Origin: an uncultured Pirellulaceae bacterium
GTDB taxonomy: Bacteria > Planctomycetota > Planctomycetia > Pirellulales > Pirellulaceae
Reading direction: 5' to 3'
Length of the DNA stretch: 50,091 bases
NCBI GenBank assembly: GCA_938091115.1
Contig: CALKNI010000077.1
Span: 1 to 50,091 of the forward strand
Shown: in pieces, positions 1 to 50,091 of the stretch
How positions within the stretch are numbered: position 1 is the stretch's first letter
Layout of the letters: each line of letters opens with the position of its first letter
Translations under genes and position numbers: made by a program
The notes under the pieces: generated by a model
Told to the model about the DNA's origin: nothing
The model's input: the letters and a program-made list of their open reading frames with translations, nothing else
The model's database searches: none

Positions 1-300
1 CAGAGCGCAGCGGAGGAGAGGTGTTAAAGTTCGGTACATAGTTTTGTTTGTGGTAGTCTTGTGGGATTGTCGTTCATCATACCGTAGGTTTTGCATTTCG
101 TTGGTTGTTTGTTAAATTTTGGTTTGCTTAATTCTCTCGTGATTTAAGTGGGGTGTTACGAATAACGCTCCAATCTATTTAGATTTTGCTATGAAAAGTA
201 TTTTATTGATCTTTAATGAGATGAAACAGTTGCACAATTTTGAAGTAAGTAAGACAAACGGGCGTTTAAATTTGCTACCAATATTTTGTGAATGTGATAG
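1..300. other. Left-edge non-coding stretch, possible tail of an upstream gene
   Basis: No convincing gene is visible. The first 27 bases read QSAAEERC followed by TAA in frame 1 and could be the C-terminus of a gene lying left of the window, but the other frames are open too, so this cannot be decided. The one structured element is the double stem-loop at 150-185. The rest is AT-rich leader for the gene starting at 301. Confidence 0.4.
150..185 (+). terminator. Tandem stem-loops, possible terminator
   Basis: GGGGTGTTA at 150-158 pairs with TAACGCTCC at 163-171 (nine pairs, two of them G-T wobbles) across a CGAA loop. A second small hairpin follows directly: AATCT (172-176), loop ATTT, AGATT (181-185), then TTGC. 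Seen in the sequence. That it ends transcription of a gene left of the window is inference; it could equally be a leader structure for the gene at 301. Confidence 0.35.
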
Positions 301-1383
301 ATGATGTACAAAAAATTTGTGATTGCTGGTTTGTTTTTCATCAGCGTTACTGGCTTGCAAGCCAGTAATGCCATCCCAAAATACAATGAGATACCCGTAG
401 TTAAAACCTGGAGTGAGCTGCGCGAGGCTCCTGTTTTTGCCAAAGGTGATTTTGGAATTGTCCGTCTTGGAATGGAAGCTAAGCAATGCTCTCAAGGAAG
501 CGGCGTTCTCTTGTATGCGCTTGTTGAACGAGGCGGGAGCCTGAGTGGTTCGTTGTATTACGACCATCCCAACGCATTGGGACCGCTCGTTTGCAATTGC
601 GAGTCAGAAGTGTCCGAGGCGAATGGGCTTTTTTTACAGGAAGCTCGGTTAAAGTTAAGCGAAAATGTGGATTTCGTCACTAAATCCAATGAGGTGCTTT
701 ACACGCGTGTCGCGATGGTGCAAACGAAGGACCGTCAAATTAAAATACAGTCTCCAACCGGTAAAACGGTGACGGCTTCGATCCAGCGAACCAATGAGAC
801 TTTTGAGCCTTGGTCAAGCTTATCGTTGGCAAGTCTTGTAAAGGCTGGAGTAGAGAGTGGGGAGATCTACGAGATGCAGATCGGTTTACAATCGATGACA
901 CAGGCAACACCGATTCACAACGGGGTGGACGCGCAGTATATAGACATGACGCCAGCGGGTGAGCAGGCATTGCCAAAGTTGTGGCCATCGAATTCAAGCA
1001 AGACTTTAAAATTAGTGGCTAAGGACGGCGAGTTACTGCTTCGATCAGATTCCTCGATTGAGCTCTCTTCTCTTGAAGAGAACTTGCTTGCGCGTTGGTG
1101 GGTCAATGGAGAATTTATTTCGCCCAAAGCTGCGACGGTTCCAATGCTAAAGGAACGCACTGGAAAGATGATTGATGCCAATCAATTAAGAATTGTCTTG
1201 GATCCGAATTTGTTTCAGGGATCAGTAAAAAAAGGGGACAGGATTGGTCTCCAGTTGCTGTACGTGCCACAGGGCTGGGCTATAGCTGGAGTTCCACCTA
1301 AGCGAATGCATTGGTTCTCACGGCCTAAGCAGAGCGCTTCGAGTTTGAGGATGACCGCTCGAGTTGATTTTACGCTCAACTAA
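301..1383 (+). CDS. Secreted protein of unknown function
   Basis: A 360-residue protein that I do not recognise. The N-terminus (MMYKKF, then a hydrophobic run to about residue 20 and QASNA) is a Sec signal peptide, so the product is exported. The mature part has no transmembrane segment and no catalytic motif I can name. It is mixed alpha/beta in character, with two Cys close together near residues 97-99 (VCNCE) that might bind metal or form a disulfide. Two ATG codons are adjacent (301 and 304), so the start is certain to within one residue. It stands alone, convergent with the DUF1080 gene 75 bases downstream. A perfect 22-base palindrome lies inside the signal-peptide codons (347-368). 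Confidence 0.75.
   Translation: MMYKKFVIAGLFFISVTGLQASNAIPKYNEIPVVKTWSELREAPVFAKGDFGIVRLGMEAKQCSQGSGVLLYALVERGGSLSGSLYYDHPNALGPLVCNCESEVSEANGLFLQEARLKLSENVDFVTKSNEVLYTRVAMVQTKDRQIKIQSPTGKTVTASIQRTNETFEPWSSLSLASLVKAGVESGEIYEMQIGLQSMTQATPIHNGVDAQYIDMTPAGEQALPKLWPSNSSKTLKLVAKDGELLLRSDSSIELSSLEENLLARWWVNGEFISPKAATVPMLKERTGKMIDANQLRIVLDPNLFQGSVKKGDRIGLQLLYVPQGWAIAGVPPKRMHWFSRPKQSASSLRMTARVDFTLN
347..368. repeat. Perfect 22-bp palindrome inside signal-peptide codons
   Basis: The half-site TTACTGGCTTG (347-357) is followed directly by its exact reverse complement CAAGCCAGTAA (358-368), with no spacer. It encodes the VTGLQAS part of the signal peptide of the 301-1383 gene. Seen directly in the sequence. 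It could be an operator, a site-specific recombination target, or chance. Confidence 0.6.
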
Positions 1384-1457
1384 GCAATCTGCGCTGGCAT
1401 AGTTTCCATGCTTTGAAATCGATTACTTCAACGCGAATTTCACATCACGCCAATCAA

Positions 1458-2204
1458 TTATGGGAGCTCGCGTAATCGAAGATCTCGAAAGGTGATTGGG
1501 CTGCCTTCACTTTCCAGGCACAGGTAACCGGTTTTGGGATCGCACTGAGTCCCGCCGGAAACTTCTTCACCATTGACCCACAGGCGAACTTCACCGTTAA
1601 TGGCGCGAACATAGTAATGGTTCCATTCGCCGACACCTTTGGAAAGTTCTTTGGTTGGAAAGCTTCTTGATCCATTTGGCGCGACAGGCGGAAAGGGTTT
1701 CATTTTGACACCGACGGGGAAAACGTCCCCATGGCTGGTGTACCAGTTGGCTGGGTTGGGTTGCCCGTAGGCTAGATCGAGAACTTGGACTTCGATGCCC
1801 TGTGGCAGGCCGGGTTTACCAGCCTTGGTTAACCTCTCGATGGAAGCCGGTGTGGTCCAAACAAAAATGCCACTGTTACCCGCAGGTTTGTGATGCATCC
1901 ATTGCGCGACAAGTTCAAAATTGGTGTATTGTTTTTTTGTGCGAATGACACTGACGGGGCGACCGGTGCACTCAATCACATTGTCTTTAAATGTCCATGT
2001 GTCATCATTCGAGTTGACCCGCGTGAAGTGTTCTTCGCCGAGTGCTTCAAAGCCGGGTGCCAAGCCATCAACGAACGCACGCTTGACGTCTTGTTTTTCT
2101 TGATTCACTTGGGTTCCGGCAAGTGCGACTTTACCAGAGACAGCAGCTGCAACACCGGTGCCAAGCAACGCTCTGCGAGAGATGGGAGACGTTTTCTTAT
2201 TCAT
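1458..2204 (-). CDS. DUF1080 protein (3-keto-disaccharide hydrolase family), secreted
   Basis: A concanavalin-like beta-sandwich of the DUF1080/PF06439 family, of about 248 residues. Family-typical stretches are visible: the core from WTFKDNVIECTG, QWMHHKPAGNSGIFVW, the NWYTSHGDVFP loop and EWNHYYVR...LWVNGEEV near the end. Family members include hydrolases that cleave 3-keto-glycosides; many planctomycete copies are uncharacterised. The ATG at 2204 (MNKKTSPISRRALLG) is chosen because it starts a twin-arginine-type leader; the frame stays open upstream to 2288 but that extension has no signal. The Gfo/Idh/MocA oxidoreductase at 13.5 kb could make its 3-keto substrate, though the two genes are not adjacent. 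Transcribed alone, divergent from the glycosidase-like gene. Confidence 0.88.
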   Translation of the reverse strand: MNKKTSPISRRALLGTGVAAAVSGKVALAGTQVNQEKQDVKRAFVDGLAPGFEALGEEHFTRVNSNDDTWTFKDNVIECTGRPVSVIRTKKQYTNFELVAQWMHHKPAGNSGIFVWTTPASIERLTKAGKPGLPQGIEVQVLDLAYGQPNPANWYTSHGDVFPVGVKMKPFPPVAPNGSRSFPTKELSKGVGEWNHYYVRAINGEVRLWVNGEEVSGGTQCDPKTGYLCLESEGSPITFRDLRLRELP

Positions 2205-2596
2205 AATCGATTTTGGAGGGAAAAAGGGTTGGTTTTTGTAAATTGGGCTCGTGAAGTTCTTTAATTGTAAGCTGTTTTTTTCACTCATGCCAACTTGTTT
2301 AGAAGTCCGTTGATTGAGACTAAGACTCCGGCTGGGGATTGATTAAACCACCAAATCGATGGTCAGTGAGTTTGCTAAAAATCAGTTAGTGGTGACCCTT
2401 TTAATCGGATTGTATCGGGCAACTTCAGAAAGAAAAACTAATTTGACGTCATCTCAAGCTGCTCCAGGATTACTCAGTTGATAGATTGATATGGCACAGT
2501 GGCCAAAGTGCCGACAGATTATCCGGACGTTGCTGAAGATTTTATGACGTTTGGTTGAATCTTGCGGTGAACTCTAACTCAATCGAAAGAAAAGTA
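2205..2596. other. Divergent intergenic region
   Basis: 392 bases separate the DUF1080 gene (minus) and the glycosidase-like gene (plus), so promoters for both should lie here. A weak 5-bp stem (GGCAC...GTGCC) occurs near 2493-2512. I see no promoter boxes I would defend and no small gene. Confidence 0.4.
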
Positions 2597-4456
2597 ATGC
2601 AGGCAACCAGTTGCTGGGCTTTGTTCCCAACTCTGTTTTTATCCATTTTGTTCGGAAGTGCTTCATTGATGTTGGGGCAAGATCCCGAGGTCAATGAAAT
2701 TGCGTGTTTCCTTGATGACGTGAATCAGGTCGAAACAGTTCAACGCTACGCTTGGACCAAGGATCACATGCATGTGGGAGTTAGGTGGCAGCCATTTTTT
2801 GGTCGTCCGCTGGCCAATGCGTATGACGCCGAGCGACCTGTCATATCTGTTGCCAGTAGTTACGCTCAGTTTTGGGTGAGTTGGTCGGCGATGGAGCCGA
2901 CGGAGGCGTTCACCGATTATGACAAGAACCCTTCGCCATCCTTGAAGACAATAGAGAAGGCAGTCGAGGTTTGTAATGAAAAAGGAATCAAAGTTGAATT
3001 TGTGTTTTTTCATTGTCCCGCCTGGGCGTCCGAGAGTGGCAAAGCGGGTGGTTTCAAACCAAAGAAAGGTTTGTTCCAAGGATATGTCAAACGAATCGCC
3101 ACTCATTTTAAAGGTCGAGTCGATGCGTACCAGCTTTCCCATGAAGCCAATTTGCAGGGATTGATGAACGGGGCCGACATTGATTTTATCATTAACGACA
3201 TTTTGATCGCGGGTGCTCAAACGGTTCGCACTGTTTATGAGCAAGAGCCGGCTACACCCGTCATCGTTTCAACAAACGGTATGTCGCCGTGTGAAAATTG
3301 TCCCGTGACTAAAGGGTTGTCGGGAAAAGGTGGGTTTGCGGTGGATCAGTTTTATAATTTAATGGTTTCTAATCCAAAGTTGATGAATCTCGTCGATGCA
3401 TTAAATCTTAACGTTTCCGATCAAAACGACGGTTTTGGAAATATGGATGGTAGTTACGTCCCGTCAGTTTGGGGAAATTATGATCTGGCTCGCGGTAAAC
3501 TCGATGCGGCGGGATACCAAGCGAAGGCGATGCTTTCGGCGGAATCCTGGGTTTCCTGGGATGACGGTTCGAGTGCAATAGATGTCAACGGCGATGGTTT
3601 AAAAAACGAGGTGGATGCCTATGACAAAGCAGTTACCATCATCGGTCAGTGCCTCCAGCGGGGACTCAATACCATTAATCTGCCGTGGTCGGATAACTCC
3701 AGTAGTTGGTCGATGGGACTTACCAAGCGTCGTGATTACAACGGTCGAATAGCCGAGCTTCAACCGGAGATTGTCATTGAGGCAAACGATGGTGGTGCAG
3801 GGATCGTGACAACAAAAGTCGGTCTACGAGGCCCTGACGATCGTTTCGAGATTGGCAAAGCCGGCGGAAATGTTTTTACGGTAGATGATTATATTAATCC
3901 ACCTGATCCCAATCACTTGCATTATTACGTTTGGAAGTGGTACGCCCAGATTTCGAGCGGTCGGGATGAAGTCATTCGGCATGCAATGGCGGGGGAGATT
4001 GGGAATGATATTGCTGTGACGGGGAGAGGCTTTACTGGCAATGAGCGTTATCGAATTTCGTCTTTTAACCGGTCGAAAAATCGATTCACCGTGCTCGTTT
4101 ACTCCTCCGGTGCTAATAGTAAAGAAGCTGTTAAAATTAAGATTCCCGCTCAGGTTCAGGCCGGGAAATACTACAACAATGAATCGTCAGTTGGTAAATT
4201 CAAGGGTGAGGGGTTTCCTGATGGCAGTCGATATTACGCGCGCGTGATCACAAAAAATATTGACCGAAAAAATGGAGCGGATCGCGATGTCCGCTACCTT
4301 GAAACCAGAGGGTCCGTCGTTCAAAACGGAGTTCTCGAAGTCAGCATTCCAAAGTCAAATAAGTTCACAGCGGTAGAATTTGTAATGCGGAAAAAAGAGA
4401 ATTCGCCTTCGGCGAACCAAAAGGCTGCGTCCGAGAAGCCTGAATCATCAAAGTAA
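2597..4456 (+). CDS. Secreted clan GH-A glycoside hydrolase-like protein
   Basis: About 619 residues. A signal peptide (MQATSCWALFPTLFLS..., ending near SLMLGQ) is followed by a TIM-barrel-like region. Candidate retaining glutamates sit at the expected spacing of clan GH-A: E183 in YQLSHEANLQG (acid/base position, with HEAN where NEP is usual) and E316 in MLSAESWVSWDDG (nucleophile position). WASESGK and FFHCPAWA resemble the beta-3/beta-4 loops of GH39/GH42-like enzymes. The last 130 residues look like a beta-sandwich. The ATG at 2597 is preferred over an upstream in-frame TTG at 2555 because GAAAGAAAAG precedes it and it begins the signal peptide. The sulfatase starts 69 bases downstream on the same strand, so the two probably share a transcript and a sulfated substrate. 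The family assignment is inference. Confidence 0.75.
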   Translation: MQATSCWALFPTLFLSILFGSASLMLGQDPEVNEIACFLDDVNQVETVQRYAWTKDHMHVGVRWQPFFGRPLANAYDAERPVISVASSYAQFWVSWSAMEPTEAFTDYDKNPSPSLKTIEKAVEVCNEKGIKVEFVFFHCPAWASESGKAGGFKPKKGLFQGYVKRIATHFKGRVDAYQLSHEANLQGLMNGADIDFIINDILIAGAQTVRTVYEQEPATPVIVSTNGMSPCENCPVTKGLSGKGGFAVDQFYNLMVSNPKLMNLVDALNLNVSDQNDGFGNMDGSYVPSVWGNYDLARGKLDAAGYQAKAMLSAESWVSWDDGSSAIDVNGDGLKNEVDAYDKAVTIIGQCLQRGLNTINLPWSDNSSSWSMGLTKRRDYNGRIAELQPEIVIEANDGGAGIVTTKVGLRGPDDRFEIGKAGGNVFTVDDYINPPDPNHLHYYVWKWYAQISSGRDEVIRHAMAGEIGNDIAVTGRGFTGNERYRISSFNRSKNRFTVLVYSSGANSKEAVKIKIPAQVQAGKYYNNESSVGKFKGEGFPDGSRYYARVITKNIDRKNGADRDVRYLETRGSVVQNGVLEVSIPKSNKFTAVEFVMRKKENSPSANQKAASEKPESSK

Positions 4457-4524
4457 TAAGCCAATCACGATTTTTATGTGACGTTGCGCTCCGGTGCAGG
4501 AACTTGTGTCAAAGGGAAACCAAA

Positions 4525-5922
4525 ATGAAGCTAGTCCTGATTTTATTTTTTTCTTTACTGTGTGGAGTCGGCATTGCGCAAGAGCGGGATCAGCCTAATC
4601 TCATTGTCATTTTCTGCGACGACCTTGGATATGGAGATCTCGGTTGTTATGGGTCGGAAAAGAATCGAACTCCCAATGTTGACCAGTTAGCCAAGGCGGG
4701 GATTAAGTTTACAGATTTTTATTCTTCCAGCCCTGTGTGTACGCCGTCACGCTCAAGTTTGATGACCGGCTGTTATGCTCGTCGCGTTGGGATGCATGAA
4801 GATTACACGGGGCACTGGGTCCTTATCCCGCGCAGTCGGCGAGGATTAAATCCAGAAGAAGTCACTATTGCTGAAGCACTCCAGTCGGCAGGTTATGCGA
4901 CGGCCTGTATTGGAAAGTGGCATCTGGGAGATCAGCCTGAGCATTTGCCCACGCAACACGGATTCGATTTCTATTTTGGGATTCCCTATTCCAACGACAT
5001 GCAATCCAAGCGACGGGGGGATCCACCACTCCCATTGGTAAAACAGCGTACGGTTATTGAAGCACCGGTTGACCAGTCCACGTTGACCAAGCGTTATACG
5101 GAAGCGGCAATTGCTTTCATCACGGAAAACAAATCGAAGCCATTCTTTGTTTATTTGCCGCACACGTTTCCCCATCTTCCTTTATTCGCATCTCCAGATT
5201 TTCTGGGAAAAAGTGCCAACGGTCGGTACGGGGATTCCATTGAAGAGATTGATTGGTCGACAGGTCAAATCCTAGCCAGTCTTGATCGTCTGGGAATTGC
5301 CGATAACACATTAGTCATTTTTACGTCCGACAATGGGTCCAACGGTCGCAATGGTGGTTCCAATCAACCACTCTCAGGAATGAAAGGATCGACGATGGAG
5401 GGAGGGATGCGGGTTCCGATGCTGGCGAAATGGCCGGGCCGAATCAAGCCAGGCACCGTTTGTAACGAACTGGCGACCACGATGGATTTGTTACCCACCT
5501 TTTGCAAATTGGCTGGCGCTAAAATGCCCGAGCAAAAAATAGACGGATTCGATATTACGAATTTACTGTTAGGCAACGACGGTGCGAAGTCAGAATATGA
5601 ATCGTTTCTGTATTATCGTCGTCGACAATTGCAGGCGATTCGGATGGGAGACTGGAAGTATCATCTTCCTCTTAAGGCAATACATCCAAATTGGACAACT
5701 CCTAAAACGGAGGCCCCCGGACGTCCAGCGAAATTAGTTAACTTAAAAGATGATCTAGGTGAACTGAACGACGTTTCCCAGGCGAACCCGGATGTGGTGG
5801 CAACAATGCAGGTAATCGCACGCAAAGCGATCGAAGAACTTGGCAACGATAGCAACCAAGGCACTGAGCAGCGGTCTGCATTGACACTTGAATTGTCGGC
5901 GCCGATGGTTCTAAAAAAATAG
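4525..5922 (+). CDS. Secreted type I sulfatase (arylsulfatase family S1)
   Basis: Hydrolyses sulfate esters, probably on polysaccharide. The signal peptide (MKLVLILFFSLLCGVGIAQ) precedes NLIVIFCDDLGYGDLGCYG, which supplies the calcium-binding aspartates. The maturation motif CTPSR has its Cys at residue 72 and would be converted to formylglycine. GKWHLGD, the H-P-F-HLP region (LPHTFPHLP) and FTSDNGSNG complete the active site. At 465 residues it is of normal length. The ATG at 4525 begins the leader; an upstream TTG (4504) is less likely. It follows the glycosidase-like gene closely and ends at a strong hairpin (5940-5981). No formylglycine-generating enzyme lies in the window, so maturation depends on a gene elsewhere. 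Confidence 0.95.
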   Translation: MKLVLILFFSLLCGVGIAQERDQPNLIVIFCDDLGYGDLGCYGSEKNRTPNVDQLAKAGIKFTDFYSSSPVCTPSRSSLMTGCYARRVGMHEDYTGHWVLIPRSRRGLNPEEVTIAEALQSAGYATACIGKWHLGDQPEHLPTQHGFDFYFGIPYSNDMQSKRRGDPPLPLVKQRTVIEAPVDQSTLTKRYTEAAIAFITENKSKPFFVYLPHTFPHLPLFASPDFLGKSANGRYGDSIEEIDWSTGQILASLDRLGIADNTLVIFTSDNGSNGRNGGSNQPLSGMKGSTMEGGMRVPMLAKWPGRIKPGTVCNELATTMDLLPTFCKLAGAKMPEQKIDGFDITNLLLGNDGAKSEYESFLYYRRRQLQAIRMGDWKYHLPLKAIHPNWTTPKTEAPGRPAKLVNLKDDLGELNDVSQANPDVVATMQVIARKAIEELGNDSNQGTEQRSALTLELSAPMVLKK

Positions 5923-5939
5923 GTTGGAACGAAAAATAG

Positions 5940-5981
5940 TTGGCGGGGCGTCTGGGTTTTTAATAGCCAGACGCTCGCCAA
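5940..5981. terminator. Bidirectional hairpin terminator between convergent genes
   Basis: TTGGCG (5940-5945) and GCGTCTGG (5948-5955) pair with CCAGACGC (5967-5974) and CGCCAA (5976-5981), giving a 14-bp stem with one small internal bulge and an 11-base loop. T-rich and A-rich tracts lie in the loop and on the flanks. Its position between the ends of the plus-strand sulfatase and the minus-strand esterase fits a shared terminator. Confidence 0.75.
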
Positions 5982-5991
5982 ATTTGAGTAC

Positions 5992-7395
5992 TTACCAACT
6001 GTCGGTTCGAAAAGGAATCGCCGGCAGGCCTTCTTTATTTCCTAGGTTTCCAATTGCCGTTTCCTGCCAGCCAAACCGGACGGCAGATGGTTTGTCGACT
6101 CCCGCCGCCTCGACTACGACCGTATTGCCAACAACTTTAGCCGTGGCTTCGACAAATTTTTTATCATCACCAGCGATCATGAATTGAGACAGTGGTTTGG
6201 CGTCGAGTGATTTTAAGCCGGAACCCGTGTACTCAAATTCGAGTATGGCCTGATTGCCCTTAGCGGACATCGATTTATATTTTGGCCCCGAGTAGACCAT
6301 GCTGGAATCACCATAGTTTTTAGCCATGGCCCAGCGAGCCAAACGCGCGCCCACGTCTCGCTTGTTTCTTGGGTGAATATCGTTCACATTCCCGGTGATA
6401 TCGGTGACAACGACCATTCCGCAATCAGGAATTGCATCGAGGCAAGCTGTTTGGGCGTCCCAAAATCGCGGAAGTGATTCGGCATTGATTCCCTTATTTC
6501 GATTTTTAAATTTTGCGCTGTAGGGGAACGGTGCAATTTGTACGAAGTAAAATGATAGGTCATCTTGTTGGAAAACAGACTCCCAGCCTTTGACCATGGC
6601 GACTGTGCGATCAGTGTAAATGTCTGTGTCACCACTAACGCAGTTGGATTCACCCTGATACCAAATGATGCCCCGAAAAGAGTATGGAGCCAGCGGGTGG
6701 ATCATGCCGTTATAAATTCCGCCATTTTTCGCGTTGGCTTGAAGGGAGTCGACCTGTTCCAAACCGATTTTAGGGGTCCATGGTTCAATCTGTGTCCCGC
6801 CCCAGTTGGATCCAATTAAACCAATTGGAACGTCGAGTTTGGCTTGGAGGTTCTTCCCAAAATAGTAACCTACTCCTGAAAATTTCTTGACAGAGTCTGG
6901 TGAACAGGCCTGCCACGTTCCGGGGGCATCTTCTTGCGGTACTGGCTTTTTAATGTGGCCGACAACATTGTAAAGTCGAATTTGGGGATGGTTTGCTTTC
7001 GGTATCTCTTCTTTCCCTTGTTCAGTTTGTGTCATGCTCCATTCCATATTGGACTGGCCCGAGCAGACCCAGACTTCACCAACCAAAAGGTCATCCAGCG
7101 TAATCGAATTTTTGCCGGTGATGCTCATCGTTGCCGGAGTTTTATTGGCTTTCAAAGGTTCCAATGCGACTAGCCATTTACCGCTCTTATCGGCCTTGGT
7201 TTTTTTCGTTTGACCCGCAAAAGAAACCTCGACTTCCTCTCCTGGTTCTGCCCATCCCCAAATATGAACCGGCTTTTCCTGCTGAAGAACCATGTGGCTG
7301 CTGATGACATTGGGAAGTCGTACATCGGCAAAGGTGGGCGCCGCCAATAGTGAGATTAGTAGTAACGTCGATACAATAATTTGTTTTGGAGTCAT
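5992..7395 (-). CDS. Sialate O-acetylesterase-type carbohydrate esterase (SASA family)
   Basis: A secreted esterase of 467 residues that removes O-acetyl groups from sugars. After the signal peptide (MTPKQIIVSTLLLISLLAAPTFA) comes an N-terminal beta domain (SSHMVLQQEKPVHIWGWA), typical of the family. The SGNH-like core follows with CSGQSNMEW (nucleophile Ser115), the oxyanion block IIWYQGESN, and the catalytic Asp/His block NDIHPRNK. A C-terminal beta segment ends WQETAIGNL. The ATG at 7395 is chosen over the longer open frame to 7464 because the signal peptide begins there. It is convergent with the preceding sulfatase and upstream of a second sulfatase gene on the same strand. Its presence beside sulfatases suggests a substrate carrying both acetyl and sulfate groups. 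Sialic acid itself need not be the substrate. Confidence 0.92.
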   Translation of the reverse strand: MTPKQIIVSTLLLISLLAAPTFADVRLPNVISSHMVLQQEKPVHIWGWAEPGEEVEVSFAGQTKKTKADKSGKWLVALEPLKANKTPATMSITGKNSITLDDLLVGEVWVCSGQSNMEWSMTQTEQGKEEIPKANHPQIRLYNVVGHIKKPVPQEDAPGTWQACSPDSVKKFSGVGYYFGKNLQAKLDVPIGLIGSNWGGTQIEPWTPKIGLEQVDSLQANAKNGGIYNGMIHPLAPYSFRGIIWYQGESNCVSGDTDIYTDRTVAMVKGWESVFQQDDLSFYFVQIAPFPYSAKFKNRNKGINAESLPRFWDAQTACLDAIPDCGMVVVTDITGNVNDIHPRNKRDVGARLARWAMAKNYGDSSMVYSGPKYKSMSAKGNQAILEFEYTGSGLKSLDAKPLSQFMIAGDDKKFVEATAKVVGNTVVVEAAGVDKPSAVRFGWQETAIGNLGNKEGLPAIPFRTDSW

Positions 7396-7576
7396 GAGGT
7401 GTCCGGCTGTTAGGTAGATTTCAAAGGAGTAAATCAAAGAAAACTTGTTATTGAAAGGAAGCAATTATGAGCATTTAGTACCGTATAAGTCCAATCTCAA
7501 ATCAAAAATATTTGCAATTTTGAGTGATGATATTTCACAACAAAGAGTCTTGCTAAGGCAAGGGCGAGGTCGTCTT

Positions 7577-9442
7577 TTATGGCCCTTTGATAAGCTCGAC
7601 GTCGGTGAAGTAGGCTCCTCCTACATTGCCTTGGGCATCAAACAGCCATGTTCTGAGTTGTGTCTTTCCTTTGGGAAGTTCAACTTCGAATACCTGGCCA
7701 AGGGTTCCCGGTTCGATTTCCGATTCTAGCGTTACTCCAGCAATTTCGATTTTTCCTCGAACCGCTTTGACCGGTCTGCTCGCCAGTTCAGGCCATTGGC
7801 GAAGTGTGATTCGATAGCGTCCGGGTGTTCGGGCATTCACCATCCACGGGCCCGTGACAGGCACTAGTTTGTTGATTTGTCCAAAATTCCAAGGAGGATT
7901 GCCTAATGGCATGTACCAATCCTGAGAACAGAGAGCCGTCGGATTTTCGGCTGGGCTTCCGAGATCAATGGAAACCGGAGTGATCCGGGGAGAGACGGAC
8001 TCCCAAAACGGGAGGTAGTAAGATTTTAGTTTTTTGACGATTTCTGGTTGTTGATCAGCGATGTTTTTTATTTGTTCTGGATCGGACTGAAGATCGTAAA
8101 GTTCTTCGCCATTAATTAAACGCCATTGGTCTTTCAGGATGCACGAGTAGGACCACGGTTCCGGTGAAATTCTGAATTGAGGTCCACCATGGTATTGGAC
8201 GATGAGATGGTCGCGGTGGCCAGTCGCATCCGCTTCTTTCAAGGTTCTAGCAAAAGAAATACCGTCCGGTTGATAAGAAGCGGGTAATTTCAAATCACAA
8301 AGTTCTGCGAGTGTTGGCAGGACATCAATATGTGCCGCTAAATGAGGGACGGCTCTGTTTTCGTTTAGTCCGCCGCGAGGCCAGCGGATGAAAAAGGGGA
8401 CGCGGTGTCCGCCTTCGTAGATTGATGATTTTTGTCCACGCATTCCGGCGTTGTAGCCGCTGGCAAGCAAACCCGATGGTTTTTTAAAGGTTCCGCCGTT
8501 GGATGTGCCATTGTCGGTCATGAAGATCAGGATCGTATTCTCGGCGAGTCCAAGGTCGGAAAGTTTGCTCCTTAGCTTTCCCATGTTGTGATCGAAGTTG
8601 GCAATCATGCCATAAAATTCCGCTCCATTTTTCCATTTGATTTTTTCCCGGTAGGGATCACTCCAACGATCATCAACTCGATAGGGGCCGTGGGGTGCGT
8701 TGGTCGCTAGATAAAGAAAAAATGGTTTGTCCCGATTGGTTTCGACGAACTTGATGGCTTCGGAAAACCAAACATCGGTGCAGTAGCCAGTGAATTTTTC
8801 GAATTTTCCATTCCGTTCGTAGGTGTCATCGAAATAGTCGTTGCCCCAATAGTCAGACGCCTGTCCAACGCCACCGCATCGGTGCCAAAGCACATTTTGA
8901 AATCCACGATCTTGTGGCCGGTGCGGTGCATTATCACCAAGATGCCATTTTCCAAACATGCCGGTGACATATTGATTGGATGAGAACATGTCTGCGATGG
9001 TGCGTTCGTCGGGGTGCATCAGCGTCCGGCCACTGCTGGTTCGATAGGCACCCGTCCTCGCTGGATAGTGCCCCGTCATTAATGCAGCGCGTGTTGGAGT
9101 GCAAAACGAACTAACGTGGAAGTTGGTAAATCGAATCGACTCCTTGGCTAATTGATCTAAATGAGGCGTCTGTAAAATCGGATTTCCGTGACAGCTAAGA
9201 TCACCGTATCCTTGGTCGTCCGTCATCACGAGGATGACATTGGGTCGTTCCTCGGCTGAGATAGACTGCGTGCCTAGAAGGAAAGGAGTTGCACCGCAGA
9301 TGTAAATCAAGGTACCTGCCAGTGAGGTCTGAGTTCTACTTGATGGCGTGAAAACGGAACCCATTAGTAAATGGATCAATTGGAAGACGACTTTTTGAAT
9401 GACTAGCATTGTCATGGACCAATTGTAGAAAGTTATTTTCAT
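7577..9442 (-). CDS. Secreted type I sulfatase with C-terminal beta extension
   Basis: About 621 residues, longer than a usual arylsulfatase. The core shows NVILVMTDDQGYGDLSCHG (calcium aspartates), the maturation motif CTPTR (Cys at about residue 114), MFGKWHLGDN, LATNAPHGPY and FMTDNGTSNGG. The final 130 residues (from PVTGPWMVNARTPG) form an added beta domain with RYRITLRQWP, also found in other planctomycete sulfatases and possibly glycan-binding. The start is uncertain: ATG 9442 is the first ATG, but ATG 9364 (MGSVFTPSSRT) begins a cleaner signal peptide ending QSISA, and neither has a clear ribosome binding site. The next gene downstream on this strand is the acetylesterase, 182 bases away. 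Confidence 0.93.
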   Translation of the reverse strand: MKITFYNWSMTMLVIQKVVFQLIHLLMGSVFTPSSRTQTSLAGTLIYICGATPFLLGTQSISAEERPNVILVMTDDQGYGDLSCHGNPILQTPHLDQLAKESIRFTNFHVSSFCTPTRAALMTGHYPARTGAYRTSSGRTLMHPDERTIADMFSSNQYVTGMFGKWHLGDNAPHRPQDRGFQNVLWHRCGGVGQASDYWGNDYFDDTYERNGKFEKFTGYCTDVWFSEAIKFVETNRDKPFFLYLATNAPHGPYRVDDRWSDPYREKIKWKNGAEFYGMIANFDHNMGKLRSKLSDLGLAENTILIFMTDNGTSNGGTFKKPSGLLASGYNAGMRGQKSSIYEGGHRVPFFIRWPRGGLNENRAVPHLAAHIDVLPTLAELCDLKLPASYQPDGISFARTLKEADATGHRDHLIVQYHGGPQFRISPEPWSYSCILKDQWRLINGEELYDLQSDPEQIKNIADQQPEIVKKLKSYYLPFWESVSPRITPVSIDLGSPAENPTALCSQDWYMPLGNPPWNFGQINKLVPVTGPWMVNARTPGRYRITLRQWPELASRPVKAVRGKIEIAGVTLESEIEPGTLGQVFEVELPKGKTQLRTWLFDAQGNVGGAYFTDVELIKGP

Positions 9443-9741
9443 GGAGATCTTTTGCAATATCTGTGTAGGTTAGGTGATCTGTAGCATTGTTAGTTTACTG
9501 TTGCTGAAGGAGCAAGTGTTAGCAGAAACTGGCCCGCAGCACTAATTCTCCAGACTCCAAACGGTGTACTAGCCGACGGGAAGGCTAAAAACGTGACAAA
9601 TCAAACGATCGGCGGTAGATTAGAATGAACTAGGGGTGAATGTCTGCAAAGGCTTTGACTGGTAGTTGTAGCGAGGCGAAGGAAATATTTCATGAGTGCG
9701 GCGACCTAAAGAAACCAAGTATTTTGCTCGAGATTAATTTT
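9443..9741. other. Divergent intergenic region
   Basis: 299 bases between the sulfatase (minus) and the esterase (plus). An in-frame extension of the esterase runs from 9640 but has no signal peptide and looks non-coding. A small hairpin, TTGCT-GAAGG-AGCAA, lies near 9502. Promoters for both genes should be here; none is recognisable with confidence. Confidence 0.35.
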
Positions 9742-10638
9742 ATGAAATCCGTTTTAACTTTGTTGTTTTTCATTCTTGTTTTTAACACGGCTATTGCCGA
9801 TACCACGCAGCATGACTTCAAAGGCGCGGCAGTTGCCGAAGTCTACAAAGAAGCTTCTGGAGATAAGTTGTGGATTTACCGGTTCGACCCAGTCGATTAC
9901 AAGCCTGAGAGTGATTTGCGTCCCGCCGTTGTGTTTTTCTTTGGTGGTGGTTGGAATGGTGGAACCGTCGGGCAATTTGAACAGCATGCAAAATACTTGG
10001 CCGCCAGAGGCATGGTTGCATTCGTGGCTGATTACCGAGTTAAACAAAGGCAAAAAACAAACCCGGATGCGTGCGTTGCCGATGGTAAATCGGCGATTCG
10101 CTGGGTTCGCAAAAATGCCAAGCGGCTTGGAATTGATCCCGATCGAATTGCGGCCGGTGGAGGTTCAGCTGGAGGTCATGTTGCGGCAACGACCGGAATC
10201 TGTGACGGTCTTGATGATCCCGAAGAAGCAAAGTCCAAGATCAGTTCAAAGTCGAACGCGTTGCTTTTGTTTAATCCCGTCTACGATAACGGCCCCAACG
10301 GCTATGGGCACAGTCGCGTTAAGCAATGGTTCCCAGCTATCTCGCCTGCGCATAATATCAATCAAGGTGATCCACCCACGATCGTTTTCCTGGGTTCGGA
10401 AGATAAGTTGATACCTGTTGAGACTGCCAAGAAGTTTGATGCCGATTTAAAGGCGGCGGGGGTTCAATCGGAGGTTTGGATTTACGAGGGCCAGCCCCAT
10501 GGATTTTTTAATGAGGGAAAAAGCAAGGAATCGTTTGTTGATACCGTTCTAAAAATGGACGCTTTTTTGGCGGCGAATGGGTGGCTCGAGGGAAAGCCCG
10601 ACCGCAAGAAATTGAATTCCCTGTTAACGACAAAATAA
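9742..10638 (+). CDS. Secreted alpha/beta hydrolase, acetyl-xylan/feruloyl esterase-like (BD-FAE type)
   Basis: 298 residues with signal peptide MKSVLTLLFFILVFNTAIA. The fold is that of carbohydrate esterases and lipases. The oxyanion-hole stretch reads FFFGGGWNGG (an HGGG variant), the nucleophile elbow is GGGSAGGH (Ser near residue 141), the acid is in GSEDKLIPV (near 219) and the His in GQPHGFF (near 252). It probably cleaves ester substituents from polysaccharides, in line with the neighbouring sulfatases and acetylesterases; the exact ester is not readable. The ATG at 9742 is selected because it opens the leader peptide. The next plus-strand gene begins 96 bases later. Confidence 0.9.
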   Translation: MKSVLTLLFFILVFNTAIADTTQHDFKGAAVAEVYKEASGDKLWIYRFDPVDYKPESDLRPAVVFFFGGGWNGGTVGQFEQHAKYLAARGMVAFVADYRVKQRQKTNPDACVADGKSAIRWVRKNAKRLGIDPDRIAAGGGSAGGHVAATTGICDGLDDPEEAKSKISSKSNALLLFNPVYDNGPNGYGHSRVKQWFPAISPAHNINQGDPPTIVFLGSEDKLIPVETAKKFDADLKAAGVQSEVWIYEGQPHGFFNEGKSKESFVDTVLKMDAFLAANGWLEGKPDRKKLNSLLTTK

Positions 10639-10734
10639 ATTGGTCTTTTTTTGGCTCCTTTTTCTAAGATCTGTGCCCCTGGTGCGTTAAACCCGCTGTT
10701 GGCAGTTGATTTAATGAAATGGTGGGAGTTTGAA

Positions 10735-11250
10735 ATGTCGGGAACGCTGGAACAGATTGAAATCCGGACTCCTTGTCCCATGGACTGGGATTTAATGGAT
10801 GGTAATGACCGCGTTCGCTTTTGCGATCGTTGTAAAAAGAACGTGTACAACATCGTAGCAATGACGGAGATGGAAGCGGTCGCGCTAATTGACAGCGCAG
10901 GTGAAGAAATATGCGGTCGAATTTTCCGTCGAGACGATGGGACGATTGTTACTGCAGATTGTCCGCCTCGCCAAAATTCCCCACTAGCTATCGGTAAAAA
11001 CCCGCTTCAGTTTTCTATGGCTTCCCTGATGATGCTGGTTACCTTGAGCGCTGGGTTAGCAGCTAGCGCTCCTTGGATTGGTGGGAAAGTCCAGCCGCTT
11101 TTCGATCGACTGTTCCCGACAGAATTGGGTGGTTCCCGTCCCATCGCGGGTGCTTTGGAAATGGGGGATATGATTGCTCAACCGCCTGCACCTCAGAATG
11201 TTTTGCCGGTTATTCAAGGTGAGATTGCGGTGTTTGAAGATCCCTCGTAA
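10735..11250 (+). CDS. Small membrane protein with N-terminal CxxC cysteine motif
   Basis: 171 residues. The N-terminal part carries TPCPMDWDLMDGNDRVRFCDRC and then VYN, a conserved pattern (C-x3-W-x2-M-x8-R-F-C-x2-C-x4-VYN) that I know from many bacterial hypothetical proteins. The three cysteines suggest metal binding or redox chemistry. A transmembrane segment follows near residues 95-115 (MASLMMLVTLSAGLAAS), so the Cys domain is probably cytoplasmic with a proline-rich tail outside. The ATG at 10735 is set by GGGAG at about -10; an upstream ATG (10714) lacks this. Function unknown. It lies between an esterase and a nuclease/phosphatase-family gene without obvious link. Confidence 0.75.
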   Translation: MSGTLEQIEIRTPCPMDWDLMDGNDRVRFCDRCKKNVYNIVAMTEMEAVALIDSAGEEICGRIFRRDDGTIVTADCPPRQNSPLAIGKNPLQFSMASLMMLVTLSAGLAASAPWIGGKVQPLFDRLFPTELGGSRPIAGALEMGDMIAQPPAPQNVLPVIQGEIAVFEDPS

Positions 11251-11459
11251 TAAATATTTTCAGGACGGGCTGTTCTGCTTAATAAAGTGGCCGCGTTGGT
11301 TTGGTCATCGCCATTTTTTTGCGGGAAGCTCGCTTTAATTACTGGCAATTGTTGCCACCCCTCTTTGCTGTACCATAGAATTCGGTTGGCTCGATGGTTG
11401 ATTGTTAGTATCGGGTTGCCGATGCTTAGTCGTGTATCGAGTAGAGAGGAGGGTTGGGT
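11251..11459. other. Intergenic region with small hairpins
   Basis: Two short stems are visible, GGCAA-TTG-TTGCC near 11344 and ATCGG-GTTG-CCGAT near 11410. The downstream gene's ribosome binding site GGAGGG lies at 11448-11453. No gene is seen. Confidence 0.35.
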
Positions 11460-12359
11460 TTGGCAAAAGCAAAACTAATGTCGCGGAGGCAGTTTGCAGG
11501 CATAGCTGGCGCACTTTCAGTGCCGGTTTTAAGTCCAGCGTTGTCTTTACCAAACAATTCTTTACCGAACAATTGTGAACCAGAGAAGACACTGCGCGTC
11601 ATTGCCTACAATATTTACGGAGGTAATGGTTGGCCTAAAGAGCGCCCTCTGGCTAGGCAGGCAGTTGCCAAGAAGCAGATGGCTTCGCGCCTGGCGCATG
11701 AGTTGGCATTGTACGAACCGGATGTCATTTGTTTTTCCGAATCTCCGTCAGAGTCAATCACACGAGATATCGCCAAACGACTCAGTTTTCATCATGTCCG
11801 GTTTCCCAGCGGCGGGAGCTGGCCTGGGACTTTGTTGAGCCGTTTCGAGATTGCTCAATCTCAAAATGTTCCGTTGGGTTATCAGCGTCCGCCGAAACTA
11901 TTTACCCGTCACTGGGGACGAGCGGAGTTATTGATGCCGGACAAAACGACATTAGTTGTCCATTCTGCACACCTTTTCCCTACTGCGGATCCGGCCAATC
12001 GTCTGGCCGAAATTCGTGCAATGGTAAAATCGATGCAGGCTGATTTGCAAAGTGGGAAATCGATGTTGTTAATCGGGGATTTGAATCATGGACCAGACAC
12101 AGCTGAATATAGACTGTGGATGGATGCTGGGTGGAGTGATACGTTCGCAAGAGTGGGTGTCGGTGAGGGGCCAACCATCAAAGCTGATATTCCGAAGTGG
12201 CGGATCGATTATGTTATGGCGGCTGGAAAAATCGCTAATCAAGTCGTTGAGTCGAGACCGTTGTTTGAAGGCGGCTTTCGTTTGAATGTTCAGGATCCCA
12301 AGTCATTTGCGTTGAGCGATCATTTGCCTCAGTTAGCAGTTTTTGACTTGTCTAAATGA
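11460..12359 (+). CDS. Endonuclease/exonuclease/phosphatase-family protein with Tat leader
   Basis: About 299 residues, Mg-dependent phosphodiesterase fold (EEP family, DNase I-like). Family motifs are present: RVIAYNIYGG at the start of the domain, CFSESP (metal-binding Glu), VHSAHLFP, LIGDLNHGPD (catalytic Asp/Asn), WRIDYVM, and SDHLPQLAVF at the end (catalytic Asp-His). The leader MSRRQFAGIAGAL is of twin-arginine type, so the protein should be exported folded. Start choice: GGAGGG at 11448-11453 is ideally spaced for TTG at 11460, giving MAKAKL before the leader; the ATG at 11478 is the alternative. Substrate unknown: extracellular nucleic acid, phospholipid or sugar phosphates are possible. 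Confidence 0.88.
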   Translation: MAKAKLMSRRQFAGIAGALSVPVLSPALSLPNNSLPNNCEPEKTLRVIAYNIYGGNGWPKERPLARQAVAKKQMASRLAHELALYEPDVICFSESPSESITRDIAKRLSFHHVRFPSGGSWPGTLLSRFEIAQSQNVPLGYQRPPKLFTRHWGRAELLMPDKTTLVVHSAHLFPTADPANRLAEIRAMVKSMQADLQSGKSMLLIGDLNHGPDTAEYRLWMDAGWSDTFARVGVGEGPTIKADIPKWRIDYVMAAGKIANQVVESRPLFEGGFRLNVQDPKSFALSDHLPQLAVFDLSK

Positions 12360-12445
12360 GTGCGCAGGCTGGACTGCTCTCGGCGGGTGAATCTCGAGAA
12401 TAGAGTTGGTCGGTCGGATACGTTAATTTTATCGAATGAGAATCA

Positions 12446-13357
12446 ATGATAAAGCTGTTGCAGATTTGGATGGTGATTTGGTTGGTGGTAAGCGCTCAAA
12501 GTTTTGCGCAGGCGACTGACTTTTATGTTTATTACCTCGGGGGTCAATCCAATATGGATGGCTACGGGTATGTCAATCAATTGCCTGCCGCCCAGGCTGA
12601 GGCACAAAATAACGTTATGATTTTTCATGGCAACACTTCGCCCGATCGAGTTTCTGTTGATGGAAAAGGAGTTTGGAGCAAATTGCAGCCGGGGCATGGT
12701 GTTGGATTTAAATCAGATGGCAAAACCAATCAGTATTCCAACCGCTTTGGCGTTGAGTTGACATTTGCTCAGACGCTGCAGAAGCGTTTTCCTGAGCGGC
12801 GAATTGCGATTGTTAAGTATTCGCGAGGCGGAACGTCCATCGATGCGGCAGCCGCTGGAGGGTTTGGATGCTGGGAGCCCGATTTTGGAACAACTGCCGG
12901 GGTCAATCAATATGATCATTTTTTGGCGACGGTGCGTCACGCCTATGATGACACAGATATTGATAATGATGGTCAACCTGATCGCTTGATCCCTGCCGGG
13001 ATTGTCTGGATGCAAGGCGAAAGTGACGCACACCATACACCTGAAATTGCCAAGCGTTATCAGGCGAATTTAAAGCGATTGATGGATTTGATACGAGCGG
13101 CCTTTCGGGAGGATGATCTTCCCGTTGTCATTGGGCGAATTTCATATTCCAAAAAAGACCCGCCCAGTTGGAAGTATGGAGAGATCGTTCGAGAGGCGCA
13201 AGCCGAATATGTGAAGGCTGACACAGCAGCGACACTTGTGACCACGACGGATAAATATGGATATTCTGATCCGTGGCATTATGACTCTCTTGGTTACATT
13301 GATCTTGGACGCCAATTCGCCAATGCGACTGCCGATCTTGAGCAGGGCCAAAAATAA
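12446..13357 (+). CDS. Secreted carbohydrate acetylesterase (SASA/DUF303 family)
   Basis: 303 residues, signal peptide MIKLLQIWMVIWLVVSAQSFA. The SGNH-like catalytic residues are visible: YYLGGQSNMDGYG with Ser35, GIVWMQGESDAHH (oxyanion block), and DPWHYDSLGYIDLG with the Asp/His pair. It lacks the N-terminal beta domain of the SASA enzyme at 5992-7395 and is therefore a different branch of the family (short, single-domain form). Likely role is removal of acetyl groups from polysaccharide. It follows the EEP gene by 86 bases and may share its transcript. ATG 12446 starts the leader. Confidence 0.9.
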   Translation: MIKLLQIWMVIWLVVSAQSFAQATDFYVYYLGGQSNMDGYGYVNQLPAAQAEAQNNVMIFHGNTSPDRVSVDGKGVWSKLQPGHGVGFKSDGKTNQYSNRFGVELTFAQTLQKRFPERRIAIVKYSRGGTSIDAAAAGGFGCWEPDFGTTAGVNQYDHFLATVRHAYDDTDIDNDGQPDRLIPAGIVWMQGESDAHHTPEIAKRYQANLKRLMDLIRAAFREDDLPVVIGRISYSKKDPPSWKYGEIVREAQAEYVKADTAATLVTTTDKYGYSDPWHYDSLGYIDLGRQFANATADLEQGQK

Positions 13358-13491
13358 CTGAATTAGATTTTTGGTACTTCACCTTTTATCAGTAAAAAAC
13401 GTGAAGTGCGGTGGAGGATCGGATAAGATCCAATGATGTGGATTTGCCAAGCGTTGTGATGATTTGTATTTCTTAAATTGGAGGTTTCTGA

Positions 13492-14859
13492 ATGGGTCCC
13501 GGTAATATCATCAACAGAAACTCTGCCAACCGTCGGCATTTTATCAAATCTTCCGCGATCGTAGGTGCGGCAGCCTTGGGTCCAGTCCACCTCCTTGCAG
13601 CTAAAAATGGCTTGACTCAGGACAAATTGAATATCGCGGTGGTGGGCGCTGGCGGACGGGGCGGTGCGAATCTCAATGGTTGTTCGGGTGAAAACATTTA
13701 TGCACTTTGCGATATCAATCAATCAACAACTGCCAAATTAAGCGAGCGATTTAAAGACGCCGTTGTGACAACAGATTGGCGTACTTTGATTGACGATCCC
13801 AAAATTGATGCGTTTGTGGTGTCCACGGCAGATCATCACCACGCCTTGGTTTCTATCGCCGCGATGCGGGCGGGCAAACACGTCTATTGTGAAAAACCAT
13901 TGGCGCATACAGTTCGCGAAGCGAGGCTGATGCAAGATGAATATAAAAAACGGAAGGGTAAGATTGCGACTCAGATGGGAACGCAGATTCACGCAACAGG
14001 AAATTATCGACGAGCGGTCGAGATCGTGCAAAGTGGAATGCTTGGCGCTGTGACCGAAGCGCATGTGTGGTGTAGTCGAGGAATATCGCCCGTTGGTCAG
14101 GCTGTATTGCCGGAGCAACCTGTTCCAGAAACGTTTGATTGGGATGTCTGGTTGGGGCCAGCGGCGAATCGGCCGTACAACAAAAGTTACTGGTCAGGCG
14201 GAAATCTGAACTGGAATCGGCGATGGGAGTTCGGCAACGGAGTGCTCGGCGATATGGGGAGCCACCTGATTGATTTGCCTTATTGGGCATTGGAGCTTGA
14301 TCGCCCAACTTCTGTTGTTTCCGAAGGCCCTGAACCTGACCCGGTTGCTTGTCCACCGTGGCAGCAGGTGACTTGGGAGCATCCAGCCCGCGAAGGTGGT
14401 GGAGCGCATCACGCAGCTTGCAAGGTCGTTTGGTATCACGGAAACGAAGGGATGAAGCGTCGTGCGGAGTACCTTCAGCCAAAAGTGGGTAGTGATACTA
14501 ACCTTGGTAAATGGGGAATTGGGGTCGCGTTTATTGGAGACCGAGGCGTATTGGTTGCCGATTATGGAAAAATGGTTCTTAGCCCATCAGCTGATTTCGC
14601 GGATGTTCCTCGTCCCAAAGCGACCATCGAACCTTCACTCGGGCATTACAAAGAATGGATCCATGCTGCCAAAACAGGTGGCGAATCGCTGTGTAATTTT
14701 GATTACTCCGGTGCTCTGATTGAGCACAACCTTCTCGGCAACGTCGCTCATCGAGCTGGAAAAAAGCTGCAATGGGATGCAAATTCGATGAAGTTTACCA
14801 ACGACGAGGCAGCCAATGCGTTATTAACAAAATCGTATCGAGACGGTTGGGGTGTCTAA
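13492..14859 (+). CDS. Gfo/Idh/MocA-family oxidoreductase with Tat leader
   Basis: NAD(P)-dependent sugar oxidoreductase of 455 residues. The export leader is of twin-arginine type (NRRHFIKSSAIVGAAALG). The Rossmann motif VGAGGRGG lies near residues 51-58 and the diagnostic EKP motif (YCEKPLAHT) near 133; substrate-domain features such as GDMGSHLIDLPYWAL follow. Planctomycete genomes carry many such periplasmic copies, some of which behave like glucose-fructose oxidoreductase with tightly bound cofactor. GGAGG at 13480-13484 is ideally spaced from ATG 13492. It could oxidise C3 of glycosides for a DUF1080 hydrolase such as the one at 1458-2204; that link is inference. It is convergent with the PQQ-propeller gene 25 bases away. 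Confidence 0.93.
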   Translation: MGPGNIINRNSANRRHFIKSSAIVGAAALGPVHLLAAKNGLTQDKLNIAVVGAGGRGGANLNGCSGENIYALCDINQSTTAKLSERFKDAVVTTDWRTLIDDPKIDAFVVSTADHHHALVSIAAMRAGKHVYCEKPLAHTVREARLMQDEYKKRKGKIATQMGTQIHATGNYRRAVEIVQSGMLGAVTEAHVWCSRGISPVGQAVLPEQPVPETFDWDVWLGPAANRPYNKSYWSGGNLNWNRRWEFGNGVLGDMGSHLIDLPYWALELDRPTSVVSEGPEPDPVACPPWQQVTWEHPAREGGGAHHAACKVVWYHGNEGMKRRAEYLQPKVGSDTNLGKWGIGVAFIGDRGVLVADYGKMVLSPSADFADVPRPKATIEPSLGHYKEWIHAAKTGGESLCNFDYSGALIEHNLLGNVAHRAGKKLQWDANSMKFTNDEAANALLTKSYRDGWGV

Positions 14860-14884
14860 CGTCGCTTAATAACTGTAACCCGCG

Positions 14885-16345
14885 TTAGTCTTCGTCTTCA
14901 GCAGGTTCGGGGCGTTTCGGGCGTTCGGAGGTTGTCGGCACGTTCGAAGTGGGCAAACTGGAGTTGGCTTCCTTGATCGAGGAGAATGTGCGGAACTTGG
15001 GAACCACCGGAGCAGGGGAGTCGGCACGATCGCTATTTGCAATGCAATATAAGTATTTTGAACTTCGCAAGAATAGTCGACCGTCGCTGGCTGCAGGAGA
15101 GCCCCAAAAGACTTCCTTTTCAGAAGTTACCTCGTTGACTGCCAGCAGTTCGATGTTGCTGCCTAATTGGAAAACATAAACTTGCCCACTGGCATTGAGA
15201 TACAGCATTCGGTCTCCCACGACGATCGGTGAAGCGTAGTCGAGCGAACCAAAGCGAGCGTTTCCCGTCTTACGTTCGCCTTTTAGTCGCATTTGAAATC
15301 CTCTTTTCCCAGTCGCTGTATCGACGGTCGAGAGTATGCCGCGGGCAATAATATAAAGGTCTGATTCGTAGCGAATGGGTGATCCATAAACCGCATTCAC
15401 AGGCCCATTCCAAACCAAATGAGTGTCGCTGACGTTTCCAGTTCCCCCAGCGTCGATGGCGACACTGCCCCCTCCCTGTCCAGAAAATGCGTATACGCGA
15501 TTGCCGTCAGCAATCACGCTGGAATAGGCATGTTGAGATTTCGTAGCCGTCGAATGCCAACGTAATTTTCCGGTAGTTGGATCAAGCCCCCATATTTCAC
15601 CGGGGACCAGCATGACAAGATCAGTTCGGGTTTCATTGACCGGTACCAAAATGGGAGTTCCCCACATGCCGTTGAGGCCCGTTGCGGATTGTCGCCATTT
15701 TTCTTCACCCGTTTGGGTGTCAAACCCAATGACCGATTGGCTCTCTGCGGATGCCGTCACGATCAATGTATTGCGATACAGAATTGGGCTGGACGACGAT
15801 CCCCACTTGGGTGGATCGGATTCCTTGCCAGCGCTGGCTCGCCAGAGTTCATTCCCGTCAAGATCAAACGCGAAGACACCGCCCTTGCCGAAAAATGCAT
15901 AGACGTTCTTACCATCCGAGACAGGCGTGTGGGAAGCGTAACCGTGAGAGGAAACGCCCGACCTATAATAGGAGTCCTCTGGCAGCGAGGCTTCGATATT
16001 GTTCTGCCAGAGAATTGCTCCTGATGTTAAGTCGATGCAGATTAGATGCCGTACTAAGTCTTCAAGATTACTTTGCTGCTCTTTGGTTACCCCGTAACCG
16101 GAATAACAAGTAACAAAAACCCTTTTACCGACAACGATTGGGCTCGATGCACCCGGGCCAGGAAGACGCGATTTCCAGGCTATGTTTTCGAGAGGAGACC
16201 AAACATTGGGTATGGCATTGGAATCAGTCGCGGCGCCTGCCCCTTGAGCTCCGCGGAATCGTGGCCAGTCATCAGCGTTGCCTGAATCGAAAAATAGGAG
16301 TGTTGTGATTGCAAAAATTACAACCGTAAAGGTGGGGTTCGACAT
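14885..16345 (-). CDS. Secreted PQQ-like beta-propeller protein
   Basis: About 486 residues. After the signal peptide (MSNPTFTVVIFAITTLLFF) the mature protein opens with DDWPRFRGAQG, the hallmark of the planctomycete PQQ-binding-like propeller group. Repeats of the form ...G.RVFV.., ..G.ILWQ.., ..GNELWRA, ..GEEKWRQ and ..GKLRWHS mark successive propeller blades. No quinoprotein dehydrogenase catalytic motifs stand out, so it may be a binding or scaffold propeller like BamB rather than an enzyme. The C-terminus is Pro/Glu-rich and disordered. ATG 16345 starts the leader; the open frame continues to 16399 without a signal. No obvious operon partner. Confidence 0.9.
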   Translation of the reverse strand: MSNPTFTVVIFAITTLLFFDSGNADDWPRFRGAQGAGAATDSNAIPNVWSPLENIAWKSRLPGPGASSPIVVGKRVFVTCYSGYGVTKEQQSNLEDLVRHLICIDLTSGAILWQNNIEASLPEDSYYRSGVSSHGYASHTPVSDGKNVYAFFGKGGVFAFDLDGNELWRASAGKESDPPKWGSSSSPILYRNTLIVTASAESQSVIGFDTQTGEEKWRQSATGLNGMWGTPILVPVNETRTDLVMLVPGEIWGLDPTTGKLRWHSTATKSQHAYSSVIADGNRVYAFSGQGGGSVAIDAGGTGNVSDTHLVWNGPVNAVYGSPIRYESDLYIIARGILSTVDTATGKRGFQMRLKGERKTGNARFGSLDYASPIVVGDRMLYLNASGQVYVFQLGSNIELLAVNEVTSEKEVFWGSPAASDGRLFLRSSKYLYCIANSDRADSPAPVVPKFRTFSSIKEANSSLPTSNVPTTSERPKRPEPAEDED

Positions 16346-17031
16346 GATTTGCCAGAAAAGGATGGGGGTAGAATGGTTAACTGAAATCGTTAGTTGCAAG
16401 TGGGACTAACGTCAGCCTTCCCGTCAATTGGCTTTTAAAATAACATGCTGACACAACTGATTGCTAATAAAACGACGAGATAAATCGCTGGCGATGCTAA
16501 ATCGCAGGTTGATTTAATTAACCAAGTGCTGATCAGAGGAGCAGTGCCGCCAAAAACAGCAAGCGTAATGTTGTAGCTTAAGCCGATCGCTGAGTACCGG
16601 CCTCGAATTGGGAAGCTTACAGGATTTGTTATCAAATTTAATATTCAATTACAAGATTGAATTAACGGATCGCCAGCGAAGAATCGTCCTAAATTACGAC
16701 CGTTGGAATGAAGAGAAAGCTGGAGCATGCCATCTTAAGTGGATAGTCTCCGGTCATGTCTGATTGTTGAGCTCCGGCATAGCAAGTTTTTTCGCATCTC
16801 GGTTTGTTCTCTGAAGAGGTAAACTGAGTGGTTAGCTATTATTAGATTGTAGAGCGTTTCTAATTCGGTTGCGCAATCAATTTTGCTCGCGGCAAGGCTG
16901 TTAATATGAAGATCGACCGTAGCTTCATATGATGACGACAAGGTATAGGCACAGTGAAAACGGATGATAAACTAGACTCGAGACTTCTGCAGTCAATGTT
17001 TCGTCGCTGATCATTCAGAACTAAAACAAAA
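16346..17031. other. Long intergenic region holding a transporter remnant
   Basis: 686 bases between the propeller gene (minus) and a sulfatase (plus). It contains the MFS fragment at 16435-16635, listed separately. A 7-bp inverted repeat ATTCAAT/ATTGAAT (16643-16662) sits at the broken edge of that fragment. From 16665 to 17031 I see no gene; the sulfatase promoter should be in this part. Confidence 0.5.
16435..16635 (-). pseudogene. Remnant of an MFS transporter (metabolite:H+ symporter type)
   Basis: The 66-residue reading frame carries SFPIRGRYSAIGLSYN directly followed by AVFGGTAPLISTWLI, the conserved loop and helix near the C-terminal end of ProP/MHS-type major facilitator transporters. 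Full proteins have over 400 residues, so only about one seventh remains. Upstream in the same frame there is a stop within ten codons, and no other frame continues the family. The fragment ends with a stop after AISCVSMLF, short of the usual C-terminus. I read this as a decayed or deletion-truncated gene and not a working protein. Confidence 0.75.
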
Positions 17032-18855
17032 ATGAAAAAATTCTTATCGGTGTTCTTGCTGTTGTTATTGACGCTTACGGCGCGTGCAGAGAAGCCGAAT
17101 GTTATCATTATCTACTCCGACGATCATGGTTATACCGACCTCGGTATCCATGGAATTGACGCCAATGTTGACACACCCAACATGGACGCGCTCGCCCGAG
17201 GGGGTGTTCTGATGCGTGCTGGATACAGCTCGGCCCCCCAGTGTCGCCCATCTCGATGTGGGCTGTTGACGGGACGTATCCAAAACGAGTTCGGGTTTGC
17301 TGACAACAAGGCCGATGCTGGATCTGGTGTTGGGACCCTGCCAAGGATCTATCCGTCGGGAACGGATATGGCGGGTAAGCCTCTTCTTACAATCGCTGAT
17401 CGAATGAAGCAGCTAGGTTACGTTACCGGATTCTCCGGCAAATGGCATTGCGGACTCAATCACGATCCAAAAAAAGAGTACGATCCGCGGAGTCGTGGTT
17501 TTGATGAGTACTGGGTTGCACCAATGACCAATGGCTATACCAATCTCGATCTCGAAGGAAATCTGATTCCGCACCAGAAAAAAGCGGAGTGGCCGAAAGA
17601 ACTTCAAAACCGCGTCATCTTGCAAGGTAAATTCGCCGAGGCGTTTGTTTCCCGCAACAAGGACAAGCCATTTTTCTTGTATTTCCCGATCTATGGTCCG
17701 CACGTACCGATGATTAAGAAGTCGGATCCCTACTACAAGGATTTTCCGAAGCAAGATTATCCGAACTATAACGACCAGCAAGATGATGTCCGACGTCAAG
17801 GCTTGGCGTTGCTCAAGGCAATGGATGATGCGGTCGGTGGACTGGTGAAGACATTGCAACAACATGGCCTCGAGGAAAATACGCTCATTTTGTTTGCCGG
17901 TGATAATGGGGCACCGGGTAAGCAGACGCACAACAGCCCGATTGGAAGTTGGAATGGCTCGAACAACGTTCCCATGCGCGGAGTCAAAGGATGGCTGCAT
18001 GAAGGTGGGATTCGTGTGCCGATGTTTGCCTATTGGAAAGGGGAGATCCCGGCAGGTCAGGTGGTCGACGAAATGGTCACCACACTGGATTTTACGGCAA
18101 CGACAGTCGCGTTGGGTGGTGGCGCGATTCCATCGGAATTTGACGGTGTCGATTTAATGCCGCGTTTTACCGGCAGCGTCTCCAAGCTTCGCCGAGTTCA
18201 ACCGATGTATTGGGATTTTTATACGGGACAGGCGATGCGAATGGGTGACTGGAAACTGTGGCGGAAAGACGATACGACGGTTTTGTTTAACATAGCAAAC
18301 GATCCATCGGAACTGACAAACCTTGCCTATCAGCACCCCGAACGGGTAATTGAAATGAGTAAGCAACTCGATCGATGGTCCGAATCTCTACCCGATTCAG
18401 CACGTTACGATCCAGAGATGCGTGGAAAGAATATGATCAGCTCGCTTGGCGGAGCGCCCGCGAATGTCAAACCGGATCCTCGTTACTTAGTCCCTTACGA
18501 CAATCCAGTCCCGACCCCGTACCCCACGGCCGTCATTTCACCCGGCGGGCCAGCCATCATTTTTGAATCGGCGAGACCTGAAAACAAACAGGTCAAACCA
18601 AAAGAGAATGCAAAACCGGAAATGATAAAAAATGGAAAAGGAAGCACAAACCGAAGCGCAACCGGAAATCGACCTAATCTAGAGAAACTGTTCCAGCGGC
18701 GCGATCAAAATCAAGACGGTTTCGTTACGCTCGAAGAATTTATCGGTGATCCAGAAACTCGAAATGTTACTGCGTTAACCAGAGTGTTTAATAAGCGAGA
18801 TGTGAATCAGGACGGACGGCTCACACTTGAGGAAATGCAAGTTAAGCTGGATTAA
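17032..18855 (+). CDS. Secreted type I sulfatase with C-terminal EF-hand pair
   Basis: 607 residues. Signal peptide MKKFLSVFLLLLLTLTARA, then NVIIIYSDDHGYTDLGIHG (metal aspartates), the maturation motif CRPSR with Cys71, FSGKWHCG, FPIYGPHVP and FAGDNGAPG. The sulfatase fold ends near residue 470. A linker with many Lys, Pro and Asn follows, then two EF-hand-like calcium loops close to the C-terminus: DQNQDGFVTLEEF and DVNQDGRLTLEEM. EF-hand tails on secreted planctomycete enzymes may bind calcium for stability or surface attachment; that is inference. ATG 17032 begins the leader. It is monocistronic as far as visible, 233 bases before the next gene. Confidence 0.94.
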   Translation: MKKFLSVFLLLLLTLTARAEKPNVIIIYSDDHGYTDLGIHGIDANVDTPNMDALARGGVLMRAGYSSAPQCRPSRCGLLTGRIQNEFGFADNKADAGSGVGTLPRIYPSGTDMAGKPLLTIADRMKQLGYVTGFSGKWHCGLNHDPKKEYDPRSRGFDEYWVAPMTNGYTNLDLEGNLIPHQKKAEWPKELQNRVILQGKFAEAFVSRNKDKPFFLYFPIYGPHVPMIKKSDPYYKDFPKQDYPNYNDQQDDVRRQGLALLKAMDDAVGGLVKTLQQHGLEENTLILFAGDNGAPGKQTHNSPIGSWNGSNNVPMRGVKGWLHEGGIRVPMFAYWKGEIPAGQVVDEMVTTLDFTATTVALGGGAIPSEFDGVDLMPRFTGSVSKLRRVQPMYWDFYTGQAMRMGDWKLWRKDDTTVLFNIANDPSELTNLAYQHPERVIEMSKQLDRWSESLPDSARYDPEMRGKNMISSLGGAPANVKPDPRYLVPYDNPVPTPYPTAVISPGGPAIIFESARPENKQVKPKENAKPEMIKNGKGSTNRSATGNRPNLEKLFQRRDQNQDGFVTLEEFIGDPETRNVTALTRVFNKRDVNQDGRLTLEEMQVKLD

Positions 18856-19088
18856 TGATTGGCAGGTTTCGAGTTGACTTGATTTGCTGCGAGTACAATA
18901 AACAAGTGGATCGTAAGTAGTTATTGTCTCTGCGAATTAGTGCAGATTCCCCCCCTCGTTGGCAGGGGTGAGTGAAGTTCCACCCTGAAGATGGAATCCT
19001 TGATCAGCTTTGTTATGATCAGGCACCCAGTTTGGCGCGGCTTCGTTAAAAACATTGCAAGTCTCTATCGCCCCCTTGAGAAATTACC

Positions 19089-20273
19089 ATGTTCCAAAAA
19101 TCTTTTTTCTATTTGGTTTTACTAACGATCGGATTGATGAAATTCGGTCCCTTGATTGCCCAAGAAGAGAGCAAGTCAACCGGCGGGATGGCTGCCAACC
19201 CAGTCGTCGGTACTTGGGATTTGTCTGTTCGTTGGGGCAAGAGTGGTGACGAGAAATTGGGTCGCCACATCTTAACGGTTAAGCCGGATTTGAGCGGAGA
19301 GATTAAAGACGTCGAGGAGGGTTGGGCCAATCCAATTCGTAACTTAAAAGCAACCAAACAGAATGTAATTTTCAGTTTTTACTATGGCGACAAAGACGAT
19401 TTCACGATTGACTTTAAAGGCAAAGTCAAAGCGGGCGTCAAAGGCAAGCAGTTGGAAGGGAGCTTTTCAGTCTTCGGTACCGAAGGTGTCGTCACGGGTG
19501 AACCGTTGGATGCTGAAAAGATAAGATCGGGTTTTTCCAAAACCTCGGTACTAGATGCTTACCAAGTTCGATCCTTCACAAGCTCCGAGAACGATAAAGT
19601 TAACTATCGATTGTTTGTTCCATCGGATTATGATGCGAAGAAAAAGTACCCCATAATTCTCTTTCATCATGGCGGTGGCGGAGCTGGAAATGATAATCGA
19701 AGTCAGCTTGAAGGAGCCTGTGTTCGCGAGTGGATTCGTCCAAAAATTCAAAGTGACTATCCATGTTTTATTGTCGCCCCTCAATTTCCTGGGAAAGATG
19801 AGTTTGCCAAGAAAGAGCGTGGTTTGAAGGGTGGAGAAAGGGTGGATGGAATGAAACTCCAGACCCGCACCATTCACGAGATGTTGGATAGTCTCGAAAA
19901 AGAATTTTCAATCGATAAAAATCGAGAGTACGTGACGGGGCTTTCTTTCGGTGGTGATTGTACCTGGTTATCGCTGTTTGAACGTCCAAAACGTTTTGCT
20001 GCCGCCGTGCCAATCTGCGGTGGCTATTCGCTCAATCCCTCTGAGTCAAAGAAAATCAACGAACTGGCTGGATTGCCGATTTGGGTTTTCCATGGCGATG
20101 CAGATAAGGTAGTACCGGTGCGAGCGTCCCGGGAAGTGGTGAAGGTCTTGACGGATGCGAGAGGAAAGCCAAGGTATACGGAATATCCACAAGTGGGACA
20201 TTTTTGCTGGGATCGAGCCTACCGGGATCCTCAGTTAATCTCATGGCTATTCGCTCAATCGAAAATGAAATAG
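19089..20273 (+). CDS. Secreted two-domain alpha/beta hydrolase (esterase)
   Basis: 394 residues. After the leader (MFQKSFFYLVLLTIGLMKFG) residues 30-145 form a beta-rich, lipocalin-like domain (VVGTWDLSVRWG...GEIKDVEEG...). From about 160 an esterase domain of the PHB-depolymerase/LpqC type follows: ILFHHGGGGAG (oxyanion region), GLSFGGDCTW (nucleophile Ser near 285), FHGDADKVVPV (acid) and QVGHFCW (His). The C-terminal half resembles the esterase at 44284-45054 (PIWVFHGD.DKVVP...YTE...VGH..W), so these are paralogues differing by the added N-terminal domain. Probable substrate is an ester on a polysaccharide or a phenolic ester; it could also act on peptides. No close neighbours. Confidence 0.85.
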   Translation: MFQKSFFYLVLLTIGLMKFGPLIAQEESKSTGGMAANPVVGTWDLSVRWGKSGDEKLGRHILTVKPDLSGEIKDVEEGWANPIRNLKATKQNVIFSFYYGDKDDFTIDFKGKVKAGVKGKQLEGSFSVFGTEGVVTGEPLDAEKIRSGFSKTSVLDAYQVRSFTSSENDKVNYRLFVPSDYDAKKKYPIILFHHGGGGAGNDNRSQLEGACVREWIRPKIQSDYPCFIVAPQFPGKDEFAKKERGLKGGERVDGMKLQTRTIHEMLDSLEKEFSIDKNREYVTGLSFGGDCTWLSLFERPKRFAAAVPICGGYSLNPSESKKINELAGLPIWVFHGDADKVVPVRASREVVKVLTDARGKPRYTEYPQVGHFCWDRAYRDPQLISWLFAQSKMK

Positions 20274-20884
20274 CAACAGACAGATTAATTGTCTCTTTAG
20301 AGATCACCCCGTTACCGTCGATAGGCTCTCATTGAATCTAGTCAGTGGACGGCGAATCCTCTGCACATGCATCCAGATGAAGATCGAGAGGTGCTAATTC
20401 GTCAATGGAAGTAATGAAACGTTTCGCTAGATGTTTTAATTGATCTGACCAGACTTGAAATGCCTTTGGTCACCGCAGTATCGGTGTTATGTTTTGGTTA
20501 AGATTTCGTTTAATGAGGCGTAATTTGCAGTACCACAGAACCGTGCTGGAGACCGGCGTCGCTGACACTTTATTACTCGCTTTTCATACAAAAAGAGGTC
20601 TCGATTCTTTTCGGCAGTCAACTTTTGTGGGCCTCGAAGGGCGGTACCCCTTAATCGTCGTCACACGCGGGTAAAATTACTGCTAGTCGATCATATTCAC
20701 CATAGATACACTGTTAATTCTCTGCAGAATTAACGGGGACTCGGGAACGTCTTCGAGGGATTATGTGTTCGAGAGAAAACGTGCGATTTAATAATGCTGG
20801 AATTCCTCCCTTGAGAACAATCCCTCATGCAATGCGCGAGAAAGCTATTCTAAAAATGCGCCTCCTTCATCAATCAAAAGTTAA
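20274..20884. other. Long leader region upstream of ovoA
   Basis: 611 bases without a convincing gene. A short open frame at 20489-20674 has no family resemblance and no ribosome binding site. A weak hairpin AGACA/TGTCT (20278-20294) follows the esterase and may end its transcript. A perfect 9-bp stem palindrome (20713-20734) lies about 150 bases before the ovoA start. The length and the palindrome suggest regulation of the ovoA cassette. Confidence 0.45.
20713..20734. promoter_or_regulatory. Perfect inverted repeat upstream of ovoA, candidate operator
   Basis: GTTAATTCT (20713-20721) and AGAATTAAC (20726-20734) are exact reverse complements around a CTGC centre. The dyad is 22 bases long, the size of a dimeric repressor site, and it sits in the leader of the ovoA gene. 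It is not followed by a T-tract, so a terminator is less likely. Function as an operator is inference. Confidence 0.4.
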
Positions 20885-23044
20885 ATGACGACCAAAACTA
20901 GAGAACTTGTTAAATCCGGTAGCAACTCTGCCTCATTAGTAACTCAGACTCCACTTCTCGATGCAGGAGATGTCGAAACAAAGCGTCAAGAGATCCTGGA
21001 TTATTTTCATGATACTTTTACGCTCTATGAGAGTCTCTTCGAATGTCTCGCTAATGATGAATCTTTTTATGCCCGAGCCAATCCATTACGCCATCCATTG
21101 ATTTTTTATTATGGCCACACTGCCGTATTTTTTATCAACAAACTTAATGTGGCAAACTTGATTGACCAACGAATCGATCCACACATTGAATCGACACTTG
21201 CGGTCGGGGTTGATGAGATGTCTTGGGACGACTTAAACGAACAAAATTATGATTGGCCGACCCCTGCTCGAGTGAAAGCTTATCGAGATCAGACCCGAGC
21301 CGTCGTCGACAACTTTATTCGAGAGTGCGATTTCAGTTTGCCAATTGAATGGAATAGTCCAATGTGGATTATTTTGATGGGGATTGAGCACGAGCGAATT
21401 CACTTGGAGACAACTGCTGTCCTGATACGAGAGCTGCCTCTCGAGAGAGTCGTTTCGCATCCCGTTTGGAGCAACATTTGTAGAGAAAGTGGCGTGCCTC
21501 CGGAGAACGAATTAATAGCCGTTGAGGGTGGTCAAGTTGAAATGGGTAAGTCAAAAAGTAACTCACTTTATGGCTGGGATCTTGAATACGGTTATGCTTC
21601 GGAAACAGTCAAGGATTTTCGTGCTTCGAAGTTTTTAGTTTCCAATCAGGAGTTCCTTCAGTTTGTCGAATCTGGCGGCTATCAAAACAGCGATTTCTGG
21701 ACGACCGAAGGTTGGAGTTGGGCTGAATTTCGGCGAGCCGAGCATCCAGTGTTTTGGGTTAAAGAGGGAGAGAACTTTAAGTATCGCTCAATGTTGGAAG
21801 TGATCGACATGCCGTGGGACTGGCCTGCAGAAATCAATTACCTTGAGGCAAAGGCTTTCTGTAACTGGAAGTCGGAAGCAACGGGAAAAAATATTCGAAT
21901 GCCTACCGAAGCAGAGTGGTATAAGCTTCGGGAAAGGGTCGACACAGACCAACCTTACTGGGGATCAGCCCCCGGTAATCTCAATCTTGAACATGAGATG
22001 TCTCCATGTCCCGTAAATCGACATGAGTTCGACAGCGGCTTTTTCGACGTGATTGGAAATGTATGGCAATGGACCGAGACGCCGATCGATGGGTACGATG
22101 GATTTGAAGTTCATCCTACTTACGATGATTTTTCGACACCAACGTTTGACGGGAATCACAACTTGTTCAAAGGCGGTTGTTGGATTTCAACCGGTAACTA
22201 CGCAATCAAAGATGCAAGGTATGCGTTCCGACGGCATTTCTTTCAACACTCTGGATTGAGGTATGTTGAAGCCGAGCCTCTCCCGGAGCTTGAGGTTAGC
22301 GTCTATGAGACCGATCAAATGGTTTCCAATTACATCGAGTTTCATTATGGCAAAGAGAATCTGAATCTTCCTAACTTCCCTGTGGCTTGCATTAAAGAAG
22401 TGTCTAAGCGACTGGAAGGCCAGTCGACCCAGCGAGCACTTGATATTGGCTGTGCGACGGCAAGGTCATCGTTTGAGTTAGCGAAAATATTTGACCATGT
22501 TGACGCCGTTGATTTATCCGTGCGTTTGATAGAGCCCCCCGCCAATTTGCAGAGGGCCGGTCGTCAACGCTACGTGTGTGTTGAAGAAGGGGAACTGACA
22601 CTATTTAATGAAATCCAACTGGACGATTATGAAGGCTACAAGGAAGTCAAAGACAAGATCGCTTTCATGCAAGGTGATGCTTGTAACTTGGTTGAAAAAT
22701 TCAATGATTACGACTTAGTGTTTGCAGGAAATCTGATAGATCGACTTTATGACCCAGTTATGTTCCTTGAGTCAATCAAAAGCCGGATTCGGCCGGGTGG
22801 ATTATTAGTATTGGTTTCACCCTACACTTGGTCAGAGGAGCATACGCCTCGTGATAAGTGGCTGGGTGGGTTTAAAGCCGCCACTGGAGAATCGTTCACG
22901 GCTATTGAGGGAATTGAAAAAGTGCTCGGCCCTGAATTTAAAATGGTTGGTGATCCAGTCGACTTGCCCTTCGCGCTCCGCGAAACGAAGCGGAAGTTCC
23001 AATACGGAGTGTCTGAGTTGACGGCGTGGCAGAAAGAAGCGTAG
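20885..23044 (+). CDS. ovoA: 5-histidylcysteine sulfoxide synthase / 4-mercaptohistidine N-methyltransferase
   Basis: Ovothiol A biosynthesis enzyme, cytoplasmic, 719 residues, the full three-domain architecture. A DinB-like helical domain carries the iron site: HERIHLE (H169, H173, E175; the HX3HXE motif) and an upstream His in YYGHTAVF (H78). The FGE-sulfatase-like domain spans about 205-465 with MPTEAEWYKL, FFDVIGNVWQWTE, FKGGCWIS and YAFRRHFFQHSGLRY. The C-terminal S-adenosylmethionine methyltransferase begins near 475 with the motif LDIGCATARSSFELA (519-533). The enzyme joins cysteine and histidine with oxygen to a sulfoxide; the methyltransferase would later methylate the imidazole nitrogen. 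The PLP-dependent lyase OvoB, which cuts the sulfoxide, is not in the window. The two following genes are co-directional, with gaps of 140 and 51 bases. The FGE-like domain should not be mistaken for a sulfatase maturase. Confidence 0.95.
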   Translation: MTTKTRELVKSGSNSASLVTQTPLLDAGDVETKRQEILDYFHDTFTLYESLFECLANDESFYARANPLRHPLIFYYGHTAVFFINKLNVANLIDQRIDPHIESTLAVGVDEMSWDDLNEQNYDWPTPARVKAYRDQTRAVVDNFIRECDFSLPIEWNSPMWIILMGIEHERIHLETTAVLIRELPLERVVSHPVWSNICRESGVPPENELIAVEGGQVEMGKSKSNSLYGWDLEYGYASETVKDFRASKFLVSNQEFLQFVESGGYQNSDFWTTEGWSWAEFRRAEHPVFWVKEGENFKYRSMLEVIDMPWDWPAEINYLEAKAFCNWKSEATGKNIRMPTEAEWYKLRERVDTDQPYWGSAPGNLNLEHEMSPCPVNRHEFDSGFFDVIGNVWQWTETPIDGYDGFEVHPTYDDFSTPTFDGNHNLFKGGCWISTGNYAIKDARYAFRRHFFQHSGLRYVEAEPLPELEVSVYETDQMVSNYIEFHYGKENLNLPNFPVACIKEVSKRLEGQSTQRALDIGCATARSSFELAKIFDHVDAVDLSVRLIEPPANLQRAGRQRYVCVEEGELTLFNEIQLDDYEGYKEVKDKIAFMQGDACNLVEKFNDYDLVFAGNLIDRLYDPVMFLESIKSRIRPGGLLVLVSPYTWSEEHTPRDKWLGGFKAATGESFTAIEGIEKVLGPEFKMVGDPVDLPFALRETKRKFQYGVSELTAWQKEA

Positions 23045-23184
23045 ATGCTTGCTTGGTTGGTTGTTTTTTGACCAGCGATAGACGGACGACATCTTCCGAT
23101 TGGAAGGTACGCCGGTATGATAATAGACCTCGATTGTTCTAATCGCGAAATTACCGCTCGATCGCTATAGCCGACCAAATTTTC

Positions 23185-24351
23185 ATGACCATTGAAACCA
23201 ACTTGCATTTCAATTTTCTCTCGGAGTTGTACGCTGGAGATTTTTCTTCGGCCTGCCTGCTTTCTGAGTATCCGTCGTCCAATAGCGATGAAACTTTTTT
23301 TCAAAACAAAACCAAGTATCTCATTCACGATCCGTTTCCACCGCCCCCTCGCGAGCTGTTAAAAATTCTTGGGCCGCATCATTTGATGTGTGGTTGGGGA
23401 CAGCATGTAGAAATCGTTTCCGAGGTTGCGCTTCCGTCCATTCTTCTGGATCACTGGACATCGGTATTTGGTGCAGAGGGGATGCCTAGGTGGCGATTGT
23501 TTGACGCCTCTGATAAGGATTCAAAATTCATTACCCTGTTTCCTCATCAATCAATATCTGCTGAGCAACAAGTTTTGGATCCGGATGTTAATTACGCGCT
23601 TCACTCCAAAGAAGTGATTGAAAAAATTGATTGCCCGCAAGCGAAAGTTTTCGACTCTGTCACGCCGCCTTGTATTGTGAAACTCAGCCATGGTTACGCA
23701 GGTCTTGGGAATTTTTTGATTCGAAGTGAATCTGATGAAGCGGAAATGCGAAAGCAGTTGATCCAGTACGGAGGCGAAGCTGTTCTAGTTATCAATTCAG
23801 TCATTGAAAATATTGTTGGTGACTTTGGAGTTCAATTCTATCTTCGCTCAGACGGCTCCATCGTATGGCTTGGGTTTACTGAGCAGCACTTCAATTCGAA
23901 CAAAAAATGGTGTGGTGGTACGTTCTCGGTTGACTTGCAGGAACAGTTGCTTCCCGAGCTTTGTAAAATGATTGAGCCGGCGGGAAAGTACCTTCATGAG
24001 TGCGGATATGTCGGGGTGGTTGGAATTGATATTTTGCGAGATGGTTCGAACAACATGTTCCTCGTCGACGTGAATCCCCGCCTGACTGGCATCACGCCGT
24101 TTCTGATGGCATCGCGGATTTTTGCTCGCGAAGGTTTGAACGAAGGCATTTATCAGGCAAGTTGTCGATTTAAAGGAAGTTTCACTCAGTTAATTAGCCA
24201 GGCAGAATCGATCAAGGGTGCGAGAGTCGTAGTGCATTCGGCATTTGAGTCGGGTGACGATGGAGATATAACGACGGTCTGTCATCTTTCGGTTACTACT
24301 GATTCGCAGGACCGCAACCAACAGGTTTTGCAACAAATCCTTCAGTCCTAG
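23185..24351 (+). CDS. ATP-grasp carboxylate-amine ligase-like protein next to ovoA
   Basis: 388 residues, predicted soluble. The ATP-grasp core is visible: the nucleotide-binding hairpin CIVKLSHGYAGLGNFLIR (163-180), the central VVGIDIL (D282), and the Mg-binding strand MFLVDVNPRLTG (D295, N297). The N-terminal 150 residues form the pre-ATP-grasp domain. ATP-grasp enzymes of this kind activate a carboxylate as acyl phosphate and join it to an amine or thiol. Position between ovoA (140 bases upstream) and a MATE exporter (51 bases downstream) suggests that ovothiol, or a precursor with free carboxyl and amine, is a substrate; this is inference. I know of no characterised ovothiol ligase. Product could be an amide with an amino acid, or a dipeptide. 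Confidence 0.85.
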   Translation: MTIETNLHFNFLSELYAGDFSSACLLSEYPSSNSDETFFQNKTKYLIHDPFPPPPRELLKILGPHHLMCGWGQHVEIVSEVALPSILLDHWTSVFGAEGMPRWRLFDASDKDSKFITLFPHQSISAEQQVLDPDVNYALHSKEVIEKIDCPQAKVFDSVTPPCIVKLSHGYAGLGNFLIRSESDEAEMRKQLIQYGGEAVLVINSVIENIVGDFGVQFYLRSDGSIVWLGFTEQHFNSNKKWCGGTFSVDLQEQLLPELCKMIEPAGKYLHECGYVGVVGIDILRDGSNNMFLVDVNPRLTGITPFLMASRIFAREGLNEGIYQASCRFKGSFTQLISQAESIKGARVVVHSAFESGDDGDITTVCHLSVTTDSQDRNQQVLQQILQS

Positions 24352-24402
24352 AAAGCCTCCTAATTCGCTCGATTAAACTAACGCGGGGTATCCAGTCGTC
24401 CT

Positions 24403-25761
24403 TTGAAAACTAAGTCACTTACATCGGGTCCCATTCTTGCGCACGTCAGGGATCTGGCGCTGCCGTCGAGCATTGGTTTGTTTTTTCAAACCATGTATAA
24501 CGTCGTCGATTCTTTTTACGCCGGTGAGATATCAACGGCGGCTTTGGCTGCGCTGGGACTCAGCTTTCCAGTTTTCCTTCTGATCATTGCCACCAGTGGT
24601 GGTTTATCCCGCGGTGCTTCAGCCTTGATTGCCAATGCAATTGGAAGCCAAGAAGTGGACAAGCAACGCTGTTACATCGCGCAAAGTATTTCGCTGGGTT
24701 TAGTGGTATCGATGGTGATGACCGTTACCGGTGTTTTTGTTGCGAAACCCCTGTTCCAGTTACTTGGAGGGACGGGAGAATGCCTCGCAATGGCGATGGC
24801 TTATATGATCCCAATTTTTGTGGGCTCTGTGTTTTTTATCATCACAAGTTTGAGCAATGCGATTCTAATCGCATCGGGTGACAGTAAGACGTTTAGCAAA
24901 GTTTTAGTGGTTGGTTTTTTTCTCAACCTGATTCTTGATCCATGGTTCTTATACGGTGGTTACGGTCTCCCCGCGATGGGGATTACTGGAATTGCATTGG
25001 CGACAGTCGTCATTCAAATTGGGAGCAGTGTGTTCATGGTTTCGACGGTGGTTCGTCGGAGATTGTTGGCACTCAATTCATGGCAGGTGTTGGTCCCAGA
25101 TTTGAAAACTTATCGAGAGATTGCCGAGCAGGCATTGCCGGCCAGTTTTAATATTATGTCGGTCGCACTCGGCTTTTTTGTAACGACCTATTTTCTAAAA
25201 AGTTTTGGAGATCAGGCCGTTGCAGCTTTTGGCGTTACAACTCGAATCGAACAAATCGGCCTGCTTTCCACAATGGGTTTGTACGCGGCAATCATGGCTC
25301 TGGTTGGGCAAAACAATGGAGCAGGGAATTTCGATCGAGTTCGCCATACGATGCGAGTTGCTAATCGAATTGGATTTATTTTGAGTCTAGTGACCTCAGG
25401 GATAATCTATATCTTTGCCCGGCGGTTGATGCAGGTTTTTACCGACGATTCCGGAGTTATCGAAATTGGAGTCGAGTGTTTGCATATCATCATGCTGGTT
25501 CAATGGTCTTATGTTATGACCTCAACGCACTTGGCCATGTTGCAGGCGACAAAGAGACCGCGTTACGGATTCTTTGAATCAGTGCTTAGAAAGGTTCTGT
25601 TGCCGCTTCCGTTTTTCTGCGTGTTTGTGTGGGCCTGGCAATTTGAGATTGCTGCGGTCTGGTGGATTATCTCGGGGACCAATGTGTTCATGACGGTGAT
25701 CACTGTCATATATGCACAATGGGTGTTGAGACATTTAGGAAGCGCAAAGATGGGAGGGTAG
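24403..25761 (+). CDS. MATE-family multidrug/metabolite exporter
   Basis: 452 residues with about twelve hydrophobic segments and the typical repeat of two six-helix bundles. The N-terminal half contains LALPSSIGLFFQTMYNVVDSF (helix 1) and AALGLSFPVFLLI; the second half contains QALPASFNIMSVALGFF and FGVTTRIEQIGLL. MATE proteins export cationic or neutral organic molecules in exchange for Na+ or H+. It starts with TTG at 24403; no in-frame ATG occurs before helix 1, and the ribosome binding site is weak. It closes the ovoA/ATP-grasp cassette, so it probably exports the product of these two enzymes or a related thiol; that role is inference. Confidence 0.92.
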   Translation: MKTKSLTSGPILAHVRDLALPSSIGLFFQTMYNVVDSFYAGEISTAALAALGLSFPVFLLIIATSGGLSRGASALIANAIGSQEVDKQRCYIAQSISLGLVVSMVMTVTGVFVAKPLFQLLGGTGECLAMAMAYMIPIFVGSVFFIITSLSNAILIASGDSKTFSKVLVVGFFLNLILDPWFLYGGYGLPAMGITGIALATVVIQIGSSVFMVSTVVRRRLLALNSWQVLVPDLKTYREIAEQALPASFNIMSVALGFFVTTYFLKSFGDQAVAAFGVTTRIEQIGLLSTMGLYAAIMALVGQNNGAGNFDRVRHTMRVANRIGFILSLVTSGIIYIFARRLMQVFTDDSGVIEIGVECLHIIMLVQWSYVMTSTHLAMLQATKRPRYGFFESVLRKVLLPLPFFCVFVWAWQFEIAAVWWIISGTNVFMTVITVIYAQWVLRHLGSAKMGG

Positions 25762-26033
25762 AGTTTGCTGGTTCGACATAAGTGAGAGTCGGGTTTTTGA
25801 GGTGTTGCACAGTTGGGGAATGTACCGCTTGAATTGAAAACGCCAGCTCGTAATGAAAACACCAACAAGCCCAGCAAAAAAACTATTGCGACAATTTGTG
25901 CCTTGAATCGAATTTGCCAACGAGGTTCGTGTCTGCGATGATCACCCTTATCAGTGCCTAATTTCTAGCTCCAATCCGCACTATGACTCTGGAACATGGG
26001 CGTCAAAATCGAAGAGGAAACCTTGGGAACGTG
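25762..26033. other. Intergenic region with a start-less membrane-like minus frame
   Basis: On the minus strand about 25745-25960 reads RWQIRFKAQIVAIVFLLGLL and continues VFSLRAGVF, which looks like a basic stretch plus a membrane helix, but a TAG precedes it and no ATG, GTG or TTG lies upstream in frame. It may be a decayed small membrane protein or coincidence. Otherwise nothing; the leader of the thioredoxin-fold gene lies at the right end. Confidence 0.3.
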
Positions 26034-27131
26034 ATGAAGATTCAACACACAAACCTGTTGTCTTTATGGGTGTTGACCCTGGGCTGGGCGCTGACTTGTA
26101 CTGGAACTGCCCAAGCTCAAGCCCAGCCGCAGCAGTACATCCCTCACCATCTCCTAGGACTGATTCACACGCCAGAGGTTCATCGTGAATTGAAATTGAC
26201 CCAAGGGCAAGTCGATCAGTTGGAAAATCTTTTTGATCAAATAGATGGTCAATGGTGGAGATCCAGAAATCTGAAACCGGATGAAAATGCGGTGGTCATT
26301 TTGAAATTGGAGGAAACGGTCAACGATTGGTTTCAATCCAACTGCACAGCCGTTCAGGAGCAACGCCTTCAGCAACTCGTGCTAAGGTCTCAGGGGACGC
26401 GTATGTTGCTACGAAAGGACGTGAAACAGAAATTGGGCCTTTCGAAAGGCCAGTCACAGTCTATTTTCGAGTTGGCTCGGTCCACGCAAAATGCACAGGT
26501 GGAATTGCAGAAGGCGACTCGACAGAATTTGTCTACAGACGACTTGCGTGATGTTTTTTCGAAAGCCCAACAGGCGGAGCAGCAAGTTTTTACGAGCGTG
26601 CTAAAACCAGAGCAAATTGCAAAACTTAGTGAACTCGTTGGCCAGGAATTCGATACGAAGGGGTTGAAGCGGATCTTTCCTAGGGCTCCAGAGTTGATCG
26701 CCAGTAAGCACTGGCTCAATTCAAAGTCCCTCACGTTAGCAGAGTTGCGGGGGAAAGTTGTGTTGCTGCATTTTTATGCGTTTCAATGCCACAACTGCAA
26801 GGCAAATTTTGATGTCTATCGAAGGTGGCATGAGAAGTACGGAGATCAAGTGGTGGTGATTGGGATTCAAACCCCCGAAACTGCCTTGGAGCGAGATCCA
26901 CTTGCTGTGACTCGCGCCGCCGGGAAGGAGGATCTTAAGTTTCCAATCTTGATCGATCTTGAGTCCGCCAATTGGAAGAATTGGTCCAACACGATGTGGC
27001 CCACGGTCTATGTGATTGACAAACAGGGGTATCTGCGACAGTGGTGGCAAGGGGAGCTCCGATGGCAGGGGGCCAATGGAGACCAGACCATTGAAAAACT
27101 AGTGGGAGAGTTACTTTCGGAAAGCTCTTAG
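26034..27131 (+). CDS. Secreted thioredoxin-fold protein with N-terminal LTxxQ-type helical domain
   Basis: 365 residues. Leader MKIQHTNLLSLWVLTLGWAL, then a helical region (about 35-215) containing LKLTQGQVDQL and LGLSKGQSQSIF, similar to the LTxxQ repeats of Spy/CpxP-like periplasmic proteins. From about 220 a TlpA/AhpC-like thioredoxin domain follows: KSLTLAELRGKVVLLHFYAF, the active site CHNC (near 252-255), VVIGIQTPE, and the cis-Pro loop MWPTVYVIDKQG. It should act as an extracytoplasmic disulfide reductase or isomerase. ATG 26034 is chosen since GGGAA precedes it and the leader begins there. It follows the MATE gene by 272 bases, so it is probably a separate transcript, though a thiol link to ovothiol export is conceivable. 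Confidence 0.87.
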   Translation: MKIQHTNLLSLWVLTLGWALTCTGTAQAQAQPQQYIPHHLLGLIHTPEVHRELKLTQGQVDQLENLFDQIDGQWWRSRNLKPDENAVVILKLEETVNDWFQSNCTAVQEQRLQQLVLRSQGTRMLLRKDVKQKLGLSKGQSQSIFELARSTQNAQVELQKATRQNLSTDDLRDVFSKAQQAEQQVFTSVLKPEQIAKLSELVGQEFDTKGLKRIFPRAPELIASKHWLNSKSLTLAELRGKVVLLHFYAFQCHNCKANFDVYRRWHEKYGDQVVVIGIQTPETALERDPLAVTRAAGKEDLKFPILIDLESANWKNWSNTMWPTVYVIDKQGYLRQWWQGELRWQGANGDQTIEKLVGELLSESS

Positions 27132-27427
27132 GCACCTATTCTGGATGTTGCTACGAGTCCACCTCTAGAGTGGATGATGTAAGTTCAACGGTTGCAAGTT
27201 AAGTAATTTTCTATATCTGTTTGTTCAGTTCCATAAAATTCTAGACGAAGATCGAGTCCAGTCAGTCCACCTTTTTAGTCGAGAGAGCACGCAGTTTTCA
27301 ATCGTTTGAGTTTTAACCGCGTGGTTTAAGCATCATCAAAATTCTCACGATGAGCTTTCTTCTTCTCATCAGCTTAAAAATAGCGATCTGCTTAGCCTCA
27401 TCCCAAATTTTAGAACCCGAGAATCAG
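27132..27427. other. Convergent intergenic region
   Basis: 296 bases between the thioredoxin-fold gene and the minus-strand YHYH gene. Hairpins: TCCAC/GTGGA near 27159 and GATGAG/CTCATC (27349-27370). The latter lies just beyond the end of the YHYH gene and could take part in termination, but lacks a clear T-tract. No gene is seen. Confidence 0.35.
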
Positions 27428-30400
27428 CTATTCAATCAGATAGGACGCACCAACTTCCCCGTTAATTCGTTGGCCTGTCTCATCTTTAGGCAGGTAAGAT
27501 CGCACGTAATCAATGCGCGCGGAGTCGGAAGACACACTGATTCGAAGATGCCCTGAGCTACTGATTACTTCACCGCGGTAGCCGTACTCTTCTGCACTGC
27601 GTACATTGCCAAAACGAGGATGCCCGGGTTGTGGAACGGCTTGGTAGACAATGCCGTCCAACTCTTCTTTTGCGTACAAATGGTCGTGACCATGAAAAAC
27701 AACGGAGACCTTATTTTGGACCAGCAAATCGTGAATTGGCAATTCCCACTTCGGTCGGTTTTTTGAAAAAGTATTGGTACCATCGAGTTCATTGCCACCC
27801 CACTCAAAAAAAGGAGCTGAGTGGACGCCACCTCGATTGTTTCGGTCTGCTCCACCTATCAAATGGTGAATGAAAACAAACTTAAATTTTGCTTTGCTTG
27901 CGCCGAGTGTATTTTCGAGCCAGCGGTACTGCTGGTCACCTAAAGTTTGGTGCCAATGATCGCCTTCTGTACGAGATTGTCCGCCCGAATACCAAAACGG
28001 ATCCAGAACGACAAAAAGGCTGTTGCCCCAATGCCACGCGTAGTAGTCTTCGACCTGGCCAACGTTATCAACGATCGCTTCATTGCCAGAGTAGAAGGGT
28101 TTCGTTTCTTTTAAGTTGGGAAACGGGTTAGGGATATACTTTTTGCGTGCATCAACAGACCAGTTTCTTGTCGGGTTTTCTAAATCCTTTTGATTATCAC
28201 GAGCCCGGTTTTTCCCACCGCCTTTGTTTTTCCCTTTTCCTCCCTTGCTGGATTCGCCGTCATGGTTTCCTAAGCAAAAGAACAACGGTGTCGAATGACA
28301 AAGTGATCCCAAATAGTATCGCTGAGCCAAATACTGTGGTTCTGCAAGCTCCGGCCGAACGTATTTGCCGGTCATGAATGTATCGCCGAGTGCTATGTGA
28401 AAATCAGATCTATCCCGCAATGCGTTGCGTAACGTTGACAGGTAAACATCGCCGCTCGTGTTTTCGTCGAGGTGCGAATCAGCCTGAACAGTAAAACGAA
28501 ACGAACTTGTTGGTGCCCGTTGCGTATGGAAAGAATAGACTTGGCTCGTTTGAATTTTCGTTTGCCCGACATCTCGATACTTGAGTTGATAAAAGTAATC
28601 TTGATTCGGCTTCAATCCATCAATTTCAATTTCGACTGGTGTTCCCGCCATTACTTTGTACGGCTTTGTGTTGGTTAAAAGATCGTCAGTCGAGTTTCCG
28701 TAGGAAATCAGTGCATCGGCATCATCGAACAACAATACACTTACAGTGATCGAAGTGTCAGTTGGGCGTCCGAGCAAAATGTCATAGTCGTGTTTGGGCA
28801 CATTGTTTGCTGGCGGCGGAGTTTCATATCCACCAAGTCGGCTTCCACCTTGGTCCTTCCCTCCGCGTTGTTGACCATTACGTCCACGGTCTCGATTCGC
28901 GTCTTCTCGATTTTCCCTTTCTTGTTTTGAGCGGCCAAGGGACATGTCATCACGGTTCTTGGCATTGCCTTGTTTCTGATTGCCAGCACGACGATTGGAA
29001 TCTCTTGTCTCGTTGCCTTCGCTGCGTTTTGCGGCATTCAATTCTGTGGTGGTGATCTTTCCGTCTCGATCACCATCCATTTTCTCAAACATTCGCCGGG
29101 CGTTGCCGACCGCTTCTTCTCGGGTTAGAACACCATCACCATCGCGATCAATTTCCTGGGAGTGCCCACGAAGAAACCCGCCCATGGCACTTTTCGAACC
29201 TCCGCGGCCCGCTAACTCTGCTCCGGTAAGCTTGCCATCGGAGTTCTTGTCATAGCTAGCGAATGCTTTCTCTGATTCGCCCACCATTTCGTCGCGGCTA
29301 ATGATCTTGTCATTGTTTCGATCAATTTCATCGGCATGGACGACAATCCAAGGCTGTCTTGGCCCGTTGCCAATCTGCCGGCCAGGCTGGCCTCGTTCTT
29401 GTTCACTGTCGCGCGATTTTTCACCGCCACGCTTTTTACCTTCGCCTTGCATCTCTCTTTCGCGAGGATTGGGCCTGTTGTCGCGCTCTCCGCTTTGTTG
29501 GGCTTTGCGATTACTCCGATTTCCCGGTCCGCGTCCGCCACGATTATTGGAGCGAACTGAAAAAGTCTCGGTGGACTTTCCTTGTTGTCCGTTGTCAAAC
29601 GTGAATTCGTAAGTCTGGAAGTCCTTTGTTTGGTAGCTCACTGACCGCGTTTCATTTTGGACTGTGTACTTCACCGATACAGATTTACCATCATCACTTT
29701 TTTTGAATCCCGTGATTGCTGCACCACGAAGTCCTCGCAAAGCCGGCCGTATACCTTCGGCCCGTGGCTGCGGATCGACCTGACCTCCACGTTCAACGAC
29801 CTCGCCATAAAACCCACCATTGAGATAGGGGTAAGTTAGAGTCGAATGATAATGGTAGTTGCCCTTTTCATCTTTGTGTCCGTTCAGCCAATCGAGTTTC
29901 GACTTACTGGCCTCCGTTTTGCTTTGAATGCCGAGAATTGGATAACCGTCGAGTGCAAAAGCAATTGGCTTTCCTATCCCGACAAATTTTTCCAAATGAA
30001 CCGGAGGAAGGTGATAGTGGTAGTCGTCTGCGCGCCCACAGTGTCCCCCGAATTCATCGAGTTCACCAGCAAGGTTCGTGTCAGTCTTTCCATCGTTCTT
30101 GATTGGATTGAAGATCGGTACTCCGTTGACGGCGAGTGCGATGGCTCCGCGAAAGAAATTAGTTTTCGCCGACATCGGCTGGTCAGTTGGAACCGGCTTA
30201 AGCGGTATTCGCCAGGCGTTATCGCCAGCGTAATTCTGAGGGATCGGAATTTGCTGTTGCCAAGCTGTAATACCGACCATCATTTCATGGTTGGGCATGC
30301 CATTGGATTCGATAAATAAATACTCGTCGTCCCAGCGAGTTTTGATGGCACTTGAGTCAACAAAGTGCTGGAAATACTGCGCAATTTTCGGCTTGGTGTC

Positions 30401-30577
30401 CTTCGCGCGGATGACTTTTCCCGCAGGCGTCAGCCAGGTTTTTGGCTCGGTGTTAAGTTGAACGATCTTCGTTTGGGAAGCCGTTGAAGGTTCATGGGAA
30501 TGACCCTCATGGGCTTGAGCAAACGACGCCAGTGCGAGGACTAGGGAGAGTGTCAGGAATTTTGTTGTGCTTATCAT
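27428..30577 (-). CDS. Giant secreted fusion: YHYH domain, EF-hands, purple acid phosphatase-like domain
   Basis: About 1049 residues. Leader MISTTKFLTLSLVLALASFA ends before a His-rich start (HEGHSHE). Residues 80-330 are the YHYH domain with GGHCGRADDYHYHLPP near 185 and GYPILG. A G/R/N-rich disordered stretch follows near 355-410, then four EF-hand loops within about 412-512 (DRNNDKIISRDE, DKNSDGKLTGAE, DRDGDGVLTREE, DGDRDGKITTTE). A second charged linker leads to a fibronectin-like domain (from about 600) and a calcineurin-type phosphatase with ADSHLDENT, LGDTFMTG, GNHDGES, FIHHLIGG and HGHDHLYA. It should be a surface or periplasmic metal-binding phosphoesterase. ATG 30577 starts the leader; the frame is open to 30757 over the preceding gene's end. 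Last gene of the sigma-linked minus series. Confidence 0.9.
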   Translation of the reverse strand: MISTTKFLTLSLVLALASFAQAHEGHSHEPSTASQTKIVQLNTEPKTWLTPAGKVIRAKDTKPKIAQYFQHFVDSSAIKTRWDDEYLFIESNGMPNHEMMVGITAWQQQIPIPQNYAGDNAWRIPLKPVPTDQPMSAKTNFFRGAIALAVNGVPIFNPIKNDGKTDTNLAGELDEFGGHCGRADDYHYHLPPVHLEKFVGIGKPIAFALDGYPILGIQSKTEASKSKLDWLNGHKDEKGNYHYHSTLTYPYLNGGFYGEVVERGGQVDPQPRAEGIRPALRGLRGAAITGFKKSDDGKSVSVKYTVQNETRSVSYQTKDFQTYEFTFDNGQQGKSTETFSVRSNNRGGRGPGNRSNRKAQQSGERDNRPNPREREMQGEGKKRGGEKSRDSEQERGQPGRQIGNGPRQPWIVVHADEIDRNNDKIISRDEMVGESEKAFASYDKNSDGKLTGAELAGRGGSKSAMGGFLRGHSQEIDRDGDGVLTREEAVGNARRMFEKMDGDRDGKITTTELNAAKRSEGNETRDSNRRAGNQKQGNAKNRDDMSLGRSKQERENREDANRDRGRNGQQRGGKDQGGSRLGGYETPPPANNVPKHDYDILLGRPTDTSITVSVLLFDDADALISYGNSTDDLLTNTKPYKVMAGTPVEIEIDGLKPNQDYFYQLKYRDVGQTKIQTSQVYSFHTQRAPTSSFRFTVQADSHLDENTSGDVYLSTLRNALRDRSDFHIALGDTFMTGKYVRPELAEPQYLAQRYYLGSLCHSTPLFFCLGNHDGESSKGGKGKNKGGGKNRARDNQKDLENPTRNWSVDARKKYIPNPFPNLKETKPFYSGNEAIVDNVGQVEDYYAWHWGNSLFVVLDPFWYSGGQSRTEGDHWHQTLGDQQYRWLENTLGASKAKFKFVFIHHLIGGADRNNRGGVHSAPFFEWGGNELDGTNTFSKNRPKWELPIHDLLVQNKVSVVFHGHDHLYAKEELDGIVYQAVPQPGHPRFGNVRSAEEYGYRGEVISSSGHLRISVSSDSARIDYVRSYLPKDETGQRINGEVGASYLIE

Positions 30578-30662
30578 TTCAAATTTCGTTTTGAGATTTT
30601 GGTGCCAAGAAATAAAGGCACTTTCGGCTTTGATAGTTTTGATTAGCGTGGTTTTGAACTGT

Positions 30663-31415
30663 CTACCTGCCCGAATCGTTTTCGCCTCGTTGCTCGCCGC
30701 GTCGTTTACCCTCTCGTTTTCCGCCTCCTCGCCGGCCTCCACCTTGGGGGACGACATCGGTCAGGCCGCGAAAATCAGGACGCTCTTTTCCGTCTGGTGG
30801 GGATTTCACAACGGTTCGGAACAGCACGACATTGTCGAGCTTGATGTTGTCGGACCAGATGAATTTGGCATCTTTGAAATCGTGATCAAAGAAGGGTGTT
30901 TTAGGTCCGACGTCCTCTTCAGTGAACTCCTTGGCGTTTGCCCAACTACTATCGTCGAATCCGATGGTATGCCAATCTTTAGGAGCGGGAATACTCTCGA
31001 CACGGGGGTTTTCAGTATCACCGTCGATGGGACCCCAAGAGAGTTTTTTGGCTTTCCAATTGGCGTTTGAAACCGTTCCATCGCCAAGCTTTAATATAAA
31101 CCCGCCATCACCGATATTGGTGTTCGCGTATTCCATTCCGGTTTTTGGGTCCGCATTGTCAATTCCCATCACGGCGATCGTCATCGGGTAGGCAGGCAGC
31201 ACATCGACTGAAACAACATTGTGTGGCACAAATTTAATTGAATCGACAGCGACAAGTTCACTGTTGATGTAAAGCTTAAACGAATTGTCAGCATAAACGT
31301 TGGCTTTGATCGTGTCTTCGATTCGGGGTTTGCGTGGCGTATTCTGCGCAAACGTTAATGTTGGAATTGCAACAGAAATGCAAATGATTGTTGTGATGAT
31401 CGTGTGCTTTGACAT
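30663..31415 (-). CDS. Secreted protein of unknown function with basic Gly/Arg tail
   Basis: 250 residues. Leader MSKHTIITTIICISVAIPTLTFA, then a beta-rich domain (ANVYADNSFKLYINSELV..., DWHTIGFDDSSWANAKEF) that resembles galactose-binding or jelly-roll modules; the FDDSSW pattern is common in carbohydrate-binding domains attached to glycosidases. No catalytic residues can be named. The last 30 residues are almost only Gly, Arg, Lys and Glu (GGGRRGGGKREGKRRGEQRG). Similar basic low-complexity segments occur in the neighbouring sulfatase, Spy-like protein and YHYH protein. It lies 85 bases before the YHYH gene on the same strand. It may bind glycan for the neighbouring enzymes; that is inference. 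Confidence 0.75.
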   Translation of the reverse strand: MSKHTIITTIICISVAIPTLTFAQNTPRKPRIEDTIKANVYADNSFKLYINSELVAVDSIKFVPHNVVSVDVLPAYPMTIAVMGIDNADPKTGMEYANTNIGDGGFILKLGDGTVSNANWKAKKLSWGPIDGDTENPRVESIPAPKDWHTIGFDDSSWANAKEFTEEDVGPKTPFFDHDFKDAKFIWSDNIKLDNVVLFRTVVKSPPDGKERPDFRGLTDVVPQGGGRRGGGKREGKRRGEQRGENDSGR

Positions 31416-31453
31416 GCTGATAATCCGGTTGATGAATTGTTGGAGACGAGTTT

Positions 31454-31558
31454 TTAAGATTGAATTAAGGTGATCAAGAAACTGAGAGCGACCGCGCTTA
31501 GCGTTGCAACGACCTTCAGAAGGATGAGCGGCGCACCGGGCGGATTTAGCTCTTGCAT
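31454..31558 (-). CDS. Possible 34-residue single-helix membrane microprotein
   Basis: ATG at 31558 opens a short frame: MQELNPPGAPLILLKVVATL followed by SAVALSFLITLIQS and TAA. The hydrophobic run of about 22 residues would cross the membrane once. It overlaps the end of the upstream microORF by 13 bases and lies within the run of same-strand genes. No homologue is known to me and such short frames arise by chance, so this is tentative. Confidence 0.35.
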   Translation of the reverse strand: MQELNPPGAPLILLKVVATLSAVALSFLITLIQS

Positions 31559-31620
31559 GTCATCAGTTTGGGAAGCAAGACACACAGAAAGACAGCGATC
31601 ATGAGAAGACGCCGCATCAT
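31546..31620 (-). CDS. Possible 24-residue secreted or lipid-anchored microprotein
   Basis: The stop of the upstream sulfatase and this start share the four bases ATGA (31620-31617), the usual sign of translational coupling. The peptide reads MMRRLLMIAVFLCVLLPKLM followed by TCKS and TAA: two arginines, a hydrophobic core and a terminal Cys in a lipobox-like position (LMTC). It might be a tiny lipoprotein or only the remains of a leader. Below the size where coding can be shown from one sequence. Confidence 0.4.
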   Translation of the reverse strand: MMRRLLMIAVFLCVLLPKLMTCKS

Positions 31621-33113
31621 CGCTTTCCTCCTTTATTCTTTTGTTTTCCACTTTTCGCCGGCTTATTCCGGCCTCCGCCACCCTTCTTTGGAACAGGGGC
31701 TTTGGCGGGGTCGTATTGCGGATTTGATACGGCCATTTGAGCGTTGACGTCTTTGAGATACTTCACCAAAGCGGAATCGAGCTTGTTAAGTATTGCAGGT
31801 TGCTGTTTTGCCAAGTCATTCTTTTCAGATACATCGGTACTGATGTCGAACAGAGCCAGTCGCCCAGTTTCATAGAACTTCATCAGCTTTAGATTACCCA
31901 GAAACAAAGCTGAATGAGGGCCGTCGCCGCTCTGGTAGTGAGGGAAGTGAAAGACCATTTCTTTTCGCGATCGTTTGACAGTGCCCTTGCCATCGTCAAG
32001 CAGGCTCGCGATGCTGCCTCCTTCGATAAGTTTGGGGAGTTTTGATTTTGAAACACCGGCCCATTCACAATAGGTTGGAAAAAAGTCGTACCCAACAACG
32101 CGTTCATGGCACCACGAATTTGCTGGTACGTTAGGTCCGCGAACGATCAGCGGACTCCGAATGCCACCTTCCCAAACGCTGCCTTTGCCACCCGAAAGTC
32201 CCGCACGTCGACCTCCGCCCGCTTTGCCTTTTCCCCCACCTCCGCCACTGCCATTGTCGGACATGTAAATCACGAACGTGTTGTCGGCGAGTCCCAGTCG
32301 ATCAATCGCATCGACCACCATACCAACGCCGGTATCTAGATTCTCGGCGATCGCGGCGCTACCGACTCGCTTGTCTTCTACGCTACCCCCAATTTTATTG
32401 GCGTACTTAGCCAATGTCGATTTCATAGCGTTTTGTGGTGCGTGCAAGGCATGCCAGGACATCTGGATATAAAACGGCTTGTTTGCCTTTTTGTTTTTTT
32501 CCATGAATGTCGCTGCACGCTTCGCCATCCCAAAGATGTCTGCAGGATTCGGATCGGCGTGCTCGAAGGCGTACTCGTTACCAATATTGCCATCACCTTC
32601 GTCGTATCCGTGAGCCGCTGGCCCGCCGCCGTTAATATGCCATTTGCCGTAATGCGCAGTTGCATAGCCGGCATCGCGAAGCAGTTCCGCGATCGTGACA
32701 TAATTGCGGTCAATTTCTCGGATATTTCGAGGTCCGATCATTTTGTACCCATCTGCGGCGGTGACGCTGCGGGCCGCTTTGGTCCAGTGCAAAGCCGCGG
32801 CACTCAGGCCCGTTTGCAAACTGATTCGGGTTGGCGCACAGACGGACGCAGGTGCGTATGCTGCTGAGAATCGCATTCCTTGTGTTGCAAGTTTCTCAAG
32901 ATTCGGCGTGTCAACGATGGCACTTTTCGACCATTCCAAATACGGATGCATTGGTACGGAAAGCCCGTTCCACGCTTGATCGTCGGACATCATGAACACG
33001 ATATTGGGTTTTTGCTTCGTTGCGACCGCCCTGTCTTGCCCGTTGACTGTTGCAGAAAACACAGCCAAGTGAAAAATTCCAAACAGTATCCAGATTGTAT
33101 TTTTTGCGATCAT
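31617..33113 (-). CDS. Secreted type I sulfatase with Gly-rich loop and basic tail
   Basis: 498 residues. Leader MIAKNTIWILFGIFHLAVFS, then NIVFMMSDDQAWNGLS (metal aspartates), the maturation motif CAPTR with Cys92, AHYGKWHINGG, MSWHALHAP and YMSDNGSGGGGG. The loop after the DNG motif is unusually rich in Gly, Lys and Arg (GGGGGKGKAGGGRRAG), where other sulfatases have a short conserved turn. The C-terminus ends in a basic tail (KKGGGGRNKPAKSGKQKNKG). ATG 33113 follows an in-frame TTG at 33116 and is preferred. It belongs to the minus-strand series headed by the sigma factor; its stop overlaps a possible microORF. The polycationic parts might hold it on sulfated polyanions. Confidence 0.93.
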   Translation of the reverse strand: MIAKNTIWILFGIFHLAVFSATVNGQDRAVATKQKPNIVFMMSDDQAWNGLSVPMHPYLEWSKSAIVDTPNLEKLATQGMRFSAAYAPASVCAPTRISLQTGLSAAALHWTKAARSVTAADGYKMIGPRNIREIDRNYVTIAELLRDAGYATAHYGKWHINGGGPAAHGYDEGDGNIGNEYAFEHADPNPADIFGMAKRAATFMEKNKKANKPFYIQMSWHALHAPQNAMKSTLAKYANKIGGSVEDKRVGSAAIAENLDTGVGMVVDAIDRLGLADNTFVIYMSDNGSGGGGGKGKAGGGRRAGLSGGKGSVWEGGIRSPLIVRGPNVPANSWCHERVVGYDFFPTYCEWAGVSKSKLPKLIEGGSIASLLDDGKGTVKRSRKEMVFHFPHYQSGDGPHSALFLGNLKLMKFYETGRLALFDISTDVSEKNDLAKQQPAILNKLDSALVKYLKDVNAQMAVSNPQYDPAKAPVPKKGGGGRNKPAKSGKQKNKGGKR

Positions 33114-33195
33114 CAAAGACTCCCAAATCCAGTTATTTCAAAATTGAAAACCTTAAAACCCAAGGGTTCAGCACAAGTAAAAACGAATCTTTTAG

Positions 33196-33990
33196 TTAGG
33201 CATCTTCATCGTTTCGCTTCTTCTCTTTGCCGTCACCTCGATCTTTTTGATTCTTTCGGTCCTTGGTTTTGCCTTCGCCTTTTTCACGCTTGCCATCGCG
33301 ATCTTCGGTTTTACCATTGCGTTTGCCATTTTTTTGCTTCTCTTCGAATGTAAATTTTTCGCCCATGATTGTTCTATATTGAGCTCGTTGATCAGGGTCT
33401 AACTCAGAAAGAATTTCTTCCTGCATTTGGTTGCGAAGTTTGGCAATTTTTGCATCCAGCTCCTCGGCCAGTTCTCCGGCTTTTACCTCAATCCGAGATC
33501 TTTGGGTTTCGGTGATCCCTAATTTTTGGGCCAAGCTTCCGTTGATCAAGGCACGCGCGCCACCCCGAGCAGAAGCCTGTGCGGCAATTTGATTTAGCCG
33601 ATCCACTTGGAAGGGCAGGAGAATGTCACTGAGTTGCTCAGTACGTTCGTTTGTACGAGCGTTGCGGATCTCGCGTCTTCTTTCTTCTCGTTCCTCCTCG
33701 GAAAGGCCCTCAAACTCCGCTTCTCTCGCTTCACGATCGTCATCTCGGTCTCGATCGCGCCCGTCATTTGCCCCTGCGAGCGATTTGATTTGTTCTTCGG
33801 TAAGTTCGAGTTCTCGCTGAACCGCTTCGATACGTAACAACTTTTGGGGATTGTCTTCCCCGCCACCATTTCGACCGCCACGTTGTTTCCCACCACGGTT
33901 ACCGCCTTGAGCCATGGCGTCAGTCACACACAGCGTCAACGCAAACAAAACTACCATGCACGGAGGGAATATTTTTAGTAATGGTTTCAT
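33196..33990 (-). CDS. Secreted Spy/CpxP-like helical protein with charged low-complexity ends
   Basis: 264 residues. Leader MKPLLKIFPPCMVVLFALTL ends near AMAQ. A Gly/Arg-rich segment (GGNRGGKQRGGRNGGG) leads into a mostly helical domain with the LTxxQ-type motif LELTEEQIKSL and the second helix LGITETQRSRIEVKAGELAE, as in the Spy/CpxP-like family often found beside planctomycete sigma factors. A DRDRDDDREAREAE stretch is strongly acidic, and the last 60 residues are Lys/Asp/Glu-rich without hydrophobics (disordered). Family members act as periplasmic chaperones or stress-sensing partners. It lies between the anti-sigma gene and the sulfatase, 77 and 82 bases away. It might sense or stabilise the envelope target. 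Confidence 0.8.
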   Translation of the reverse strand: MKPLLKIFPPCMVVLFALTLCVTDAMAQGGNRGGKQRGGRNGGGEDNPQKLLRIEAVQRELELTEEQIKSLAGANDGRDRDRDDDREAREAEFEGLSEEEREERRREIRNARTNERTEQLSDILLPFQVDRLNQIAAQASARGGARALINGSLAQKLGITETQRSRIEVKAGELAEELDAKIAKLRNQMQEEILSELDPDQRAQYRTIMGEKFTFEEKQKNGKRNGKTEDRDGKREKGEGKTKDRKNQKDRGDGKEKKRNDEDA

Positions 33991-34033
33991 CTTTTTTCTC
34001 CAATGTTATTGATTAATCTTTAGCGCCAACTTA

Positions 34034-34046
34034 AAGGCAACGCCTT
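34034..34046 (-). promoter_or_regulatory. Small hairpin between anti-sigma and Spy-like genes
   Basis: AAGGC (34034-34038) and GCCTT (34042-34046) pair around AAC. It lies in the 77-base gap after the anti-sigma gene. It could be an mRNA processing or attenuation element lowering downstream expression; evidence is weak. Confidence 0.25.
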
Positions 34047-34067
34047 CTAAAACGGCGGGCTGCGAGC

Positions 34068-35129
34068 CTATTCGCTTTGATAACTCACGCGTCGATTTGA
34101 ATCGTGGTGTGTCGTATGTTGAAAAAACTCTTCCGGCATTTCGGATTTGCCAATCAATTCAAGCAGGACTGTTTTGGGGCCGCCTTTAGCTTGTGGGAGC
34201 TTATCTAAGAGCATTTCGATAATTGTTCCAGTTTCCAAGTCGAACCAGATTTCGACATATTTTGGACCGCGATGTTCAGCAGATTTTTTCTTTGCGACTA
34301 AGCAATGCTGCCCTGAACGTGCCTCTTCAATACCTAACTCGGGATCAAGCCATTGAATGTTGTAGGCGGCACGAATCTGTTTCAAGTCATCTTGTAGGGT
34401 GATAAACGGAATCGCATGTTGATTGCCCGGCATTTCGCTGCGAAATCGTTGGACATTATCGCTCACACGTATCCGGCCTTTTGGAGGTACTGACCAGCTC
34501 GTTTTGCCGTCGCTTCCGGTAATGAACTCGTCGCCATTTTCGAAACGTCTGATCAACACATAGGAGCTCTCGCCACGAACATGCAAAAGAGCTCCATCAA
34601 CCGGAGCTTGCACTTTGCCACGGCGACGATTGCGTTCGTCCAGCACTTCGTTTCGATTCCACTTGGCACCGTGTCGCTTATTACCTCGAAATTCGAGAGA
34701 CGTGATCAAATAGGTTCGATCAGAAGATTTTCTAGCAACTTCGATCAAGCGTTCCAGCTGCGTTTCGGCAGCCAAAGCTGGCGTACCTTGCAGCATTGGG
34801 ACCACAAAAAGAGATATCAACAGCAACGCTGCAATTGATGAAAGAGCTCCTATTGCCCAGCTCAAACGTTTTTGATTCCCTCTGGAAGCGAGGAATGGTT
34901 CAAAACTGTCTTCAATACGATCATCGAGATTGCCTGCTACCTGAGTGTTTGCCTTCAACAGGCGATCGTGCAAAATGGCGAAGTCGACGTATATCTTCGC
35001 ATTTTCCGAACTTGCATTGATCCACTTTTGTAAACAATGATGTTCTTCATGACCAAGCTCTCCATCGAAATGACGGCTAACAAGCGACTCCATTTCTGGT
35101 GGTAGATCTTCAGCGTGAAATTCACTCAT
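34068..35129 (-). CDS. Anti-sigma factor with transmembrane helix and possible LolA/RseB-like sensor domain
   Basis: 353 residues. The N-terminal 85 residues (VSRHFDGELGHEEHHCLQKW, then NASSENAKIYVDFAILHDRLL) are of the kind found in planctomycete membrane anti-sigma factors. There is no complete zinc CxxC site. One transmembrane helix lies near 92-114 (AIGALSSIAALLLISLFVV). The outer part has strands such as GALLHVRGESSYVLIRR, FITGSDGKTSWSVPP and PKYVEIWFDLETGTIIEML, suggesting the open beta-fold of LolA/RseB-type sensors; this is inference from pattern only. Its ATG overlaps the sigma gene's stop (ATGA at 35126-35129), showing that they are co-translated partners. It should hold the sigma factor at the membrane until a signal appears. 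Confidence 0.8.
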   Translation of the reverse strand: MSEFHAEDLPPEMESLVSRHFDGELGHEEHHCLQKWINASSENAKIYVDFAILHDRLLKANTQVAGNLDDRIEDSFEPFLASRGNQKRLSWAIGALSSIAALLLISLFVVPMLQGTPALAAETQLERLIEVARKSSDRTYLITSLEFRGNKRHGAKWNRNEVLDERNRRRGKVQAPVDGALLHVRGESSYVLIRRFENGDEFITGSDGKTSWSVPPKGRIRVSDNVQRFRSEMPGNQHAIPFITLQDDLKQIRAAYNIQWLDPELGIEEARSGQHCLVAKKKSAEHRGPKYVEIWFDLETGTIIEMLLDKLPQAKGGPKTVLLELIGKSEMPEEFFQHTTHHDSNRRVSYQSE

Positions 35130-35650
35130 TGTGCACCTCCAGCGATTGTTTTTTGTTCAATGCACTGTTTCAAAGACGCACGGACACGTTGAAGACCTTT
35201 GGAAACAGAATTAGCCGTCATGCCAAGTTTTTTGGCAATGGCAGCAGGTTTTAAGTCTTTCTCATATCTTAAATCACAGAGTTGCCTGGCTTTATTATTC
35301 AGCTCACCAACACACTCGTTTAGGAAGTCCATGGGTTCGATTGATTGCGGTGAAACGGCAGCAAAGGCGGTCGCAAGATTTTCAACGGTTTCGGAATCAA
35401 AGAGCAACGGTTTGTTTTTATGGCTTCGAAAATAATTTCGGGTTTGATTGCGAGCGATCCCAATTGCCCATGACTTGAAAGGAAGCGAATCGTCAAAACG
35501 GTTGTAATTCTCAAGGATCGCGACGGCGACTTCTTGAAGCAAATCGTCTCTTTGACGGACATCATGGACTTGCGATGCTATGAATGCCGAAACCGCTGGC
35601 TGAGCGAGAGTCCAGTGCCGCATGGCTGTTTCGGTTTGTTTATCAATCAT
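35126..35650 (-). CDS. ECF-type sigma-70 family RNA polymerase sigma factor
   Basis: 174 residues. Region 2 is seen in DDLLQEVAVAILENYNRF and FKSWAIGIARNQTRNYFRS (core binding and -10 recognition); region 4 in LRYEKDLKPAAIAKKLG and MTANSVSKGLQRVRASL (helix-turn-helix for -35 recognition). There is no region 1 or 3, as normal for ECF factors. The type is common in Rhodopirellula-like planctomycetes. ATG 35650 is supported by AAAGG six bases upstream; the in-frame TTG at 35671 is not needed. Start of the minus-strand series to 27428. It probably drives its own series and other genes; no promoter could be recognised. Confidence 0.92.
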   Translation of the reverse strand: MIDKQTETAMRHWTLAQPAVSAFIASQVHDVRQRDDLLQEVAVAILENYNRFDDSLPFKSWAIGIARNQTRNYFRSHKNKPLLFDSETVENLATAFAAVSPQSIEPMDFLNECVGELNNKARQLCDLRYEKDLKPAAIAKKLGMTANSVSKGLQRVRASLKQCIEQKTIAGGAQ

Positions 35651-36176
35651 AAAACGCCTTTCTGCTTTCAATTAACCGATGGGAACGTTTTATGACTCGG
35701 AAAATTGAAGAATTTCTATTTTGGTTCCAAAAAGGTATCGTTCGCTAAGATTTAACACTCAAAAAACATCTTACATAGGACAGGAATCGAGGAGTGACTT
35801 CAGATTTTGAGTCGCATTTCTTACTGTTATTTCATTGAAGAACTTTTTACATCTCGTCTACGGTCACAGGGTCTTGAGTGATTAAACAGCGTGTCAGAGC
35901 TTCATCAGAGACAGGGTTAAAACGTTACTAAAACAGCTTGCTGTGAGTAGTATGTACCACGGTTTTTCAAGAAATCGTTCGAATCCAGTCAGCCCAACTT
36001 TCTCGCAGCTCAAAAGACTGGCAGTCTTCAACCGTTTGATGGTCCAAAGTGTGGTTTATGTCAGAAATTTTATTAGGTTTTTTAATTACATTCGGATAGG
36101 CTGTCGGGGAATCACTGCAAAAGCTATTTTGCTATTTTAACGCTGTAAGAGTTATCTCAATTCTCAGGGGAAAAGA
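35651..36176. other. Divergent intergenic region upstream of the sigma factor
   Basis: 526 bases between the sigma gene (minus) and a membrane protein gene (plus). A frame at 35943-36140 has no family likeness and is probably not a gene. An autoregulated ECF promoter should lie just right of 35650, but I cannot pick its boxes from one copy. The AGGGG ribosome binding site of the next gene is at 36166-36170. Confidence 0.4.
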
Positions 36177-36683
36177 TTGCGTTTTTCGATTGCCCAACTC
36201 ATGGTGGTTGTTACCATCACCGGTTTTTTATTTGCGTTTGGTGGTTTATTACTCGGCATGTTCGAACGCTTTTTTATTCCAATTTCAGTGGTTGGTTTTT
36301 TAGTTTTCCTGAATTGGTCGCGAATGTACAACGGGAAAAATGTTTGGTTAGCCTTTGTGATCTCATTACCCGCCATATTAGTCTGGGGCTATATGTTGCT
36401 TACCTACTCTCGACTTCTTGTTCTTGGCAGTGTCGATTCGATGGCTAACTTGGATCCAATGTACCCCCAGCCTTTCCCGCATCCGGATGCGGTTTTGAAG
36501 TTTTTCCTAGAAGATAAGCGTTTAAGCAGCGAAACAAACCCAGCGGATTTGGCTTCGATGGCGTTTAGAGTCATCTCCATGATTGGCTTGGGTGCAATTT
36601 GTCTCGCGGGATGGTTCCTCGGTTCGTTGATCCGAAGGAAATCAGCAGGTGAGCCAATGGAGTTGGCCGAAGCTGCGAAATAA
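36177..36683 (+). CDS. Small multi-pass membrane protein, unknown function
   Basis: 168 residues with about four hydrophobic segments (near 8-28, 34-48, 58-76 and 131-149). The opening RFSIAQLMVVVTITGFLFA matches the RFS-[IL]-x-x-LM type N-terminus seen in many planctomycete membrane proteins of unknown role. Translation starts at TTG 36177, supported by AGGGG at 36166-36170 with ideal spacing; no ATG precedes the first helix. A short polar loop between helices 3 and 4 is rich in Pro. The next gene follows 42 bases later on the same strand and also encodes a membrane protein, so the two are probably co-expressed. Confidence 0.75.
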   Translation: MRFSIAQLMVVVTITGFLFAFGGLLLGMFERFFIPISVVGFLVFLNWSRMYNGKNVWLAFVISLPAILVWGYMLLTYSRLLVLGSVDSMANLDPMYPQPFPHPDAVLKFFLEDKRLSSETNPADLASMAFRVISMIGLGAICLAGWFLGSLIRRKSAGEPMELAEAAK

Positions 36684-36725
36684 TTGCGTTAGCACAATTA
36701 AAGTTGGTTAATCGGAAAACAAAAA

Positions 36726-37175
36726 ATGTTTTTGCTGGCCGAGGCAAAAGTCGATCGGATCATTCAGAATCGTAAGCGATTTTTCTTAAGTGGTTTAATG
36801 ATCTTTCTGATCCCTTTTCTATTACCTAAGCCATGGGGCATTAGTTGCAGTGCACCTTTTACCAGTTTTATGCTAATGGGTTTTGGGATTTACGGTTTTG
36901 CGTTTCGCTCTTGGCGATCAGACCCGGGGCTTTGGATGCTGGCTGTGTTGATAACATTAGCCAATAGTGCTTGCTTAATGTTTTATGAGTATGAGCAATA
37001 TAGGAGCTTGTTTATGGCAGAACCTGGTCAGCCGCCTCGCCCGCTGAACTGGAATGGCTTGAAATTTGTGCTCGATTCGACATTGGCTTTATTGATCTAT
37101 TCAAGAGTGGTGAAGTTTGCCGCAACGGTATCCATTAAAAACTGGAAAATTACAAAAGAATTGAAGAGGAAATAG
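36726..37175 (+). CDS. Small membrane protein, unknown function
   Basis: 149 residues with about four hydrophobic helices (near 22-38, 44-60, 70-86 and 118-133) and a basic C-terminus (NWKITKELKRK). I do not recognise the family. ATG 36726 is the only reasonable start. It is probably the second gene of a pair with the preceding membrane protein and is convergent with the phosphoesterase gene. Confidence 0.65.
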   Translation: MFLLAEAKVDRIIQNRKRFFLSGLMIFLIPFLLPKPWGISCSAPFTSFMLMGFGIYGFAFRSWRSDPGLWMLAVLITLANSACLMFYEYEQYRSLFMAEPGQPPRPLNWNGLKFVLDSTLALLIYSRVVKFAATVSIKNWKITKELKRK

Positions 37176-37218
37176 GCTGTAGATTTCTAAAAAAATCGCT
37201 TCAATCTCTTTGTTGAAT

Positions 37219-38097
37219 TCAATTGAGTTTTCTACTTTTTTGTTTTTGAAAACCAGTCAACTGGACGTTACCTTGATCGTCGATATTCAGAGTCGAAAAT
37301 CCGTTGTTCACGAGTCCCGTCCCTTCGACCATTGCAACAAGTGTGCAGTAGTGAATTCCGCCGATGGTGTTGAGATCGTTTTGGTGACTGTGCCCCTGGA
37401 AAACAGCAATCACGTTTCCCGAAGATTCGAGTAGGCTGCGGACTTCTTTATTGTTTTTCACCCCGTGATTGTTGCTGACATCAAGCCGTTGGTGGGCGAA
37501 AACAATGACAGGTTTGTCGTTGGATTTTAGATCTTCTTTCAGCCAGGCTAATTCAACCGGGGGAATGTTGGCGTCGGTCCATTTAAAATTTTTGCGCTCG
37601 TAGGCGACGCCATCGCTTCGAAAGCAAGAGTCAAGAATGATGAAGTGGAATCCGTTTTGGTCGAATGAATAGTAAGATTTTTCCTGACCCACTCCTTCAA
37701 GAAATTCCTTCTTTTTCAAAGTGTCGACACAGTGGTTGCCGAGGACATAGTGGCGGTTAGGGCAGATTTTTGAAAATTTTTGGTTGACGGTTTTTAAATA
37801 GCTCTGCTCCGTCTCGACGGAGTCGGCTGCGTCGATCAAATCTCCCAGTTCGACGAGAACTGAAATTTGATCTTTCTGGAATTGAGCGGCTGCGGCGTCA
37901 AGTTTTGCCAGCGATTCGCGATAATGGCGGGATCCCGCCGGTGGTTTGTCGGCGTAGTGGAGGTCGGTGATCAGTCCGATACTGAGTTTCGGTTGGAAGC
38001 CGTTGCCTACTAAGGCTCGTGGGAAAATGGAGGCGGTTGCGAGCGTGAGCGTGCCATTAATCAAAAAGGCTCTTCGTCCGGAATTGAGTGGTGGCAT
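37219..38097 (-). CDS. Calcineurin-type metallophosphoesterase with Tat leader (CpdA/Icc-like)
   Basis: 292 residues. The leader has a twin-arginine pattern (SGRRAFLINGTLTLATASIF). The dimetal site is complete: ITDLHYA (motif I), LGDLID variant (VELGDLIDAAD, II), VLGNHCVD (III, with Cys where Asp is usual), FAHQRLD (IV) and FQGHSHQND (V). Family members hydrolyse cyclic nucleotides, phospholipids or sugar phosphates; with Tat export the substrate should be outside the cytoplasm, so cAMP turnover is unlikely. The same strand carries the FG-GAP gene upstream, 76 bases away, and the two may share a transcript. GNHC instead of GNHD is worth noting but need not abolish activity. Confidence 0.9.
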   Translation of the reverse strand: MPPLNSGRRAFLINGTLTLATASIFPRALVGNGFQPKLSIGLITDLHYADKPPAGSRHYRESLAKLDAAAAQFQKDQISVLVELGDLIDAADSVETEQSYLKTVNQKFSKICPNRHYVLGNHCVDTLKKKEFLEGVGQEKSYYSFDQNGFHFIILDSCFRSDGVAYERKNFKWTDANIPPVELAWLKEDLKSNDKPVIVFAHQRLDVSNNHGVKNNKEVRSLLESSGNVIAVFQGHSHQNDLNTIGGIHYCTLVAMVEGTGLVNNGFSTLNIDDQGNVQLTGFQKQKSRKLN

Positions 38098-38173
38098 GTT
38101 TGGTGCACGAGGGGATTAGGGTTAGATGTTGAAAGATACAATTCGCTTTGATAAGGCGATTGAGTCACGAATC

Positions 38174-40381
38174 TTAATTGTTATGTTTGCGCGAGGTCAA
38201 TTCAAATCCGGTAACTAAGACGCTATCTGAATATTGAAAATTGGCGATCGAATTAGAAGACTGAACAGAAGTGATTCTGTTTTTATTATCTCGTGTTAGT
38301 TTGGCTGTCGCGACTCGCAAAGCGCCGCCGGGGCGCAGAGTGTAGAACTGAACTTCGTCATTCCCTCCGCTTAAATAGTCGGCAATGAGAAGGAATTGAT
38401 TGATGTTCGAGCGATGCCCGGCGTCCCATCGAGTCTTACAAAAATCGAGCATCAACTGGCTGTTTGCGAAATATTGATTGGCCAGAGTTGCGAAGGCCTC
38501 TTGAGGAGCGTCTAAGAAGAATTTTACATTCCCACGTGCGTAGGAACGCTCAAATTGTTCTTTGTTTTTAAAGTAGCCATCCCAGACTGTTTTCCAAGTG
38601 GCGGGGACACCGTCCCACAAGCCAAGTTTTTGGAAGTTCTTTTGAGTAGCAGGAAAGTCGATCCCTTTTGATTTTGGCGATTTGAAAATAACGTCTGACC
38701 CGGCAGCTTGCGACAGCCCGGCGAATTTGGCTTCGAAGAGATCGGGGCGAGTCTTGCGGCCAACGGTATCGAGCATGTTGTGGGCAAGTTCATGGGCAAG
38801 ACAGATGAGATAAACATCGGTGACGCCGGGTCTTGGTGAGTCTTTTGGAAAACTATCTTCTGTACGTCCCAGAGGGAGATCAAAAATGTTAATTCCAGAT
38901 CGTGAGCGAATCTTCTGGGTTTTAATTCCAGCGCCAAGCCATCCGGCCACGGTGATCGTTTCGACATCCCAGGCATCTCTGGGCATGGCCATTATTAGTT
39001 GGCGCATGGTCGCCAAGTGTTCGCGAGTTGCCCGATTGTTGTCAATAAATAGAACGCCGAAGTCAACTAACAATCTGCGATATCCATTCTCAAATCCAAT
39101 GGTGTCGGCGATTAATTTTCGATTAGCAATCGAATCCGGAAGCGTCTCTTTCAAGACGACCCAATACTGAGCCGCGAGCATCGGTAAGAAAGGTGAATTT
39201 TCAATATCAAATTTTTGTCTGGTTAAAACCTCTGAGTGCTGATTTGCCAATGGAGCAAGATCGGAAAATAGTTTGGCTGCAGCCTCGCGTGGAATCAATC
39301 CGCCGGCGAGATCCGATTGCATCGATGCGAGTAGGCCAAACATTTGTTTTCGAAGATCGTTGTCGTCACTAAGTCGTTGACCTAAATCGACAGCATTCGA
39401 TTTCAAGAGCTTTTTGAATTGAGTGACTCTGCTTGAAAGCCCCACTCCTCGCATCCAAAAGACCTGGCCATTTTTACCACCGCTCACAAGATCCAAAACG
39501 CCATCGTGATCGAGGTCGGCCAGTTCGGGCGTTGTATCGTCCCCGTTGTTCTGGCGGATGTTTAAATTAGATCCGTCTGACCATAGAAGAGGTTTTGATT
39601 TTTGCAGTGTTAGATTTTCTTTTTGATTGAGATAAAGAGTGACCGAGCCCCAGTTGTTGCCAAGCAACAGGTCGAGTCGACCGTCCTGGTTGAAGTCGAT
39701 AATGCGAGGATGCGCGTTGTAGGCCGATTGGATGCCATAAAATGGTTTCCCAGATCCAAATTTTGGTGAATCAGTGGTGCCCAAGTTGGGATGCCACTGT
39801 AATTTTCCACCAAACGACCCTGTAACTAAATCAACGGCACCGTCCCCGTTCCAATCGGCGGCATCAAAACGGCCCTGACAGTTTTTTTGGACCTCGAAGG
39901 TAAAGCCCAGCTCGGAGAAGGTTGGCGCGTTTTTTTTCCCAATGTTTTCGTGAATCGTAACCTGATTGCCCGAGTGACACACCACTAGGTCTAACAAAGG
40001 ATTGCCAACGAGATTGGCGAGTAGGACTCCAGTGTAAGAACTCCCCCAGCGGTCGCGGTTTCCAGCTAGGATCGCTTGCCCTGATTCAAAGTGAGCGAGT
40101 TGCGTAGTTCCGGTATTTCGGAACAACCACAGTCTGCCATCACCACCACCCACCACGAGGTCGAGATCCAAATCTTGATCCCAATCAAAAAAACGAGTTG
40201 CGGCATGATCGTTCAGGTCGATAGGGGTGTCGCCTGCTGTCAGCGCGATGGGCGATTGGTAGGAAAGCGTGGGGGTGCAGAGGGGGCGGCCATCTTGTGC
40301 TGCGAGGTTGTGATTGATTGGGAACGCCAATGCCAAGAGTACCGCGATCGCGCCGTGGATGCCGCACCCCCATTGTCGCAT
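38174..40381 (-). CDS. Secreted FG-GAP/VCBS-repeat protein with HELAH peptidase-like region
   Basis: About 735 residues. Leader MRQWGCGIHGAIAVLLALAF. Residues 60-330 carry FG-GAP-like repeats, each with a calcium-type loop: DWDQDLDLDLVVGGGDG, DWNGDGAVDLVTG, DFNQDGRLDLLLG, DLDHDGVLDLVSGG, together forming a seven-bladed propeller as in integrin-like domains. The remaining 400 residues are mainly helical and contain YLICLAHELAHNMLD near 530, a HExxH zinc-peptidase signature; the third ligand is not identified. It may be a surface-bound adhesin with peptidase activity. ATG 40381 begins the leader; the open frame runs to 40450 without signal. Upstream lies a long empty region. The combination of domains is unusual to me. 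Confidence 0.82.
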   Translation of the reverse strand: MRQWGCGIHGAIAVLLALAFPINHNLAAQDGRPLCTPTLSYQSPIALTAGDTPIDLNDHAATRFFDWDQDLDLDLVVGGGDGRLWLFRNTGTTQLAHFESGQAILAGNRDRWGSSYTGVLLANLVGNPLLDLVVCHSGNQVTIHENIGKKNAPTFSELGFTFEVQKNCQGRFDAADWNGDGAVDLVTGSFGGKLQWHPNLGTTDSPKFGSGKPFYGIQSAYNAHPRIIDFNQDGRLDLLLGNNWGSVTLYLNQKENLTLQKSKPLLWSDGSNLNIRQNNGDDTTPELADLDHDGVLDLVSGGKNGQVFWMRGVGLSSRVTQFKKLLKSNAVDLGQRLSDDNDLRKQMFGLLASMQSDLAGGLIPREAAAKLFSDLAPLANQHSEVLTRQKFDIENSPFLPMLAAQYWVVLKETLPDSIANRKLIADTIGFENGYRRLLVDFGVLFIDNNRATREHLATMRQLIMAMPRDAWDVETITVAGWLGAGIKTQKIRSRSGINIFDLPLGRTEDSFPKDSPRPGVTDVYLICLAHELAHNMLDTVGRKTRPDLFEAKFAGLSQAAGSDVIFKSPKSKGIDFPATQKNFQKLGLWDGVPATWKTVWDGYFKNKEQFERSYARGNVKFFLDAPQEAFATLANQYFANSQLMLDFCKTRWDAGHRSNINQFLLIADYLSGGNDEVQFYTLRPGGALRVATAKLTRDNKNRITSVQSSNSIANFQYSDSVLVTGFELTSRKHNN

Positions 40382-40918
40382 TCGAAAGGGTGCAGTTGAC
40401 CGCTGGGAAGTATCCGTTTGAGAGTCGGATCTTAAATTCTGAATTAACAAGAGTATTCACCACGGGAGGCAGGCGATTGGTTTTTTGAGTTCTTATTAGT
40501 GTAATGAAATTCTCAACCGCTTAAGAGATGGTGATAAATACTGTGATCAGTAATAAGCAGTGTTATTGTGTTTCCTTCGTAAGGTCGCCCAGTTTAATGC
40601 AGTGGCCGTAACTTAAGAGCTTGTTTTGGGGAATCTAATTTATTGGCAAAATTCTGCGGAAAAAATCGATTTTTAAATGATCTCAATTTGATCTCACAAT
40701 TCTCAGAATGAGATGTTCGGCGATCCAATCAATTGGGAATTTTCCGGTTTTTAGAGAGTATTTGGAGGTTTCGTTTTTCGGCACACTGCGTGCATGGTGG
40801 GTAGATAGAAAGAACGACAACGCTTTTTTCGTTCGCTGAAATTGATGGAGTCACGAAAGCTGAAGGTTGTTTGTTGGCGTCTATTGTTCGTCCAGCTATT
40901 CAAAAAGGAAATGAACTC
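40382..40918. other. Divergent intergenic region
   Basis: 537 bases between the FG-GAP gene and the CARDB gene. It is AT-rich with only weak, imperfect dyads (for example ATCTC/GAGAT around 40692-40714). No gene, no clear promoter. AAAAAGGAA lies just upstream of the CARDB start. Confidence 0.4.
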
Positions 40919-41956
40919 ATGAAGAAATTACAGAAGATATTCAATTCAATGTTGTTTATTTGTTTTCTAGTTTTGGGATTTACCGCACCCTCGTTTGCGG
41001 ACGGTGGATTCTGGAGAGTGACTGGCGATCTTGTCAATAAAGACAATGCCGGAACCGGTTTTGAGACTTCCTGCCCAATGGCGAACGTAAAACTTCGATT
41101 TAAAAGTCGCTGGCTCGGTGGGGCGGGAGTCGGGTTTGCCGGACCGGTCACGCCGTTTCCCTGGGGACCTTCTTGGGGAGAAGCGACGACCAATTCAAAT
41201 GGTCAATTTTCAGAAACCAGTTATTTCTTTCCCAATGCGGTGCGGGGTCGAGATGTTCTGATTGAAGCCTGGGTGCTCGGTAGTGATTTTCGGTACACGT
41301 GGAAAACTGTAACCATTGTCAGAAATCTTAGTGGTGCAAGTCCAACTCAACAGTCAGGAAATATTCGCACTTTTAATCTTGGCACCATCGAGACCAGTCT
41401 GTTTGAGTGTCCTACTGTCTTTGTTCCGGGAGATAATTCCAGTGATGACTCACCAAAAATAGTGGAAGATAAACGAAATGAACGGCCGGCAAAAAAAAGG
41501 CAAGGAACGATCGAACCGATTCCTTATGGAATGGGGCCCAACGGTAAACCCGGTCTTGATCTAGAGTTTACAAGTGTTGTCGTCCGGCACCGCGATAATC
41601 AACCCAACGCACCGGCGGAACGAATCACTTGGGAAGTGGTTGTGCGAAACAATGGTCCTCTTAAGTACACAGGTACAGGCAATTGCAAGACGAAGGTTCG
41701 AATGGCAGTTTATATTCCGGAATTAGGTCAAGAGCGTGATTACTATCTCAATATGACCAAGCCAATTGAAGCGGGAGCAGAAGAGACGTTTACGTCTAAT
41801 TCAGGTAATTTAGGTGAGATCTCAGAAGCCAATTCAGATGCTTACAATGTTTTTTTTGAAATAGATCCTGACAATCTTATTCTTGAATCGAATGAGAGCA
41901 ACAACGAGGCAAGTGGTGTTTACACACCTTCAACGGAGAATTTTGTTACGCAATAA
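40919..41956 (+). CDS. Secreted protein with CARDB-like adhesion domain
   Basis: 345 residues. Leader MKKLQKIFNSMLFICFLVLG. The first half (30-150) is a beta-rich domain with several aromatic turns (RFKSRWLGGAGVG, GPSWGEATTNSNGQFSE) resembling a carboxypeptidase-regulatory-like or transthyretin fold. A charged Ser/Asp/Lys linker follows. From about residue 205 a CARDB-type immunoglobulin fold is visible: LDLEFTSVVVRHRDN, ITWEVVVRNNGPL, and the end motif NLILESNESNNEASGVY. CARDB domains act in cell adhesion or as spacers. It is convergent with the sulfatase-esterase fusion 14 bases away and has no functional partner in sight. ATG 40919 begins the signal peptide. Confidence 0.8.
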   Translation: MKKLQKIFNSMLFICFLVLGFTAPSFADGGFWRVTGDLVNKDNAGTGFETSCPMANVKLRFKSRWLGGAGVGFAGPVTPFPWGPSWGEATTNSNGQFSETSYFFPNAVRGRDVLIEAWVLGSDFRYTWKTVTIVRNLSGASPTQQSGNIRTFNLGTIETSLFECPTVFVPGDNSSDDSPKIVEDKRNERPAKKRQGTIEPIPYGMGPNGKPGLDLEFTSVVVRHRDNQPNAPAERITWEVVVRNNGPLKYTGTGNCKTKVRMAVYIPELGQERDYYLNMTKPIEAGAEETFTSNSGNLGEISEANSDAYNVFFEIDPDNLILESNESNNEASGVYTPSTENFVTQ

Positions 41957-41970
41957 CTCTATCTGTTTGC

Positions 41971-44244
41971 TTATTTTAAGGTCTTCTTAAAATGTGCATC
42001 TGCCAAGTTGATCATTTGGTTGAACCAGATTTGTTTCGTTAAAAATGGGTGTGGGGCATCTTTGATAATCGAGAGATTTGTCGGGATGCCTAACTCACCC
42101 ATTTGCTTTCTAAATTTATCAGCTTGAGTACTCGAATCATCATTCTCTCCCGTAATGAACCAGCAAGGTGGATCGTTTTTATCGAGATGAACCAACGGTG
42201 AAGCGAGTCGGTAGACATTGGGCGAGTCCTCAAGGGATCCCCCAAGGAACTGCCGCCAGATTTGCCCACGTTCTTCGGCAGATGAGATTTCACGGGTTCG
42301 TTGAGAAAGGAAATCCGTTTGCGCTCCCATGGGAACAGCTGCTTGAATGGCGCTGCTATAGTCTGCGTATCCGCCGTTACCCTCGAGTGGCTGAACTCCT
42401 CCTGACGTGGCGAGCAGCGCGGTCAGATGCCCTCCAGCAGAGTGTCCAATCGCTCCAATCTTAGTGGCATCGATACCATAGGTTTTGGCATTCGCCCGGA
42501 GGAATCGGACGGCTGCTTTGCAGTCCTCGATGGCGGCAGGGAAGGGGGCTTCGCCACTGAGACGGTAAGAAATGGTTGCGGTTACAAAACCTCGTTCGGC
42601 TAATGCCTGAGAAACATTTCTGTGATGGATACGATTCCCTTTGGCCCATCCTCCGCCATGGATGCAGACAATTGCCGGCAGGGCCCCCCAGGCTTTGCGG
42701 GGCCGGTAGATGTCCATTTCCAGTGTCCTGTTACCATATTTGGCGTAGGTCACGTCGAGTTTAGCATCGAGATTGTCTATGGTGGTTTTTGAAATTTTAG
42801 TACGGCTATCAGCTTGCGGTTGCGATGCAGCGATTCCTGCAGGTCTGGCGTCAAATTGCATTTCATCTTGAAACATAATTGCCATTCCGCGGAGTTTACG
42901 ATTGATCTCTGGGTTCCGCACCAACTCCGATTCGCCGGGGTCTTTTGCAAGATCGTAAAGCTCGGGGCTTGGATTCAAATAAAGTTTCCAGTTCCGCCAG
43001 CGGACAGCTGAGAGAGCTCCTTGACTGCCGTGGTAGAAAAACGCATCGTTATATTCATGACGTCGAATTAGCTCTGCCCACTCTCCCGGTGGATTCCAAG
43101 TCCGTCGTAATGGGACCGAGGCGTTGAGTGATTTTTTTAAACCCGGGAACGGCACCGTTTCAGTTTCACCTTTTAAAAGTGGGCTGATGTCACGGCCATC
43201 AATGACGCGTTCTGATGGGACTTTGATTCCGGCAAACGTGGCCAAGGTTGGATACCAGTCCATGGCCCGGACGACTGCCGCCGTTTCAGCGCCGGTCTGC
43301 AGACCAAGTTTCGGCCCCCAGGCGATCGCGGGGACGCGAATTCCACCTTCGTAGGTGGATAGTTTTCGTCCGCGAATCTTTTGATTCGGATTGCGTCCTG
43401 GACCGCGACCATTGTCGGAGGCATAAACAACAAGAGTGTTATCCTCAATCTTGAGTCGGGATAGAGTATCAAAAATACGGCCAACATTGTGGTCAAGTTC
43501 CTGAATGGCATCGCCGTACTCGCCCCATTTGGAGCTGCCTCGAAACGGTTCACTGACCCCCAGCGGTTTGTGCAGCATGGTGTGGGGAAGGTAAAGGAAA
43601 AAAGGATTGTCCTTGTTTTTTTCAATAAACTCGATCGCTTCGTCAGTATAAATTCTGGTGAGTTCAGCCGGGTCGGCGGGACGTTTAATTACTTCGCCAT
43701 TGCGGATCAGTGGGACTCCACCTTCCTCTTCAAAATAAACGATCTCAACCGGATCAAGATTGTGAAGCAAGCCAAAGTAATGATCGAATCCCTGATTTTT
43801 AGGTAGGAACGGCTCGAGAAAACCAAGGTGCCATTTGCCAATGCAGGCGGTCTTGTAGCCGTTTTGTTTAAACAGTTCAGCAATCGTTAGCTCGTCGGGG
43901 TGAATGCCGGTTTGTGAATCGGCGCGGTGAACCCATGTTTGATTGCCGACCCGGCGCGGATAGCAACCCGTCAACAGTCCAGCTCGGGAAGGACTACAGA
44001 TAGGTGCGGCTGCGTAGTAGTCGGTAAACCGAATTCCTTGCTCAGCCATTGCATCGATGCGTGGCGTCTCAATTTCAGTTGCACCATAACATCCGAGATC
44101 ATAATAGCCCTGATCGTCGACAAAGATAAAGACGACGTTCGGCGGTTGATCAGTGGCGGCGTACAATAGCGCTGCGTTTTGCCGAGCAGGGCTGAAGGTT
44201 AGTAGTAACCAGGTGAGAAGGATGAGGCTAATTCGGTTGGTCAT
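41971..44244 (-). CDS. Secreted bifunctional sulfatase-esterase fusion
   Basis: 757 residues. Leader MTNRISLILLTWLLLTFSPA. N-terminal sulfatase (35-475): NVVFIFVDDQGYYDLGCYG, the maturation motif CSPSR with Cys83, CIGKWHLGFL, LPHTMLHKP and YASDNGRGPG. After a Ser/Gln-rich linker near 475-495 comes an alpha/beta hydrolase of the BD-FAE/acetyl-xylan-esterase type: VCIHGGGWAKGN (oxyanion hole), GAIGHSAGGHLTALL (Ser near 601), ITGENDDSS (acid) and DAPHPFL (His). Thus one chain could remove both sulfate and acyl groups from the same polymer. The frame is continuous with no sign of a frameshift. It is last in the minus series with an esterase and the DUF1501/PSD1 pair upstream (gaps 39, 57, 69 bases). 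Confidence 0.94.
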   Translation of the reverse strand: MTNRISLILLTWLLLTFSPARQNAALLYAATDQPPNVVFIFVDDQGYYDLGCYGATEIETPRIDAMAEQGIRFTDYYAAAPICSPSRAGLLTGCYPRRVGNQTWVHRADSQTGIHPDELTIAELFKQNGYKTACIGKWHLGFLEPFLPKNQGFDHYFGLLHNLDPVEIVYFEEEGGVPLIRNGEVIKRPADPAELTRIYTDEAIEFIEKNKDNPFFLYLPHTMLHKPLGVSEPFRGSSKWGEYGDAIQELDHNVGRIFDTLSRLKIEDNTLVVYASDNGRGPGRNPNQKIRGRKLSTYEGGIRVPAIAWGPKLGLQTGAETAAVVRAMDWYPTLATFAGIKVPSERVIDGRDISPLLKGETETVPFPGLKKSLNASVPLRRTWNPPGEWAELIRRHEYNDAFFYHGSQGALSAVRWRNWKLYLNPSPELYDLAKDPGESELVRNPEINRKLRGMAIMFQDEMQFDARPAGIAASQPQADSRTKISKTTIDNLDAKLDVTYAKYGNRTLEMDIYRPRKAWGALPAIVCIHGGGWAKGNRIHHRNVSQALAERGFVTATISYRLSGEAPFPAAIEDCKAAVRFLRANAKTYGIDATKIGAIGHSAGGHLTALLATSGGVQPLEGNGGYADYSSAIQAAVPMGAQTDFLSQRTREISSAEERGQIWRQFLGGSLEDSPNVYRLASPLVHLDKNDPPCWFITGENDDSSTQADKFRKQMGELGIPTNLSIIKDAPHPFLTKQIWFNQMINLADAHFKKTLK

Positions 44245-44283
44245 GGTTCGACTCGGATAGTGGTCTAGAGTGTTTGAGATTTC

Positions 44284-45054
44284 TCACTTTGAGTTTTTGT
44301 TTTTTCGTTGACGGAACAACCATTCCCAAGTCTCTGGGGCGTCGTAGGTGCGACTCCAGCTGTTATGCCCAACTTCTTTGAATTCAGTGTATTTGGGATT
44401 TCCCCCCGCTTTTTTGAGTGCGGCTACCATGTCTTGGCTGTATTTGGTTGGAACGACCTTGTCGTTGTCCCCATGGAAAACCCAGATTGGGATGTGTTTT
44501 AATTTTGCAGCCTCCGAAGGATCCCAGCCACCCGCGACCGGAATGGCCGCCGCAAAAAAATTGGGGCGAAGTGAAATGGCTCCGAAAGTGCCGACGCCAC
44601 CCATGGATTGACCTGTTACATAAATCCGCTGTGTATCAATAGGATATTTTTTAATGAGTGTATCGAGGGCTTCGAGAGCAGCGGGCAGCATTGCTTTGGT
44701 AGTTTGTTTTTTCTTGGTGCGTCTAGGGGACTGTACCCAATTGCCTTCCTTCGTCGATGCCGGAACCATGACATAGCAGGGGAATTTTGTTCTAAGTTCA
44801 TCCGAACTAAGTTTGGGTGCTGCGGCTGTACTTCCTCCCCGCCCATGCAGTGCTAAGACCAGTGGATAGTTGTGGCCTTTCTCGATTGTTTTGGGGGCCT
44901 GGATTTTGTAGTTAATCAATGTCCCATCCTTGGCGGTGAATTTTTCGACCGCGGAAGGTTGCTTTGCTTCCCGTTTAATAGTCCTTTGCGCCTGGATGGA
45001 CGAGCTACTGAAAAGGAAAGCGATTACGATTGTGATTAAAGTATTGGGATGCAT
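44284..45054 (-). CDS. Secreted esterase of the PHB depolymerase/LpqC type
   Basis: 256 residues. Leader MHPNTLITIVIAFLFSSSSI ends near QAQ. The hydrolase fold shows LVLALHGRGGS (oxyanion hole), VTGQSMGGVGTFG (Ser near 150), FHGDNDKVVPT (acid) and EVGHNSWSR (His). Its C-terminal half closely resembles the esterase at 19089-20273, but the lipocalin-like domain is missing here. Expected role is cleavage of an acyl or phenolic ester. ATG 45054 begins the leader; an in-frame TTG at 45075 would add seven residues. Lies between the DUF1501 gene and the sulfatase-esterase fusion on the same strand, so the series combines several ester-cleaving activities. Confidence 0.88.
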   Translation of the reverse strand: MHPNTLITIVIAFLFSSSSIQAQRTIKREAKQPSAVEKFTAKDGTLINYKIQAPKTIEKGHNYPLVLALHGRGGSTAAAPKLSSDELRTKFPCYVMVPASTKEGNWVQSPRRTKKKQTTKAMLPAALEALDTLIKKYPIDTQRIYVTGQSMGGVGTFGAISLRPNFFAAAIPVAGGWDPSEAAKLKHIPIWVFHGDNDKVVPTKYSQDMVAALKKAGGNPKYTEFKEVGHNSWSRTYDAPETWEWLFRQRKNKNSK

Positions 45055-45132
45055 CTGAGTGATCCATTGTTTCAATGATGATTTTTTTGAATGCCAAGGC
45101 AGATTGCGATTAGCAGATTAATGATACCAGTT

Positions 45133-46527
45133 CTATGCAATCAAAGAGTCAATCACTTTGCCACCGAACTGGCTCAATTGCTTGAATCTGCCCGCGTGAT
45201 AATACGTCAGTTTATTGTCATCGAGGCCGAGAAGTTTTAGAAGAGTTACATGGAAATCGCGAACATGGTGGACGTCCTCAACGGCGGTCATTCCAGTTTC
45301 GTCGGTCGCTCCAATGGTGTGCCCAGCCTTGCAGCCTCCGCCCGCCATCCAGATGGTCATCGCGTTGGGATTGTGGTCTCGTCCGTAAGCGATACCGCCA
45401 CGAACGCCATTGTCCGGAGTGCGGCCAAATTCTCCGCACCAGACAATCAGCGTACTGTCGAGAAGGCCGCGTGCTTTGAGGTCTTGAATCAAAGCCGCGA
45501 TCGGTTGATCGACACCACGGACAAGATTGCCATGAGCGCGTTCGATGTAATCGTGGCTGTCCCACGAGCCATTGAATAGTTGAACGAATCGAACTCCCTT
45601 TTCGACCATTTTTCTGGCAAGCAGGCATTTGCGTCCAAAGGAATCGGTCGCGTCATTTCCGACGCCATACATTGCGAGTGTTTTTTCAGATTCGTCAGAT
45701 AGGTCAATTGCGTTGGGGACTTCGGTTTGCATCCGGTAGGCAAGTTCGTAGCTTTCCAGCCGGGCGGCGAGTTCCTGGTGTTGTGGATGTTGATCCGCGT
45801 GGTGACGGTTGAATCTGGAAAGTAGGTCGAGATTCATTCGCTGCCGCTCACGCGTGATTCCCTGTGGCGGCGAAAGGTCGAGAATGGGTGATCCTTTTGG
45901 ACGGAGTGGCGTGCCTTGAAAAAAAGCAGGCAAATAGCCGTTACTCCAATTAGGCGCTCCCCCTTGCGGATACGAGACATCGGGTAGCACGATGTAGCCT
46001 GGAAGATCCTGATTTTCCGTTCCCAGACCGTAGGTAACCCAAGCACCAATTCCTGGATCACCTCCAAAGCGGTTACCGCAATTCATCTGATACATTGCCG
46101 TCGGGTGATTGACGCTATCGACCTGGCAGCCTCGGTAAAAACATAAATCGTCAGCGACCGTCGAGAGGTGTCGCCAATTGTCTGCCATGTCGGCTCCACT
46201 CTCGCCGTGTTTGTTGAATTTAAACGGGCTTTGTACGTAGTACCGTTTGCCGCTTTCCATCGCGGATTTTTGTTTTCCGTTTCTAGTAAACTCTTTTAAA
46301 TGTAATTGGTTGAGCGCCGGCTTGGGGTCAAAAGTATCCACATGAGAGGGACCGCCCTCCATCATGAGAAAGATGCAATTTTTAGCCTTTGCGGGTAAAT
46401 GCCCTTTTCGTGGTGCCAACGGGTTGGGCTTTTCATCTGCACTGGATTCACTGGCAAGCATTGATGAAAGCGCAATGCTACCCAAAGATGTACCGAGACC
46501 ATAAAGAAACTCGCGTCGGTTTTTCAT
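45133..46527 (-). CDS. DUF1501 family protein with Tat leader
   Basis: 464 residues. The leader has NRREFLYGLGTSLGSIALSS (twin arginine). Family motifs: CIFLMMEGGPSHVDTFDPKP, the middle block ARKMVEKGVRFVQLF, and TLIVWCGEFGRTPDNG with DHNPNAMTIWMAGGG near the end. The fold is related to alkaline phosphatase/sulfatase enzymes and the function is unknown; members are almost always paired with PSD1/DUF1553 proteins, as here (gene upstream, 69 bases). The protein should be exported folded. Operon relationship with the downstream esterase and sulfatase-esterase is suggested by short gaps. Confidence 0.93.
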   Translation of the reverse strand: MKNRREFLYGLGTSLGSIALSSMLASESSADEKPNPLAPRKGHLPAKAKNCIFLMMEGGPSHVDTFDPKPALNQLHLKEFTRNGKQKSAMESGKRYYVQSPFKFNKHGESGADMADNWRHLSTVADDLCFYRGCQVDSVNHPTAMYQMNCGNRFGGDPGIGAWVTYGLGTENQDLPGYIVLPDVSYPQGGAPNWSNGYLPAFFQGTPLRPKGSPILDLSPPQGITRERQRMNLDLLSRFNRHHADQHPQHQELAARLESYELAYRMQTEVPNAIDLSDESEKTLAMYGVGNDATDSFGRKCLLARKMVEKGVRFVQLFNGSWDSHDYIERAHGNLVRGVDQPIAALIQDLKARGLLDSTLIVWCGEFGRTPDNGVRGGIAYGRDHNPNAMTIWMAGGGCKAGHTIGATDETGMTAVEDVHHVRDFHVTLLKLLGLDDNKLTYYHAGRFKQLSQFGGKVIDSLIA

Positions 46528-46596
46528 AGGTCGTTTTCGTTTCTTTGGGTTTGTAACGTCTGAGCCATGAGAAAGTTGGTTGTGGCAATTGACTGT

Positions 46597-49491
46597 TTAG
46601 TAGACATACACAAACTCGTTGCTATTTAAAATGACCAAACAAATGTCTGCCAAGGCTCTGACATGCCGGGGCGTGTCGGAGGGCTGGGCATCGGGTTTGA
46701 ATTCTGAATTGGAGAAGAGTCGCTCTTCGAATGTGAACCGTTCGCCGGTGTTTTCCTCGACAGCCTCTCGATTGACCTTCAACGGTATTTTAGGGCTTGG
46801 TCGGGCTTCTGCAGGGAGTTCCGCTTCAAGCGTTTTCCAGTGTTGGAGGAATAGTTGTTGTTCATCTGTCGTTGGTTGGCGACCGAGAGTTAATTCAAAA
46901 CAGTGCTTCAAGGCGGCGTTGTCTCGTTCAGCATTTGAAACATCTTTGGTTTCACGCCACACCCGGTTGGCCAGCGCGAGTCCCCGAGAGTATGAGTCTT
47001 GACTGTTAAACAAATTAAAGACTTGGGGAGTTACTGTAGATGCCTCGCGGCGTTCACAGGAAAAATCGGGAGCTGGAGAATTGAATACTTCTAGCATGGG
47101 GTGTAGAACGCCGCGAAGTTTGAGCACATAAATAGAGCGGCGGTGGCGTTGTTCGGGCTGAGGGTTGGGAACCCAGGCCGATGCAAATGTTCCCATTACC
47201 TGTCGAGGCTGCATCGCGACTTCGATATTGATTTCGGGGCGGCAGGGAATGCCACCAATGCTAGGATTCAATTCGCCAGTAACCAGTAGCATTGAGTCGC
47301 GAAGTTCCTCCGCCGTAAGCCGGCGTGGTTTGAAAACAGCGAGCGACTTTCCAAGTGGATCAAATTTTGTGAGTGATGCAGGATCGGGGTGTCGCGACGC
47401 GCGACAATACACATCAGAAAGCATGATTTGACGATGCAAGTTTTTGATCGACCAACCATCGCTGATAAATGCTGATGCCAGATGATCGAGTAAGAGGGGA
47501 TGCGTTGGGGGTGCACCTGAAGATCCAAAGTTGTTTGGGTTTCCGGCGATCGCATTACCAAAATGCCATTGCCAAATCCGGTTGACAATGACTCGGGTGG
47601 TGAGTGGATTATTTTCGTTAGCAACCCAGTCAGCGAATTGAGATCGGCGTCCCGATAGGTTCGGCCTGATTTCAGCTGACACCAAATTGTCGATCACGCT
47701 CAAGGTTCCCGGCGTGACGGGTTCCCCCTCAGCAAACGGATCGCCGGCTGAGCGAATGCAGGAAGATTCAAGTTCACCCTTGGTTGTGTCTTGAGGTATT
47801 CGGAGTGGTTCGTGGACGCGGACGAGCGTGGGCGTATGTCCGTTGTAAACAGAGTGAGCGAAGGGTTCGTACCTTTCAAGTTCCCAGGTGAGTCGCTGGG
47901 TGCCTCGGTTGGAAACACGATTGATTCCATATTGATGTGGTGTGAATCCGACGAGTTTTGGCGGGAATTGATCCTGAGGGATTCCACTCTTGATGAACTC
48001 GTTGCGAACCGTGTTGAAGGGGCTGGTAGCCTTATTCTTGTTCTTCGCCTTTTCCATGGAGGCGTCCCAACGTTTTTTTCGCTGGGTGAGTTTTTGGGCT
48101 TCTTCGGGCGAAGCCGTGGCAATCCGTTTGTCAAACCAGTCCTGAGAATTTTGCTCCAAGACAATTTGCAGATCAGCCTGCGTTTTGTTGTAGGATTCCT
48201 GCAGTTGCTTAATAAATCTTTTTTCGTCGAAACCGTTAGTGTTCTCAGTCGGGAGGAACTCGGCTTCTCGTTCGGCTAACTGGGTTGTCGCAAACACGGC
48301 CTGAATGCTGTAGTAATCACGGGTAGGTACAGGATCGAACTTATGATCGTGGCAACGGGCGCACTGGAGTGAATGGCCCAGAAATGTTTCGCCGACACTG
48401 TTGGTGACATCGTCGAGGAACCGCTGCCTGGCGACGCGTTCGACTTCCATTCCCGTCAATTCCCAGGGCCCCATTCGAAGAAATCCGACTGCGATGATCC
48501 CTTCGGGGTCGTTGGGCATGATTTCATCACCAGCAATTTGCTCTTTGATGAATTGATCGTAGGGTTTGTCATCATTAAAGGATTGAATGACATAGTCTCG
48601 ATATCGCCAGGCGCTTCCCCTTTGGTAGTCGTTGGCAAATCCGGATGAATCGGCGTATCGCACGACATCAAGCCAGTGTTGTCCCATTCGTTCGCCGTAG
48701 TGGGGAGATTGTAAAAGCCGATCAACCACTGCAGCGAACGCCAGTTTATCGGGCCGTTGATCCTCGATAAATTGAGATACCTCTTCCGGGGTTGGGGGAA
48801 GGCCAGTGAGATCAAAGGTTGCCCGACGGATCAATGCCTTTCTCGAAGCCGATGGTGCTACTTTCAGGCCAGGAGGAAGTGCATTTTCAATGTAGGTGTC
48901 GATGGGATTTTGGCTGGATTGTCCGTTGTCTAATTTGACTCTTTGTAACGGGGCGTAAGCCCATAAACCCGTCGGGTCATACTTACGATTGGTCCATTCC
49001 TCAGAGAGCCCCCCAGAGGTTTCAACAGTCACACCGTCCTCGGCAGACCAGACGGATTCGTATTTTTCGTTGATTACTTTCTGGCGATCGGTAGAAGGCC
49101 ATTTTGCACCCGTGCTAATCCATTGGTGCAACCATTGAAGTTGTTGGTCGTTAAGTTTTTCCGCTTCTTTGGGTGGCATCGCGGAAAACGTCACTTCGCC
49201 ACGTGCAGCAGCTAGATAAAGAGAACTCTGTTCGGGCTTACCCAGCACGATCCCGGGTTCTTCGCTGTCACCGCCAGTTAAAACTGACTGGAGAGACCGG
49301 ACGTCAAATCCCCCTTCGATTTCATCGGGACTTCCGCCGTGGCAGGCGAGGCATTTTTCACGAATCAACGGAGCAATTCGTCGTGCGTATAAAAGTTCGC
49401 TTTCGTTAAAATCTGTGGAATCATCTGCAGCCAAAGAAGTTGAGAAACCACCAAGCAGTAGCAAGAGGGTGAGTAGTTGGATTTGCTTCAT
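46597..49491 (-). CDS. PSD1-type planctomycete cytochrome c / DUF1549-DUF1553 protein
   Basis: 964 residues. Leader MKQIQLLTLLLLLGGFSTSL. The cytochrome-like domain has CLACHGG (Cys47-His51), a heme c attachment site, and SAMPPKEAEKL as the usual Met ligand area. DUF1549 spans about 175-375 with HWLDVVRYADSSGFANDYQR and ends with QCARCHDHKFDP (a second CxxCH). DUF1553 covers about 640-900 with NPLTTRVIVNRIWQWHFG and RRLTAEELRDSMLLVTGEL. These giant proteins are planctomycete-specific and uncharacterised; a redox or electron-transfer role is implied by the heme sites. ATG 49491 is preferred over TTG 49500. First gene of the minus series to 41971. Confidence 0.94.
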   Translation of the reverse strand: MKQIQLLTLLLLLGGFSTSLAADDSTDFNESELLYARRIAPLIREKCLACHGGSPDEIEGGFDVRSLQSVLTGGDSEEPGIVLGKPEQSSLYLAAARGEVTFSAMPPKEAEKLNDQQLQWLHQWISTGAKWPSTDRQKVINEKYESVWSAEDGVTVETSGGLSEEWTNRKYDPTGLWAYAPLQRVKLDNGQSSQNPIDTYIENALPPGLKVAPSASRKALIRRATFDLTGLPPTPEEVSQFIEDQRPDKLAFAAVVDRLLQSPHYGERMGQHWLDVVRYADSSGFANDYQRGSAWRYRDYVIQSFNDDKPYDQFIKEQIAGDEIMPNDPEGIIAVGFLRMGPWELTGMEVERVARQRFLDDVTNSVGETFLGHSLQCARCHDHKFDPVPTRDYYSIQAVFATTQLAEREAEFLPTENTNGFDEKRFIKQLQESYNKTQADLQIVLEQNSQDWFDKRIATASPEEAQKLTQRKKRWDASMEKAKNKNKATSPFNTVRNEFIKSGIPQDQFPPKLVGFTPHQYGINRVSNRGTQRLTWELERYEPFAHSVYNGHTPTLVRVHEPLRIPQDTTKGELESSCIRSAGDPFAEGEPVTPGTLSVIDNLVSAEIRPNLSGRRSQFADWVANENNPLTTRVIVNRIWQWHFGNAIAGNPNNFGSSGAPPTHPLLLDHLASAFISDGWSIKNLHRQIMLSDVYCRASRHPDPASLTKFDPLGKSLAVFKPRRLTAEELRDSMLLVTGELNPSIGGIPCRPEINIEVAMQPRQVMGTFASAWVPNPQPEQRHRRSIYVLKLRGVLHPMLEVFNSPAPDFSCERREASTVTPQVFNLFNSQDSYSRGLALANRVWRETKDVSNAERDNAALKHCFELTLGRQPTTDEQQLFLQHWKTLEAELPAEARPSPKIPLKVNREAVEENTGERFTFEERLFSNSEFKPDAQPSDTPRHVRALADICLVILNSNEFVYVY

Positions 49492-49952
49492 ACGTGTCAA
49501 ATTTTAAGAACTGCAATTCGATAAAAATTTCAGAAAGTCACGTGAGTTGCATTTAAGGCTAAATGATCAAATCTAAGTCTTGTGAAACGATCCGGTGGCA
49601 TGAGCCAAGCTTGTTCATTGTAAGCCTAGAGCGGAGTTCATCCTATCAAGAATGTCCTCAAGCAATTTGAGTATGTGTTGATAGGATGAAATTTGTTGCA
49701 GACTTATTGTAGTGAATTGACCAATTCGGCTTGGTTTTCGATTTTGGAATTGATGGGAGCGTACTCGGTAAAACATAAAAACCACCGAAATCTGGGGACA
49801 GCTTGTTTTCGGGCAGTTTAATTCTCATAAAAATGCCAATAATTGGTGTGAACTGCCGAACAGTAGGTGCTATTTTACGAGTCAGTGAACGGAAGTGTTG
49901 ATGACTTTAGTTTTGTCCGGTTTGGCAACGAAAGAAATCGAGAAAATAAAAT
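49492..49952. other. Divergent intergenic region with a long hairpin
   Basis: 461 bases between the PSD1 gene and the truncated gene at the right end. It holds the nested inverted repeat at 49637-49690, listed separately. No small gene is seen. Confidence 0.45.
49637..49690. repeat. 54-bp nested inverted repeat, perfect 13-bp outer arms
   Basis: TTCATCCTATCAA (49637-49649) is exactly complementary to TTGATAGGATGAA (49678-49690). The 28-base centre contains a second stem CTCAA (49657-49661) / TTGAG (49667-49671). As RNA this would fold as an 13-bp stem, internal loop and small apical hairpin. It lies in a divergent intergenic region, so a terminator for either flanking gene is unlikely. Confidence 0.65.
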
Positions 49953-50091
49953 ATGAGAAATATATTTGGAGCATTTTTTGGATTCATTTTTGGTTTGGTC
50001 TTTACTGCCATCGGGTTTTCAGTCGCCTACTTTTTTGGACTTCCAATTGTGACACAGGCCAAGGCCAGCCTTGAGTGGCCGCAAGTATCGG
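49953..50091 (+). CDS. DUF3592-like membrane protein, cut by the window end
   Basis: The first 46 codons of a gene that continues past the right edge. It starts MRNIFGAFFGFIFGLVFTAI and goes on through a second hydrophobic part to LPIVTQAKASLEWPQVS. One membrane helix followed by an A-x(n)-WP block is how DUF3592 proteins begin; in these the helix leads to an extracytoplasmic beta domain. The assignment rests on this short pattern only. ATG 49953 is preceded by AGAAAATAAAAT, a weak ribosome binding region. Confidence 0.6.
   Translation, partial: MRNIFGAFFGFIFGLVFTAIGFSVAYFFGLPIVTQAKASLEWPQVS

Follow-up and report, generated by a model that had tools for sequence, protein, structure and literature searches.

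The DNA analysed here, a stretch of 50,091 nucleotides from an uncultured Pirellulaceae bacterium (hereafter the window), carries three consecutive genes on the forward strand. The first, ovoA (positions 20885–23044; 719 amino acids (aa), ATG start), is predicted to encode a sulfoxide synthase, consisting of a DinB-like iron domain and an FGE-like domain, fused to a 5-thiohistidine N-methyltransferase. It is followed after 140 bases by a gene for an ATP-grasp amino-acid-ligase-like protein (23185–24351; 388 aa, ATG start), a predicted ligase of ovothiol or 5-thiohistidine; we denote this gene and its product OLG. After a further 51 bases lies a gene for a MATE family efflux transporter (24403–25761; 452 aa, TTG start), the predicted exporter of the product. 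Open reading frames (ORFs) and domain models confirmed the initial annotation, which had described a complete ovoA, an intact ATP-grasp gene and a MATE gene on one strand with these two gaps. Pattern scans for promoters and terminators gave no excess over shuffled controls, and the proposal that the three genes form one transcription unit rests on their strand, spacing and conservation. A defence role is unsupported, as PADLOC yielded only a methyltransferase cross-match to OvoA.

The window OvoA scores 666 bits against TIGR04344 (curated cut-off 400) and 297 bits against TIGR04345 (curated cut-off 170); its scores to the EgtB and SenA models are much lower than those to the OvoA models, and it falls far below the EgtB cut-off. 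A domain-model scan located the DinB, FGE-like and methyltransferase domains. The iron site, HERIHLE (H169, H173 and E175; HX3HXE), does not vary among the OvoAs compared. The two curated models, the iron motif and the fused methyltransferase together assign the protein to OvoA at the sequence level, and its methyltransferase domain is intact. Among named relatives, the closest OvoA is that of a Mariniblastus metagenome-assembled genome (MAG), at 92% identity, and the window very likely comes from a Mariniblastus or a near relative.

OLG matches PF02655 at 34.7 bits (gathering score 23.2). Residues K142 and K166, the glycine-rich loop H169–G175, D282 and the D295-x-N297-x-R299 motif are invariant over 24 homologues, and from general knowledge of ATP-grasp enzymes we take K142, K166, H169–G175, D282, D295, N297 and R299 to bind ATP and Mg. 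H65, H66, C69, W71, W228, W242, C366 and H367 are residues specific to the OLG clade. The best NCBIfam match for all 13 OLG members is NF047900 (LdmS), in every case far below the cut-off; the window OLG scores 44 bits against an equivalog cut-off of 475, which leaves it outside the LdmS equivalog. A broader profile (A3) retrieves LdmS (7r8p) at an E value of 7.6e-22. An early structural model of OLG, based on 13 close sequences, was of low quality (pLDDT 68.7), and we used instead an AlphaFold2 model built from A3, with cyanobacterial homologues added and row L041 left out of the alignment (pLDDT 92, pTM 0.91). Both Foldseek and VIA-align 2 ranked LdmS (7r8q) first for this model (Z 32.9, rmsd 2.9, 347 residues). 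Next came 3wvr/3wvq, 8ynd (an ATP-grasp peptide ligase from Streptomyces) and BesA 8yi6 (Z 24 to 26), with purine-type ATP-grasps scoring lower (Z 21 or less).

We take Protein Data Bank entries 7r8p and 7r8q to be LdmS, the L-aspartate--L-methionine ligase of Staphylococcus (SAOUHSC_02373; NF047900). LdmS shares with OLG the whole-length fold, the ATP-grasp residues and a similar size, and it acts on a sulfur amino acid. However, the two proteins are only about 17% identical, the conserved pocket sequence of LdmS differs (for example, VDVNPRLTG instead of IDLNFRQNG) and no linkage of LdmS to ovoA is known. BesA, 8ynd and 3wvr/3wvq, which are amide-forming amino-acid ligases of secondary metabolism or relatives of such enzymes, likewise resemble OLG in fold, but they are 12 to 16% identical to it and belong to actinobacterial pathways with other substrates. 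The predicted fold and the nucleotide- and Mg-binding residues place OLG in the ATP-grasp superfamily, and an active amino-acid or peptide ligase is the best-supported prediction of its class. Because its fold and its closest characterized relatives are those of amino-acid and peptide ligases, OLG would be suited to coupling substrates via a carboxylate and an amine.

A genome-wide search for OvoA returned 80 loci from many phyla. One OvoA clade comprises 13 loci, all from Pirellulaceae and the window among them, and in each of these OLG lies directly downstream of ovoA. Identity to the window across these loci is 69–92% for OvoA and 52–87% for OLG; outside this OvoA range falls one contig (L143) that carries just the C-terminal part of the protein (63% identity). 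The gap between the two genes is 3 to 288 bases in most loci and 1,086 bases in one (L132), where it contains an ORF with a PEP-CTERM motif. When neighbouring proteins within several kilobases of the 13 loci were clustered, the only widely common families were OvoA (13 loci), OLG (13) and MATE (8), the next family being present in 4. As the flanking families are not conserved while ovoA and OLG occur together in every locus, the pair has been kept together as its surroundings changed. The initial annotation had made its reading depend on the neighbours of ovoA in related genomes, and the predicted neighbours are there, with OLG at 13 of 13 clade loci and an adjoining MATE gene at 8. Furthermore, the distances between OvoAs co-vary with those between OLGs (Mantel r 0.85, p 0.0001). 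Purifying selection acts on OLG (dN 0.079, dS 0.81, window versus L128). The arrangement of ovoA with an ATP-grasp gene, as judged from these comparisons, is no chance event.

A maximum-likelihood tree of 43 OvoAs groups the OLG-linked proteins in one clade (support 100/99), which is nested among proteobacterial OvoAs and separate from the second OvoA type of planctomycetes. This topology fits a single transfer of ovoA into Pirellulaceae and a single gain of OLG, followed by co-inheritance. The OvoAs of the OLG clade share no invariant residue that OLG-less OvoAs lack.

The distribution of OLG follows that of this OvoA type. A family scan found OvoA in 16 of 149 Pirellulaceae genomes; a profile (A1) built from the 13 OLG proteins of ovoA-linked loci detected OLG in 9 of the 149, exactly those with this OvoA type directly upstream, and in none of the 7 Pirellulaceae genomes with the other OvoA type (54–57% identical). 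At the level of the order (296 genomes) only already known ovoA–OLG pairs were recovered, and at the level of the phylum (392 genomes) the sole full match was the window's own genome. A search of 299 Pseudomonadota genomes, run without a positive control, returned no OLG match at all, and the ORFs of the non-planctomycete OvoA loci included no OLG homologue. Viral contigs, scanned both with a single OLG protein and with the profile, contained no relative, and plasmids contained only two distant cyanobacterial homologues, neither of them near ovoA. In cyanobacteria, 12 of 214 genomes contain a remote subfamily (about 25% identity along its length) that is not linked to ovoA. The initial annotation had also named homologues of the ligase occurring mainly without ovoA, in unrelated pathways, as a result that would count against it: in the phylum, order and family sets every orthologue detected came with ovoA, Pseudomonadota gave no match, and only the cyanobacterial subfamily lies away from ovoA. 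As this subfamily has no linked ovoA, the fold family to which OLG belongs is not tied to thiohistidines. OLG itself appears to be a new, lineage-restricted family within the known class of ATP-grasp amino-acid ligases, in a new setting.

The cyanobacterial relatives have associations of their own. Their LdmS-like ATP-grasp subfamily, one member of which (L172) scores 106 bits against LdmS, adjoins a gene for an isoaspartyl peptidase/asparaginase in 3–4 of 14 loci (L173, L177, L041 and L042, the last a fragment), which suggests a role in β-aspartyl dipeptide metabolism. Elsewhere in 4 of the 12 cyanobacterial genomes with the OLG-like subfamily there is a stand-alone OvoA-type domain, one of which was checked with a curated model. 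At L184 (1501–2778) and at L185–L188, ORFs of about 450 aa encode an OvoA-type sulfoxide synthase that stands alone; the query matches them only up to residue 461–481, and they apparently have no methyltransferase domain. The L184 ORF, the only one of the five covered by the scan, passes TIGR04344 at 595 bits.

The window MATE protein matches PF01554 above the cut-off in two stretches and TIGR00797 at 218 bits (cut-off 147). The MATE gene adjoins OLG in 8 of the 13 loci, is located elsewhere in the genome in 2 cases (G517 and G417) and was not found in 3 (G394, G427 and G543); an orthologue is present in 8 of the 11 OLG genomes searched. Among 14 OLG-less relatives, no MATE protein exceeded 38% identity. 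The transporter is thus tied to ovoA more loosely than OLG is, and is dispensable in the lineage. From its adjacency in 8 of 13 loci, we predict that it exports an ovothiol conjugate; as it is absent from 3 of the 11 OLG genomes searched, export is the weaker half of our reading.

We consider it fairly probable that the three genes make up a small thiol pathway, in which OLG forms an amide on ovothiol or 5-thiohistidine and the MATE transporter exports the product in most lineages. By family membership, OvoA would act as a sulfoxide synthase that links cysteine to the imidazole of histidine, an unlinked broad-specificity β-lyase (OvoB) would free 5-thiohistidine and the methyltransferase domain of OvoA would then yield ovothiol A, in keeping with the described ovothiol A pathway of OvoA, β-lyase and methyltransferase domain (PMC12631010). 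OLG would use ATP and Mg to activate a carboxylate as an acyl-phosphate and couple the acyl group to ovothiol or 5-thiohistidine; as the methyltransferase domain of the window OvoA is intact, ovothiol is as likely a substrate as 5-thiohistidine. The acceptor would most likely be the α-amine of the thiohistidine and the donor a small, perhaps acidic, amino acid, giving an aminoacyl-ovothiol dipeptide, similar to carnosine, anserine or glutathione, which the MATE transporter would export in most of the lineage. We infer these substrates, the direction of ligation and export for a locus in which the gene set, its linkage, the intact catalytic residues and the ligase fold are observed. The initial annotation had proposed an ovothiol ligase and an exporter, and this proposal is partly supported. 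Linkage and an amide-ligase fold are consistent with the former, and the latter is weakened by the absence of the MATE gene from 3 of 11 genomes.

The preference for the thiohistidine α-amine as acceptor comes from LdmS, which ligates aspartate to methionine, and BesA, which ligates glutamate to propargylglycine: in both enzymes the carboxylate comes from the acidic amino acid and the amine from its partner, an unusual or sulfur amino acid. At about 17% identity, the transfer of substrates from LdmS to OLG is weak. The roles could also be reversed, with OLG activating the carboxylate of ovothiol and joining it to the amine of another small molecule (ovothiolyl-X); the linkage to ovoA and the ligase fold apply equally to such a reaction, and ATP-grasp ligases can activate either partner, but the precedent of LdmS and BesA runs the other way, and we regard ovothiol as donor as rather unlikely.

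Adjacency is not chemistry, and OLG and the MATE transporter might make and export a dipeptide unrelated to ovothiol, with no more than shared regulation or inheritance connecting them to ovoA, for example as part of a common stress response. LdmS, 8ynd, BesA and the cyanobacterial homologues all function without ovoA. On the other hand, OLG orthologues never occur without ovoA in the searched genomes, and the pair stays joined as its flanks change, whereas a separate pathway should sometimes split from ovoA, as the MATE gene does; we judge this explanation unlikely. Quite improbable, finally, is an EgtA-like role upstream of OvoA, in which OLG would supply a cysteine-containing dipeptide in place of free cysteine: in ergothioneine biosynthesis EgtB does use γ-Glu-Cys made by a ligase, as with mycobacterial EgtA and EgtB, and ovoA and OLG adjoin, but the lack of any OvoA position specific to the OLG clade gives no sign of an altered donor site, OvoA scores far over the OvoA cut-off and far under that of EgtB, and OLG comes after ovoA, not before it.

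The amide ligation of ovothiol or 5-thiohistidine that we favour has a functional parallel in carnosine synthase, an ATP-grasp enzyme that acylates the α-amine of histidine with β-alanine; this is an animal enzyme that is not recovered by sequence with OLG, and the likeness is functional only. A second parallel is 5THNAT, the 5-thiohistidine N-acetyltransferase of Proteiniphilum, which was first predicted from the genes near ovoA and then confirmed in vitro; it is in competition with the methyltransferase and does not use ovothiol as a substrate (PMC12631010). Besides 5THNAT, OvoA is the sole known enzyme that recognizes any 5-thiohistidine derivative (PMC12631010). Like the proposed function of OLG, that of 5THNAT is a tailoring of 5-thiohistidine inferred from the genes around ovoA, and 5THNAT derivatizes the α-amine. 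The two differ in that 5THNAT has a GNAT fold, uses acetyl-CoA and occurs in Bacteroidota, whereas OLG is a predicted ATP-dependent ligase of planctomycetes that accompanies an OvoA whose methyltransferase domain is intact. A scan of OvoA and its neighbours, five window proteins in all, detected no GNAT domain, and the gene after ovoA encodes an ATP-grasp protein.

The initial annotation knew of no described ovothiol ligase, and our literature searches on ovothiol ligases and on planctomycete ovothiol gave none. We suggest, tentatively and at somewhat less than even odds, that OLG is the first peptide ligase of ovothiol (5-thiohistidine), and that its aminoacyl-ovothiol product, secreted as a low-molecular-weight thiol, is the planctomycete equivalent of glutathione or carnosine, with a thiohistidine as its base. 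Bacterial ovothiol functions are almost unknown, and enzymes that use 5-thiohistidine have been described as the missing key (PMC12631010). A dedicated ligase locked to ovoA across a lineage would make ovothiol a building block for larger thiols. The linkage of ovoA and OLG, with an exporter gene frequently following, suggests that a marine planctomycete lineage attaches ovothiol to another amino acid to give an undescribed thiol compound. It would also make the ovoA–OLG–MATE set a small three-gene system testable in E. coli, and would point to new thiol metabolites in marine bacteria.

Other ovoA loci also have neighbours of potential interest. In Bauldia sp., an ORF of 278 aa (L060, 8094–8930) that overlaps the ovoA stop codon looked ATP-grasp-like by eye, but Pfam, NCBIfam, a Protein Data Bank search and profile comparison left it unconfirmed as a convergent ligase; were it genuine, it would represent another ligase beside ovoA, independent of OLG. 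In a Caulobacterales MAG, ovoA is immediately preceded by a same-strand gene for a class V aminotransferase (L051, 4631–5848), which could be a clustered OvoB-type β-lyase. In the cyanobacterium Symploca sp., a cytochrome P450 gene (L058, 4161–5594) directly follows a full-length ovoA and is a possible thiohistidine-tailoring gene.

Follow-up and report, generated by a model that had tools for sequence, protein, structure and literature searches.

Planctomycetes carry exceptionally many sulfatases, and the regulation and targets of these enzymes are largely uncharacterised. The sigmaE-RseA-RseB system of E. coli, and likewise MucA/MucB, combines an ECF sigma factor, a membrane anti-sigma factor and a LolA-fold periplasmic sensor with an autoregulated promoter, for which the E. 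coli sigmaE consensus is GGAACTT/TCTGA. Passages of a study of Porphyra-associated Planctomycetes (PMC4807772) describe sulfatase gene clusters that are co-oriented and operon-like. Here we analysed a stretch of 50,091 nucleotides (the window) from an uncultured Pirellulaceae bacterium, in which six genes at 27428-35650 lie together on the minus strand. Their order and shared strand are those given by an earlier sequence-only reading, and Pfam/NCBIfam matches agree with its sigma, sulfatase, YHYH, EF-hand and phosphatase assignments. The promoter and coding features are as follows.

35667..35699, minus strand: predicted ECF-type promoter, with -35-like GTCATAAA (35696-35689) and -10-like CGGTTAATT (35678-35670)
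35126..35650, minus strand: ECF sigma factor, TIGR02989 (Sig-70_gvs1), with its ATG at 35650; NCBIfam and PF04542 matches above cut-off
34068..35129, minus strand: putative anti-sigma factor with a predicted helical N-terminus, one predicted membrane helix at about residues 89-113 and a periplasmic domain of predicted LolA/RseB/LprG fold at residues 115-353
33196..33990, minus strand: secreted helical protein, no Pfam family; paralogue at G000:C64
31617..33113, minus strand: exported S1 sulfatase (PF00884, E 5e-40), CAPTR formylglycine site at 32826-32840
31440..31590, minus strand: remnant of a DUF5658 membrane-protein gene; related operons have an intact DUF5658 gene at the equivalent place
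30663..31415, minus strand: secreted jelly-roll protein with a carbohydrate-binding-like fold, the most conserved marker of the module
27428..30577, minus strand: exported YHYH/EF-hand/calcineurin-like phosphatase fusion, probable start 30577
Pfam domains of the fusion, minus strand: YHYH 29906-30214; EF hands 29033-29269; PAP-N-like 28523-28771; calcineurin-like phosphoesterase 27677-28501

We consider it very likely that these genes form an operon with a dedicated sigma factor (147.9 bits to TIGR02989, NCBIfam cut-off 124.55). The reported ATGA overlap between the sigma and anti-sigma genes is present (sigma stop TGA at 35128-35126, anti-sigma ATG at 35129-35127), while downstream of the anti-sigma gene the window has gaps of 77-201 bp and no overlaps. 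The predicted promoter, of the consensus GTCATrAw-N10-CGG-n-TAAGTA, precedes the sigma ATG by a leader of about 15-20 nt; it is the sole site in the window (PWM score 25.9), and the exact consensus has this single copy in the 4.19-Mb genome, where two further sites score 16-17 (L092, L103). A generic scan for sigma-70 promoters and terminators gave counts near chance. In relatives, the motif lies 5' of sigma with a score above 8 in 35 of 54 loci, 34 of them scoring above 20 (99th percentile of shuffles, 6.5), and one exact two-box word is common to 17 of 42 loci where shuffles give 3-4. The same motif stands ahead of jelly-roll genes in three loci with no sigma gene in the stretch examined (L177, 29.4; L178, 20.9; L184, 16.2; a score of at least 15 occurs in 0.27% of the background) and, after a gap, ahead of the sulfatase in L190. 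A single genome bin contains both L167, which has the sigma gene, and the sigma-less L177, with the motif in both. Since most sigma-less loci are without this class-1 motif, not every module copy is under a class-1 promoter. A second sigma class, with 23-27% identity to the window sigma, is accompanied by a distinct motif, GTCCCC...CGACAGTA, in 8 of 10 loci; sigma type and promoter thus appear to change together.

The operon occurs across the phylum Planctomycetota. Within the genus, G019 and G022 each carry all six genes in this order on a single contig, G008 has them spread over two contigs, and in G007 the end of a contig holds the last three. Genome contigs encode at least 247 relatives of the jelly-roll protein, and its locus is present in the cultured Rhodopirellula sallentina, R. 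maiorica, R. solitaria and Stieleria tagensis. Of 80 loci of such relatives and seven whole-genome loci, many of them on incomplete contigs, 84 contain the jelly-roll gene, 70 a sulfatase, 69 a YHYH, 55 a sigma, 55 an anti-sigma and 32 a phosphatase gene. Where jelly-roll and sulfatase genes adjoin, 18 of 37 junctions overlap by 1 or 4 bp, and so do 17 of 37 between sulfatase and YHYH genes. Because the order is conserved, start and stop codons overlap in relatives, and one dedicated promoter also precedes some unlinked module copies, the earlier proposal of one regulated unit gains support, and the predicted transcription of the six genes together is well supported. Other genes that recur nearby encode an EF-hand protein, a protein with DUF5658 and a 415-aa protein, and the rest are non-PUL genes. 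We recognised none among the recurring neighbours that would be a glycoside hydrolase, a polysaccharide lyase or a SusC/D-like partner, so that the module is not plainly a locus for glycan use.

The sensor is suggested by structure prediction, AF2 models having been made for the anti-sigma (pLDDT 77) and jelly-roll (pLDDT 84) proteins. The anti-sigma protein, whose gene is linked to the sigma gene in relatives' loci, matched no anti-sigma family in Pfam/NCBIfam and nothing in a PDB sequence search. By Foldseek, its periplasmic domain resembles LolA (E 5.8e-9; VIA Z 14.1, rmsd 3.3, 180 aligned) and RseB (E 5e-6; Z 10.5, rmsd 4.2, 175 aligned). The jelly-roll protein, likewise without a match in a PDB sequence search, resembles a GH78 rhamnosidase accessory domain (VIA Z 10.8) and a Pleurotus lectin (Z about 9.8).

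The sulfatase and phosphatase identities proposed earlier are borne out by Pfam matches and intact catalytic motifs. The C-x-P-x-R signature of the sulfatase is intact, and the C.P.R motif is present in 81 of 93 sulfatases; its closest PDB sequence and best full-length match is kappa-carrageenan sulfatase S1_16 (9fo1, E 2.9e-67). The fusion protein probably starts at ATG 30577 and not at 30757, because the latter falls within the upstream gene. Its YHYH domain (PF14240) scores 50.2 bits, and paired YHYH motifs occur in 59 of 60 relatives. YHYH(-EF) and phosphatase are mostly encoded by separate genes in relatives. Pfam also recovers the EF hands that had been noticed, and calcium binding by them is predicted. 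PF00149 is above cut-off in the fusion, and the DxH-GD-GNH-GHxH metal motifs are complete in 22 of 22 phosphatase homologues; the PAP N-terminal domain (PF16656) scores 23.8 bits in the window protein and 29.3 in L148 against a cut-off of 30, and a PDB sequence search with the phosphatase C-terminal part found nothing. The helical protein is a genus-level addition, found beside the module in the genus only. Its earlier label, Spy-like, reflects LTxxQ-looking strings only and finds no support in Pfam: neither the window protein nor its orthologue matches LTXXQ/Spy (PF07813) up to E 5.

All four secreted proteins carry the G/R/K-rich segments that had been noticed:

33847..33909, minus strand: G/R/K-rich segment at the mature N-terminus of the helical protein
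33199..33363, minus strand: K/R/G/E/D-rich C-terminal tail of the helical protein, 55 aa, net +5
32175..32261, minus strand: G/K/R-rich sulfatase loop, directly ahead of the conserved GGK..WEGG stretch
31620..31727, minus strand: G/K/R-rich C-terminal tail of the sulfatase, 36 aa, net +10
30666..30761, minus strand: G/R/K-rich C-terminal tail of the jelly-roll protein, 32 aa, net +4
29348..29596, minus strand: G/R/K/E/N-rich linker from YHYH to EF hands, 83 aa, net +8
28802..29077, minus strand: G/R/K/E/N-rich linker from EF hands to phosphatase, 92 aa, net +4
28157..28276, minus strand: G/K-rich phosphatase insert right behind the GNHD metal motif, 40 aa, net +4

Among 288 secreted ORFs in 0.91 Mb (22%) of the same genome, these proteins occupy four of the top five ranks in G/R/K richness; any such segment occurs in nine, five of them among the 284 outside the module (hypergeometric p = 4.5e-7). 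The segments are thus not general to secreted proteins, the case that the earlier reading had named as refuting it, and the own-genome sample and relatives' loci rule out their presence in all of them; the three other sulfatases checked in the window (4504-5922, 7577-9457 and 17032-18855) have none, as had been stated. An EF-hand protein with RGG segments also occurs outside the module in this genome. Average net charge per residue lies between +0.05 and +0.12 in module segments and at about 0 in hydrophilic segments of other secreted proteins of the same genome; the cationic bias is therefore genuine but slight. Not all of the charged stretches are basic, since the middle segment of the helical protein is acidic (net -7).

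We propose that the exported proteins are expressed from one operon under an ECF sigma/anti-sigma switch that regulates itself. To judge from the LolA/RseB fold of its periplasmic domain, the membrane anti-sigma factor would hold sigma until it senses a ligand that is amphiphilic or derived from the envelope; the released sigma would then transcribe its own operon from the promoter above, a step well supported by sequence comparison. The formylglycine sulfatase, calcineurin-like phosphatase, YHYH/EF-hand protein and jelly-roll carbohydrate-binding-like protein would be exported, as their observed or predicted signal sequences, catalytic motifs and folds suggest. It is somewhat probable that they remove sulfate and phosphate ester groups from a polyanion on a surface or outside the cell, presumably a sulfated or phosphorylated glycan of the extracellular matrix. 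Only tentatively do we propose that the shared disordered tails act as matrix-retention elements, holding the proteins close together on this anionic substrate. For the scheme as a whole, a sigma switch controlling an exported desulfating and dephosphorylating set retained by its tails, we put the probability at roughly 0.5.

The operon could instead respond to envelope stress, its RseB-like anti-sigma sensing mislocalised lipid, lipoprotein or lipopolysaccharide and its enzymes remodelling the cell's own sulfated or phosphorylated surface polymers, not food glycans. The LolA/RseB/LprG fold binds lipid or lipoprotein in solved relatives, PEBP (phosphatidylethanolamine-binding) domains are fused to YHYH in freshwater relatives, glycan-uptake genes were not seen among recurring neighbours, and R. 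baltica sulfatases respond to salt and heat stress (PMC2754498). However, the closest solved sulfatase acts on carrageenan, and the module has a patchy distribution (9 of 392 genomes of the phylum) that does not resemble a core envelope system; we regard this explanation as possible but doubtful. That the enzymes scavenge sulfate and phosphate from dissolved organic matter, with the tails as incidental flexible linkers, is unlikely: both enzyme types do have intact metal or catalytic motifs and the low-complexity tails diverge rapidly, but the recurring neighbours include no transporter for phosphate or sulfate, and sulfate is plentiful in sea water.

Enrichment of the segments in the operon is likewise unexpected for incidental linkers. 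In relatives' loci, 45% of module proteins carry them, as do 44% of the remaining secreted proteins encoded within the operon span, but 5% of secreted proteins outside (p ~1.7e-16 and ~3.7e-6 versus outside, values that are too small because the loci are phylogenetically non-independent). It is also improbable that the segments arose by repeat expansion in the lineage, with their grouping a by-product of shared ancestry; in some relatives they vary and look like repeats (RPPGGGGGQ repeats), yet the composition is common to non-homologous module proteins and is not shared by secreted proteins encoded nearby in those genomes, and genes recruited into the operon (the EF-hand and 415-aa proteins) have segments too. 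Tails evolve faster than domains (58-70% versus 87-90% identity in the sulfatase, jelly-roll and YHYH proteins) and segments are absent from about half of relatives' module proteins, so the tails may be simple linkers. An unlikely reading is a sigma-induced extracellular enzyme condensate, in which unrelated exported enzymes under one promoter, marked by fast-evolving, mildly cationic Gly/Arg-rich disordered segments, would co-assemble with a sulfated or phosphorylated polymer, calcium dependence coming from the EF hands. Disordered-segment composition can track operon membership and not protein family; this pattern is checkable, and it is uncommon among the secreted proteins of bacteria.

The open-access library searched yielded no published description of such an operon, and nothing relevant on YHYH together with Planctomycetes or sulfatase; the operon is apparently undescribed so far. 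With its predicted promoter, its recurring partners and a sensor whose fold is known, it opens to experiment what the switch senses, what the enzymes act on and what the functionally uncharacterised YHYH domain does. Compared with the clusters of changing context in the relevant passages of PMC4807772, this is a recurring set with sigma/anti-sigma, YHYH, jelly-roll and phosphatase genes and shared disordered tails. The sulfatase has the C.P.R site in common with S1_16 (9fo1) but lacks glycoside hydrolases or transporters alongside, and has a G/K/R-rich loop and tail. The jelly-roll protein has the fold of the GH78 accessory domain and the Pleurotus ostreatus lectin (Z about 10, predicted structure), but stands alone, with no detectable PDB sequence match and only putative binding. 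The sigma/anti-sigma pair may work like RseA/RseB; we do not file it as a member of that system, because sensor and anti-sigma are fused in a single protein here and are two proteins there. Its promoter differs from that of E. coli sigmaE in being of the GTCAT/TAAGTA type, and its predicted targets are the exported sulfatase and phosphatase genes of its own operon.

Our comparison of loci shows a conserved gene set marked by the composition of its secreted products, and the order of its genes together with the co-change of sigma class and promoter strongly suggests a single ECF-controlled operon. Among the close relatives of the source genome (4.19 Mb, 88% complete; the window is its contig 77) are Pirellulaceae and Planctomycetaceae bins, one of which is a MAG with the name Mariniblastus sp. 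The features are as follows:

35667-35699 (-), putative promoter site upstream of the sigma gene, score 25.9
35126-35650 (-), ECF sigma gene, first in order
34068-35129 (-), anti-sigma gene, second, overlapping the sigma gene by ATGA
33196-33990 (-), secreted helical protein, third
31617-33113 (-), sulfatase with a CAPTR formylglycine site, fourth
31440-31590 (-), remnant gene for a DUF5658 membrane protein (...MQELNPPGAPLILLKVVATLSAVALSFLITLIQS)
30663-31415 (-), secreted protein of unknown function, jelly-roll in its model, fifth
27428-30577 (-), YHYH/EF-hand/phosphatase fusion, sixth

For the fusion, whose ORF reaches 30757, the probable start is the downstream ATG at 30577, from which it no longer runs into the preceding gene. 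The DUF5658 remnant lies inside the 202-bp gap ahead of the jelly-roll gene and is a trace of a once tighter operon; the gene is intact in relatives (349 aa at the same place in loci L144 and L145). Elsewhere in the window, a fusion of DinB, FGE-sulfatase and methyltransferase domains (20885-23044, +) seems to be an EgtB-EgtD ergothioneine enzyme and not an activator of sulfatases.

The regulated sulfatase/phosphatase set proposed by the sequence-only reading proved right, and the search for its gene order that this reading called for was run. Within the genus the order of the six genes is conserved: it is complete on one contig in genomes G019 and G022 and spread across two contigs in G008, and in G007 the final three genes lie at the edge of a contig. 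The jelly-roll protein is the best marker, with at least 247 relatives confirmed in one-genome-per-species contigs; in 80 of these plus seven whole-genome loci, the marker was found in 84, the sulfatase in 70, YHYH in 69, sigma and anti-sigma in 55 each and the phosphatase in 32. Genes in these loci often overlap by 1 or 4 bp. YHYH and phosphatase are separate genes in most relatives and fused in this genus and L186, while freshwater YHYH proteins (L161:12141-13961, L163:12205-14103) carry an N-terminal SHD1 and, replacing the EF hands, a C-terminal PEBP (phosphatidylethanolamine-binding) domain. Across the phylum the set is patchy (9/392 genomes drawn).

All four proteins downstream of the anti-sigma were said to carry G/R/K-rich disordered segments absent from the window's other sulfatases, and a search of 24-residue windows, G/R/K-rich and polar overall, found exactly this. 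Run on 696 ORFs from 0.91 Mb (22%) of the source genome, with ORFs and signal peptides called by simple heuristics, it detected segments in 9/288 secreted-looking ORFs, including all four, which fill four of the top five ranks (p = 4.5e-7). RGG-rich linkers also occur outside the set, in an EF-hand-like secreted protein of the same genome (L111:14626-15273, contig G000:C34) that resembles the small EF-hand member of related operons. In 80 loci, segments occur in 119/266 proteins of the set and 11/25 other secreted proteins within the operon span, versus 6/117 outside it (Fisher p = 1.7e-16 and 3.7e-6, shared ancestry ignored); segments thus go with operon membership. Recurring extra members include a 170-aa EF-hand protein, otherwise almost wholly segment-type sequence, and a 415-aa protein that begins with such a segment. 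In three of the four proteins, identity is 58-70% in segments versus 87-90% in domains, with composition retained; the helical protein shows no such difference (69% versus 72%). With hydrophilic segments defined by a charge-neutral rule, 84-94% of those in the set across relatives have a net positive charge, though with a small mean (+0.05 to +0.12 per residue), against 58% in other secreted proteins of the source genome. At L072:14-5685 (G034:C54), three successive proteins with long G/R/K-rich segments lie immediately upstream of a sulfatase and phosphatase pair of the set's type.

An unsupervised two-box word count found GTCAT-N17-TAAG upstream of sigma in 17/42 loci (shuffles, 3-4). The matrix derived from it, GTCATrAw-N10-CGG-n-TAAGTA, was built on sigma-upstream regions only and scores >8 in 35/54 loci versus 0.6% of shuffles, the former count being biased upward because refinement used those very regions. 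Its site at 35667-35699 is unique in the window and the sole exact consensus match in the genome. Sites also precede the marker in 3/24 loci without sigma in the stretch examined, and they precede a detached sulfatase; in ErkenSummer_bin-0307, both a sigma-linked copy (L167) and an unlinked one (L177) have a site, making them a candidate two-operon regulon. A second ECF sigma class, 23-27% identical to the window's sigma, is tied to the set in L146, L147, L148, L149, L151, L153, L207, L066 and L074; second-class loci lack this motif, and TTTGTCCCC...CGACAGTA is common to 8/10. Since sigma class and motif switch together, the sigma probably reads its operon's promoter, for which this is strong evidence.

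In the anti-sigma model (pLDDT 77), N-terminal helices are followed by a membrane helix and then by a periplasmic domain, for which a LolA/RseB/LprG fold is predicted. The signal would be lipid-like or come from the envelope. The operon's enzymes would then desulfate and dephosphorylate a polyanion, and the tails may serve as retention elements; assembly of the enzymes on a surface, as originally proposed, is still hypothetical.

A description of this gene set was not found in the open-access literature searched. For Planctomycetes, sulfatase clusters are described in PMC4807772, and stress-responsive sulfatases and ECF factors in PMC2754498. The sulfatase has a kappa-carrageenan sulfatase of family S1_16 as its nearest solved structure, and the jelly-roll model (pLDDT 84) comes close (Z ~10) to the accessory domains of GH78 rhamnosidases and to a fungal lectin, a likeness of predicted fold rather than function.
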